Shown here: positions 1 through 40,383 of the stretch, in pieces
Layout of the letters: the number at the start of each line of letters is the position of its first letter
Numbering within the stretch: the stretch's first letter is position 1
Origin: a virus
Virus record (IMG/VR): IMGVR_UViG_3300033148_005265
Span: 1-40,383 of that record
DNA: 40,383 bases
Direction: 5' to 3' (one strand)
Program-made: the position numbers and the translations under genes
Notes under the pieces: generated by a model
Database searches by the model: none
Told to the model about the DNA's origin: nothing
The model's input: the letters and a program-made list of their open reading frames with translations, nothing else

Positions 1-1130
1 CATTAGATGCACTTAACACTACGTATATGCCGAGACTAAACTCCTCAACGCATGTACGCGGTGAGTCGCTATACACTCGTCTTTTCCGCGTAATCATGTA
101 TGAGGATTTCATTGTTAATGCATCCCTTGCGGTTGCTCAGCGTAACGCCGCCCCGCTTAGAATTTTTAAGTTAGGCGATCCAAACAGTGGCTGGTTGCCT
201 GACGAAAACGACGAAGCGGCATTTGCCGAGATGCTTAGCATGGCAGAGTCCGATCCGCTAGCCGCGATCATCATGCACCACAACGTGACAGCAGAGCTTG
301 TAGGCGTAAGTGACCGCGTTCTCCTTATCTCTAGAGAGTGGGATTTCATCGAGCGTGTGAAGCTTCTCGGGCTTGGTGTAGCGAAGTCGTTCCTTGTAGG
401 TGAAACTTCATTTGCTGCAGCGGTAGCTGGGCTGCAAACCCTAATGGAACGCTTAGCATCACTGCGTTTACGCTTTGAGAATGATTGGATTATCAAAAAG
501 ATCTGTGCGCCGATTGCAGAGATTCATGAGCTATATCGTCGCCCACAAGCAGAACTTGATCATAGAATTAGGATAAAGCGCCCGCTAGAAGAGCGGGAAT
601 TGATGGTCCCTAAAATTAAGTGGGCTAAAAGTCTTGAGCCTACTCAAGATGTTGCCATATTAAACATCTGGAGAGATCTGAAGGAAAGAGGAATTCTTTC
701 TGAGCGGACCTATTCAGCGGGCGCTGGAGTGGATATCGATGCTGAACGAAAGAATATTTCTGAAGAACGTAAGTACAAGCAGGAGCACCCAGAGGTTTAC
801 GGTGTGCCCCAGCAGCAACAACAGCAACCCCCCGGTGGTAAGCCTGGTGCACCCGGAGCACCCCCTGGCGCGAAGCCGCCAGTCCCTCCTGCTTCGGAAC
901 AGCCGCGCTTTAGGGCGAATAACCCATATGTACGCCCTGCTCGTATGGCAATGAGTGCAGAGCTAGAAGATAGATTATACGATCTGTCGGATGGTGAATC
1001 TAAAGTTGATGTACAGGATGTAATGGAAGTGATTGAAGACATCGATTACGAAGAAGGTATCGATGCGCGCGCAAGCGCATTGTTAGACGATGTGCCCGTT
1101 GCAGGTTCTGACCTTCTATCTGGAAAATAA
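1..1130 (+). CDS. Portal protein, C-terminal part (5' end cut by window edge)
   Basis: The frame is open from base 3, so the ATG at 27 is internal and the gene begins outside the window. The visible ~375 residues contain the helical pattern common near the C-terminus of portal proteins: a G-x-G-V-A-K-S-F-L-V-G-E segment, then a helix with LQTLMERL and a long helix ending in ICAPIAEIHEL. The portal is the dodecameric ring through which DNA is packaged and to which the neck attaches. After this core comes a low-complexity tail: six glutamines (810-827), then a Pro/Gly/Ala-rich linker to about 890, then an acidic C-terminus. The prohead protease, scaffold-like and capsid genes that follow support the call. 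The Pro/Gly linker resembles the one in the scaffold-like gene at 4295. The assignment is by pattern and synteny, not by a search. Confidence 0.75.
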   Translation, partial: LDALNTTYMPRLNSSTHVRGESLYTRLFRVIMYEDFIVNASLAVAQRNAAPLRIFKLGDPNSGWLPDENDEAAFAEMLSMAESDPLAAIIMHHNVTAELVGVSDRVLLISREWDFIERVKLLGLGVAKSFLVGETSFAAAVAGLQTLMERLASLRLRFENDWIIKKICAPIAEIHELYRRPQAELDHRIRIKRPLEERELMVPKIKWAKSLEPTQDVAILNIWRDLKERGILSERTYSAGAGVDIDAERKNISEERKYKQEHPEVYGVPQQQQQQPPGGKPGAPGAPPGAKPPVPPASEQPRFRANNPYVRPARMAMSAELEDRLYDLSDGESKVDVQDVMEVIEDIDYEEGIDARASALLDDVPVAGSDLLSGK

Positions 1131-1143
1131 AAGTAGGTGATCT

Positions 1144-1659
1144 ATGGCCGCACTGAAGAATATTTTCGTGCATTGCTCTGCAACACCATGGGGTGAGTCG
1201 CTTATATTCGAGGATTGGCATAAAGCGCGTGGGTGGTCTGGGATTGGGTACCATTATACTGTTTTGAACGGACGCCCGTTTTCGGATGTTGAATACATCC
1301 CGTTTTTGGATGGCCAGATTCAGCCAGGAAGACACCTTGACGATGACCCGATCTTTTCTCGGGACGAACGTGGGGCACACGTTGCTGGGCGCAACCACGA
1401 CTCGATCGGAATTTGCTTGGTAGGGCGCAAAGGGTTTACAGATGCGCAGCTTGTTGTGTCCAAACGTTTGCTATTGTTTTTGCTTCATCAATTTGGGCTA
1501 ACTATAGCTGATGTGCTTGGGCATTATGAAGATCCAAACACCGATAAGAGTTGTCCGAATATCCCAATGACTGTATTTCGGGAATACCTTGAAGATAAGG
1601 TTGAATTAACAGCGTTGCAGTACGAAATCGATGATTACATTAAGGGAATATACGGATGA
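1144..1659 (+). CDS. N-acetylmuramoyl-L-alanine amidase (T7 lysozyme type endolysin)
   Basis: This 171-aa protein is an Amidase_2 family enzyme, predicted to cut the amide bond between N-acetylmuramic acid and L-alanine in peptidoglycan. The zinc ligands of T7 lysozyme can be matched to H10 (VHCSATP), H127 (GHYE) and C137, and the catalytic Tyr and Lys to Y36 (GIGYHY) and K135 (DKSCP). GAHV and the following IGI strand fit the family. Its length is close to the single-domain T7 enzyme (~151 aa), with no separate wall-binding domain and no signal peptide. Export would therefore need a holin, which I do not recognise here. The ATG at 1144 has a TAGGTGA ribosome site just upstream. The stop overlaps the next start as ATGA, suggesting translational coupling. 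It could act in lysis or, less likely, as a structural lysin. Confidence 0.92.
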   Translation: MAALKNIFVHCSATPWGESLIFEDWHKARGWSGIGYHYTVLNGRPFSDVEYIPFLDGQIQPGRHLDDDPIFSRDERGAHVAGRNHDSIGICLVGRKGFTDAQLVVSKRLLLFLLHQFGLTIADVLGHYEDPNTDKSCPNIPMTVFREYLEDKVELTALQYEIDDYIKGIYG

Positions 1660-2336
1660 CTTTACCCGAAGGTTCCTTCGATAAGTTTTGGAATGATGTA
1701 GTTGTTCGAAACTTCCCAAAAGCTAAGATACGTTACAAGGATGAATCTTGGTTATTCAAGCACGTTTTGAAGTATGTGTTCTTCTTCAAGAAGACATTCA
1801 TGACAACCTTCACTACTGTTATTGGGAATACGATTTATTTCCCTTCAAGGGGTTGGCGCAGCAATCGGTCTGATAAAAAAACTATAGCTACCGTAGCACA
1901 TGAAATGATCCATATGTGGGATAAGCGTGCAGATAAAAAGTTTGGTATTGACTGGTTTTCTCTTCGATATTTATTGCCACAAGGGCTCGTGATCTTTAGC
2001 CTTTTAGCATTGTTTGCTTTCATTAACCTGTGGTTCCTACTATTCCTGTGGGCACTTTTGTTTCTGATTCCGTGGCCTGCGAATTACCGATCAGAGTACG
2101 AGGCGCGGGGCTATGCGATGTCGTTCTATTGCTGGGGGTTAAACAGCGGAGAGCAGTATAATGTAGAGGAGGATATCGCCTGGGCTGTTGGCATCTTCAC
2201 AGACGGGAGCTATTACTGGATGAACTGGGGGCCTGCAAACGCGCGTAGAATCCTTGAAAAGCATTACGAAACGTTACCGAAAACGCACGCAGCATTCAAA
2301 GAGGTTGGAGAATGGCTAAAGACCCAGCAAACTTAA
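1656..2336 (+). CDS. Membrane protein with HEXXH zinc-metallopeptidase motif
   Basis: This 226-aa protein has no name I can assign. Residues 80-88 read VAHEMIHMW, the HEXXH signature in which two histidines bind zinc and the glutamate is catalytic. Residues 106-141 are very hydrophobic and probably form one long or two short transmembrane segments. A SEYEARGYA segment just after them (E147/E149) could supply the third zinc ligand, as in gluzincin-type peptidases. The N-terminal ~60 residues are basic and aromatic. The start overlaps the amidase stop by 4 bp and the end overlaps the nuclease start by 25 bp, so it belongs to a coupled group. Possible roles are cleavage of a membrane or envelope protein during lysis or infection. 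The peptidase activity is inferred only from the motif. Confidence 0.7.
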   Translation: MTLPEGSFDKFWNDVVVRNFPKAKIRYKDESWLFKHVLKYVFFFKKTFMTTFTTVIGNTIYFPSRGWRSNRSDKKTIATVAHEMIHMWDKRADKKFGIDWFSLRYLLPQGLVIFSLLALFAFINLWFLLFLWALLFLIPWPANYRSEYEARGYAMSFYCWGLNSGEQYNVEEDIAWAVGIFTDGSYYWMNWGPANARRILEKHYETLPKTHAAFKEVGEWLKTQQT

Positions 2337-3103
2337 CATTATCCCCGTCTAAGGTAGACACATTTAACGGATGTAGACGTCTTTTTCGGTATAGGTATAT
2401 TGACCCCCCCTTCGCTACTCCAGATAACAAATACTTCCTAATCGGTAACATTGCGCATAAGGTGCTTGAAGATCTACATAAAAAGCAAATGAACAATGGG
2501 AATATGGATTGGAAGAAAGATATTCGTACATTCTTCAAGCAAGCAGTTCGTACATACAACGCGTTTGCTAAGGTTAAGTCTGGCTTGATTCAACGGTCTG
2601 ACCTGTTCGCAATCAAGGGGATGATGAAAAACTACTTGGTTTACCTAGCTAAGCTAGGTGAGGCACCTAATGTTGCTCAGGTAGAAAAGCTTGCTAAGAT
2701 TGTAATTGGGGATGTGGTTGTTTGGCTAAAAGCCGACCGCATTGATAGGCTTTCGGATGGTGTATACAAGGTTATTGATTACAAATCAGGGAAGCCCGCA
2801 TCAAAGAAAGCAGAACTTACATCTGTACAAATTCCTTCATATGGTATATGGTTACATCAGGCGTTCGATGACGTGGAGGAGATCTTCGGAGAATACTTGT
2901 ATTTGAAGCATGTGAATACCAAAACTGGTGTCCATACGCACGCAATTACTGAGGAATTAATGGATCAGACCCGAGATACCTACCGCCGTGTCGATCGGGA
3001 GCTTAAGAAAGGCTGCGATTTCGTGCAGAATTTCAAGTATAAGTACTGTTATTTTTGTGATTTCAAAGTACACTGTTTGGAGGATGATAATGATGGCCTT
3101 TAG
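2312..3103 (+). CDS. PD-(D/E)XK nuclease with Cas4/AddB-like cysteine cluster
   Basis: This 263-aa protein has the layout of the RecB/Cas4/AddB branch of PD-(D/E)XK nucleases. LSPSKVDTFNGC near the N-terminus contains C21. H49 in GNIAH fits the usual motif I histidine. ADRIDRL carries the metal-binding D142 or D145, IDYKSGK has the D-x-K pair (D156, K158), and VQIPSY fits the Q-x3-Y motif. Cysteines C246, C249 and C255 at the C-terminus, together with C21, match the four-cysteine arrangement that binds a 4Fe-4S cluster in Cas4 and AddB. It is probably a DNA exonuclease or single-strand end-processing enzyme for phage recombination or DNA maturation. The ATG follows an AGAGG site. The gene overlaps both neighbours. 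Confidence 0.85.
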   Translation: MAKDPANLTLSPSKVDTFNGCRRLFRYRYIDPPFATPDNKYFLIGNIAHKVLEDLHKKQMNNGNMDWKKDIRTFFKQAVRTYNAFAKVKSGLIQRSDLFAIKGMMKNYLVYLAKLGEAPNVAQVEKLAKIVIGDVVVWLKADRIDRLSDGVYKVIDYKSGKPASKKAELTSVQIPSYGIWLHQAFDDVEEIFGEYLYLKHVNTKTGVHTHAITEELMDQTRDTYRRVDRELKKGCDFVQNFKYKYCYFCDFKVHCLEDDNDGL

Positions 3104-3269
3104 AAAATCAGGAATTGCACCTATTGCCGACGTTAGATGTAGCTGCGGCCACTCCTTAACCGCTGGAGAGCCTGCTTGTCCGAATTGCAAGAAGTCTATC
3201 ATACCTGAAGAGCTAAAAACGCAGGTAGAAGACCTTGCAATTGTTGAAGACAAATCAAAAGTTAAATAA
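3090..3269 (+). CDS. Small zinc-ribbon protein
   Basis: This 59-aa protein carries a CSCGH motif and, after a short loop, CPNCKK. This is a C-x-C / C-x2-C pattern typical of a zinc ribbon. The C-terminal third is acidic and lysine-rich. I chose the start at 3090 because TTTGGAGG (3076-3083) lies six bases upstream. ATG codons at 3084 and 3093 are in the same frame, but 3084 has no spacer. The gene starts inside the end of the nuclease gene, so it is probably translationally coupled to it. It could be a nucleic-acid-binding or protein-binding adaptor. No specific function can be assigned. Confidence 0.75.
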   Translation: MMAFRKSGIAPIADVRCSCGHSLTAGEPACPNCKKSIIPEELKTQVEDLAIVEDKSKVK

Positions 3270-3292
3270 TCTTCCCAAATACCATCTATAAT
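3262..3292 (+). promoter_or_regulatory. Possible promoter upstream of the head module
   Basis: A perfect TATAAT (3287-3292) lies 45 bp upstream of the prohead protease start, with TTAAAT (3262-3267) 19 bp before it. The spacing is slightly long for a sigma70 promoter and the -35 element is weak (TTAAAT against TTGACA). The position, in one of the few gaps of this region, fits a promoter for the capsid genes. Sequence reading only. Confidence 0.35.
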
Positions 3293-3336
3293 CTCTCTCG
3301 TACCATGGCATTCACCAGCCATTGCGGGAGAGAACT

Positions 3337-4218
3337 ATGCCCTTTTATAAAACTGCTACTGTACCTATCGTAAGTGTTTTTGAATCCTCTGGTAAATTTT
3401 CAAAGTGTGCGGCACAAAATGCCGACATGACGCCAGAAGAGGACGAAGCAGTACAGACCGCTATTAATATTTTGTCTAAGGATGTTTTGAAGGCCGTTTC
3501 TAAGGTCTACGATATCTCAGACAACATCAACGATTACATCTTCCCAGTCCCCCGTGCGGTTACTGCTGATGAGCCGAATAACAACGGCGATAATTTTCAG
3601 CATTCAGAGCTTATTCGATTTTCCGGTAACCATCGTTGTTTAGTGTTTGAAACGTTTCGGAATGACCCCCTTCACATTGAGCATGCAGCGGATGACCCGA
3701 AGATGGCACGCGGGTATTTGCCGGATGTACATTACGTTACATCGGATTCAAAGGATAAGCACGTCCTTACCGTGGTTGCTATGGACACTACAAAGGATGC
3801 ACCGTTAGCAGAAGGCTTGCTGTCTAGTGAAGTAGATAAGTTTTCTATGGGGTGTATTTGCGATCAGGTTCAATGTAGTTATTGTAAGAAACTGGCAAAT
3901 TCTGACAGGGACTTGTGCGATCACCTGAAGTGGTACAAGCTTTCCACACTTGATGGGACACTAATCTATGAAGATTGTTTAGGTGTGGAATATCAAGAAT
4001 TGTCGGTAGTAGGCAACCCTGCAGATCCTAAAGCAGTTACCCAAGCATTACTAAAGTATGCATCACGGAAGGCTGCTGCTGGGCAACCCCGTGCAGCATT
4101 CAACGTACTCTCTACATTAGTTAGTCCAACCGACCAGAAGGAAGTCGCTAGATTCTTTAGCAAAAACGCCGGTAAACTTCCTGAGTCAATGTTACGATTA
4201 GCCGATCGTTTGTTCTAA
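3337..4218 (+). CDS. Prohead core / head maturation protease
   Basis: This 293-aa protein resembles T4 gp21-type and related phage serine proteases that cleave scaffold and capsid precursors inside the prohead. The likely catalytic histidine is H113 or H116 in PLHIEHAADDPKMARGY. The likely nucleophile is S170 in DKFSMGC. A cysteine cluster follows (C173, C175, C180, C183, C194, then H196 in CDH), as in many myovirus head proteases where SMGC precedes a C-x2-C and CxH group. ELSVVGNPADP closes the protease domain and a short helical tail follows. The ATG at 3337 has GGGAG six bases upstream, and a TTG at 3322 is rejected. Its place between portal and scaffold/capsid genes is canonical. Confidence 0.88.
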   Translation: MPFYKTATVPIVSVFESSGKFSKCAAQNADMTPEEDEAVQTAINILSKDVLKAVSKVYDISDNINDYIFPVPRAVTADEPNNNGDNFQHSELIRFSGNHRCLVFETFRNDPLHIEHAADDPKMARGYLPDVHYVTSDSKDKHVLTVVAMDTTKDAPLAEGLLSSEVDKFSMGCICDQVQCSYCKKLANSDRDLCDHLKWYKLSTLDGTLIYEDCLGVEYQELSVVGNPADPKAVTQALLKYASRKAAAGQPRAAFNVLSTLVSPTDQKEVARFFSKNAGKLPESMLRLADRLF

Positions 4219-4222
4219 ACTA

Positions 4223-4239
4223 AGTTAATTTCTTTAACT
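4223..4239 (+). repeat. AT-rich inverted repeat between protease and scaffold genes
   Basis: AGTTAA, a 5-nt loop and TTAACT form a perfect 6-bp inverted repeat in the 76-bp gap after the protease gene. It is too AT-rich and lacks a T-tract, so it is not a convincing terminator. It shares the AGTTAAC word with other gaps in this window and could be a binding site. Confidence 0.35.
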
Positions 4240-4294
4240 AACAGAAGTTTAACAATTTCTGGTTTAGCTAAGATAATCAGTAAAGGAGTTGGCG

Positions 4295-6079
4295 ATGGAT
4301 GGAATTCGTTCACGAGTAGCAAAAAAAGCAGGACGCCTATTGAGGCGTGCTCAGGTTGCTCCACCGATGCCTGGCGCTCCTGCTGTACCTGGCGCTGTTC
4401 CCCCTGCTCCTCCTGCTGCAGGTCCCGGTCGGCCACCAGTTGCAAAGCCCCCCGGTGCTCCAGGCGTACCTGGCGCACCTCCTGGCGTACCTGGCGCTCC
4501 TCCGGGAGCACCCCCTGCGCCTGGCGCTCCTGGCATGAAGCCGCGAGAGGAAATTGAGCAGGACGTTGAGAAGGACATTCGTAGACAGAAAGAGCAAGAG
4601 TCCAAAATCAATGATCTAGACGAAAAGGTAACTGCAATCGGAGATCAGCTTGAGGGGCTCACCAAAGCAATTACCAAATTGGTAAATGTGCAACAAGACG
4701 AAGATGGTGGCCCAACGGATTTTGAAGAGAAGTTTGAAGAAGTCAAGGACGAAGAAGATGAGCGATCTCCGAGTGAGTTCGGGGTTACGGAAAACAAAGA
4801 CAATAGTCTTATTGTAAGCAAGGAGGGACAGCCAATGTCCAAGGCAGATAAATTGCGTCAGGCCCGTGAGAAGCGTCTAAAGGCTAAGGAGCTTGATTTC
4901 GAAGAAGGCACCCCGCCTAACAAGAAATACAAGCAACAGGTTCCAGCCCCGACGATTACCAAATTGAAGGACGATCCCAGTGATTGGGGACAGTATCGCC
5001 TAAAGGCATCTGAGATGGCCTTGGATCTTAATGCGTCTGGTGATGCATGGACAGTTGTAAACAAGCATGACGACCGTGTTTTTTACACTATCAAGCCCAC
5101 TGCAGAAACTAAGGAAGTTTTTGCCACGCGTGAGTTCGCAGAGATGGTTATTAGCGATGTGCGTGACCTTGGTATCGAAGCTGCCATGGAAAAGTATTCG
5201 GCATTCCCGGCTGAGTTCTTGAAGAAGAAGGACGATGAAGGGGACGAAGAGAAGCCCGGACTTCCGATGAAGCCGAAGATGGATGAGAAACCCGGCATGG
5301 GCATGGGTATGAAGCCGAAGCTGGATGAGAAGCCCGGCATGGGGATGAAGCCGAAGATGAAGCCGAAGCTGGATGAGAAGCCTGGCATGGGTATGAAGCC
5401 GAAGATGAAGCCGAAGATGGACCTTGGTGATGATCTTGAGGAAGAGGCGCGTAGTTCCCTCGCTAGCGCGAAGACTGCCGATGAGGAATTGGTAGATGAG
5501 ATTGCTACTGAGGAATTGGTAGATGAGATTGCCGCAGAAACCGAAGAAGTGGCCGATGAGGTTATTGAAGAAGAAGCGACCACTGACGAAGAGGCTGTTG
5601 CTCCTACCGCTTCTATGAATGATTTTCAACGGCGCTTTGTGCGTGCGTTTAGGTTGGCGCTTTCTGCTCAGCAGAAGAACCTTACGGACAACCCACTGAA
5701 GGGTGCTTGGTTTGAAACATTGGCTGAACTTGAAATCGAGAACCCAGAGCTACTGATCGAGTCCACGTTTACGCGCGCTGCTGCTGAGCATTTTGAAGTA
5801 GCCTTGGCGAAGACTGCCGAGTTTCTTAATCTGAGCGATGAAGCGTTTGTCGAGATGGAAGCACAGATTGGTGACCTTGATACACGCCCCCCGAAGACTG
5901 CTTCTGAAGTAGAGGCATCTGAGCGGTCAATTCGCGCAGCTAAGACCCGCGCACGTGCGGCGGCGTCATCGTTGCCACTATCAACTGCTACTGATAGCAA
6001 TGACCAGGGCGTAGCCGGGCAGCTAGGTGCTGCGCTCCCGAAGCCTAAGTTACACGGCATTAGCCAGGTACCTAGATAA
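4295..6079 (+). CDS. Scaffold-like / prohead core protein with Pro-Gly-rich and Met-Lys-Pro repeats
   Basis: This 594-aa protein lies where the scaffold gene is expected, between protease and capsid genes. The basic N-terminus (RSRVAKKAGRLLRR) is followed by a collagen-like Pro/Gly/Ala stretch at residues 23-80, then a charged coiled-coil-like segment at ~82-135. At residues 325-376 there are repeats of the type MKPKMDEKPGM, then a strongly acidic part with a tandem EELVDEIA repeat, and a helical C-terminal domain from ~440. Strong charge, coiled coil and low complexity are usual for scaffolding or prohead core proteins removed by the protease. The homology itself is not shown. The ATG at 4295 has TAAAGGAG six bases upstream, and a TTG at 4289 is rejected. 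Confidence 0.65.
   Translation: MDGIRSRVAKKAGRLLRRAQVAPPMPGAPAVPGAVPPAPPAAGPGRPPVAKPPGAPGVPGAPPGVPGAPPGAPPAPGAPGMKPREEIEQDVEKDIRRQKEQESKINDLDEKVTAIGDQLEGLTKAITKLVNVQQDEDGGPTDFEEKFEEVKDEEDERSPSEFGVTENKDNSLIVSKEGQPMSKADKLRQAREKRLKAKELDFEEGTPPNKKYKQQVPAPTITKLKDDPSDWGQYRLKASEMALDLNASGDAWTVVNKHDDRVFYTIKPTAETKEVFATREFAEMVISDVRDLGIEAAMEKYSAFPAEFLKKKDDEGDEEKPGLPMKPKMDEKPGMGMGMKPKLDEKPGMGMKPKMKPKLDEKPGMGMKPKMKPKMDLGDDLEEEARSSLASAKTADEELVDEIATEELVDEIAAETEEVADEVIEEEATTDEEAVAPTASMNDFQRRFVRAFRLALSAQQKNLTDNPLKGAWFETLAELEIENPELLIESTFTRAAAEHFEVALAKTAEFLNLSDEAFVEMEAQIGDLDTRPPKTASEVEASERSIRAAKTRARAAASSLPLSTATDSNDQGVAGQLGAALPKPKLHGISQVPR
4361..4534 (+). repeat. Collagen-like Pro/Gly/Ala coding repeat
   Basis: Codons 23-80 of the scaffold-like gene encode irregular PGAPG, PGVPG and PGAPP units built on repeats such as CCTGGCGCTCC. 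The matching long antisense and +1 frames seen here are by-products of the biased composition. Confidence 0.85.
5267..5422 (+). repeat. Degenerate tandem repeat coding for MKPK / DEKPGMGM units
   Basis: Repeated ATGAAGCCGAAG and GATGAGAAGCCCGGCATGG words make residues 325-376 of the scaffold-like protein almost entirely Met, Lys, Pro, Gly, Asp and Glu. Repeats of this kind change copy number easily by replication slippage. Confidence 0.85.
5483..5532 (+). repeat. 27-bp tandem repeat (two copies) in the acidic part of the scaffold-like gene
   Basis: GAGGAATTGGTAGATGAG plus ATTGC occurs at 5483 and again at 5510, a 27-bp period that encodes two EELVDEIA units. Confidence 0.85.
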
Positions 6080-6122
6080 CCCTTTGTTTTTATAAAGTTT
6101 AGGACTCAAGGAGAGAAGAGAA

Positions 6123-6842
6123 ATGTTAGATAAAAAGAGAGGCTACGCGTACGATCGTCCGTTCTTTGATGTAGACACTAATGTTGCTATTACCGCTGGT
6201 ATGGTTGCATTCTTAACTACATCCGGTGGGGTCACTGTGGCAACCACCGCAGCTTCCGGTACTGTTCCGATCGGAACGTTCTGGAAAGATTCAGCACTAA
6301 CCTACATCCGGACTACAGTAGAGACTGCTACCTTTGGTGCTGCTGGTACCATTAATCTACTCAAGGGTAACGTTCGGGGAACCGGATTCATCAAGGTTAC
6401 GAATGCCGCTGGTACGGTTGTATACACCCAGGGCGTTGACTACTCTGTAGCAACTGCCAATGGTGTTGTAACCCGCTTGGGTGGCGGTGCGATTGTCGCG
6501 CTTGCTTCCGTAGTAGTTTGGTATTCCTACAACCTGCAGAACACCCAGGTTTACTGGGATAACGTTTCTACCCAATGGACCGCCGTTGGTCAGAACTATG
6601 ATCGTCAGCCTGACGATACCCTAGGCTCTGGAAAGATTACCGTCTGTGCCGGTGATGCACTTATTTACGTCGATCAGTATGACGTAACCCAGACCTACAC
6701 ACTGAACGCACCGCTATACTCCGACGCGAATAGCTTCTGGACCGTGGCAGCTGGATACACCAATGCGTGCGGACGCGTAATCAGTGTTCCGACTGCTAAC
6801 GACCCGTTCTTGGGCGTGCAGCAAATCACTGTCGCCCTGTAG
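6123..6842 (+). CDS. Probable capsid decoration/stabilisation protein
   Basis: This 239-aa protein has no catalytic motif. It is rich in Thr, Val, Ala and Gly with alternating beta-strand patterns, and a central section reads like a strand-turn-strand fold (VTNAAGTVVYTQGVDYSV). It lies immediately upstream of the major capsid gene, the usual place for head decoration or cement proteins in many phages. The ATG follows AAGGAGAG at 6109-6116, a strong ribosome site suiting high expression. The decoration role is inferred from position, size and composition. A minor head or fibre protein remains possible. Confidence 0.55.
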   Translation: MLDKKRGYAYDRPFFDVDTNVAITAGMVAFLTTSGGVTVATTAASGTVPIGTFWKDSALTYIRTTVETATFGAAGTINLLKGNVRGTGFIKVTNAAGTVVYTQGVDYSVATANGVVTRLGGGAIVALASVVVWYSYNLQNTQVYWDNVSTQWTAVGQNYDRQPDDTLGSGKITVCAGDALIYVDQYDVTQTYTLNAPLYSDANSFWTVAAGYTNACGRVISVPTANDPFLGVQQITVAL

Positions 6843-6894
6843 TGAAGGCACTGGGAGCCTTTACAATTAACCGTTTGTTTTAGGAGGATGTAAA

Positions 6895-8031
6895 ATGAAA
6901 TTCAACCCGTACACCAACAAAAAGGCTTCCGGTGTAGAGACAGTCGATCGAAAGACCGGTGCCCCTTTCAACCCGATGAACGTCGGTCGTCAGGGAAAAT
7001 CTGGTAACTTCCAGGTTTCCGCAGGCGAGAAGATGTTCAACAACCAGGGAGAAATCAACGCTAGTAATACCGGCGAGGTTCTCCACAAGATCAAGCATCT
7101 GCTTGATGGCATGGCTGACGGTTCCTATGATGTAGAAAGAACCGCCTCCTACGCTGGCGAAGGCATGAGCGGAGCCGAGACTGACGCTATCCTGCGTGAG
7201 GCTTTCTCCGATCCTTCCAGCGAAGGCTTCCGTCAGGTTGGCCAGGGCCTGCTTAACCCCATCAAGGAAGTTATCGACTATGAGGGGTTGGCGCGAAAAG
7301 TATTCGCACCGCGTACCGTGAAGGCTGGCGAAGTTGTACGTTACGACAAGGACGTGTTTGTGCGTGGTTGGGTTATCGCTGAGGATGGCCAGACCCCGCA
7401 GTCCGTTGTCGAGGGACGTTACATCTACCCGCCCGAGTTCGAAGTAACCGCGTACCCATCGATCGAGATCAAGGACAAGTATCGTGCGCAGTACGATATC
7501 CTTGCCCGTGTTCAAGATCGTGCGCGCATGGCGATTGAGCTTCAGGAAGATTTGGCGCTCATCAACTTGCTACAGGCTGGCGCGAACCAGACTAACACCA
7601 CCACTTTCTTTGCTACACTGAACTTGGCGGCGCTAGAGTCTATTCGTTATCAGATTGAGCAGCACCGCCTGATCTGTGATAAGTTCATCATTCATCGTCA
7701 AGAGGTAAGCGATCTGGTGAACACACTGTCGCAGCAGGTTGACCCTGTAACCCAACGTGAGTTGATCATGGCTGGTTACATCGGAACCGTGCTGAACGCG
7801 ATGATCGTGACCACTGCCGGTACGCAGACTTTCGAGATCCTGCAGCCTGGTGAGGTCGTGGCAGTTACCGCCCCTGAGTACCTGGGTGGAATGCCGATTC
7901 GTGTCGAATTGTTCTCCGAGCCGGTAAATGAGTTCATGGAAGGTCGCCCGCGCCAGGGTTGGTTCTGGTACGAGTTGATCTCCCAGGTTCTCGTGAACCC
8001 TGCCGGTGTAGCAATCGGTACCAAGACCTAA
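6895..8031 (+). CDS. Major capsid protein (HK97-fold type)
   Basis: This 378-aa protein has the size, position and pattern of an HK97-fold major capsid protein. The N-terminal ~90 residues are polar (possible delta domain or cleaved arm). Then come GLLNPIKEVIDYEGLARKVF and beta-rich VVRYDKDVFVRGWVI, a long helix with YDILARVQDRARMAIELQEDLAL (spine-helix-like) and an A-domain-like section with KFIIHRQEVSDLVNTL. The ribosome site TAGGAGGA is the strongest in the window. The gene ends just before a strong hairpin at 8059-8094, as expected for a highly expressed structural gene. It follows protease and scaffold-like genes. Capsid identity is well supported by context, less by specific motif. Confidence 0.82.
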   Translation: MKFNPYTNKKASGVETVDRKTGAPFNPMNVGRQGKSGNFQVSAGEKMFNNQGEINASNTGEVLHKIKHLLDGMADGSYDVERTASYAGEGMSGAETDAILREAFSDPSSEGFRQVGQGLLNPIKEVIDYEGLARKVFAPRTVKAGEVVRYDKDVFVRGWVIAEDGQTPQSVVEGRYIYPPEFEVTAYPSIEIKDKYRAQYDILARVQDRARMAIELQEDLALINLLQAGANQTNTTTFFATLNLAALESIRYQIEQHRLICDKFIIHRQEVSDLVNTLSQQVDPVTQRELIMAGYIGTVLNAMIVTTAGTQTFEILQPGEVVAVTAPEYLGGMPIRVELFSEPVNEFMEGRPRQGWFWYELISQVLVNPAGVAIGTKT

Positions 8032-8058
8032 GAGATTAGGTAGCCTGATTGTGTTTAC

Positions 8059-8094
8059 AAAGGTAGCCACCTAGGTAGCTGGGTGGCTATCTTT
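8059..8094 (+). terminator. Hairpin terminator after the major capsid gene
   Basis: AAAGGTAGCCACC (8059-8071) pairs with GGTGGCTATCTTT (8082-8094), a 13-bp stem with one G-T pair and a 10-nt loop. The following bases are only modestly T-rich. It lies 28 bp after the capsid stop. It could terminate transcription or stabilise the 3' end of the capsid message. Confidence 0.7.
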
Positions 8095-8120
8095 GCTTTA
8101 CTTACATAGGAGGGTTGAAG

Positions 8121-8513
8121 ATGAAGTTTGATAAGATCGCTGTGCAAGGTGAGCTTGATAGTGCTGCTGCTGAGCTAGAGAAGGCAGGACACAAGGATCT
8201 TGCAGAAAAGATAGACTATTACAATTCGCGAATAGCGAATGCCCAAGCTGAGGAAATCCATCTGATTGCTCGTGCGCTTCGTCGGATTCAACTGGAGGCA
8301 AAGAATAGGTTAGCCAAAAGTGAACCCCAAGCGCGAGCAACTAAGGCACAAGCCGCTGTAACTCGTGCCCGGAGATCCTCAGTTGCACGTAAGGCTGTGT
8401 TGCGTCGAAGGCTAAAAACAATTGCTGCAAACAGAAAGAAAGCACTTCGACAGTTATCTGCGCTAACTAAAGCGCGGAAACGCCGTGTTGCGGCACGGAG
8501 AACAAAGAAGTAA
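8121..8513 (+). CDS. Small highly basic Lys/Arg/Ala-rich protein
   Basis: This 130-aa protein has a mixed-charge helical N-terminal half (to ~65) and a C-terminal half dominated by Arg, Lys and Ala (for example ARRSSVARKAVLRRRLKT and KARKRRVAARRTKK). That composition is like histone H1 tails or protamines, so DNA or RNA binding is likely. The gene sits right after the capsid gene, between two hairpin terminators, with a strong AGGAGGG site six bases before the ATG at 8121. A TTG at 8115 is rejected because it overlaps the ribosome site. It may be an internal head protein packaged with DNA, or a host-nucleoid-binding protein. The function is inferred from composition only. Confidence 0.7.
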   Translation: MKFDKIAVQGELDSAAAELEKAGHKDLAEKIDYYNSRIANAQAEEIHLIARALRRIQLEAKNRLAKSEPQARATKAQAAVTRARRSSVARKAVLRRRLKTIAANRKKALRQLSALTKARKRRVAARRTKK

Positions 8514-8546
8514 ACTGCTGTACGAGCTTTTGTTAGTAAGTCTCAC

Positions 8547-8572
8547 TGGGCGCACTTTGTGCGCCCATTTTT
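8547..8572 (+). terminator. Rho-independent terminator
   Basis: TGGGCGCAC (8547-8555), a TTT loop and GTGCGCCCA (8559-8567) form a perfect 9-bp GC-rich stem followed directly by five T. It ends the basic-protein gene. Confidence 0.92.
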
Positions 8573-8600
8573 ATTATAAACTCTTATTTTGTGACAGGAA

Positions 8601-8630
8601 TTAAGTTTTTTAGTGTGGATGCGCTAGAAT
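8601..8630 (+). promoter_or_regulatory. Possible promoter for the 8699 gene
   Basis: TTAAGT (8601-8606), 18 bp and TAGAAT (8625-8630) resemble a weak sigma70 promoter right after a terminator and 69 bp before the next start. A start near 8637 would leave a ~60-nt leader. Confidence 0.4.
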
Positions 8631-8645
8631 ACTAAATGAACCTTA

Positions 8646-8669
8646 GCACGATTCGTGGTGAATCGGTGC
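8646..8669 (+). promoter_or_regulatory. Leader hairpin upstream of the 8699 gene
   Basis: GCAC-GATTC (8646-8654), loop GTGGT, GAATC (8660-8664), a bulged G and GTGC (8666-8669) can form a 9-bp stem in the presumed 5' leader. It may stabilise the message or affect translation. It has no T-tract and no resemblance to a riboswitch that I recognise. Confidence 0.35.
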
Positions 8670-8698
8670 AAGTTGTCGAAACGAAAAGGAGAATTAGA

Positions 8699-9376
8699 AT
8701 GGCCAAGGGAAAGAAATCTGTGAAGAGTACTAAAACATCACGTCGGTTAACCCTTCAGAATCTGCTAGCAGACGGATCGGAAATTTGGGTTACCAATCGT
8801 TCTGGGGAGGCTACAGGGAAGGAAGCTGGAAATATCGTTTTGCAGGTTGGTAATGGGACTGCGATCGATAAGGTGCTTATCCCTCCCGGTAAGGACCCGG
8901 TTTGCTTAACAGATCAGGTTACCCCAAAGCTGTTGGCTGATTGTATGGATCTGTTCAAACTGGTAAAGGGCGGTGTCCTAGAGTTGATGCCCCCCGAGAT
9001 GGCAGAAGAGTATTACGCGAAGCATGTAGCCAGAAAAGACATTGTGGACAGTAAAATCGATCGTCTGACGGCTGGTACACCTAACGCTACGCTACAGCCG
9101 CAGAAGAGCAAGTCTGCGAATGTAGAGATTAACCCAAAGGTTGGCGATATTTGCTTGAAAGCGAAGCATGCGGCAATCACGGAATCCGAAGCATTAGAGC
9201 GGTTGTTTGAGCAGGAAGCTGTTTTGACCATGGATGATTACAGTTACCTCTCGATGAATGGCGTGTTTAACGGTGTGAAGCGCTGGGCAAAAGAGCAGAT
9301 CTCGGAGATCATGAAGGTAGCAGATGCTGAACTGCAGGAGTACATGGATGATCCTGTAAACGCTGCTGCAAAGTAG
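8699..9376 (+). CDS. Unrecognised protein in head-neck region
   Basis: This 225-aa protein is not recognised. The first ~15 residues are basic (KGKKSVKSTKTSRR). A predicted beta-rich stretch follows (EIWVTNRSGEATGKEAGNIVLQVG), then a mostly helical half with many charged residues. A KGGVLELMPPEMAEEYYAKH section resembles small virion or head-completion proteins only in a general way. The ATG at 8699 follows AAAAGGAG (8684-8691). An upstream in-frame ATG at 8636 lacks a ribosome site and lies at the predicted transcription start, so it is rejected. The gene is flanked by terminators on both sides and is probably expressed as its own unit. Confidence 0.7.
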   Translation: MAKGKKSVKSTKTSRRLTLQNLLADGSEIWVTNRSGEATGKEAGNIVLQVGNGTAIDKVLIPPGKDPVCLTDQVTPKLLADCMDLFKLVKGGVLELMPPEMAEEYYAKHVARKDIVDSKIDRLTAGTPNATLQPQKSKSANVEINPKVGDICLKAKHAAITESEALERLFEQEAVLTMDDYSYLSMNGVFNGVKRWAKEQISEIMKVADAELQEYMDDPVNAAAK

Positions 9377-9383
9377 ATGCTTA

Positions 9384-9410
9384 GCGGGGGGCGTTAGCCC
9401 CCCGCGTTTA
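9384..9410 (+). terminator. Hairpin terminator after the 8699 gene
   Basis: GCGGGGGGC (9384-9392), loop GTTA, GCCCCCCGC (9397-9405) make a perfect 9-bp GC stem, followed by a short GTTTAATT. The T-tract is weak, but the stem is strong and well placed 8 bp after the stop. Confidence 0.75.
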
Positions 9411-9428
9411 ATTGTATAGGAGTTTAGT

Positions 9429-10166
9429 ATGCCATTGCTCACTGCAGAAAAACATCAATGGACTAAGCAACCTCCATACAACTTCTATCACTTTCCAGAC
9501 GAGCATCGCGCTGGCTGGGAAGTGTTTTGGGAAGAGATGGATGGAGACTTGGATAAGATCTTAGAGTTTGCAAAGAAGGCTAAGATCGAAAGTCCTAATG
9601 AGTGGTTTGAAAGCCTGCATAGGTTTCTATTTGACACCTTTTCTGGCAATGTAAAACTACTTAAGGTTGGCGCTGATACATCTTTCGGAACATTCCTGGG
9701 TAAGGTTACGAAGGTTCATAAGGATAAGCCGAAGGGTAAGCAATGGTATACTGTTCGTGGGATTACTAAGAACAAATTCATTGCTATGCTAGAACGTGCT
9801 TCCGATATTAATGATGTGCGGCAAGCCGTTGCGTTCATGAACGCTCGTGTAAAGGATTTAGGATTTTTCCTTTATAGTGAGTTCATCCTTTCAAAGACAA
9901 AAGGGAAGAGTGAGCTAAAGAGCGTTGCTTCTAATTTGAATTTCCAAGCGTATGAGTTAGAGTATCGTACATTGGGGAAGACACTGCTTTCCTCAGTTTC
10001 TGCGGGAAGTAAAATAAACCACTGCATGTTCCCAGGTGAGGTTTTTGAGGTGATGGATGTTTCGTATGAGCCTAGCATTGCGCGGGATAAGCCATCCATG
10101 ATCGTGGCGTCAGATACCGCTGGGCGAATTGCGTTCATCACTGATGTGTGGAATGTACGCGCATAG
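9429..10166 (+). CDS. Unrecognised protein
   Basis: This 245-aa protein is rich in aromatic and lysine residues, with no signal peptide, membrane segment or known catalytic motif that I can see. The N-terminal third is helical (HRAGWEVFWEEMDGDLDKILEFAKKAK). The middle has a strand-rich part with GTFLGKVTKVHKDKPKGKQWY and the C-terminus a compact KPSMIVASDTAGRIAFITDVWNV section. The ATG has TAGGAG eight bases upstream. It stands between a terminator and the DUF5659-like gene, in the head-to-neck interval. It may be non-structural. Confidence 0.65.
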   Translation: MPLLTAEKHQWTKQPPYNFYHFPDEHRAGWEVFWEEMDGDLDKILEFAKKAKIESPNEWFESLHRFLFDTFSGNVKLLKVGADTSFGTFLGKVTKVHKDKPKGKQWYTVRGITKNKFIAMLERASDINDVRQAVAFMNARVKDLGFFLYSEFILSKTKGKSELKSVASNLNFQAYELEYRTLGKTLLSSVSAGSKINHCMFPGEVFEVMDVSYEPSIARDKPSMIVASDTAGRIAFITDVWNVRA

Positions 10167-10183
10167 GGAATCGATTACTTACA

Positions 10184-10447
10184 ATGGTAAATCACTGCAC
10201 AACAAATGACCTTAGTTTCGCAGCGTATATGCTTCTGCGTGGGTGCGCGCTGGTTAGCGCACGGAAGCTTGGGCGCTCGTATAAATTCGTTGTGGACTTG
10301 AAAGACGAAGACGAAAATCGAATAAAGGTTGAATGGGTTAACTCTGAGTGTTCAAAGTTTGACTCAAAAGTTCGCGACCTTAAAAAGATTATGTTTAGTG
10401 TAGATGATAACAGTGGTCAGCGTAAGAAAAATTTTAATGGAGAGTAA
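10184..10447 (+). CDS. DUF5659-like small protein
   Basis: This 87-aa protein has the pattern I associate with DUF5659: FAAYMLLRGCALVSARKLGRSYKFVVDL, then EWVNSECSKFDSKVRDLKK. These are short proteins found repeatedly in tailed phages near structural genes, and no function is established to my knowledge. I chose the ATG at 10184 because the conserved part begins just after it. An in-frame ATG at 10148 would overlap the preceding gene by 19 bp and add 12 residues of poor quality. No good ribosome site precedes either, so the start is uncertain. Confidence 0.65.
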   Translation: MVNHCTTNDLSFAAYMLLRGCALVSARKLGRSYKFVVDLKDEDENRIKVEWVNSECSKFDSKVRDLKKIMFSVDDNSGQRKKNFNGE

Positions 10448-10450
10448 GCG

Positions 10451-11317
10451 GTGCCACAGTCTTTTACCGACTTTGATGTGCTCAGGCGTGGGGTAACGGA
10501 AAACCTCGTCATATACGTACGTGACCCTAGCACCGAGGAGCTAGTTGACGTAGCCGGGACAAGTACGTTCAATTTGATCGATGTTGCTGACGATAAAGTT
10601 AAGGTAACGGGGACGTTTGAGCGTGCCGGGGGTGCAGCGATCACCCGCCTTGGCACGGGTATCTATGCGTATTCTATGGATACGGCTACGTATGATCAGG
10701 AATACCTAGCAGCGTTTAGTTGTACGCTTTCCAATGGGGTGATTAATCAAAATATCTTTGTTAAGAACGCCCCAAGTGCCCTATTTGCACGCGCTGCATC
10801 CCTGCGCGTACAGGTAGATAAGGCTCGTAAGTCCGTTTCTGATGAAATTGAAAACATGGACCAGGCGGATAACGATCCTCCAATTCGGTTCTTCTTTGGA
10901 TATGATGATAAACACCTGATCTATTACTTAGATCGTGGTGCGCAATACATAAACTTAGTCCCACCGTACACTAACCTTAACCCGCTAACGTTCCCGTGGA
11001 ATCAGTATGGGTCTGTTTTAGTAGACGGTGCGGTTATTGCTGCGCTGGAGTCCCAAGGAATCTTTGCGATCGATACAGACTATAGTTACTCGCTTGGCGG
11101 GAATAGTTTAGTTATTGATCACTTTGGTAAGATTTCCCAATTATTAGGAACGCTTCTAACACGGTTCGACGCAAACTTGAAAATGTTTAAACAGCAGTAT
11201 CGTTCGAAGGGCACAATTACTTTCCAGTGGATGCCCGGTGGTGTGCGTGCAGCAAGGCAACTATCTGCTATGCCATCTGGTTTCTGGAGCAGAATGCTAA
11301 GCTCTGCGTTTGTATAG
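10451..11317 (+). CDS. Virion structural protein, probable neck/adaptor
   Basis: This 288-aa protein has two parts. The N-terminal ~105 residues are an all-beta, Ig- or BppU-like section (NLVIYVRDPSTEELVDVAG... TRLGTGIYAYSMDT). The rest is a helical part with FGYDDKHLIYYLDRGAQYINLVPPYTNL and a long helix QLLGTLLTRFDANLKMFKQQY. The latter pattern is like neck or head-tail connector proteins of large myoviruses. It starts with GTG at 10451, six bases after GGAGAG. The gene lies downstream of the head genes. It is the last clearly virion-type protein before the small 11338 gene and the exported-protein block. The neck role is an inference. Confidence 0.55.
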   Translation: MPQSFTDFDVLRRGVTENLVIYVRDPSTEELVDVAGTSTFNLIDVADDKVKVTGTFERAGGAAITRLGTGIYAYSMDTATYDQEYLAAFSCTLSNGVINQNIFVKNAPSALFARAASLRVQVDKARKSVSDEIENMDQADNDPPIRFFFGYDDKHLIYYLDRGAQYINLVPPYTNLNPLTFPWNQYGSVLVDGAVIAALESQGIFAIDTDYSYSLGGNSLVIDHFGKISQLLGTLLTRFDANLKMFKQQYRSKGTITFQWMPGGVRAARQLSAMPSGFWSRMLSSAFV

Positions 11318-11337
11318 CTTACATATTGGAGACAGCT

Positions 11338-11682
11338 ATGAGTGTTAAGTACTATGAATGGGGCGTGGCTAAGGGTGGTTCGACCCCAGGCGGTGGTGGT
11401 TCAGCCCCTGCTGATGCTGCGTTTGGTCCTCCGGAGCAATTTGGTGGCGTAGCGGTTGTTGCCCCTACTACAATCACGTTTACACGTGATACAAAATGGG
11501 TGCACGTTATTAACTCTGACGTTGAATTTGATCTAGAAGTAAGCTTAGATGGTGGTGCTAATTACATTTCTCTTAGCTCTGGAAGCGAATTACAAGAAGC
11601 AGCGCAAGTAGCTTCGCTTCTTGTTCGCGGTAATGCTGCAGGCACTGACTATGAAATTTCTGCTGGCCTAACCGCAGCGTAA
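11338..11682 (+). CDS. Small virion-type protein with Gly-rich linker
   Basis: This 114-aa protein starts with a short aromatic segment (MSVKYYEWGVAKGG), then a Gly/Ser/Ala/Pro linker and a beta-sandwich-like C-terminal ~80 residues with ITFTRDTKWVHVINSDVEFDLEVSLDGGANYISL. Such domains occur as minor capsid or tail decoration modules. The ATG at 11338 follows TTGGAG. A longer frame reaching back to 11227 overlaps the preceding gene and is rejected. It has no signal peptide, unlike the genes that follow. Confidence 0.6.
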   Translation: MSVKYYEWGVAKGGSTPGGGGSAPADAAFGPPEQFGGVAVVAPTTITFTRDTKWVHVINSDVEFDLEVSLDGGANYISLSSGSELQEAAQVASLLVRGNAAGTDYEISAGLTAA

Positions 11683-11692
11683 AGGGTAAATC

Positions 11693-12844
11693 ATGAAAAA
11701 AGCAATATCGCTATTCGTTGCGCTGTTGGTTTTACTAATTACTGTCCCTGCTTGGTCTGCGGGCGATGTGCAAATTAGGGACAGAAACAGTAACGACAAA
11801 GCAGACGTTGCCCAGCAAAACACGGACAATGTTGCCGCTACTATTTACGGTTTAGTTGTTGGTTCCTATTTGCATGGGTATGACGGAACTACCTGGGACA
11901 GGCTTACCGTTGGTGCAAACGATTCCGATGATGTGCCGTCCACTACGCAGGGATTGGATGTACGTTCGTTTGGCTACATGTGGGACACGGTAAACGATGA
12001 CTGGGATCGGATGACCGGGTTTGAGATCAAACTGTCTGCGAAAGACATGTTTGCATTGCTCGTATATAACGCAAATTTGTTTATGGTAGGGGATACATGG
12101 CAAGAGTGGATTGGCGCACCCATGGACGCTGACAATGTATCAGAAAATACAGACGCCCCTTGGGTTGGCTCATTTTTATATGGGCATGATGGTACAGCCT
12201 GGGACCGTTTAACTACTACTGAATCCGGTGATGCATTAAGCGCTACTATTCCTGGGCTAACTACTGTAAGCATGAATCACTTTTACGACGGCACCAATTT
12301 TAGACGTTGGCAAGGTATCACCATGGCCGACAATCTTACCTACCCAACTGCTCCATTTGTAGGTGCTGTGTTGCTGGGTGATGACGGTGGCACACTTGAT
12401 ATGGTGAAGCTGGGGGCTGTTGGTGAAGTAGAAATGACAGATGTAGCAACTCGCCCAGGTGAAGACGCTGGTGCGGGATTGCGGCACATTTCTAAGAAAG
12501 ACATAGCAGTTTATACACCAGCCAAGACTACAACTGCTGCTATTGGTACTGCACCAGTGCTTGTTTTGGCAAGTACTGAAGTGATGACTCTTCCAAATTG
12601 GTGTATTTATCTTCAAAACGATGACGGAGCAGATCCGTTTGTAGATGCTGATGTACAGGTTAGTCCGGATGGAACGTCTGCGTGGGCACCGCTGACTTGG
12701 ACTGCTTGTGATAGCCTTGCTGCTACCGAGACATGTGTTTATTGTGTTACCGGCTCTGGATATAGATACGTCAGAGTATATGTTAACGCAGCAGATGCTA
12801 ATGATGTAGACGTAGATGCATGGCTCACTGCAAATAAGGGGTAA
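11693..12844 (+). CDS. Exported repeat protein with YDGTTWDRL-type units
   Basis: This 383-aa protein begins with a textbook Sec signal peptide: MKK, a hydrophobic core of ~15 residues, then PAWSA with probable cleavage after A23. The mature part has repeats around YDGTTWDRL (residue ~63), WDTVNDDWDRMTG, HDGTAWDRLTTT and YDGTNFRRWQG. Units like this are common in phage and prophage virion proteins, where they form short beta modules. The C-terminal ~110 residues form another beta domain containing all four cysteines (NWC, TAC, TETCVYC). This is the first of seven consecutive genes with exported or membrane-anchored N-termini. Whether the product reaches the particle or leaves the cell cannot be told from sequence. 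Confidence 0.7.
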   Translation: MKKAISLFVALLVLLITVPAWSAGDVQIRDRNSNDKADVAQQNTDNVAATIYGLVVGSYLHGYDGTTWDRLTVGANDSDDVPSTTQGLDVRSFGYMWDTVNDDWDRMTGFEIKLSAKDMFALLVYNANLFMVGDTWQEWIGAPMDADNVSENTDAPWVGSFLYGHDGTAWDRLTTTESGDALSATIPGLTTVSMNHFYDGTNFRRWQGITMADNLTYPTAPFVGAVLLGDDGGTLDMVKLGAVGEVEMTDVATRPGEDAGAGLRHISKKDIAVYTPAKTTTAAIGTAPVLVLASTEVMTLPNWCIYLQNDDGADPFVDADVQVSPDGTSAWAPLTWTACDSLAATETCVYCVTGSGYRYVRVYVNAADANDVDVDAWLTANKG

Positions 12845-12847
12845 CCC

Positions 12848-13156
12848 TTGAAAAAACTATTGATAGCACTTGGGGTCTTCCTCGTTCTATCTTCACTCGC
12901 AAATGCCACCTCCTTTGAAGGTGGCGTTGTGATTGTAGGTAGCGGGACAAAGTGTGACGAACCGGGGAAAGAGTCTAGCAATGCTGTGCGCTGGGGATTA
13001 GCAACAGAAAACGGCACAGTTATTTTTCCTGCAGACATGGACTGTTATAAAGATAGTGGTGGAGGCGGATTGACTTTAGGTGTTTGGTTGGACGGTGTTG
13101 TAACAATAACCGGAAACAACGAATGGATGGATGGCAACGCTATTTGGAGTGACTAA
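12848..13156 (+). CDS. Small exported protein
   Basis: This 102-aa protein starts with TTG at 12848, seven bases after AAGGGG. It has a clear signal peptide (MKKLLIALGVFLVLSSLANA, probable cleavage after A20). The ~80-residue mature part is Gly-rich and beta-like, with two cysteines (TKC, MDC) that could form a disulfide. It lies four bases after the previous stop and its own stop overlaps the next start in TAATG. This close coupling suggests the product works with its neighbours. No family recognised. Confidence 0.65.
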   Translation: MKKLLIALGVFLVLSSLANATSFEGGVVIVGSGTKCDEPGKESSNAVRWGLATENGTVIFPADMDCYKDSGGGGLTLGVWLDGVVTITGNNEWMDGNAIWSD

Positions 13157-15441
13157 TGAAAAAATTGATCCTGTTATTGTCCTGCCTGTTGCTAACGCCT
13201 GCTTACGCGTTTGCTGATGATTGTGTCTCGGATGCGACTGGAGATTGGGATGCGGCTGGTAGTTGGACCGCTTGTGGTGGTGGGTTCCCAGAAGAAGGGG
13301 ACACCGCTGAGATTTTAGCCGCCCACACAATCACCGTGAAAGGAACCGAAGCGGTCGGCACATCGCCTGCCGATTACACCACCGATATTCTCAAGATTGG
13401 TGGCACCCTTGTATTTGAAAACGCTGCCGCCGATTCTATATTGAATGTCTTCGGGAGCATCATCATTCAAACCACTGGCAAACTCGAAATGGGAACGTTG
13501 GCGGCCCCGATGAACTGTGGTGGTTCTGCCAGGTTGACGATGAAGACAGATGTACAAAACCAAAACTACGATTTCCTAATGCAGAATGGCGCACAAATTG
13601 AAGCGCATGGCTGCATGACTTATCATGGCTCGACCCCCGCACTAACCAGAGCACGGATTGTGTCTTGTGCTCCAGACTGTACCGCTGGTGCTGTTGTAGT
13701 AACGTTGGACCAAACACATGGTTGGGCTGCTTCTACCGGTTGGGCTGGAGATGGGATCATTTTCGGTGTAGGTGGTAACGAAACAACGAAACATGCTGCC
13801 GGTGACGATCCTGAAATAATCACGACCTGGGCGACACCGGGTGCGGATACGATTGGCGTCACGTTTGTCGAGGATCACATGGCCGGTGACATGGTAGAAA
13901 TAGTGCGGCGTAATGTGGTCATCGATTCAGACGACTCGACAAATCATGGGCGGATTTACACAGAGACTTTTGTTGCTGCCAAGCCGTATTCATTGAGCTA
14001 TATAATGATCAACGAGATGGGCTGGTCTACATCTCAGAACCAAGCTTCCATCAACGCGGTAGACGCTGATCAGAACATGGGGTCGATGGACTACGTTGCG
14101 ATCACGAACGCTGAAGACGGGTCTTCTGTGACGTGTTTCTATATCAATGCAAGTTGGGACAGTTTCGAAGGAAATACATGCTGGGACTCGCGGGGCAACT
14201 CGTACACTATGGCATTAGACTCACGGACAGACACCCCGATTCTGGAGTTCAAAAATTGTTCTGCCTATGGCTCTGCGAATGGGCAAGCCTACGGGATCGC
14301 AAGTACCACGACGCAATCTATGGATCTTGAAGGATTCTGGTCGTCACACAACAATGTCGGGATGAGCCTCGTCAACTGGAACGGTTGGGGCGATGTCCAT
14401 AATTGTGTGATCCACGGTGCGACTGGCGATGGTGTATCAATGCTTCAGGTGACATCCTATTTCGGGAACGAAGCCCAGAAGTTTCACGACAACGAAGTCA
14501 GAAATTCGGGATCCGACAATTTACAGATCGCGTCTCACAACTATATCATCAAGGACAATAATTTCGATGGCGCATATGCTGGGTGCATCAACATGCAACA
14601 GGGTAGCGGTTATCCACCATTCATTTATATGTCAGGCAACACCTACGACAATTGTAATACTGTAGGTAGCGCTATCTACGGTGCTATAATTATGGCGTTG
14701 TACAGCGGTCATGTCTATATGAACAACGAGGAGTTTGGCCAGGATACGGCGAATAAAGATACTAATTTCTCTTTGAGCACTACCCAACTTGGGAGCAGTT
14801 CGAACCACTTGACTGTCGTTTGTAACAATTGTCTGATGGCCGATCCCATAGACACAGTTCCTTGCTCTAATATGCCAATTGATGGGTATCAACCAGTCGG
14901 TTGCTCGAACGTATCTGCGGCCACTTGGTCAGACATCGTGTGGATTTCAGAAGGAAGCTCGATGACGTTCCACAATAAGGATCAGGTAGAAGACGCACAT
15001 ATTGGCTGGGGTCCAGGTGGGATGGTGTTCCAGCGGCAGACCGGTGTTGTTTACACGACCAGCAACCTAAAGATGAAGATCACACCAGCTAGCTCGACCG
15101 CCTATAGCTACATCAAAGTAGGTACTGTAGCGGTGGAAAATGGAGACGCTCTTGAAGTTGATTTGTATCTCCGTAAGGACGAGGCTGTGACCGGTGCCGG
15201 GTGGAGGCCGCGCCTAGTGATTGAAGGTTGCGGGTTCGAACGGACTGTGGACTACGATGAGATGAGCGACGTGACGGATACTTGGGAAAAAGTTACTGTG
15301 AGCGGTACGGCAGATTGGAAGGGTGGAGTACACATATATGTAGGCGTTAGAGGTGTGTCCAACCCGGCAGCGAATGCCTATACTCCTGTATGGCCACCTA
15401 CCCTGGACGTATATGCTGATGGATTAGAGATTACAAAGTAG
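13156..15441 (+). CDS. Exported Cys-rich G8-like / beta-helix protein, copy 1
   Basis: This 761-aa protein has a signal peptide (MKKLILLLSCLLLTPAYAFA, probable cleavage after A20). Residues ~28-64 (GDWDAAGSW, FPEEGDTAEI, HTITV) match the G8-type beta pattern found at the start of large extracellular beta-helix proteins. Residues ~65-560 show short repeating strands and Asn turns of a right-handed beta-helix. From ~600 there is a carbohydrate-binding-like beta-sandwich (NLKMKITPASSTAYSYIKV). I count 17 cysteines, far more than in the cytoplasmic tail proteins here, which suits disulfide formation after export. A close paralog begins at 39448. A role as receptor-binding or polysaccharide-degrading protein is possible, but no catalytic residues are identified. 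Confidence 0.72.
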   Translation: MKKLILLLSCLLLTPAYAFADDCVSDATGDWDAAGSWTACGGGFPEEGDTAEILAAHTITVKGTEAVGTSPADYTTDILKIGGTLVFENAAADSILNVFGSIIIQTTGKLEMGTLAAPMNCGGSARLTMKTDVQNQNYDFLMQNGAQIEAHGCMTYHGSTPALTRARIVSCAPDCTAGAVVVTLDQTHGWAASTGWAGDGIIFGVGGNETTKHAAGDDPEIITTWATPGADTIGVTFVEDHMAGDMVEIVRRNVVIDSDDSTNHGRIYTETFVAAKPYSLSYIMINEMGWSTSQNQASINAVDADQNMGSMDYVAITNAEDGSSVTCFYINASWDSFEGNTCWDSRGNSYTMALDSRTDTPILEFKNCSAYGSANGQAYGIASTTTQSMDLEGFWSSHNNVGMSLVNWNGWGDVHNCVIHGATGDGVSMLQVTSYFGNEAQKFHDNEVRNSGSDNLQIASHNYIIKDNNFDGAYAGCINMQQGSGYPPFIYMSGNTYDNCNTVGSAIYGAIIMALYSGHVYMNNEEFGQDTANKDTNFSLSTTQLGSSSNHLTVVCNNCLMADPIDTVPCSNMPIDGYQPVGCSNVSAATWSDIVWISEGSSMTFHNKDQVEDAHIGWGPGGMVFQRQTGVVYTTSNLKMKITPASSTAYSYIKVGTVAVENGDALEVDLYLRKDEAVTGAGWRPRLVIEGCGFERTVDYDEMSDVTDTWEKVTVSGTADWKGGVHIYVGVRGVSNPAANAYTPVWPPTLDVYADGLEITK

Positions 15442-15449
15442 AGGTAAAA

Positions 15450-16718
15450 ATGAAAAATAAACTACCTTGGATATTGTTTTTTTCGTTATTCTTGATGGGC
15501 GCGTCCCTAGAGAATGGTAATCTAATTTTGGACTCGGCTACTGATCCTACCATAAGACATATACCAAAATTCGTTGGTGAGATTTGGTTTGTGAATGGGG
15601 CGGTAGCTGCTAGTGGTGACGGTAAGTCGCCAGACGCCGCGTTCAAGACGATCACCGAAGCTACTGATGCGTCTGGCGTTGGTGACGCGATTACCGTTGC
15701 TGCATCGACCTACGTTGAAAACGTAGTCATGTCCAAAAATTATGTAGAACTATGGACTGAGATCGGCACTATAATTGACCCAGCAGCAAACGTTGGGATA
15801 ACGGTATCCGGCAATGCGTGTAGAGTAAGGGGGGAAGTAAAGGTTACTCCTAATGCCGCAGTCGGTGTGTTGGTGACTGGCAATGAATGTGTCTTGAGTG
15901 ATGTCAAAGTTTTTGGTGGGACAGACAGTTTTCATATCACCGGGTCTGGTACGCTCCTGAACCGTTGTGCCGCAGGATTCCCTTCCATTGGAAATAGTGG
16001 ATATAATATCCAGGGGGCGCAGTCTCGACTCAATGATTGCTCCACTGTGGGGAACACAGATACATACGGCTACCGTATAAATAATGAGGTCGATACCGGT
16101 GTGTTGCGTAATTGTACTTCTGTAGGACATGCAGAGTCTGGGTTCTACATTGACACTCTCTCTACCGATTGGACGCTGTTGAATTGTTCATCCGGTGCTG
16201 GTGATGGGAAGTGGCGTGATATAGATAATGCGAATGTTTGGAGTAATTTTTCTTACGATAATGTATTGTACGCACACAGTAGTTTCAATGGTGCTACTTC
16301 ATATAATATATTCAAAATCACTGGTGCAGTCCGTATATATAATATTCATGGGCATGTCGACGAAGCTACCCCTGCAACCAATTCGGATATCAACTTAGAA
16401 TTGATTTCGGGTGGTGATGCAATAAATATCACAGATCATATCGGCGCTCCGGACATTGTAAGTCGTGTAGCAGGTACAATATTGACCCGAGAGGAACCAG
16501 CTACCGAACCTTTATTAATAGGAGAACCAGATGGTGTGCCAGCGGTTGTGGAATCAGCAAATTATCGAGATCCAAAGACACCGATTATTTTAATAGAAGA
16601 CGATGCCGCTGACACCTATATTGTGGTGGTTCTTTCCGTTGCAGTTGCAAGCGGTGATATACACTGGCATATCGAATGGGAACCTGTCACTAATGAAGGA
16701 TTCATAGAGGCGTTGTAA
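15450..16718 (+). CDS. Exported beta-helix (pectate-lyase-like) protein
   Basis: This 422-aa protein starts with MKNKLPWILFFSLFLMGAS, a probable signal peptide with cleavage near residue 18-19. Residues ~45-100 (FVNGAVAASGDGKSPDAAFKTITEATD, then DAITVAASTYVENVVM) match the N-terminal turns of pectate-lyase-like and DUF1565-type right-handed beta-helices common in tailspikes. Repeated coils with regularly placed Cys and Asn follow to ~270 (LNRC, LNDC, LRNC, LNC), a ladder-like placement. The C-terminal ~110 residues form a different, Ig-like beta domain. The ATG follows GAGG. It may be a surface-binding protein. The enzymatic role is unproven. Confidence 0.65.
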   Translation: MKNKLPWILFFSLFLMGASLENGNLILDSATDPTIRHIPKFVGEIWFVNGAVAASGDGKSPDAAFKTITEATDASGVGDAITVAASTYVENVVMSKNYVELWTEIGTIIDPAANVGITVSGNACRVRGEVKVTPNAAVGVLVTGNECVLSDVKVFGGTDSFHITGSGTLLNRCAAGFPSIGNSGYNIQGAQSRLNDCSTVGNTDTYGYRINNEVDTGVLRNCTSVGHAESGFYIDTLSTDWTLLNCSSGAGDGKWRDIDNANVWSNFSYDNVLYAHSSFNGATSYNIFKITGAVRIYNIHGHVDEATPATNSDINLELISGGDAINITDHIGAPDIVSRVAGTILTREEPATEPLLIGEPDGVPAVVESANYRDPKTPIILIEDDAADTYIVVVLSVAVASGDIHWHIEWEPVTNEGFIEAL

Positions 16719-16727
16719 GGAGATAAA

Positions 16728-17483
16728 ATGTCTAAGGGCGTAATTGCAGGTTTGGGCGCAGTAGTTTTAGCTGCTGGTGGAATAACAGCGGGTCTTCTAT
16801 CCGGCGATATAGAATCTATTACAGATGGTGGCTTAGATGGTCAAGTACAAGAAATTGAAGCGACTCCTATTTTCGAGCATCAAGTTTTGCAGCGGGGCTT
16901 TGTTGCTGGCAATGGTCGTGCCGTACGCGTGGTTGGCGTTTCGACCGGACGGCGAATCGAAGATGTCGAGCCTGGACGACTGGTGATCGTAGACGAGTTG
17001 CCAGATGACGCTATATGTCCTGCCGTATTCTCCGCTCCGTTGAAAAAGGTAGACGGTGAAGTTTGGCCAAACACACCCACCATGGACCAGTATTTTGAGA
17101 AAAGTGGATTCAGGCCAGTCCCTATGCCCAGGTCTAAGCAGGGCAATAACTATGTGTGGCACGGGTATGTGTTGGGACAGGAAGCCTGTGAGTCAATTTC
17201 AAAATACGGCAACTTCTATGGTAGTTCGATGAAGGAGTTCTTAGCACTTCCAATGCCGATGCAACGTAGGTTTTTGGTCACTGATGGAACATGCAAGAAT
17301 GAAGAAGGTAAAGACTACACATGCAAGGTGCCTGTTGGAGACAAGGATGCAATTCCTGGGGCTCCAATTAGTTTCCCACATTCTCTTGCAGGCAGAGTGG
17401 ATATAAACTTTGTGGTCGCAGTTGATGGTGGTCCTGTTGATAGATACCAGACTCCAGATGGCGGTTTTGCTACGGGTGAATAA
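16728..17483 (+). CDS. Membrane-anchored or exported protein of unknown function
   Basis: This 251-aa protein has an N-terminal hydrophobic Gly/Ala-rich segment (residues ~4-25) that could be a signal anchor or a poorly cleaved signal peptide. The rest is soluble, with four cysteines (AIC, EAC, GTC, YTC), proline-rich loops and a repeated VV-strand pattern (AVRVVGVSTGRRIEDVEPGRLVIVDEL). I do not recognise a family. AAGGAG lies before the ATG. Its position inside the exported block, with cysteines in the soluble part, suggests that part faces the periplasm or outside. Confidence 0.6.
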   Translation: MSKGVIAGLGAVVLAAGGITAGLLSGDIESITDGGLDGQVQEIEATPIFEHQVLQRGFVAGNGRAVRVVGVSTGRRIEDVEPGRLVIVDELPDDAICPAVFSAPLKKVDGEVWPNTPTMDQYFEKSGFRPVPMPRSKQGNNYVWHGYVLGQEACESISKYGNFYGSSMKEFLALPMPMQRRFLVTDGTCKNEEGKDYTCKVPVGDKDAIPGAPISFPHSLAGRVDINFVVAVDGGPVDRYQTPDGGFATGE

Positions 17484-17484
17484 C

Positions 17485-20400
17485 ATGCGCTTCATTACAT
17501 TTTTGATAGTTACACTGTTTAGTCTACCTGTTTTTGCTGGTGGGTTTACTGCACCATGGCGGGGTGTGGGCGGGACTTGCAATCATGAACTAGGTGGACC
17601 ACGGACGATCTTGGAATACTGTGCCCAGCGCGATGGTGCAGAAGATCTGGAAGACCGGAGCGGGTCGAATCTTGTTGTGCAGTCTGAAGACTTCGGTACT
17701 ACTTGGACAGCAGCGCGTGTAACGGTATCCACCGATCAGGTGAAAAATCCGATCAACGGTAGTCTCGATGCAGACGTTATTTCTGAAGATGGTACAGCGG
17801 CAAACAGTCATATAGTTTATCAGGGCGTCGATCTTGTTGATGGTGATTCGTATTCAGTAAGCATGTATATTCGTGCCAGTAATCGCCAGTGGATTTTTGC
17901 ATATATCACGACAGAAAATACTGGTTTGTATTGCAACGCAGCTACCGGTGTTGCCGGTAATACCAATGGAACACTTATCGGTTCGGGTGTAGAACAAATA
18001 GATCCATTGTGGGTGCGATGTTGGTTTTCATTTAAAGCGACAGCAACAGCAACAAGAACATTGCAGACTTTTGTTGCCGAGGCTAACGGAGATATTACAT
18101 TCGACGGCTTGAGTCAGACCAGTTTATATCTGTGGGGTGCTCAGGTGCGTCAGTGCAGTTCTGCTTCTGAGTGCAACGGGCCGGGCAAGTACCTCAAGAC
18201 CGAAGCCAACAACAAGCCCGTGCTGGACCTGGCCGACACTAACGATCCGACCAACGAAGCCGTTGGACCTGTATTAGATAATGGTAATAGGCAGACGGTG
18301 CAAACTTTCGATGGCACCAACTATTTCAGCCACGCGCACGACGACGCGATGAACGTGAACGACAGCGACCACACATACACGTTTTTGGCACGGCTTTCCA
18401 CCACCGCTACAGACAGCAACATAGTTTTTTCGCACGGGGGATTCCGGTTGAGCGGGATGTATTTCTACGAATCGCTTGCGACCGACACTTGGGTTGCAAA
18501 CTATCAAAAGGCTGCAGCAAGCATAAGCGTGGTAGTAACTCCAGGCTATGCGCTCAACGATGGGCATTGGCATGTTGGTCAGATCATTCGCCGAGGTAAC
18601 ATTGCTGTGTTTTGCCTTGATGGTGTTTGTGGCCTTCCAGTCAATGTTTCTACTTATGGGATTGATGGCGATCAGTCAATCTATATTGGGCGCAACGCGG
18701 ATGGAAACCATCGAGAGGGTTCCATAGCCTATCTCCGCATAGACGCCAAAGCCCAGTCGCCCTGGAAGCTGGCTTATGATCTGGCGTACCTGCGCGGTGT
18801 AGCTTCAAGTCTTGGCAATCCTGGCGCGGTGAATGTGATCGTAGATGGAGACATGGAAGCGGCTGAAGATGTGATCGTTGACGGCGACATGGAAGCTGTT
18901 GGCGTAGCGGCGTGGACGGTTGCGGGAGCCACGGTAACTAAGGAAACAAACTCTATCAAGGTTGGGTTTGGGATGTTCGCGCCAGTCTACTGGTTTAATG
19001 CTTATGACGGCCAATGCTTGGCCATGGCTGCGAACGGTGTGCAATACGGTACGGCAAGCCAAACGATTTTGACTATTGGGCGGACTTATCATGCCACGGG
19101 CGTTGCTTACGCAGTGACGGATGCGGGATTGCACGTGCCCGATATAGTCGATGGGGTCAACGTGTTGTGGACCGGTGCATGGTCTTCGACGTGGCAACCT
19201 TTTGACGTTGAATTTGTGGCCACCACCACCACGCTGGATTTTAGGGCTTCGGCATTCATCCCGACCATCGGAGCGGTGTTGTTTGACGATGTGATCGTCA
19301 TGGACAAGACGGCTGAGACTATCGCGTGGACGCCGATTAATGACGCCATTCTCTCCAAAGTGACGGTCGGACACCATCAGGGCAAGCGAGCGTTGCGGAA
19401 TGCGTTCGATGGCACCTCCAACCCGGTCGCCAGGCAGAATGCTATGACGGAAGGTTATACGTATCGTGTGACTGGATTTGCACGTGGAGATGGTGGCATC
19501 GGTATTCCTGAACTTCGATTTGGTGCGCTTCAAACTGTTTGGACGGGTACGAATTCAACTGACTGGCAGGCGTTTGATGTGACGGCGGTTTGCATGAATC
19601 CCAACTTCCAGTTGTACACCCTGGCAAATAATGCGGCCTGGACCGAGTGGGACGATATTGTATTGCGCGAGTACAGCAGGACCATCGGCACCTTCACGCG
19701 CTCGACCGTTGGAACTTTAGAAACGCCGCAAGGATTAATGGATATAGCCGCTGGCAACCCGAGAGTGGCTGACGGGTTCTTGATCGAGGCGCAGGCGACG
19801 AATATAGAAGATTATTCTGAAAACTTTGCTGGTGCGTGGTCAAAACTTAGAGCGACAGTTCCTAGCTGCACCGAACTAGATCCTAAAGGTGGTGCTCTCG
19901 CGTGTATCATTCACGAGGATGCGACAGCAGCCAGCACACACTATATAAATAATTCTTTCACGGCAGTCAGTGGCACGGCATATACTTGTTCAGTGCATGT
20001 AAAATCGGAAAACAGGAATTGGGTAAGAATTGCGTTAGGTGGTGGTGGTGGTTCTATTTTCAATGAAAGTAGATTTTTCAATGTTTTATCTGGCGTAGTT
20101 GGTGGTTGGGTTGGTGCTGATCCTGATTCTTACGGGATGGAACCAGTCGGCAATGGTTTCTATAGGGTTTGGGTTAGCGAAGAAGCTGACGATGATGGGA
20201 CTGGATATTGTTTTATTTACATTGGCGAAGCTGATGTAGATAATACATTCGATGGGTTAGACCAAGATAGTTTAATTGTATATGGTGCTCAGTTGGAAGT
20301 TGGTCTTTTCCCTACTAGTTACATTTCAACGAACGGCTCTCAAGTCACCCGCACCGCAGACAGTTATAACATTGACCCACACCCAGAAGTAGGTGAACGA

Positions 20401-20898
20401 TTGTTGCCGCAGTCGTTTGATGAAAGTGGTGTGCTGACTATCCAATTCGATCTTAAATGTCAGTGGACAGATTCATCCGACATGGGAATTCTTAGAAGAC
20501 TCATGGGTGTGAGTGGTGATACTGGAACGGCAAGTGCTACTAGAAATAGAATTGGGATATATGTGCAAAGCTGGGGTGCAATTTATAGCGTGCTTTATGG
20601 TGACGATGGTGTGTCGTATTTTGCTATCACTTTGTCTAATGACGTTAGCCTAAACACATGGACAAGAATAAAAACAAAGTTTGATTTTTCGGATCTTAGT
20701 TCATTAGATGTTTGGATAGCACAACCGCCCGAGGCAGAGTTAGTGGCTAAGGGAGTTTCATTCACCGCAACTTCTGGAACTGCGGATTTTGATTCCACTG
20801 ATACGCGGATACGCGTTGGGCAGTCGAATACAGGTGGAAATTCAGGGACTGCAAACTGCCAATTCAAAAATATACGCATAGAGCCGAGGGCTTTCTAA
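17485..20898 (+). CDS. Large exported modular protein: CBM-like and LamG-like domains
   Basis: This 1137-aa protein has a signal peptide (MRFITFLIVTLFSLPVFA, cleavage after A18). The order of modules is: a carbohydrate-binding-like domain at 60-222 (LVVQSEDFGTTW ... LYLWGAQVRQC); a LamG/concanavalin-like domain at ~262-440 (QTFDGTNYF ... IYIGRNADG); a tandem VIVDGDMEA repeat at 449-473; two CBM-like units to ~765 (YRVTGFARGDG); a second LVVQSEDF-type domain at ~795-985 ending in YGAQLEVGLFPTSYIST, a phrase usual in phage fibre proteins; and a C-terminal LamG-like domain. About 16 cysteines. The ATG at 17485 is chosen because it opens the signal peptide; a GTG at 17410 lies inside the previous gene. 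It is probably a glycan-binding adhesin or fibre. Confidence 0.7.
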   Translation: MRFITFLIVTLFSLPVFAGGFTAPWRGVGGTCNHELGGPRTILEYCAQRDGAEDLEDRSGSNLVVQSEDFGTTWTAARVTVSTDQVKNPINGSLDADVISEDGTAANSHIVYQGVDLVDGDSYSVSMYIRASNRQWIFAYITTENTGLYCNAATGVAGNTNGTLIGSGVEQIDPLWVRCWFSFKATATATRTLQTFVAEANGDITFDGLSQTSLYLWGAQVRQCSSASECNGPGKYLKTEANNKPVLDLADTNDPTNEAVGPVLDNGNRQTVQTFDGTNYFSHAHDDAMNVNDSDHTYTFLARLSTTATDSNIVFSHGGFRLSGMYFYESLATDTWVANYQKAAASISVVVTPGYALNDGHWHVGQIIRRGNIAVFCLDGVCGLPVNVSTYGIDGDQSIYIGRNADGNHREGSIAYLRIDAKAQSPWKLAYDLAYLRGVASSLGNPGAVNVIVDGDMEAAEDVIVDGDMEAVGVAAWTVAGATVTKETNSIKVGFGMFAPVYWFNAYDGQCLAMAANGVQYGTASQTILTIGRTYHATGVAYAVTDAGLHVPDIVDGVNVLWTGAWSSTWQPFDVEFVATTTTLDFRASAFIPTIGAVLFDDVIVMDKTAETIAWTPINDAILSKVTVGHHQGKRALRNAFDGTSNPVARQNAMTEGYTYRVTGFARGDGGIGIPELRFGALQTVWTGTNSTDWQAFDVTAVCMNPNFQLYTLANNAAWTEWDDIVLREYSRTIGTFTRSTVGTLETPQGLMDIAAGNPRVADGFLIEAQATNIEDYSENFAGAWSKLRATVPSCTELDPKGGALACIIHEDATAASTHYINNSFTAVSGTAYTCSVHVKSENRNWVRIALGGGGGSIFNESRFFNVLSGVVGGWVGADPDSYGMEPVGNGFYRVWVSEEADDDGTGYCFIYIGEADVDNTFDGLDQDSLIVYGAQLEVGLFPTSYISTNGSQVTRTADSYNIDPHPEVGERLLPQSFDESGVLTIQFDLKCQWTDSSDMGILRRLMGVSGDTGTASATRNRIGIYVQSWGAIYSVLYGDDGVSYFAITLSNDVSLNTWTRIKTKFDFSDLSSLDVWIAQPPEAELVAKGVSFTATSGTADFDSTDTRIRVGQSNTGGNSGTANCQFKNIRIEPRAF
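18835..18906 (+). repeat. 36-bp imperfect tandem repeat coding VIVDGDMEA
   Basis: Two 36-bp units begin GTGATCGTAGATGGAGACAT (18835) and GTGATCGTTGACGGCGACAT (18871). The same coding phrase returns once in the next gene near 21211, pointing to module shuffling between the two genes. Confidence 0.8.
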
Positions 20899-23853
20899 AT
20901 GAACAAACACAACAAATTAGGCGTAGCACTCCTAGCTGCTCTTGCGTTCATACTACTTATTATTTACCCAAAAGTATCCTGGGGTGAAGATCTATACGGG
21001 AAAGCAGACTGGTCAAAACGAGATGCCTTTCCGCAAGATGGTAAGTGTTTAGATTTTACTGGTGGTGCGCCTTATGGGGACATGCTTGGTGGTTCAGGCG
21101 ATTTTGAAGGACCATGGACAGGTGCCGAGGGTGGGTGTACGAACTGTCCTACTGATTGGACGTGTGCGTGTACCCCAAATTCAGATATAGACCGAGAAGG
21201 ATTGACTGATGTAATTGTAGACGGAGACATGGAAGCCGCTGGGACTGCTGCGTACACCGCTGGAGCAAGTGCAACACTTACTAAATCTACGGCTAAGCCA
21301 CATAGTGGATCGCAAGCTTTACGCATCGCATACAATGGTACAAGCAACCCATATGCGCTTCAGACCATACTAACTAATGGCGTGAGCTACCGTGTTACTG
21401 GTTGGGCAAGAGGCGATGGGACGCGTGTGCCCGTATTATATCAGGTAATTGGTGGGGCATACTGGACTGGAACAAGCGCAACCACATGGCAATATTTTGA
21501 TTTGGAGGTTGTTGCATCAGATAATATTTTCTATATGTTTACTGTAACTCCCGTAGCTGGATGGGTCGAATTTGATGATGTGCAGGTTCTAGAGATTCGG
21601 CCTAATGTTTACAAGGGCAACGTTGCTGTACAGTTCTCGATAGACGCAGCAGTTAATAATGTACTTTTGGACAGCCCAGCACTTTCACTTGAACAAAATA
21701 CTGCATACCAACTTACACATGTGGCTAAGGGCTCTGCCGCTGGGGACGATTTTTACATTATTGTAGATTGCAATGCGGGTGCTGCAGCAAGATACTATGT
21801 TGCTGCTACTGATTCTTGGCAAGCAGGATTTGCAGGGACCGTATACTACTCAAACATTGGGACCACTTGGATAACACGAACTGTATACATAAAAACTGCC
21901 GTCGATGATTATTCTAACTGCACACTTAGATTTGTTAGGTCTACTGCATCTCAGATTTTTTACCTTGATGATGTGCAGATCAAGAAGCTGCGCCGCACAG
22001 GTCCGGTGTTCAGCACGCAAGAGCAGATGACCTACGAATTAGACGCCGACCCGACTTGGAATTGCGATAGATTAATTGGTTGCTCAATGGCGTTCGATGG
22101 TACTGTTGATTTTGTAGAACGGGACGATGATGGAACATTTGACCCAGTAAACAATAGTGGAAGTTTTAGTGTTGGGGTGAGACTTAAAACTAAAGACGTA
22201 ACACAAGCAAACCAGTGGGTTTTTACAAAAGGAACCGATTGGTATTTGCATCTATCAAGCGGTAATGATGTTGCGTTAAACTGGACAGATGCTACTGGTA
22301 CTGGGGATGCTGTAAGCGTAGGAAACTTTATATCAGATAATGAATGGTTTTCAGCGGCTGCTTCGTATGGCTTTAATGGCGATACAACATCTAATGCAAC
22401 CATGCGAGCCAATAACGAAGTAGAAGGGTCTATCGTTGATGGTGAAGGTCCAGTTAGAAATAACGCATACCCACTAGGGGTTGGGGCTAGAGCAGATAAT
22501 TCTAGTAATGAACTTTATGGCTCGGTTGCACTAGCTTGTTATTGGAATAGAGAATTAGCAGCGTTAGAGCGTAACCAGTTCAACAATCCATTTTTCGGCA
22601 ATACCACGTTGGGCGATGGCTTCAGTGTTGACTTCTGTTCACAGTCAGCGACCCATGCGGTTTGCTCGCCTCAGACGTGTGTTGAGTGGAGTAGGCATAG
22701 TTGCTGGCCTGATCAGAATTATCTGCCAGAGTTTGGGCAGTACACTGAGCTTTTGGAAAACAATAGTTTTGAGACTTACACTGGAACACAGGGTAACCCT
22801 ACATTCGATGATATGTCAGTTCAGATTTGCAATTCTGGAGACGGAACTTGTTTCATTACTGCTCATTATAGTGATTCAAAATATGGCGATGTATCTGTAA
22901 AAATGGAAAAGACAGGAACTACGTCCACCGGATACATTAGATCTGCATGTCAAACAACTGGAATTGGGAATGATGTATATGGATATTTTGCGATAAAAGT
23001 TTTGAGCGGAAACCCATATATGGCAGTTCGAATGCAGCAATTTGACAATGCAAATTGCACAGCAGCGTTAGCAACTACAAATTTATCTTTCGGTGTAACC
23101 ACTAACCACAGTTGGAAAGACTATGGTGGGTTATTTGCAGCAGGCTTATGGAATGGATCAACATCTAGTTATAACATAGAAGTTGTTTTGAAAAATACAA
23201 CTGTTGGTCCTGCTAGCGTACTAATAGATAATATGTCAGGAAAGGAAGCGAGCTACCACACCCCATGGGTTCACGCGCCTGCTGGTGGTGGTGCCGTAAC
23301 TTATGTAGCCAGAAGGTATGAGTTGCACAATCCATTACTGCAAGAAAATGGCGGGGTTGCTAATTGGGAAGGTGGGTTCTGTCTTGGTGGTTGGCTGTAT
23401 TCTGATTGGGATGGAACGAATACATCTTACCGTTATATCTTCAGTGCGCCCGGTGATGCTGGAAATGATAACCGCTGGTTCGTGACCACCTCGGCAAACG
23501 GACTTTGGGTTATACACGATGCGGCTGGCGTTTCTAAAAGCAGGGTGCTCGCGCTAGACGCTACCAATTGGTCCGCAGGTTGGAAGTATGTTGAAGCTTG
23601 CACCGATAACACCGGGACCAGAGCAGCCAGGCATTACAATTCTGCGAACGATACTTGGTACGATTGGTCTGGTGATTCGGGTGGTGGGACTGGGATCCAA
23701 GACGATGCTGACACGCGTTACCAGATTGGGAACTCTAGTGGTGGTAGTTGTGCTGATGCTTATTTCTGGAACAACAAGGTTGGACCCTACAAAGCAATCT
23801 GGCCCATGTACGGCTGGGGAAACGGTCGCCCCCCTTCAGCCCCGGTATACTAA
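20899..23853 (+). CDS. Large exported modular protein: CBM-like and LamG-like domains, paralog of the upstream gene
   Basis: This 984-aa protein starts directly after the previous stop (TAA then ATG). Its N-terminus has a hydrophobic core at ~8-24 and KVSWG, which may be cut after G29 or remain as an anchor. After a Cys cluster (GCTNC, TCAC) come a CBM-like domain at ~105-235 sharing VIVDGDMEA and YRVTGWARGDG with the upstream protein, another at ~237-365, a LamG-like domain at ~390-565 (AFDGTVDFVERDDDGTF), a third CBM-like part at ~630-765 and a final LamG-like domain at ~790-960. About 20 cysteines. Glycan binding at a cell surface is the likely role. The similarity to its neighbour shows duplication with later divergence. 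Confidence 0.68.
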   Translation: MNKHNKLGVALLAALAFILLIIYPKVSWGEDLYGKADWSKRDAFPQDGKCLDFTGGAPYGDMLGGSGDFEGPWTGAEGGCTNCPTDWTCACTPNSDIDREGLTDVIVDGDMEAAGTAAYTAGASATLTKSTAKPHSGSQALRIAYNGTSNPYALQTILTNGVSYRVTGWARGDGTRVPVLYQVIGGAYWTGTSATTWQYFDLEVVASDNIFYMFTVTPVAGWVEFDDVQVLEIRPNVYKGNVAVQFSIDAAVNNVLLDSPALSLEQNTAYQLTHVAKGSAAGDDFYIIVDCNAGAAARYYVAATDSWQAGFAGTVYYSNIGTTWITRTVYIKTAVDDYSNCTLRFVRSTASQIFYLDDVQIKKLRRTGPVFSTQEQMTYELDADPTWNCDRLIGCSMAFDGTVDFVERDDDGTFDPVNNSGSFSVGVRLKTKDVTQANQWVFTKGTDWYLHLSSGNDVALNWTDATGTGDAVSVGNFISDNEWFSAAASYGFNGDTTSNATMRANNEVEGSIVDGEGPVRNNAYPLGVGARADNSSNELYGSVALACYWNRELAALERNQFNNPFFGNTTLGDGFSVDFCSQSATHAVCSPQTCVEWSRHSCWPDQNYLPEFGQYTELLENNSFETYTGTQGNPTFDDMSVQICNSGDGTCFITAHYSDSKYGDVSVKMEKTGTTSTGYIRSACQTTGIGNDVYGYFAIKVLSGNPYMAVRMQQFDNANCTAALATTNLSFGVTTNHSWKDYGGLFAAGLWNGSTSSYNIEVVLKNTTVGPASVLIDNMSGKEASYHTPWVHAPAGGGAVTYVARRYELHNPLLQENGGVANWEGGFCLGGWLYSDWDGTNTSYRYIFSAPGDAGNDNRWFVTTSANGLWVIHDAAGVSKSRVLALDATNWSAGWKYVEACTDNTGTRAARHYNSANDTWYDWSGDSGGGTGIQDDADTRYQIGNSSGGSCADAYFWNNKVGPYKAIWPMYGWGNGRPPSAPVY

Positions 23854-23902
23854 TGAACGATAGTTTTGAAACGCTGGAGATGCCAGCCTACTAAGGTTTA
23901 CT

Positions 23903-24064
23903 ATGTCTGATACGCTAGAACTAACGTCCAAGGTCACCCAAGAACTAAAGTTCGATGGGGATTCGACCGATCGTCCTCAATCCACTGTAAACGAAACTTT
24001 AGAACTGGACTCCCCAGTTGTAGTACAATTGAAGTTGGTTTCAAAAGTGGACCAAGATAGCTGA
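23903..24064 (+). CDS. Small 53-aa protein
   Basis: This short frame (MSDTLELTSKVTQELKFDG...) fills the gap between the exported block and the tail module. It is polar with alternating Leu/Val strands and shows a loose internal repeat (TLELTSKV, ELKF, TLELDSPV, QLKLVSKV) that suggests a small beta-protein. AAGG lies seven bases before the ATG. It lacks a signal peptide, so the exported series ends before it. Function unknown. Coding is supported by position, ribosome site and the close spacing to the next gene (8 bp). Confidence 0.5.
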   Translation: MSDTLELTSKVTQELKFDGDSTDRPQSTVNETLELDSPVVVQLKLVSKVDQDS

Positions 24065-24072
24065 GCTAAACT

Positions 24073-24372
24073 ATGGCAAAATACTACGTAGGCGATGTCG
24101 GGACAGAGGTTCTTGTAGACACTACAATAGACATCTCATTAGCGTCCTCCCTCATACTGAAAGTCCGCAAGCCATCGGGTGCGTTAGTAGAGTGGACGGG
24201 CCTCCTAGGGCCAGCAAACGCGCTGGGAGAGTACACCACGATCCGCTACGTAGTTGTTGCTGACGATTGGGATGAAGGCGGGATTTGGAAGCTCCAGGCG
24301 TACGTGGTGACTTCACTTTGGACCGGGCGCGGGGAAACTGTCACCTTCAAACTGGAAGAGGATTTCAACTAA
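24073..24372 (+). CDS. Small beta-sandwich virion-type protein
   Basis: This 99-aa protein (MAKYYVGDVGTEVLVDTTIDIS ... LKVRKPSGALVEWTG ... WKLQAYV) resembles small Ig-like proteins often encoded among neck, tail and baseplate genes of tailed phages, related in pattern to the N-terminal domain of baseplate upper proteins. No enzymatic motif. It starts 8 bp after the previous stop and ends 3 bp before the next start. Its exact location in the particle cannot be assigned. Confidence 0.6.
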   Translation: MAKYYVGDVGTEVLVDTTIDISLASSLILKVRKPSGALVEWTGLLGPANALGEYTTIRYVVVADDWDEGGIWKLQAYVVTSLWTGRGETVTFKLEEDFN

Positions 24373-24375
24373 GCT

Positions 24376-25290
24376 ATGCCCTTCTGGACTAGGCCATATA
24401 AAACAAGGAGATCCACAAGGATCCTTAGTTTCGCAGTGCGGCAAAACTGGTCGCTACTGCAGGTTGGTGGTGAGGCGTGCTATCTGCTAAAGAGGAAAAC
24501 CAGGCTAAACTCCCCATTTCAAGTATCCGCGCGCCGGGTAAGCACACTAACGGAGACTGCTTCTAGTCATTCGTATAGCATAGACCCTGACACAGGCATG
24601 CTACGCTTTTGCTTGTGGTCGGCGGATACTGACCCCGTGGATAGGTACCCAGATATAGGGACGCTCACAGCGACTGTACAGGCCTCTGGTGGTACAACGG
24701 TTTGGGAGAGCACAGTAGACAAGTTTTCATTCATTGCTGACCGGGAAGAGTACACATTTGATATTTTTCAGGATGAGTTGGATTCAGCGGGGGATGAAAT
24801 CTCTGACGCGGTGTACGTGGTGTTTAACACTGCCCCATTTACAGCTGATAACTCGGTAATCTTTAGCTTTGGGAAGATCAATCCATTAGTAAACTTCGCA
24901 GCAATGCAACCTATCCGAGATAATCAGGAGGGTTATCAGCGAAGTTTGTACGGGTTTGACCAGTGGATTGATCCAAACGTAAAGATACGAAGTCGCGGGT
25001 TACCGAACTCATTTTTACTTGCGTTTCCAGGCATTAAGTCTGATTTTACTATTACCGAGGGGGGACTTTTGCGCGAAGTAAAGGGAGATTTTTGGACTGT
25101 TCCGCCCCCGTATAGCCCTGCGATCGTTGAACATGACGTGGTTGTGCGTAGTCACACAGGGCAGCGATTTCAGGTAGTTGATTATACACCGATTTATATT
25201 GAAAACATCTTAGCTTCCCAGCATTTTGATATGGTGGAACTAGACCCTAGAAGCTCCGTTTACAACGTTACGTACGACACCGGAGGATAG
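24376..25290 (+). CDS. Virion protein, probable neck / head-tail joining
   Basis: This 304-aa protein has a basic N-terminus (RPYKTRRSTRIL), a beta-rich central part and a C-terminal segment HDVVVRSHTGQRFQVVDYTPIYIENILASQHFDMVELDP, which reads like the C-terminus of neck or head-tail connector proteins in large myoviruses. It lies upstream of another completion-type gene and the sheath gene, which is where neck proteins are normally encoded. Its ATG follows the previous stop by 3 bp without a strong ribosome site. Assigned by pattern and synteny. Confidence 0.55.
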   Translation: MPFWTRPYKTRRSTRILSFAVRQNWSLLQVGGEACYLLKRKTRLNSPFQVSARRVSTLTETASSHSYSIDPDTGMLRFCLWSADTDPVDRYPDIGTLTATVQASGGTTVWESTVDKFSFIADREEYTFDIFQDELDSAGDEISDAVYVVFNTAPFTADNSVIFSFGKINPLVNFAAMQPIRDNQEGYQRSLYGFDQWIDPNVKIRSRGLPNSFLLAFPGIKSDFTITEGGLLREVKGDFWTVPPPYSPAIVEHDVVVRSHTGQRFQVVDYTPIYIENILASQHFDMVELDPRSSVYNVTYDTGG

Positions 25291-25292
25291 CA

Positions 25293-25916
25293 ATGGCGAT
25301 AACGATGTGGTATCGCGGTGTCCGCTATATGAAGGATTACCTGACGCGGTATCTAAACTACGTATTCATAGCTAATTCAAAAGGTTCCATTATATTTACG
25401 GATGGAACAAAGAGCATAAAGTTCTCCAAAACACCTGAATCTATTAAGCGTGCCTCTTGGGATTACCGTGTACTTCCCGCAGTCTTAGTCGGAAAAGCAA
25501 CTGGGAAAATGGAATACCTTACGTTCGCAAAAGATGTACTAAAGGGCGATCTGAATAAAGATAAAAACTATGATGGTGGTGGGTTTGATATAAAGGTTTC
25601 ATTGGAGGTACGCGCCACAACGATTGAGGAACGTGATAATTTGCTAGATATTACAGGGATTTACTTGGCACACCCAGATGCGAAAGATTACTTTTTGCGA
25701 CAAGGTATTCGGCTCCCAGATGCACCGACGATCGGTGGGGAGAAGGAAATACATGAGACAGCTATAGACTATCCGATCTATAGTACAGAGATGACATTAC
25801 GAATGATGAGTATGTGGGAAGAAGAACGGGATATGGAAGAACGTCTACTTGATATTTTGGTGGATCTAGAAGCATATTATGATTTAGATGAAACTGGGCG
25901 TATTGCTATTATCTGA
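25293..25916 (+). CDS. Probable tail completion / terminator-type protein
   Basis: This 207-aa protein is charged and mixed alpha/beta, with SIKRASWDYRVLPAVLVGKATG and a long helix EEERDMEERLLDILVDLEAYYDL at the C-terminus. It lies directly before the sheath gene, the position of tail terminator or neck genes (T4 gp15-type). GGAGG precedes the ATG, within the last codons of the preceding gene. No decisive motif is visible. Confidence 0.55.
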   Translation: MAITMWYRGVRYMKDYLTRYLNYVFIANSKGSIIFTDGTKSIKFSKTPESIKRASWDYRVLPAVLVGKATGKMEYLTFAKDVLKGDLNKDKNYDGGGFDIKVSLEVRATTIEERDNLLDITGIYLAHPDAKDYFLRQGIRLPDAPTIGGEKEIHETAIDYPIYSTEMTLRMMSMWEEERDMEERLLDILVDLEAYYDLDETGRIAII

Positions 25917-25937
25917 TTTGGAACGGAAGTTAAATTT

Positions 25938-25984
25938 GTGGCTAATATTTATGCTATCTTCGCAGAAGCGTTCGAGATAGCCAC
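25938..25984 (+). promoter_or_regulatory. Alternative stem-loops in the sheath gene leader
   Basis: In the 83-bp gap before the sheath gene, GCTATCT (25953-25959) can pair with AGATAGC (25975-25981), enclosing CGC-AGAA-GCG. Alternatively GTGGCTA (25938-25944) can pair with TAGCCAC (25978-25984). The two pairings share the same 3' strand and end a few bases before the TTGGAG ribosome site. No T-tract follows, so this is not a standard terminator. Confidence 0.4.
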
Positions 25985-25999
25985 TATTGGAGAAATTCC

Positions 26000-27364
26000 A
26001 TGGCGATAAGAGTTCCTGGGATTATTGTAAGAATCGTAAACGACACGGGAATCATTGCTCCCCCGCGCTTTCAGCGATATCCTGTATACATTGGCGAAGG
26101 TGACCCCTACCGTGAGCAGCAAGATGTTAGGCTTACGCGCGGAGCCGGTTCAGCGGAGAATCTTCCTACAGTTAGCACCGTTGACGCGATCGTAAGCGTT
26201 GGTGATTTGCCAGGTATTGCTAGTTATGTAGCGGGAACCGACTATAACTTGAATGGCAATACGGTTAACTGGAGTGGTGGGGGGGATGCACCTACTGCTG
26301 GGGATGCATACTACGTAACATTCACAGAAAATCGTCCAGCCAGCGCGTACGTGCCTATGCTGTACCTGAATGAGAACTTAGTTTATGCTGACCACGGAAA
26401 CCAGCTAAGAACAGATGGTACAATCAATGACGTATCCGTGGGCGCTGGCTTGGGGCTAAATGCAGGAGCAGCTGGCGTCATCGTAGCACAGCTAAACCTA
26501 AGTGCAGCAACCGACCCGGATAGTCCATCTGATTCAGAGTTAGAAACCGCATTCATCGCTATGCGAGATGAGCTAGACAAGATAACTGACGCAAAGCTTT
26601 TGCTTTGTCCGATGTCATCTGGCACGCTAAACACTACATCAGCGGCTAATATCTTCTTTAATCATGCGGTATTGGCCTCGCAGCCCGCACGCAAGCAGGA
26701 GCGTACAGTTCTTGCATCGCTTCCGCAGGCTACCACGTATCAGGCAGCTGCCACGTTCGCTATAAGCTACTCACACGAGCGGATGGTTGTCCCGTATACC
26801 CCTGGGGCAATAAGCCAAGTTGTTGGGTTTGATGGCACATACGACACTCGTTTTTACACAGCGGCTCTCGCGGGTATGCTTTGCTCGGGTGCGATCGGTC
26901 AGGAATTCTCTGACGAGATCGTTCCAAACGTATTGTTTACAGATAACTTCACCCCTGAAGAAGCTGATTACTTGGTTCAGCGTGGCGTATCGCCCGCCAA
27001 GATTAGTGGTGAAGTTGTTCGTAACATAATGTCGATTACGACTGACACGACAAATGCCCTTACAGAGGCACTTGGGGTACAGGACATCAAGGATTACGTA
27101 AAGAATTACTGGCGCATTGGTCTTTGGAATGTTTATCGGAATGCTCCGATTACTGTAACCCTCCCAAGCCAGGTTGAAGCTTCATCGGTTGGAATTCTTG
27201 ACTATCTGGTAAGTCAAGCGATCGTTGCTGAATATCGGTCGATCTCAGTAACACAGTCTAGCGTTGAGCCGAGACAACTAAACGTCACAGGCAAAATCAA
27301 ACCAGCGTTTGGACTACAGTGGATGGATGTGACGTTTACGTTCGTTCTTTCCTTCACAGGATAA
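26000..27364 (+). CDS. Tail sheath protein
   Basis: This 454-aa protein has the features of contractile tail sheaths: an N-terminal RVPGIIVRIVNDTG strand, a variable inserted beta-domain (PTVSTVDAIVSVGDL ... YNLNGNTVNWSGG), a central Rossmann-like part ending in LVQRGVSPAKISGEVVRNIMSITTDT, and a C-terminal domain with DIKDYVKNYWRIGLWNVYRN. The C-terminal strands of sheaths link neighbouring subunits. It lies directly before the tube gene, as in T4, P2 and most myoviruses, and establishes the contractile nature of the tail. TTGGAG precedes the ATG. It has only two cysteines, in contrast to the exported block. Confidence 0.88.
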   Translation: MAIRVPGIIVRIVNDTGIIAPPRFQRYPVYIGEGDPYREQQDVRLTRGAGSAENLPTVSTVDAIVSVGDLPGIASYVAGTDYNLNGNTVNWSGGGDAPTAGDAYYVTFTENRPASAYVPMLYLNENLVYADHGNQLRTDGTINDVSVGAGLGLNAGAAGVIVAQLNLSAATDPDSPSDSELETAFIAMRDELDKITDAKLLLCPMSSGTLNTTSAANIFFNHAVLASQPARKQERTVLASLPQATTYQAAATFAISYSHERMVVPYTPGAISQVVGFDGTYDTRFYTAALAGMLCSGAIGQEFSDEIVPNVLFTDNFTPEEADYLVQRGVSPAKISGEVVRNIMSITTDTTNALTEALGVQDIKDYVKNYWRIGLWNVYRNAPITVTLPSQVEASSVGILDYLVSQAIVAEYRSISVTQSSVEPRQLNVTGKIKPAFGLQWMDVTFTFVLSFTG

Positions 27365-27374
27365 GGAGTAGGAA

Positions 27375-27899
27375 ATGCCTTACCCATACGCGTCGCTTCC
27401 GAATACCCAGCATAGTGTATTTTATTCCTACGCTATTACTCTTCCGGGACGAGAGAAAGCTATTGGATCTTTTGAAAAGTTCTCGGCTAGTTTTACGCGT
27501 GCGCATGAGCGTATTCGTGAAGTATTCTTTAGTCGCGGCGCGCAGACGAAAGAAATCGTGTGGTCAACTACAGATATTCAGGTAAGCATTGACCACGTAG
27601 AGTTGTACACTGAGTCCGTATTACAGGCACTTGGGTTTCCGATTTATACCATTGAAGATCTGAACACCACGTTGGATATTCAAGAGTTCATGTTTATGCC
27701 GTCTACGCCCGGTTCGCCACAAGACGCACCGTCCCCGAACACCAATCACCGCATGATAACGTATAAAGATTGTGTTGCTACATCCGCGAGCAAGGACGTT
27801 AGCACTGGAACAGCTAGGATTGTTGAGTCCATGACGTTTGAGTGTCGGACAGTTATCGGAAGTGGTCTGCCTACACTCGTTGCGGTTGGGGGGGCATAG
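27375..27899 (+). CDS. Tail tube protein
   Basis: This 174-aa protein lies 10 bp after the sheath gene and has the size of contractile-tail tube subunits. Its pattern fits the tube fold: FEKFSASFTRAHERIREVFFSRGAQTKEIVWSTTDIQVSIDHVELYTESVLQALG contains the beta-hairpins and helix that form stacked hexamer rings. AAGGAG precedes the ATG. The assignment rests mainly on synteny (sheath, tube, chaperones, tape measure). Confidence 0.82.
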   Translation: MPYPYASLPNTQHSVFYSYAITLPGREKAIGSFEKFSASFTRAHERIREVFFSRGAQTKEIVWSTTDIQVSIDHVELYTESVLQALGFPIYTIEDLNTTLDIQEFMFMPSTPGSPQDAPSPNTNHRMITYKDCVATSASKDVSTGTARIVESMTFECRTVIGSGLPTLVAVGGA

Positions 27900-27931
27900 G
27901 AAATACTTAATCGAAACGAAAAGAGGATATG

Positions 27932-28435
27932 ATGACCCTTAAACCTGATGCTCCATCAGAAGTTGTAGAAGCTGCTCCACTAAGCCCTCCTTCGGAAGTT
28001 GTTCCAGAAACAGAGTTTTACCTGTTTGAACAGATTTTTACCTTGGGCTATGGCGAATCTGAACCTAAGGTAGTAGTCAAAGACGACGATAACGAATTGG
28101 TAGTGCGGTATAGAACCCTCACTCCAAACGAGATTCGTGACGTGGTTGAAGCTTCTCAGCGCTTTCAGTCCGTGAGCGCGCAGGTAATTACAGAAAAATT
28201 GGAAACCCTTGCGCGCGCAATCACTACGGTTAATAATGTACCACTAATATTAACGCAGGATGAACAGCAAGAATACTTTGAAAAACATCAGAAACACCCA
28301 TCATCGCTTACGATGGCTAGAATTATCTTGCATGATAAGGTTCGATCCATGAGTCTTATTGATCACTTATACGATGTATATATGGAGTTTGTAACTAAGG
28401 TTGGCGAAGACTTTGAAAATGCAAAAAAAAACTAG
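27932..28435 (+). CDS. Tail assembly chaperone, short form (gpG-like)
   Basis: This 167-aa protein lies between tube and tape measure genes, the standard place for the tail assembly chaperone. It is acidic (VVVKDDDNELVVRYRTLTPNEIRDVVEASQRF), with a helical C-terminus ending in ENAKKN. Its last codons are GCA AAA AAA AAC TAG, a slippery run from which the next frame stays open. The product probably binds the tape measure during tail assembly. I chose the second ATG (27932) because GAGG is five bases upstream; the ATG at 27929 leaves only two bases. Confidence 0.75.
   Translation: MTLKPDAPSEVVEAAPLSPPSEVVPETEFYLFEQIFTLGYGESEPKVVVKDDDNELVVRYRTLTPNEIRDVVEASQRFQSVSAQVITEKLETLARAITTVNNVPLILTQDEQQEYFEKHQKHPSSLTMARIILHDKVRSMSLIDHLYDVYMEFVTKVGEDFENAKKN
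28423..28432 (+). other. Programmed -1 ribosomal frameshift site
   Basis: The run AAAAAAAAC ends the short chaperone gene. Read in its frame it is A AAA AAC, a classic slippery heptamer (also A AAA AAA just before). The frame at -1 is open from here through 28917 (K-L-E-E-S-I-F-F-K-F-N-M), and it is the frame of the next gene. This mirrors the lambda G/GT arrangement. No clear stimulatory structure is identified. Confidence 0.78.
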
Positions 28436-28461
28436 AGGAGAGCATATTCTTCAAGTTTAAT

Positions 28462-28917
28462 ATGGAATTACTTCTCTACTTTAGGGTTTTACCTACCGAT
28501 CCCCGCTTTCAGGCCTTAAATATCTTTCAAAAATCTATGTTAGTATCTGGCATTGGTACACAATTTGATGCCAAGATGGCGCTTGGCAAGAATCTTTATG
28601 ATAAAGCACTACTGTTTACTAATCCAGAGTTGTGGATAAAGGAAAAAGAGCGGTCAGGTAAACTTCCGCCGAACAAGTACCAAAAAGTGAATTCAGAATT
28701 CAAAAAGATTCAAGCATATGGACGTGTAACTGGTAAAATGTTAGAAGATTCTGAAATTGCTAAAGCACTTGTCCGCATGTACGCTTTGCAGAAGGATATT
28801 AAACCAGAAGAAAGGGTTTTCTTGCAGGGAGATATTAATAATGTTCAGGAATCTAATCCAATGCAGGAATCTAATCCAATGCAGGAATTATGTGAGGACT
28901 CTGACGAGTTAGGATAA
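28462..28917 (+). CDS. Tail assembly chaperone, frameshift extension (gpT-like)
   Basis: As a separate frame, the ATG at 28462 gives 151 aa. However, the frame is open back to the slippery run at 28423-28432, so a -1 shift would give a fusion of ~329 aa with the upstream protein. The ATG at 28462 has no ribosome site at a normal distance (AGGAG is ~21 bases upstream), which favours the frameshift route. The sequence is helical and lysine-rich, ending in a tandem QESNPM repeat and an acidic tail. In lambda-like systems the fused T part contacts the tail tube protein. The function here is inferred from layout. Confidence 0.75.
   Translation: MELLLYFRVLPTDPRFQALNIFQKSMLVSGIGTQFDAKMALGKNLYDKALLFTNPELWIKEKERSGKLPPNKYQKVNSEFKKIQAYGRVTGKMLEDSEIAKALVRMYALQKDIKPEERVFLQGDINNVQESNPMQESNPMQELCEDSDELG
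28846..28888 (+). repeat. 18-bp tandem repeat in the gpT-like reading frame
   Basis: CAGGAATCTAATCCAATG is present at 28846-28863 and 28864-28881, with a partial third copy to 28888. It encodes QESNPM repeats and keeps the frame. Confidence 0.9.
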
Positions 28918-28920
28918 CCC

Positions 28921-31233
28921 ATGGCAGATGATTCATATAGCATAGATCAGAGTGCGATGGACGCATTTGCTGCGAGTGTGTCAGGCGCAGCAGGTACGAT
29001 GGGTACGCTGCAGGACCACATGGGTGGTATTAGCGAATACCTTACGCAGGTAACGTCGTCTGCGTCAGAATTTGCATCATTTAATGAAACTATTGTAAGT
29101 TCAATGGAGGAGATGAAGAGTAGCCTCGGTGATATAGTTAAATTACAGGAAGATGAACTAGATGTTGCCAAGAAAATAACTGGTGAGAAAGCTAAAGGGG
29201 CAAAACAAGCAAAAAAGGCTGCTGAACAAGCCAAGAAAGCAGCAAAGCAGCAAAACGTAATTCGAAAATACACTGCTAAAGCTACTGGATTCATGAAGAG
29301 TTCGGTTACGCAGGTAACTGGCATGAGTATCGGTCTTGGAACCATTGTTGGGCTGCTTGTCAAAGCGTATAATAACATGCGTATGGTTCGTGCGATGTCT
29401 AGTCAGACAGCATCGCACTTTGCGGGAGGCCAAAAGAGCATAGGTGCAGCTAGAAAGTCTATTATGCAGCTTCGTAGGGGGTTCAGGGCGTCTTATGAAG
29501 AAGCTGGTAAGGTTGTAAATACGCTTGCACAGATTGGTATGAGCGCTAAGGAAATTGCATCTGGACCAGATTTTATTGCTAAGAAGTTTAAGTTTACTGA
29601 TAAAAAGGGTTCAAAAGAAAGCGCTCTCCAGGCGCAACGCGCGTATTTTGACTTAATGAAATACAGAGACACACTTAAGACAACGGAGCTACGCTCGGAC
29701 GCGGGAGCGATGGCCAAAGAGGCGATGGCCCATCAGAAGAGTTATGAAAAGGAATTTAGTGACCAGTATAAGGCTCAAAAACGATGGTTTGATAAGAGTG
29801 AGGCGGCGCGCAGGAAGTCGTATAAAAAAACATACGGGGCTGCAGAAGAACTTTACGCAATTGAAAAGCAGTATGGGATTAGTGTTCAGACTAGCGGAAC
29901 GTTTGTAAAGCGTATGGAGCAGGATTTTGGGAAGCTGAATGAAGAGGGCCGTACAATGTTGGGCGTAGCGATTAACACTGCCGCACAGCTAGATAATATT
30001 GGAATTGGTGAGCTAATCGAAGATTGGCAAACGTTGATTACGCAGGCTCAGACATACAAAACAGATGTTATGGGTATCTTGTCATTGTACAATACCATGA
30101 TGCGCAAAGAAGGTTTGATGGGGATCAAGAATGTACCAACTAGGGTAAAAAAGGATATTGTAGCGAGTGTTGCTAGTATGACTGCGACAATGCCATTGGG
30201 CATAAAGGCCCTCTTGGGTAGAAGTTCGGGGGGCGGGGCAGCATCTAGAGTAATGGAATTCGAAGGCGTTAGTGAAGAGGAAAAGCTTAAGAGAGCGTTA
30301 GACGAGCTAGCTAAGAGAAAGAATGTAGGCCCAGGTGCCTCTGAAGAAGAGCGTAATCAAGCTAAGATTCGTGTACGTGAGTTGGTTCCTATGTTTTTTA
30401 AGGATGCCCAAGCCGATACTATAAAGTATTTAGCTGATCTAGTCGTTGATGGTAAGGTAAACGAAAAATCTACACAAGAAGGCTTAGCGGAGATGGCAGC
30501 AGAGCGCGAACAAACTAAAGCGAATGAAAAGCTTTGGAGAAGTGAGCGTGGAACACTAATAACTAATGCTCAAAAAACCTCTAGAGGGCTGCAGTCCATC
30601 CAAGATCTTATTATGAAGTATGCGGAAGACTGGATGGCAAAATATGTAATGCCTATTCTGGGGTGGTTAGGCGATATTTATGGGGCATTGCTTGATGGGT
30701 TTACCTCTCCTGAAATTATTGCACGACGAGAGATACAGGAGGACATGCAGAAGATGGGAGGGGGGTACATGATCCCCCCCTCACTGCTCAATAAAATCCA
30801 ACATGGAGAAGGTGTTGGCAGAACTGGGCTAGAGGGTGCAAGTCGTGATATGCGTATTATGGTAAATTCTGTCAGGCGCGAGACAGGTATGAAGGATCAA
30901 ATAGTACAAGATAGGATATCGCGTTTGGCGAATTGGGTATCTGGGGGGAAATACGGAAGAACTAAGGAACAGAGGGACGCGGCGTTAACAAAATCTGAGA
31001 ATCTGTATGCATTCGGTGATGAATTTAGGAGCGGTGCAAGAAAATTGATTCATTCGGGCGCAACCAAAGCAGAATTGCGGGCCTATGCGACGGAGATTTC
31101 GCAACGCGGACGCAAACCCCTAGCTAGATCAGCGTCTGAACGTAACATTGCTTCCGAGGATGGTGCACACGGTGCGCGCGCAAACCCAACACCTGACACT
31201 AATCTTCCCGCACTAGAACCCTCCCGCTCATAG
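28921..31233 (+). CDS. Tape measure protein
   Basis: This 770-aa protein is the longest gene of the tail core and lies right after the chaperone genes. It is largely helical and coiled-coil, with an Ala/Lys-rich section (KGAKQAKKAAEQAKKAAKQQ, ~94-113) and a hydrophobic Gly-rich segment (TGMSIGLGTIVGLLVKAY, ~133-150) as found in tape measure proteins that insert into the inner membrane during DNA entry. At roughly 1.5 angstroms per residue, 770 residues would correspond to a tail tube of about 115 nm (rule of thumb). AGGATAA precedes the ATG. No lytic transglycosylase or peptidase domain is visible, so peptidoglycan cutting must come from elsewhere. Confidence 0.85.
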   Translation: MADDSYSIDQSAMDAFAASVSGAAGTMGTLQDHMGGISEYLTQVTSSASEFASFNETIVSSMEEMKSSLGDIVKLQEDELDVAKKITGEKAKGAKQAKKAAEQAKKAAKQQNVIRKYTAKATGFMKSSVTQVTGMSIGLGTIVGLLVKAYNNMRMVRAMSSQTASHFAGGQKSIGAARKSIMQLRRGFRASYEEAGKVVNTLAQIGMSAKEIASGPDFIAKKFKFTDKKGSKESALQAQRAYFDLMKYRDTLKTTELRSDAGAMAKEAMAHQKSYEKEFSDQYKAQKRWFDKSEAARRKSYKKTYGAAEELYAIEKQYGISVQTSGTFVKRMEQDFGKLNEEGRTMLGVAINTAAQLDNIGIGELIEDWQTLITQAQTYKTDVMGILSLYNTMMRKEGLMGIKNVPTRVKKDIVASVASMTATMPLGIKALLGRSSGGGAASRVMEFEGVSEEEKLKRALDELAKRKNVGPGASEEERNQAKIRVRELVPMFFKDAQADTIKYLADLVVDGKVNEKSTQEGLAEMAAEREQTKANEKLWRSERGTLITNAQKTSRGLQSIQDLIMKYAEDWMAKYVMPILGWLGDIYGALLDGFTSPEIIARREIQEDMQKMGGGYMIPPSLLNKIQHGEGVGRTGLEGASRDMRIMVNSVRRETGMKDQIVQDRISRLANWVSGGKYGRTKEQRDAALTKSENLYAFGDEFRSGARKLIHSGATKAELRAYATEISQRGRKPLARSASERNIASEDGAHGARANPTPDTNLPALEPSRS

Positions 31234-31248
31234 AGAAAGGGGTCTGAT

Positions 31249-32007
31249 GTGTCAAACGTAGGATTAGCGCACGCTAAAAAGTTCGTTGATTTACTTACCC
31301 CGGATTCCCAAGCTGAAAAGCTTGTATTTAGGAGGTTTCCGGGAGAGGTTTTGCAGGCTGCAGCAGTGGCTGGAACATCTGTCCCAAAAAAAGATGTAAC
31401 CTCTGTTACGTTAAAGATTAACCCTCAAAGTATCCAATTTTCAAAACGAAAAGTAATTCAAAAGGTGCAAACTAGCGCCCCTAATAGGTTTATTGTGTTT
31501 GATTGGGGGCATGAACTTACTGTTCTAGGTATTGATGGTGTTACAGGAAACTTGCTACCAGATTCACTAACTAAGGGTGTGTTCGATCCTGTTGCTGACG
31601 CAACGATGGATGTATTAAGCTGGTCCCCAGGAACACAAGCAGATGTGCGGGGATCTGCTGGGTGGAAGGCGATCAAGGGCGTAGGAAATGCAGTAAATAC
31701 ACAGTTTAATGATCTAATGCTTGGAACACTTAAGTATTCTGAACTACTAGATCTATCTCCAAAATACAAAACGTTTAGGAGATTAGAATCTATTTATGAC
31801 CAGTCCGACGCTGACAATGATATTATAACGTTGGAATTATCCGAGACAATATACAGAGGATTTTTTGAGGATTTCAATTTTTCTGTAACAGCAGATAACC
31901 CGTGGAATTGGTCATATAGTTTAACCTACGTTATTTTAGAAAACATCTCTGAAAGTATTAGTAAGCACGATGCCCAGTTTTCTAACCTTGATGCTAAAAC
32001 GGATTAA
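31249..32007 (+). CDS. Baseplate / tail-tube initiator-type protein
   Basis: This 252-aa protein contains VTLKINPQSIQFSKRKVIQKVQTSAPNRFIVFDWGHELTVLGIDGVTG, a pattern found in tail-tube-like baseplate proteins between the tape measure and hub genes (XkdP or gp54-like position). It probably forms the ring between tube and hub. It starts with GTG at 31249, six bases after GAAAGGGG. An ATG two bases earlier is out of frame and stops after four codons. No LysM domain is apparent. Confidence 0.62.
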   Translation: MSNVGLAHAKKFVDLLTPDSQAEKLVFRRFPGEVLQAAAVAGTSVPKKDVTSVTLKINPQSIQFSKRKVIQKVQTSAPNRFIVFDWGHELTVLGIDGVTGNLLPDSLTKGVFDPVADATMDVLSWSPGTQADVRGSAGWKAIKGVGNAVNTQFNDLMLGTLKYSELLDLSPKYKTFRRLESIYDQSDADNDIITLELSETIYRGFFEDFNFSVTADNPWNWSYSLTYVILENISESISKHDAQFSNLDAKTD

Positions 32008-32012
32008 AAATA

Positions 32013-34184
32013 ATGACAGATCCTGTCGCAATAGGAAATACTTTAGTAGAATTATTGTACATGCAGCCTCCTGAAGGGGTTACTGTAGGGAATACCTACG
32101 GGCCTATCGGCTTGGACGGCCATTCTTACGGGCATGAAACTGTAAATTTTATGGAAGCGACTAAGCCATCATCATCGAGTATAGACCCCTCTTTGTTGTC
32201 TATTGCTGCTAGTGACATAGTTCACCCAGAGGTTTACATTGCTGTTGATTTTACCCACCAGTTTGTACAAACGTTGAAAGCTACTGCTGGAAATGATCAG
32301 TTAATCGGAAAGCGTCCGTTAGACGCTGGAATAATGCAAAAATTTGCAGATAGAATATTTGTATTTGTACAGCGGTACTTTGAGTACGTGCGATCATATG
32401 ATGGTACCCTTGATTTTTCCACTAATATAACTGCTGACTTTGAAAAAAATCCTACAGATGAGCATACCATCAATTTGTTTTTAAACAGGATAATAAACTA
32501 CTTTTTGACATCTATTAGCGTGCGACGTGCAAGAAAGCAAATAGGAACGGCATCGCTAGTGTTCAAAGACATAAAGAATCCAATTCAGGATGGCAGGGGT
32601 AATTACAGAATATTTTTCGATGCTGCATTTGATATCTTTAATCAGCTATTCGCACCGATGCTTCCCGTTACTATTTGGGGTAAGGGTAGGCTTTACCGTA
32701 ATTGGCACTTTCCAATTTTTGATGGGTATATTACATCTACGGCTCCAAAAGATTCTAATGGGTTTGTTGAGTATAATATAGAGTGCAAAGATGTATTAGA
32801 CCTTGCGCGGGTTAGCGTAGATATGATTAACCCTGCTATATCTCAATATGGGGAGGACCAGAAAGTCAATTCCATAAATATTATGACAAAGCCGTTTTTC
32901 GGGCATGATCATTTTACGTTAATAGACCGGCTTATTCGTGGTGGTACCCTTGTGTTTAACCCTGCGGGGAGATCAGCGTCAGATGAAAATCAATATGGTT
33001 TTACAACAAGTCGTGAGTTTAATATTACCCCAGCCCCAGTAATCCCAACGAAGTTTGAGCCTGAAAAAATTGGAACGCCAGAGTCGTTGCCACTCTATGC
33101 GCTTGGAAGGTTTACATCTGGATCGATTACTGACTTGGATTCCTTTGATACCACAGCTGGGATAGCTGCCTTAGAAGATATCGCGATGCATAAAGATATA
33201 TTTACACCTGAATTTGCACTTAATTATGTTTCCCATCGGGAGCGGGCTAGGCGCGTAGTTTACTGGGGCGATAAGATGACCCCATACAGGATATGGGCCA
33301 CACAAACTCCAGATATCTATACATCGACATTTTCTAATCGGTTGGATATCATTTCTGAAGTTGCGGATACAGTGTACTATGATTTTTATGTTGATGGTTC
33401 GGGTAATGTGCATTATCACCCATTGCGCCTTGGAAATGAGTTTTTAGCCGCAGATGCTATATACTTATCTGGATCTAAGAAAATGTTTCATCCACGAGCG
33501 TTCCCACATGCACAAATATTGGATGCTAAAGAGATTTTTTCAACTACTACACTTCTTAATATTGATGAACTTGTAACGTTTTTACGTGTTTCTGGGGAGC
33601 ATGACCTAATCAAGGATGCACGTCCAGAAGATCTTAACTTGTATGGAAGTGCTAGAGATAAAACGTTAATAGAAAAATATGGGTATCGTCGTGGGGAAAT
33701 TCAAAATGTTTTGTTTAATCGGAATTCGGTGATTGTCCCCGGTAAAATAACATTTCTGGACGTGGCTGCAATGGTATTTTTGCAGTTTGCAAATGCGGAA
33801 TTATATACACGGCAAAGTACAATAGTGTTTAGGCCTGAATTAGAGTTAGCGTCACCAGTCCTATTCACTGAAGATAACAATGTTTTTTATGTTAATTCTG
33901 TAGATCATAATATTGTTATAGGGGGGGACGCAACAACGTCTATTAACTGTAGCATGGGGCGTAAGGACAGTCAGTTACCCCCAGACCTAAATAGTTACCT
34001 TATCGCAAATGAGGCTTCGTATAATTACAAAAATCCAGACCCGCAAGAGCTTTGGGCTAAGTTGAAGGCTAAGGAATGGAAAAATTACTTAGATGCGACG
34101 GGCTCACTTCTATTAGAGATGGCTGCAAACACTGGCGGCCCTGAGCTTGGCAGCTTTGACACTGGCTACAATGATTTAGCATAA
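32013..34184 (+). CDS. Baseplate hub protein (gp27 / gpD-like)
   Basis: This 723-aa protein lies between the tube-initiator-like and spike genes, where the hub that surrounds the spike is encoded. It has mixed beta-barrel and helical content, including VTIWGKGRLYRNWHFPIFDGYITSTAPKDSNGFVEYNIECKDVLDLARV, typical of the first tube-like domain of hub proteins. A later section reads DFYVDGSGNVHYHPLRLG. It is longer than T4 gp27 (~391 aa) or P2 gpD (~387 aa), suggesting an inserted or appended domain. The first ~190 residues look helical and may be extra. It starts 6 bp after the previous stop. Confidence 0.65.
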   Translation: MTDPVAIGNTLVELLYMQPPEGVTVGNTYGPIGLDGHSYGHETVNFMEATKPSSSSIDPSLLSIAASDIVHPEVYIAVDFTHQFVQTLKATAGNDQLIGKRPLDAGIMQKFADRIFVFVQRYFEYVRSYDGTLDFSTNITADFEKNPTDEHTINLFLNRIINYFLTSISVRRARKQIGTASLVFKDIKNPIQDGRGNYRIFFDAAFDIFNQLFAPMLPVTIWGKGRLYRNWHFPIFDGYITSTAPKDSNGFVEYNIECKDVLDLARVSVDMINPAISQYGEDQKVNSINIMTKPFFGHDHFTLIDRLIRGGTLVFNPAGRSASDENQYGFTTSREFNITPAPVIPTKFEPEKIGTPESLPLYALGRFTSGSITDLDSFDTTAGIAALEDIAMHKDIFTPEFALNYVSHRERARRVVYWGDKMTPYRIWATQTPDIYTSTFSNRLDIISEVADTVYYDFYVDGSGNVHYHPLRLGNEFLAADAIYLSGSKKMFHPRAFPHAQILDAKEIFSTTTLLNIDELVTFLRVSGEHDLIKDARPEDLNLYGSARDKTLIEKYGYRRGEIQNVLFNRNSVIVPGKITFLDVAAMVFLQFANAELYTRQSTIVFRPELELASPVLFTEDNNVFYVNSVDHNIVIGGDATTSINCSMGRKDSQLPPDLNSYLIANEASYNYKNPDPQELWAKLKAKEWKNYLDATGSLLLEMAANTGGPELGSFDTGYNDLA

Positions 34185-34195
34185 GCGAGACTTGA

Positions 34196-35245
34196 ATGGC
34201 TACAAACGAATTCAAAGGATGGGTGTTTCTCGCGCAAGTAACTGCGGTGTATCCGGACTTTCGCACACTTGACGTTAAGTGGCTTACTGGAGATCAAACT
34301 GTACGTCAGGTTACCATAATTTCTGGTTTTGCCAATTTTTCACTTCCTGCATCCGGTGATTTTTGCTTAGTAATGGGGAACGATTCCGGATATTATTGCC
34401 TCGGTAAGATTGATGATCACTATGTAGAAAAGCTAGCTGGTAATGTTACAGATAAGCGAGGAAATAAGTTAAAAGCCAAGCTAGTACCCCCCGGTGAATC
34501 CGTGTTTATGAATCTAGCTAAGAATATAATTCTTACACTGGGTAACAGCGGTAATTTTTCTTTACTAAATGGGATGCAGGAGGGTATTAGCTACGTAAAA
34601 AGTGCAGGAACTGCTACCATTAGGACGTTACAGCTTCTTGGGCAAACGATTGTATCCGAAGCAAGCGGACAGCTTGTCAATCTTGGTACGGTGCTTTCCT
34701 TTGTACCCGGTATCGGGATGTTTGTGGTACAGAATCCGCAAACGAAGCAGGGAGCAGTTGAGTTTGCAGTTAGGATGACTGACCCAGTAACCGCGCTAGG
34801 AACAGCGTCTTTGAAGCTTGGGGATATATTTACAGAGCCCATAGTGTCTGCTGATAAAAGCATTTTAGAGCCGCACACGGACATTGGTGCTGCAGGCGCG
34901 GCAAATTGGCTAAATGCATACATGGGCGTTTTGATCAAGGGGGTAGAAGTAGGCACTGTAAAGATTGACAACAAGGGAAACATAAGCGTCAACGCAGCAT
35001 TGCCTGGCCAGGGGAAGGTTGTAATTAACGCGGGAACGAATGCACAGATTATCAGTACTGCAGGGACTTACATTGGGGGAACAGCCGACGTGCCCCCTAC
35101 AGAGCCCATGGTTTTGGGTACCCAGCTTATGACATGGCTCGCTGCACATAAGCACCCTACAGGAATGGGCCCTTCAGGGCCTCCTACACCCGATGATATT
35201 GCAAACCTAATAAACATTCTTAGCCCACTAAACAAGGTAGACTAG
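34196..35245 (+). CDS. Baseplate central spike protein (gpV / gp5-like)
   Basis: This 349-aa protein begins with an OB-fold-like domain (WVFLAQVTAVYPDFRTLDVKWLTGDQTVRQVTII, then GDFCLVMGNDSGYYCLG). A long series of short strands with Gly turns follows, fitting a trimeric beta-helix (KVVINAGTNAQIISTAGTYIGGT). Near the C-terminus, AAHKHPTGMGPSGPP carries an H-x-H motif. In P2 gpV-type spikes such histidines bind iron at the tip. There is no lysozyme domain as in T4 gp5. It should form the membrane-puncturing tip under the hub. Confidence 0.8.
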   Translation: MATNEFKGWVFLAQVTAVYPDFRTLDVKWLTGDQTVRQVTIISGFANFSLPASGDFCLVMGNDSGYYCLGKIDDHYVEKLAGNVTDKRGNKLKAKLVPPGESVFMNLAKNIILTLGNSGNFSLLNGMQEGISYVKSAGTATIRTLQLLGQTIVSEASGQLVNLGTVLSFVPGIGMFVVQNPQTKQGAVEFAVRMTDPVTALGTASLKLGDIFTEPIVSADKSILEPHTDIGAAGAANWLNAYMGVLIKGVEVGTVKIDNKGNISVNAALPGQGKVVINAGTNAQIISTAGTYIGGTADVPPTEPMVLGTQLMTWLAAHKHPTGMGPSGPPTPDDIANLINILSPLNKVD

Positions 35246-35737
35246 ATGGCGCTTTTACCGGCTACGCTTGCCGCTGCTCTAATTGCAAATGTGGATAACT
35301 TTGAGACAGAGGCCCAAGCGGCTGCCGCTTGGGCAGACTCGTTTGACACGTACTTTCAGTCTGCGATGGCAGGCCCTGTTCCCGTGGTTCCATTTTCTAC
35401 GACCCTTGCGAAGGGTGATATGGAGTCCTCTCTGACGGGGATGTCTGTAGCCGGTGCTGGTGCGGCTGCCCTATTGACAGGAATCACTGCGTATTGGGCG
35501 AACCTAAGCACCAATGCCGCTACAGTGTTCCTTACGTCCACAAGCGTTACACCGCCTCCGACATTAGGAACACTTACTGCTACCTTAGAGGCAAATTTTT
35601 TGGCAAACACTAACGGAAATGTTGACAAAGTTACTGCGCTTACGCTGATTGCGAATTCAATTCATATCGCACAAACTGGTGGTATAGCTGTGTTCCCACC
35701 AACCCCTGGGGGGATCGGGCCACAAACTATACTTTAG
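35246..35737 (+). CDS. Small Ala/Thr-rich baseplate-region protein
   Basis: This 163-aa protein (MALLPATLAAALIANVDNFETEAQAAAAWADSFDTYF) belongs to a type of short, Ala-rich protein seen next to spike genes in several phages, with no function I know of. The N-terminus is helical, but the sequence has no Lys-Arg n-region or cleavage site of a signal peptide. It starts directly after the spike stop, and its stop overlaps the stop of the convergent DHH gene by 3-4 bp. Confidence 0.6.
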   Translation: MALLPATLAAALIANVDNFETEAQAAAAWADSFDTYFQSAMAGPVPVVPFSTTLAKGDMESSLTGMSVAGAGAAALLTGITAYWANLSTNAATVFLTSTSVTPPPTLGTLTATLEANFLANTNGNVDKVTALTLIANSIHIAQTGGIAVFPPTPGGIGPQTIL

Positions 35738-36672
35738 TAGTTTATCCTATTGAGCAACTGCCATACTTTGGCTTCGATCGATTCTGTGAACTCACACGGG
35801 AACCCAGCTGCACCGGGGTGCCCCCCTCCACCGAAGAATTTAGCTATGGACCCTACATCTACCCCACCCTTGCGTGCGCGTAGGGAGCAGGTATTCCACG
35901 TGGGATTGATTACACACACGTATTCCAAATCTATAGCATCTTGGTGATCCAATATTGCATTGCCGATTTCAGATATGTAGTCTGTGGCAAAGATTACCTT
36001 GAATCGGTTGTTGTACCCATCTTTGTAGCACCGTGCGGCTTCTAATTGCTTCTTAATCACCTGATTTACATACCGGTTTTTTCGTTTTTCTAAGTGCTTC
36101 AGCACCTCTCGAAATGGGCTTAGCTTGTCAGCGTCAATGTTCTCCATAAATTCGTTAATGAAGTCATTTTTACCAAGGAATCCTAGCAACGTGTTTAGCT
36201 TAACAGACCTATTCCTATGTTTTGATTCTAGCTTCCACAAATCCCAAGCGCATACTGCATCCACAAATTCGTGTATCCCAAAAAAATCAGAGGGCGGATG
36301 CATTTTGCGGTAGTACGCGTCAAAAACTAGCTCTGTCGCGCACTTATCAATGTCTACCGTGGCCCAATCGTACTTATTTGCTGCTACTTTTGTCTTGTGG
36401 TGGTCAAGTAGCCGAATATTTACGCCTTTTTGATGCGCTGCGTCCAGAAGGTCAAGAATATCATTTGAGGGGCAGATGTCGGTAATCAACAGGAGATCAT
36501 CCTTCCCTACATGTTTGCTTTTTAGGTGATTTTTAATGGCATCGTCTATACCGGTGTAGGTATGATAGGATACAGATGATACTGTGATCCCAGCGATTTT
36601 ACCGGCACAGCGAAGAACGATAACACTACCAACGGCGTCTAGATCATTATGCGTTTTTACATGAACTTTCAT
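35734..36672 (-). CDS. DHH/DHHA1 family phosphoesterase
   Basis: This 312-aa protein has both DHH and DHHA1 signatures. Motif I is KTHNDLDAVGS (H8, D10, D12), motif II is LLITDICPS (D65), the name motif is LLDHHKTK (D90, H91, H92), and the C-terminus has GSIAKFFGGGGHPGAAGF, the DHHA1 substrate-binding loop. These are manganese-dependent phosphodiesterases or phosphatases such as NrnA/RecJ-like enzymes acting on nanoRNA, pAp or linear and cyclic dinucleotides. It is the only minus-strand gene, set inside the baseplate genes with its own ribosome site (AAGGAGA, five bases before the ATG). It looks like a moron-type insertion. The substrate is unknown. Cleaving signalling nucleotides of host defence is one possibility. 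Confidence 0.88.
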   Translation of the reverse strand: MKVHVKTHNDLDAVGSVIVLRCAGKIAGITVSSVSYHTYTGIDDAIKNHLKSKHVGKDDLLLITDICPSNDILDLLDAAHQKGVNIRLLDHHKTKVAANKYDWATVDIDKCATELVFDAYYRKMHPPSDFFGIHEFVDAVCAWDLWKLESKHRNRSVKLNTLLGFLGKNDFINEFMENIDADKLSPFREVLKHLEKRKNRYVNQVIKKQLEAARCYKDGYNNRFKVIFATDYISEIGNAILDHQDAIDLEYVCVINPTWNTCSLRARKGGVDVGSIAKFFGGGGHPGAAGFPCEFTESIEAKVWQLLNRINY

Positions 36673-36691
36673 AGCGTCTCCTTATTGTGTA

Positions 36692-36721
36692 CATAATACT
36701 GCGGACACTTGAGTTGTGGAA
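36692..36721 (-). promoter_or_regulatory. Possible promoter for the DHH gene
   Basis: On the minus strand a TATTAT box (at 36693-36698) lies about 20 bp upstream of the DHH start, with a weak TTCCAC (36716-36721) 17 bp before it. The -10 is good, the -35 poor. The divergent arrangement makes a separate promoter likely. Confidence 0.35.
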
Positions 36722-36729
36722 CTTTTTTC

Positions 36730-36743
36730 AGGAGTTAACTCCT
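36730..36743. promoter_or_regulatory. 14-bp perfect palindrome in a divergent intergenic region (candidate operator)
   Basis: AGGAGTTAACTCCT is its own reverse complement. It sits between the divergent DHH gene and the 36788 gene and overlaps the possible -35 element (TTAACT) of a rightward promoter. This is the usual place for a repressor or activator site. The two 5-bp arms around TTAA could also form a small hairpin, but no T-tract follows in either direction. Confidence 0.45.
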
Positions 36744-36764
36744 TTCCGTGGTTTGAGGGATAAT
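36735..36764 (+). promoter_or_regulatory. Possible promoter for the 36788 gene and downstream baseplate genes
   Basis: TTAACT (36735-36740), 18 bp and GATAAT (36759-36764) form a plausible sigma70-type promoter 24 bp before the ATG at 36788. Transcription of the baseplate genes must restart or read through after the minus-strand DHH gene. Confidence 0.45.
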
Positions 36765-36787
36765 ACACTAGGCGAATAGAAGGGACC

Positions 36788-37252
36788 ATGGCAAACATCG
36801 AAATAGACCCGTGTATGTGTGGCTGGGTTGCAGTGATAGGTGATTATACCGGCGTTCTAACGTCGCTATTAGACACCTCCATCGCGTCCCTAACTGCCGT
36901 TAAAGTAGCATTGATGCTCGTGCCTACAAATTTTACTGATCAAGCTAAGCGCTTGCGGTATGAGGTGGAGTTAGCACTTATCGAGGAAGCTATCAAGGCA
37001 ATAGAGGTTCCTTTAGGGGTAATTACGAATCTTGGTCGCCCATTTGCTGATTGTGATGCCGTTGCAAACGTTACGGTAGTTACAGGCAAGATTTACGATC
37101 TGTTGATTGCTGATGTTGCAGATCGGCGTTTTCAGGTAGAATCTTTCATTGAAGCATTAGAGGCGGAAAGCCTACAAATAGAAGAACTAGATCGTTTGAT
37201 CGATTTTATGACTGAGATTAAATCGGCAATAGAGGACTGCGGGAATGTGTAA
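36788..37252 (+). CDS. Unrecognised small helical protein in baseplate region
   Basis: This 154-aa protein is mostly helical and acidic (RYEVELALIEEAIKAIEV, FQVESFIEALEAESLQIEELDRLIDFMTEI), with a short Cys pair near the N-terminus (DPCMCGW) and two more cysteines later (ADCD, EDCGN). It resembles no named baseplate component that I can state. It lies after the divergent region and 3 bp before the gp25-like gene, so it is probably co-transcribed with the baseplate wedge genes. GAAGGGA is just upstream of the ATG. Confidence 0.6.
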   Translation: MANIEIDPCMCGWVAVIGDYTGVLTSLLDTSIASLTAVKVALMLVPTNFTDQAKRLRYEVELALIEEAIKAIEVPLGVITNLGRPFADCDAVANVTVVTGKIYDLLIADVADRRFQVESFIEALEAESLQIEELDRLIDFMTEIKSAIEDCGNV

Positions 37253-37255
37253 GCT

Positions 37256-38014
37256 ATGGCTATAGACACTCGGTATTTCCATGACTTAGGTGTTGTATTC
37301 CGTAATGTTGTTGACGCGGCAACCGATGTTGGGAGGGCCACCCTCTCACTTTCCCCTACTGGAGATCTGCAACTAGTAAATGGTAAAGATAAGCTTTCGA
37401 CTCAACTTGCTAGAGCTATACTGAACGAGCGTGTACACATACCCCTCAATGAAGTTGGAGTAACTGATCGTCAAATCAAAACACTTATATTGATTATCCT
37501 TAGAAATTACAAAAAGATACAGGTTGCATCAGTTAATTCTGTGGATCCGGTATTTATTGGGTTTAATATATACAGAAAAGGTGGTCCCGTAAGTTTTATT
37601 GGTGATACGTCGGATACTTTTGTAAAAGTGTCTAAAGATCCAGTCACACATATATTTACAGACACCGGTCTTCAAAATGGGTTTTCGTATGAATATTCCA
37701 TTTCTAGAACGTTTAGGGGTGGCGTTGAGGGTCCCCCACTTGAACAAATGATTATTGCACCATCCCAGTTTTTAACAAAGCAAAAGACTGTTATTGGTAC
37801 GTGGGTTACCGGTGAGCCGGGAGATGGGGCAATCTCGTTGTATGTTGATACAAATCGTCGCTATTTTAAGGCAGAGCTATTATCGAATATTAAAGCTATT
37901 CGTGTGATGCAAAGTACCAGTGAGCCGAGAAGGTTAATTGTTGAGGTTGAAATCGTCACTATCCTTGGAACACTACTAAGCTTTTCAATCGGAAGACAAA
38001 TTAACATTACGTGA
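37256..38014 (+). CDS. gp25-like baseplate wedge protein with FN3-like domain
   Basis: This 252-aa protein lies directly before the gpJ-like gene, the usual place of gpW/gp25. Residues ~28-90 (LSLSPTGDLQLVNGKDKLSTQLARAILNERVHIPLNEVGVTD) resemble the gp25/W pattern, in which GDL, a run of helix and a short loop precede the conserved core. Residues ~97-170 (FIGFNIYRKGG ... FTDTGLQNGFSYEYSISRTFRGGVEGPPLE) read like a fibronectin type III domain. A C-terminal beta part follows. Standard gp25 proteins are ~110-135 aa, so this one is roughly doubled, probably by the FN3-like part. Baseplate location is likely and the exact homology is tentative. Confidence 0.5.
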   Translation: MAIDTRYFHDLGVVFRNVVDAATDVGRATLSLSPTGDLQLVNGKDKLSTQLARAILNERVHIPLNEVGVTDRQIKTLILIILRNYKKIQVASVNSVDPVFIGFNIYRKGGPVSFIGDTSDTFVKVSKDPVTHIFTDTGLQNGFSYEYSISRTFRGGVEGPPLEQMIIAPSQFLTKQKTVIGTWVTGEPGDGAISLYVDTNRRYFKAELLSNIKAIRVMQSTSEPRRLIVEVEIVTILGTLLSFSIGRQINIT

Positions 38015-38021
38015 GGGTATT

Positions 38022-39437
38022 GTGGTAACATTCAAATCTAAAGAAACTGTACTTGGTGAGCTTCGTAGTTTTTTGAAGCAATATAACCGCAGCTTAGACA
38101 CGGGTGATAATAGCTTAACTAAGGATTTTATTCTTACCCCGCAAGCAATCGGTGGTTCAATTGTATTTGAGCAAATTGAAACTGTTAATGATTCGTTCAT
38201 CTTGTCTCAGCAAACCAGCGATCAGCTAAATATTGAAGGGGGAGATTATGAGCTAGAGCGATCTGCTGGGCAGGTCGCAGTTGTAAACGTCGTTTTCTTT
38301 ACAGATACGTTACCAACAGCAGATATCCTAATTCCAGCAGGTACGCAAGTGCAGACTGCTGGTACTACGTTCGTTTCCCCCGTTGATTTTCAGACAGTGA
38401 GTGAGTACTCAGTTAACTTAGCATCTGTATCACTGTTTTTTTCGTACGATCGTAATCGTTATGAATTCCCCGTAGCATGTAAGGCAACTGCTGTTGGGAC
38501 AAACGGAAACGTAGGATCTAACATTGTTTCTGTGTTGATTGACACGGTTAGTCAAATAACTGGGGTTGCAAACTTATCTGCAAGTAGTGGTGGTGCTGAC
38601 GCAGAATCAGATTCTGATTTTCGTCAGCGTATCCAGCGAAAGAAGACGGGTCGTGACCTTAATACCAGAAATGGGGCAAGCGCGTATGTTACTTCGCAAA
38701 GCTTTGTAGATGCGTACGCTGTGCGCGTAGAAGATGCAGACTCTGAGCGCCCAACTGGGATAGACGTTTTTGTAATTGATAGCTATTTGGAGGCAGTTGT
38801 AGAGACATTTACATATTTCCCTGGAATCCCCAGGTATTACTTTACAAATTTACCTGTGGCAGCAGTGACTAGTGTAATCGACGGGGTAGGTGGTGTAGTC
38901 TCTCCCGCATCTTACGATGTTACGTTAGATACCACAACAATTTTGCGTAGAAGCTCCCGCGCACAGGAATATATTTCGATTAGAAATAGTGCGTCACTCA
39001 TTTCTGGATCTGCGTTTACGGTTTCATATACACACCGCGCTGATATTTCACAATTACAGGATTCGTTTTCCTTAAATTCGAATGATGTACTTACTGCAGA
39101 TATACTTGTAAAACGTGCATACCCGCTTGCACTTAGCATTAACGCAACGCTTACATTGAAAACCAACGCAGATGGCCCTACGACCCGTAATCGTGTTAGA
39201 AACGCGCTAGTACAGTTTTTAGCCACATATCGACTTGGTGCAAATATTCAAAAGAGTGATTTGATCGTAGTGATGCAGGAGGGGTACGGGGATTTCGCGA
39301 TAGATTCGGTAGATGCAGTTATTGTGAACTCGTATTTTCTAACGGATGAATTTGGGAATATATCATTACCTGTAGATGAAGTAATCACTGTACAAAATAA
39401 GCAATACGCTACGTCAGGCACGTACACGATTTTATAA
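38022..39437 (+). CDS. Baseplate J-like protein (gp6 / gpJ family)
   Basis: This 471-aa protein has the baseplate J pattern: PAGTQVQTAGTTFVSPVDFQT, then the conserved VACKATAVGTNGNVGSNIVSVLI section and GGADAESDSDFRQRIQRKK, which is the most typical stretch of the family. The C-terminal half contains the repeated ALSINATLTLKTNADGPTTRNRVRNALVQFL arm. Proteins of this family form the wedge ring of contractile baseplates. It starts with GTG at 38022 after GTGAGGG. It follows the gp25-like gene as expected. One cysteine only, consistent with cytoplasmic assembly. Confidence 0.9.
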   Translation: MVTFKSKETVLGELRSFLKQYNRSLDTGDNSLTKDFILTPQAIGGSIVFEQIETVNDSFILSQQTSDQLNIEGGDYELERSAGQVAVVNVVFFTDTLPTADILIPAGTQVQTAGTTFVSPVDFQTVSEYSVNLASVSLFFSYDRNRYEFPVACKATAVGTNGNVGSNIVSVLIDTVSQITGVANLSASSGGADAESDSDFRQRIQRKKTGRDLNTRNGASAYVTSQSFVDAYAVRVEDADSERPTGIDVFVIDSYLEAVVETFTYFPGIPRYYFTNLPVAAVTSVIDGVGGVVSPASYDVTLDTTTILRRSSRAQEYISIRNSASLISGSAFTVSYTHRADISQLQDSFSLNSNDVLTADILVKRAYPLALSINATLTLKTNADGPTTRNRVRNALVQFLATYRLGANIQKSDLIVVMQEGYGDFAIDSVDAVIVNSYFLTDEFGNISLPVDEVITVQNKQYATSGTYTIL

Positions 39438-39447
39438 CGAGGACGAA

Positions 39448-40383
39448 ATGAAAAAACTGTTACTTATTCTAGTTTGTTTGCTAATTCCAGCGTACGCGCT
39501 CGCAGATGCTTGTGTGTCAGATAATACTGGTGATTGGGATGCTCCTGCTACTTGGGCTGCTTGCGGTGGTGGATTTCCTGAGGCAGCAGATACTGCTGAA
39601 ATTTTAGTTGGCCACACAGTTACTGTCAAAGGTACTGAAGCGGTTGGTGCATCGCCAGCCAGTATAGTAACATACAATTTAGACATTACTGGAACACTGA
39701 TATTTGAAAATGCCGCTGCTGATTCTATCTTAAATGTGTACAGTTCAATCCGAGTAAATAGTGGGGGGAAAATTCAAATAGGTACGTCTGGTAGTCCAAT
39801 GAATTGTGCCGGGTCTGCTCGACTATATATGCGAACCCACGCGGCTGCTCAGAAATACAAAATTTTCCTGGATGCTGGATCAATCGAAGCACATGGTTGC
39901 TCGACCTACCATGGAACAGACGCCACGCTAACTAGAGCTAGGATCGTATCATGCGCTCCGGATTGCACCGCTGGCGCTGTGACTGTTACGCTGGATCGTA
40001 CTCATGGCTGGGCCGCTTCTACTGCTTGGGCTGGCGATGGAATTATTTTCGGTATTGGTGGTAACGAAATTACTTTGCCAGCCGTAGGTGATGACCCTGA
40101 GATAATTACGACTTGGACAACGCCGGGTGCTACGACCATCGGAGTCACGTTCACCGAGGATCACATGGCCGGTGACATTGTTGAAATTGTTCGGCGTAAC
40201 GTGTTGATTGATTCTGATAGTCCAACTTATCATCCGGCGCTTTATACAAATTGGAATTCTATTAACGATCCTTATTCGATGAGATACGTTATGGTCAATG
40301 AGTTTGGGGATTCGTATACTATACCTGCGATATCCATGGATGACGTGGCGCAAACTCTCGGAACGATGGATTACGTTGCAGTC
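39448..40383 (+). CDS. Exported Cys-rich G8-like / beta-helix protein, copy 2 (3' end cut by window edge)
   Basis: The frame is open from ATG 39448 to the last base (312 codons) and continues beyond the window. GAGG lies five bases before the ATG. The N-terminus MKKLLLILVCLLIPAYALA is a signal peptide with probable cleavage after A19. What follows is closely related to the protein at 13156: ACVSDNTGDWDAPATW, GGGFPEAADTAEIL, SILNVY, GCSTYHGTD, ARIVSCAPDCTAGAV and HGWAASTAWAGDG all have direct counterparts. By eye identity is well over half across the aligned ~310 residues. The copy sits directly after the gpJ-like gene, a place often used for tail fibre or receptor-binding genes, which hints that this family reaches the particle or its target surface. 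Confidence 0.8.
   Translation, partial: MKKLLLILVCLLIPAYALADACVSDNTGDWDAPATWAACGGGFPEAADTAEILVGHTVTVKGTEAVGASPASIVTYNLDITGTLIFENAAADSILNVYSSIRVNSGGKIQIGTSGSPMNCAGSARLYMRTHAAAQKYKIFLDAGSIEAHGCSTYHGTDATLTRARIVSCAPDCTAGAVTVTLDRTHGWAASTAWAGDGIIFGIGGNEITLPAVGDDPEIITTWTTPGATTIGVTFTEDHMAGDIVEIVRRNVLIDSDSPTYHPALYTNWNSINDPYSMRYVMVNEFGDSYTIPAISMDDVAQTLGTMDYVAV

Follow-up and report, generated by a model that had tools for sequence, protein, structure and literature searches.

The DNA analysed here, hereafter the window, is a 40,383-nucleotide tailed-phage genome fragment (IMGVR_UViG_3300033148_005265, positions 1 to 40,383; all positions are in window numbering). Between 11693 and 23853 it carries seven consecutive genes on the plus strand, all real open reading frames, with gaps of -1 to 10 bp. 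The block sits inside the late structural operon, in a slot running from the head connector to gene 24073 whose content is variable: relatives have no gene there or have genes without a signal peptide (SP). In both the window and the related contig G005, the SP genes are preceded by a 114-aa companion gene without an SP (11338..11682, plus strand), which encodes a Gly-rich linker and a small beta domain and has homologues at 57% (L043:8690-9028) and 38-40% (L012/L016).

Four of the seven genes form the core of a cassette that recurs in other phages. The first (11693..12844) encodes an SP (VPAWSA/G, the slash marking the predicted cleavage site), YDGTTWDRL repeats and a C-terminal beta domain with four Cys and a weak DUF6385/F5-F8-like match; SP-bearing homologues occur in G005, G009, L055 and L059. 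The second (16728..17483; 251 aa, four Cys) has an N-terminal anchor or SP, belongs to no known family and marks the cassette, with homologues found by BLAST in G005, G009 and L055 and an SP-bearing ORF at the equivalent place in L059. The third (17485..20898) combines an SP (VFA/G) with LamG/CBM-like modules, matches phrog_5939 (tail protein) at 5.6e-31 and has SP-bearing homologues in G005, L055 and L059. The fourth (20899..23853) encodes an SP or anchor, CBM/LamG-like modules and, close to the start of the mature protein, a conserved GDFExWTGAEGGCTxCP motif; its homologues in G005, G009, L055 and L056 have a hydrophobic N-terminus.

Three further SP genes are interspersed: 12848..13156 (102 aa, TTG start, ANA/T, two Cys), for which the homology search returned no hits and relatives were not found; 13156..15441, with an SP (AFA/D), a G8 domain (4.3e-7) and a probable beta-helix; and 15450..16718, with an SP (MKNKLPWILFFSLFLMGAS), a putative beta-helix and a C-terminal beta domain. 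The last matches phrog_36353 (virion structural) at 2.2e-5, and its C-terminal part is 26% identical to L012:11958, a protein without an SP. An eighth SP gene (39448..40383, plus strand; ALA/D, SP score 13.8), overlooked in the first-pass annotation, lies in the tail-fibre slot directly after baseplate J at the window edge and is cut off by the contig end. It carries a G8 domain (8.9e-7) and shares 66% identity with the first 300 aa of 13156, which is its paralogue and a homologue of the tail-slot fibre.

Among the domains initially proposed, G8 (PF10162, Pfam cut-off 22.9 bits) was found in 13156 (30.3 bits) and 39448 (29.3 bits), and a LamG-like domain in 17485 (2.6e-4 in Pfam; 2.6e-11 in a homologue). 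The CBM_4_9 match was weak (0.014 in Pfam; 1.4e-4 in a homologue), and the beta-helix of 15450 was not confirmed by Pfam, which also found no catalytic glycosidase domain. The AlphaFold model of 16728 was unusable (mean pLDDT 38), and that of 11693 (pLDDT 44) was fair only at residues 273-383; Foldseek matches of the latter to Ena spore appendage pilins and CBMs were discounted, as all PDB matches exceeded 1e-3 and viral ones mostly had low TM-scores. Counts in a promoter/terminator scan were at chance level.

Signal peptides and cysteines

The claim that all seven genes begin with an SP or anchor was borne out by score and site features. SPs were scored with the von Heijne matrix together with the h-region. 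For reference, E. coli K-12 proteins gave 7.8-19.0 when exported, no more than 7.5 when cytosolic and up to 11.0 when they have an N-terminal transmembrane segment. The scores were 11.9 (11693), 9.9 (12848), 14.8 (13156), 10.7 (15450), 6.2 (16728), 12.5 (17485, ATG at 17485) and 8.0 (20899). Because N-terminal transmembrane proteins reach 11.0, the score alone cannot tell an SP from an anchor; for most of the seven, the predicted AxA-type sites do. All seven N-termini have an n-region with Lys or Arg, a hydrophobic core and mostly small residues at -3/-1, and within the first ~35 residues most of them, as well as 39448, show the features of Sec (signal peptidase I) substrates. In the window, 16728 and 20899 have no clean cleavage site, and 16728 is anchor-like there and in G005, with a Gly/Ala-rich hydrophobic N-terminus; clean cleavable SPs (ASVASA/Q and SSA/Q) are seen in its G009 and L059 homologues. 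Thus 16728, 20899 and a beta-helix protein of G009 could be membrane anchors.

SPs were scored positive in 7/7 block genes versus 7/318 background genes of at least 100 aa from the window and its relatives (Fisher 5e-11, with genes not fully independent). An SP or anchor was present on 24 of the 25 cassette-family proteins scored, and two further SP members were found afterwards; the G009 homologue of 20899 scored below threshold. A wrong start codon was rejected as the source of the SPs, as homologues back the starts and no SP lies hidden upstream of the genes in non-SP relatives. In the window proteins neither a lipobox nor a surface-anchor motif was seen, and no Cys stands at the predicted +1.

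The mature parts are indeed Cys-rich, as first described, with 17 Cys in 13156, 16 in 17485 and 21 in 20899. Cys makes up 1.75% of the block versus 0.31% of 14 other virion-module proteins (sheath, 2 Cys; tape measure, 0; gpJ-like, 1). Tying this richness to export was only partly justified. Cys conservation is high in the SP-bearing homologues of 13156, 11693 (nearest) and 16728 (75-100% at 41-66% identity), with all four window Cys of 16728 kept in G005, and is about 50% for 17485 and 20899 at 37-40% identity. However, Cys-richness also occurs in the SP-less fibre proteins of relatives (0.4-1.4%, with one at 3.5%), so that export as the cause was rejected as a general rule. The first-pass annotation had overlooked these fibres. 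Those among them that are orthologous to the G8 fibre contain 12-15 Cys, with a Cys conservation of 23-34% at 30-32% identity.

In the slot following baseplate J, the G8 fibre gene bears an SP in the window and G003 and none in G002 and G005. The non-SP versions begin at the mature N-terminus, and the L027 orthologue has an in-frame stop directly before its ATG. The two forms can be aligned over the whole mature protein, starting at its residue 1, and the N-terminal region is conserved. Since the fibre occurs in both forms at the tail-fibre slot, the predicted SP is a detachable module of this gene. The block paralogue 13156 is 41% identical over its full length to an SP-bearing gene of L030 and 22-24% to the non-SP fibres of L027/L028. 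The presence of the G8 fibre at one locus, in related phages, both with and without an SP offers a natural experiment on the purpose of export.

Recurrence in unrelated phages

Relatives were searched for the gene set and for conserved SPs, and both were found. The cassette sample comprises six phage contigs, all uncultivated, which fall on three unrelated backbones: the group of the window, including G005 (MCP phrog_2522); the gp23-like phages L055/L059 (gp23-like MCP); and G009/L056 (TerL phrog_38/portal phrog_12). No tblastn match was found between the latter two backbones. The core order 11693-16728-17485-20899 is kept in G005 and L055, with subsets in G009 and L059, and SPs are retained in cassette homologues at 25-50% identity across all three backbones. 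In L055 the cassette adjoins head genes, as in the window; in G005 it occupies a different genome position, away from structural genes, near a ribonucleotide reductase and at the end of a contig.

Annotated phage genomes searched with 13156, 20899, 15450, 11693 and the L055/L059 homologues gave no match, and therefore the cassette is not known from any isolate. The species-genome collection, scanned with the patterns used, yielded no relative and pointed to no host, and a literature search of open-licence works returned no description of such a cassette.

Possible roles of the putatively exported proteins

On the accepted view, assembly of tailed virions takes place entirely in the cytoplasm, and we know of no tailed phage that exports a set of sugar-binding proteins. 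Many SPs are seldom seen in phage genomes; five rumen phages have 0-2 each (PMC5723332). The conserved SPs and gene order suggest that cassette phages probably make infected cells export such a set. Export of a predicted glycan-binding set, as first proposed, is well supported by these features, and glycan binding is indicated for 17485 through homology to the head-spike fibre of the gene transfer agent RcGTA, and less so for the others.

The reading that we prefer, with somewhat less than even confidence, sees the block as a portable glycan-binding set, exported via Sec, that acts outside the virion and probably masks host glycans. Appendage-type proteins with Sec SPs would be made alongside the late genes in the window phage, exported via the host Sec pathway and probably disulfide-bonded in the periplasm. 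They would then act as a complex independent of the virion, as suggested because the cassette is portable over unrelated virions and has a non-structural position in G005. By occupying envelope or capsular glycans, they would keep rivals and the phage's own progeny from adsorbing to the cell as it dies or to its debris. When added to cells, purified pb5, the receptor-binding protein of T5, blocks T5 infection (PMC9586334); free binders can therefore mask receptors. The late structural operon position in the window is less apt for early exclusion, and the tail-slot SP copies (39448, G003), standing where relatives keep presumed virion fibres, speak against a virion-independent mask. More broadly, we tentatively propose a mobile multi-gene export cassette in unrelated tailed phages that turns fibre- or spike-type glycan binders into a Sec-exported complex. 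This complex would mask glycans after secretion or, where fibre genes are concerned, supply appendages matured outside the cytoplasm. The literature searched here describes neither mode of action for tailed phages. A conserved set of fibre-like, putatively exported glycan binders, shared by at least three phage groups with unrelated backbones, suggests an extracellular programme of infection, which might serve to mask receptors, control debris or mature appendages outside the cytoplasm.

A rather unlikely alternative is that export serves folding, with head spikes or side fibres forming periplasmic disulfides and attaching to finished particles at lysis. T4 tail fibres can join finished particles in mixed lysates, a precedent for such docking. 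It would fit the G8 protein in the tail-fibre slot, whose SP and non-SP versions share the N-terminal region as if docking were kept, as well as the head-spike homology of 17485, the block's place beside head genes in the window and L055, and the Cys conservation in several SP families. Nevertheless, movement of the core set between unrelated virions, and its place outside the structural cluster in G005, would be odd for a docked part, and the Cys-rich non-SP fibres of close relatives manage without export.

We consider it distinctly improbable that the proteins form an exported adhesive, matrix-modifying or cell-sticking set (to aggregate cells, retain virions or free them from polysaccharide) that may be envelope-anchored via 16728. 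The LamG, CBM-like and G8 modules, the anchor-like 16728 N-terminus in the window and G005, and the off-particle precedent of the detachable RcGTA tailspike TspA (PMC13420450) favour such a set, whereas the lack of a catalytic glycosidase domain in Pfam searches and of a lipobox or surface-anchor motif in the window proteins argues against it.

That the hydrophobic N-termini are virion plugs rather than SPs is very doubtful, although a plug peptide (IALGLGLGL) is described for the RcGTA homologue of 17485 (PMC7296036) and the 16728 N-terminus in the window and G005 is Gly/Ala-rich. Basic n-regions, a mean core hydropathy mostly of about 2.6-3.9 and, in most members, AxA-type ends point away from plugs, as do the non-SP G8 orthologues starting at the mature residue, with the L027 stop before the ATG, and the cleavable SPs of 16728 homologues in G009 and L059. 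Secreted proteins of cells likewise contain LamG, CBM and G8 domains, but functionless leftovers of captured host genes are barely credible given SPs kept at such divergence in three backbones, the species-genome collection without relatives by the patterns used, and 17485 domains widespread in non-SP phage tail proteins.

Comparison with known systems

The preferred reading, a secreted glycan mask, is reminiscent of Llp of T5 and Cor of T1-like phages, both of them exported phage products by which the phage receptor is blocked; the llp gene likewise adjoins the gene for a receptor-binding protein (PMC9586334). Llp and Cor are lipoproteins of small size whose target is a protein receptor, whereas the cassette proteins are large, non-lipoprotein, fibre-like and multi-gene; the lipobox with +1 Cys is absent, and six of the seven window proteins exceed 250 aa. 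The TspA appendage of RcGTA resembles the set in working on extracellular polysaccharide off the particle, but it is reported to be loosely attached to the baseplate, no SP is mentioned for it, and enzyme activity is shown for TspA (PMC13420450), not for the cassette.

The closest link is to the RcGTA head-spike fibre Rcc01080 (PDB 6tb9), which matches residues 764-962 of 17485 at 1.4e-17 (profile 5.7e-18). This fibre is a capsule-binding appendage (PMC7296036, PMC10218006) that enters the spike base via its hydrophobic plug peptide (PMC7296036). The module is homologous and the 17485 gene adjoins head genes, yet 17485 has 1137 aa, several modules and an SP, and travels with three other exported proteins. 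By position, 11338 is a candidate for the spike base, although it matched no solved base protein in the PDB. The RcGTA-type fibre has no SP but a short hydrophobic N-terminal plug that fits a pentameric base, whereas the N-termini of 17485 and of its homologues in the cassette are of the SP type. By its predicted architecture, 17485 is thus a relative of one RcGTA fibre module and not a member of that class. Its modules 55-220 and 735-965 are common to phage tail-fibre-type proteins of the phrog_5939 / 'MSLLDDASLVLIPSGYK' kind, and, unlike these proteins, which bear an SP in 0/55 phage homologues outside the cassette, 17485 carries one.

Signal-peptide genes between connector and gene 24073

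By gene content, the window, a linear 40.4-kb virus record, belongs to a contractile-tailed phage with a portal (phrog_16240), a prohead protease, a major capsid protein (MCP; phrog_2522, 1.5e-56), a probable connector (10451), a tail sheath (26000), a tape measure assigned from size and position (28921) and baseplate J (38022). Genes resembling an amidase and a membrane-spanning zinc peptidase (both by eye) lie between portal and protease (1144-3103) together with a phage exonuclease (phrog_69), a trio also retained in related phages. A minus-strand gene with DHH-phosphoesterase-like motifs (35734-36672, by eye) sits within the plus-strand tail operon, with homologues kept in relatives (L051:1538-2473 and L052:8787-9695; 42-43%).

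Seven genes on one strand (11693-23853), spaced by -1 to 10 bp, fill the slot from the connector to gene 24073. The first-pass annotation held that all begin with a Sec-type signal peptide or signal anchor (SP). Scoring with a von Heijne matrix plus a hydrophobic core of 8 residues, for which 44 annotated E. coli K-12 proteins served as the calibration set, bore this out: 7/7 were positive versus 7/318 among the remaining genes (100 aa or longer) in the window and relatives, several of the latter seven being spanin- or lipoprotein-like. An eighth SP gene, 39448, directly follows baseplate J and is cut by the contig end; it shares 66% identity with the first 300 aa of 13156, and both contain a G8 domain.

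Across sixteen IMG/VR loci related via the connector, head and tail gene order is constant and slot content differs. The slot is empty in L005 (10001-11315), where the 24073 homologue lies directly 3' of the connector; it holds a single extra gene in L006 and large genes without SP in L002, L004, L012, L014 and L015. Because the slot varies and only a near-identical strain (L001) shares the window-type block, the predicted SP block is best described as an appendage-slot filling specific to this lineage. Virus Rctr197k, from a methane-oxidising enrichment, has an SP gene of 158 aa (L022:25721-26197) between its capsid and connector genes, which may represent the same habit in minimal form.

A core cassette in other phages

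Searching relatives for the gene set and its signal peptides, as first proposed, recovered both. The order of 11693, 16728, 17485 and 20899 (the core cassette) is conserved in other phage contigs. L055 carries all four downstream of a gp23-like major capsid gene, and L059, with an L055-type backbone (MCP 45% identical), carries three. G009 has three members and a beta-helix-like SP protein upstream of a phrog_38 terminase; L056, of G009-type backbone (terminase 67%), has a 20899 homologue at the contig end. In G005 (121 kb, the window's phage group), the connector slot holds genes without SP, and the set 11338-11693-16728-17485-20899, 11338 being a companion without SP, lies at the far contig end on the opposite strand. 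A ribonucleotide reductase gene is nearby, and three inserted HNH endonuclease genes (L043:228-2840) separate the 17485 homologue from that of 20899.

Every cassette member has a hydrophobic N-terminus; 24/25 scored SP-positive, and two further SP members were found besides. As the homologues share 25-50% identity, the predicted SP feature outlasts the sequence letters. Relatives of 17485 occur at 58 viral loci, with SP in only the three cassette ones; the other 55 encode ordinary tail-fibre-type proteins without SP. Queries with 13156, 20899, 15450, 11693 and the L055/L059 homologues matched no cassette-bearing isolate among annotated phage genomes, and two scans of species genomes yielded no cassette relative and no host match.

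Directly 3' of the L055 cassette lies a PAPS-reductase-like gene (12634-13329). L055:5995-6645 and L059:8532-9200 encode mutually related SP-bearing proteins (216/222 aa, about 32%), the former matching phrog_5335, a family of unknown function.

Cysteines and G8 fibres with and without SP

The block was also described as Cys-rich. This stands against 14 other virion-module proteins (1.75% versus 0.31%), but less so against those slot and fibre proteins in relatives that lack an SP (0.4-1.4%, one 3.5%). Among SP homologues, Cys retention greatly exceeds overall identity for 13156 (75% at 43% identity), 11693 (100% at 51%) and 16728 (100% at 41%), and is moderate for 20899 (52%) and 17485 (50%) at 37-40% identity; non-SP pairs keep 23-34% at 30-32%. 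Such retention is consistent with disulfide bonds in the exported forms but does not prove them.

G003 encodes an SP-bearing G8 protein after baseplate J, 41% identical to 13156 over its full length. G8 proteins without SP occupy the same position in G002 and G005 and start at the mature residue (MVAYTSQASGDW and MTAYNSSQSGFW, versus ALA|DACVSDNTGDW). At the non-SP fibre locus L027, a stop codon stands immediately 5' of the fibre ATG, so no upstream SP is hidden. The window and G002 share 93% identity in capsid protein, against 72% for the window and G003, a more distant phage, yet the window G8 fibre is closer to the G003 fibre than to the G002 fibre; the SP-bearing allele has therefore probably been exchanged between phages.

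Proposed function

As the core travels from one backbone to another, unrelated one and, in G005, lies outside the structural cluster, we favour a model in which the cassette proteins would form an exported glycan-binding complex acting independently of the virion, its most likely job being to mask host glycans. The chief rival is export for folding followed by docking to virions at lysis, for which the tail-slot position of the G8 gene and the conserved N-terminal region of its protein speak. Predicted export holds equally under masking and docking. For masking, a precedent is the T5 receptor-binding protein, which blocks infection when added to cells (PMC9586334). Besides LamG/CBM-like modules, 17485 contains a module homologous to the head-spike fibre of RcGTA (Rcc01080), which binds host capsule (PMC7296036, PMC10218006).
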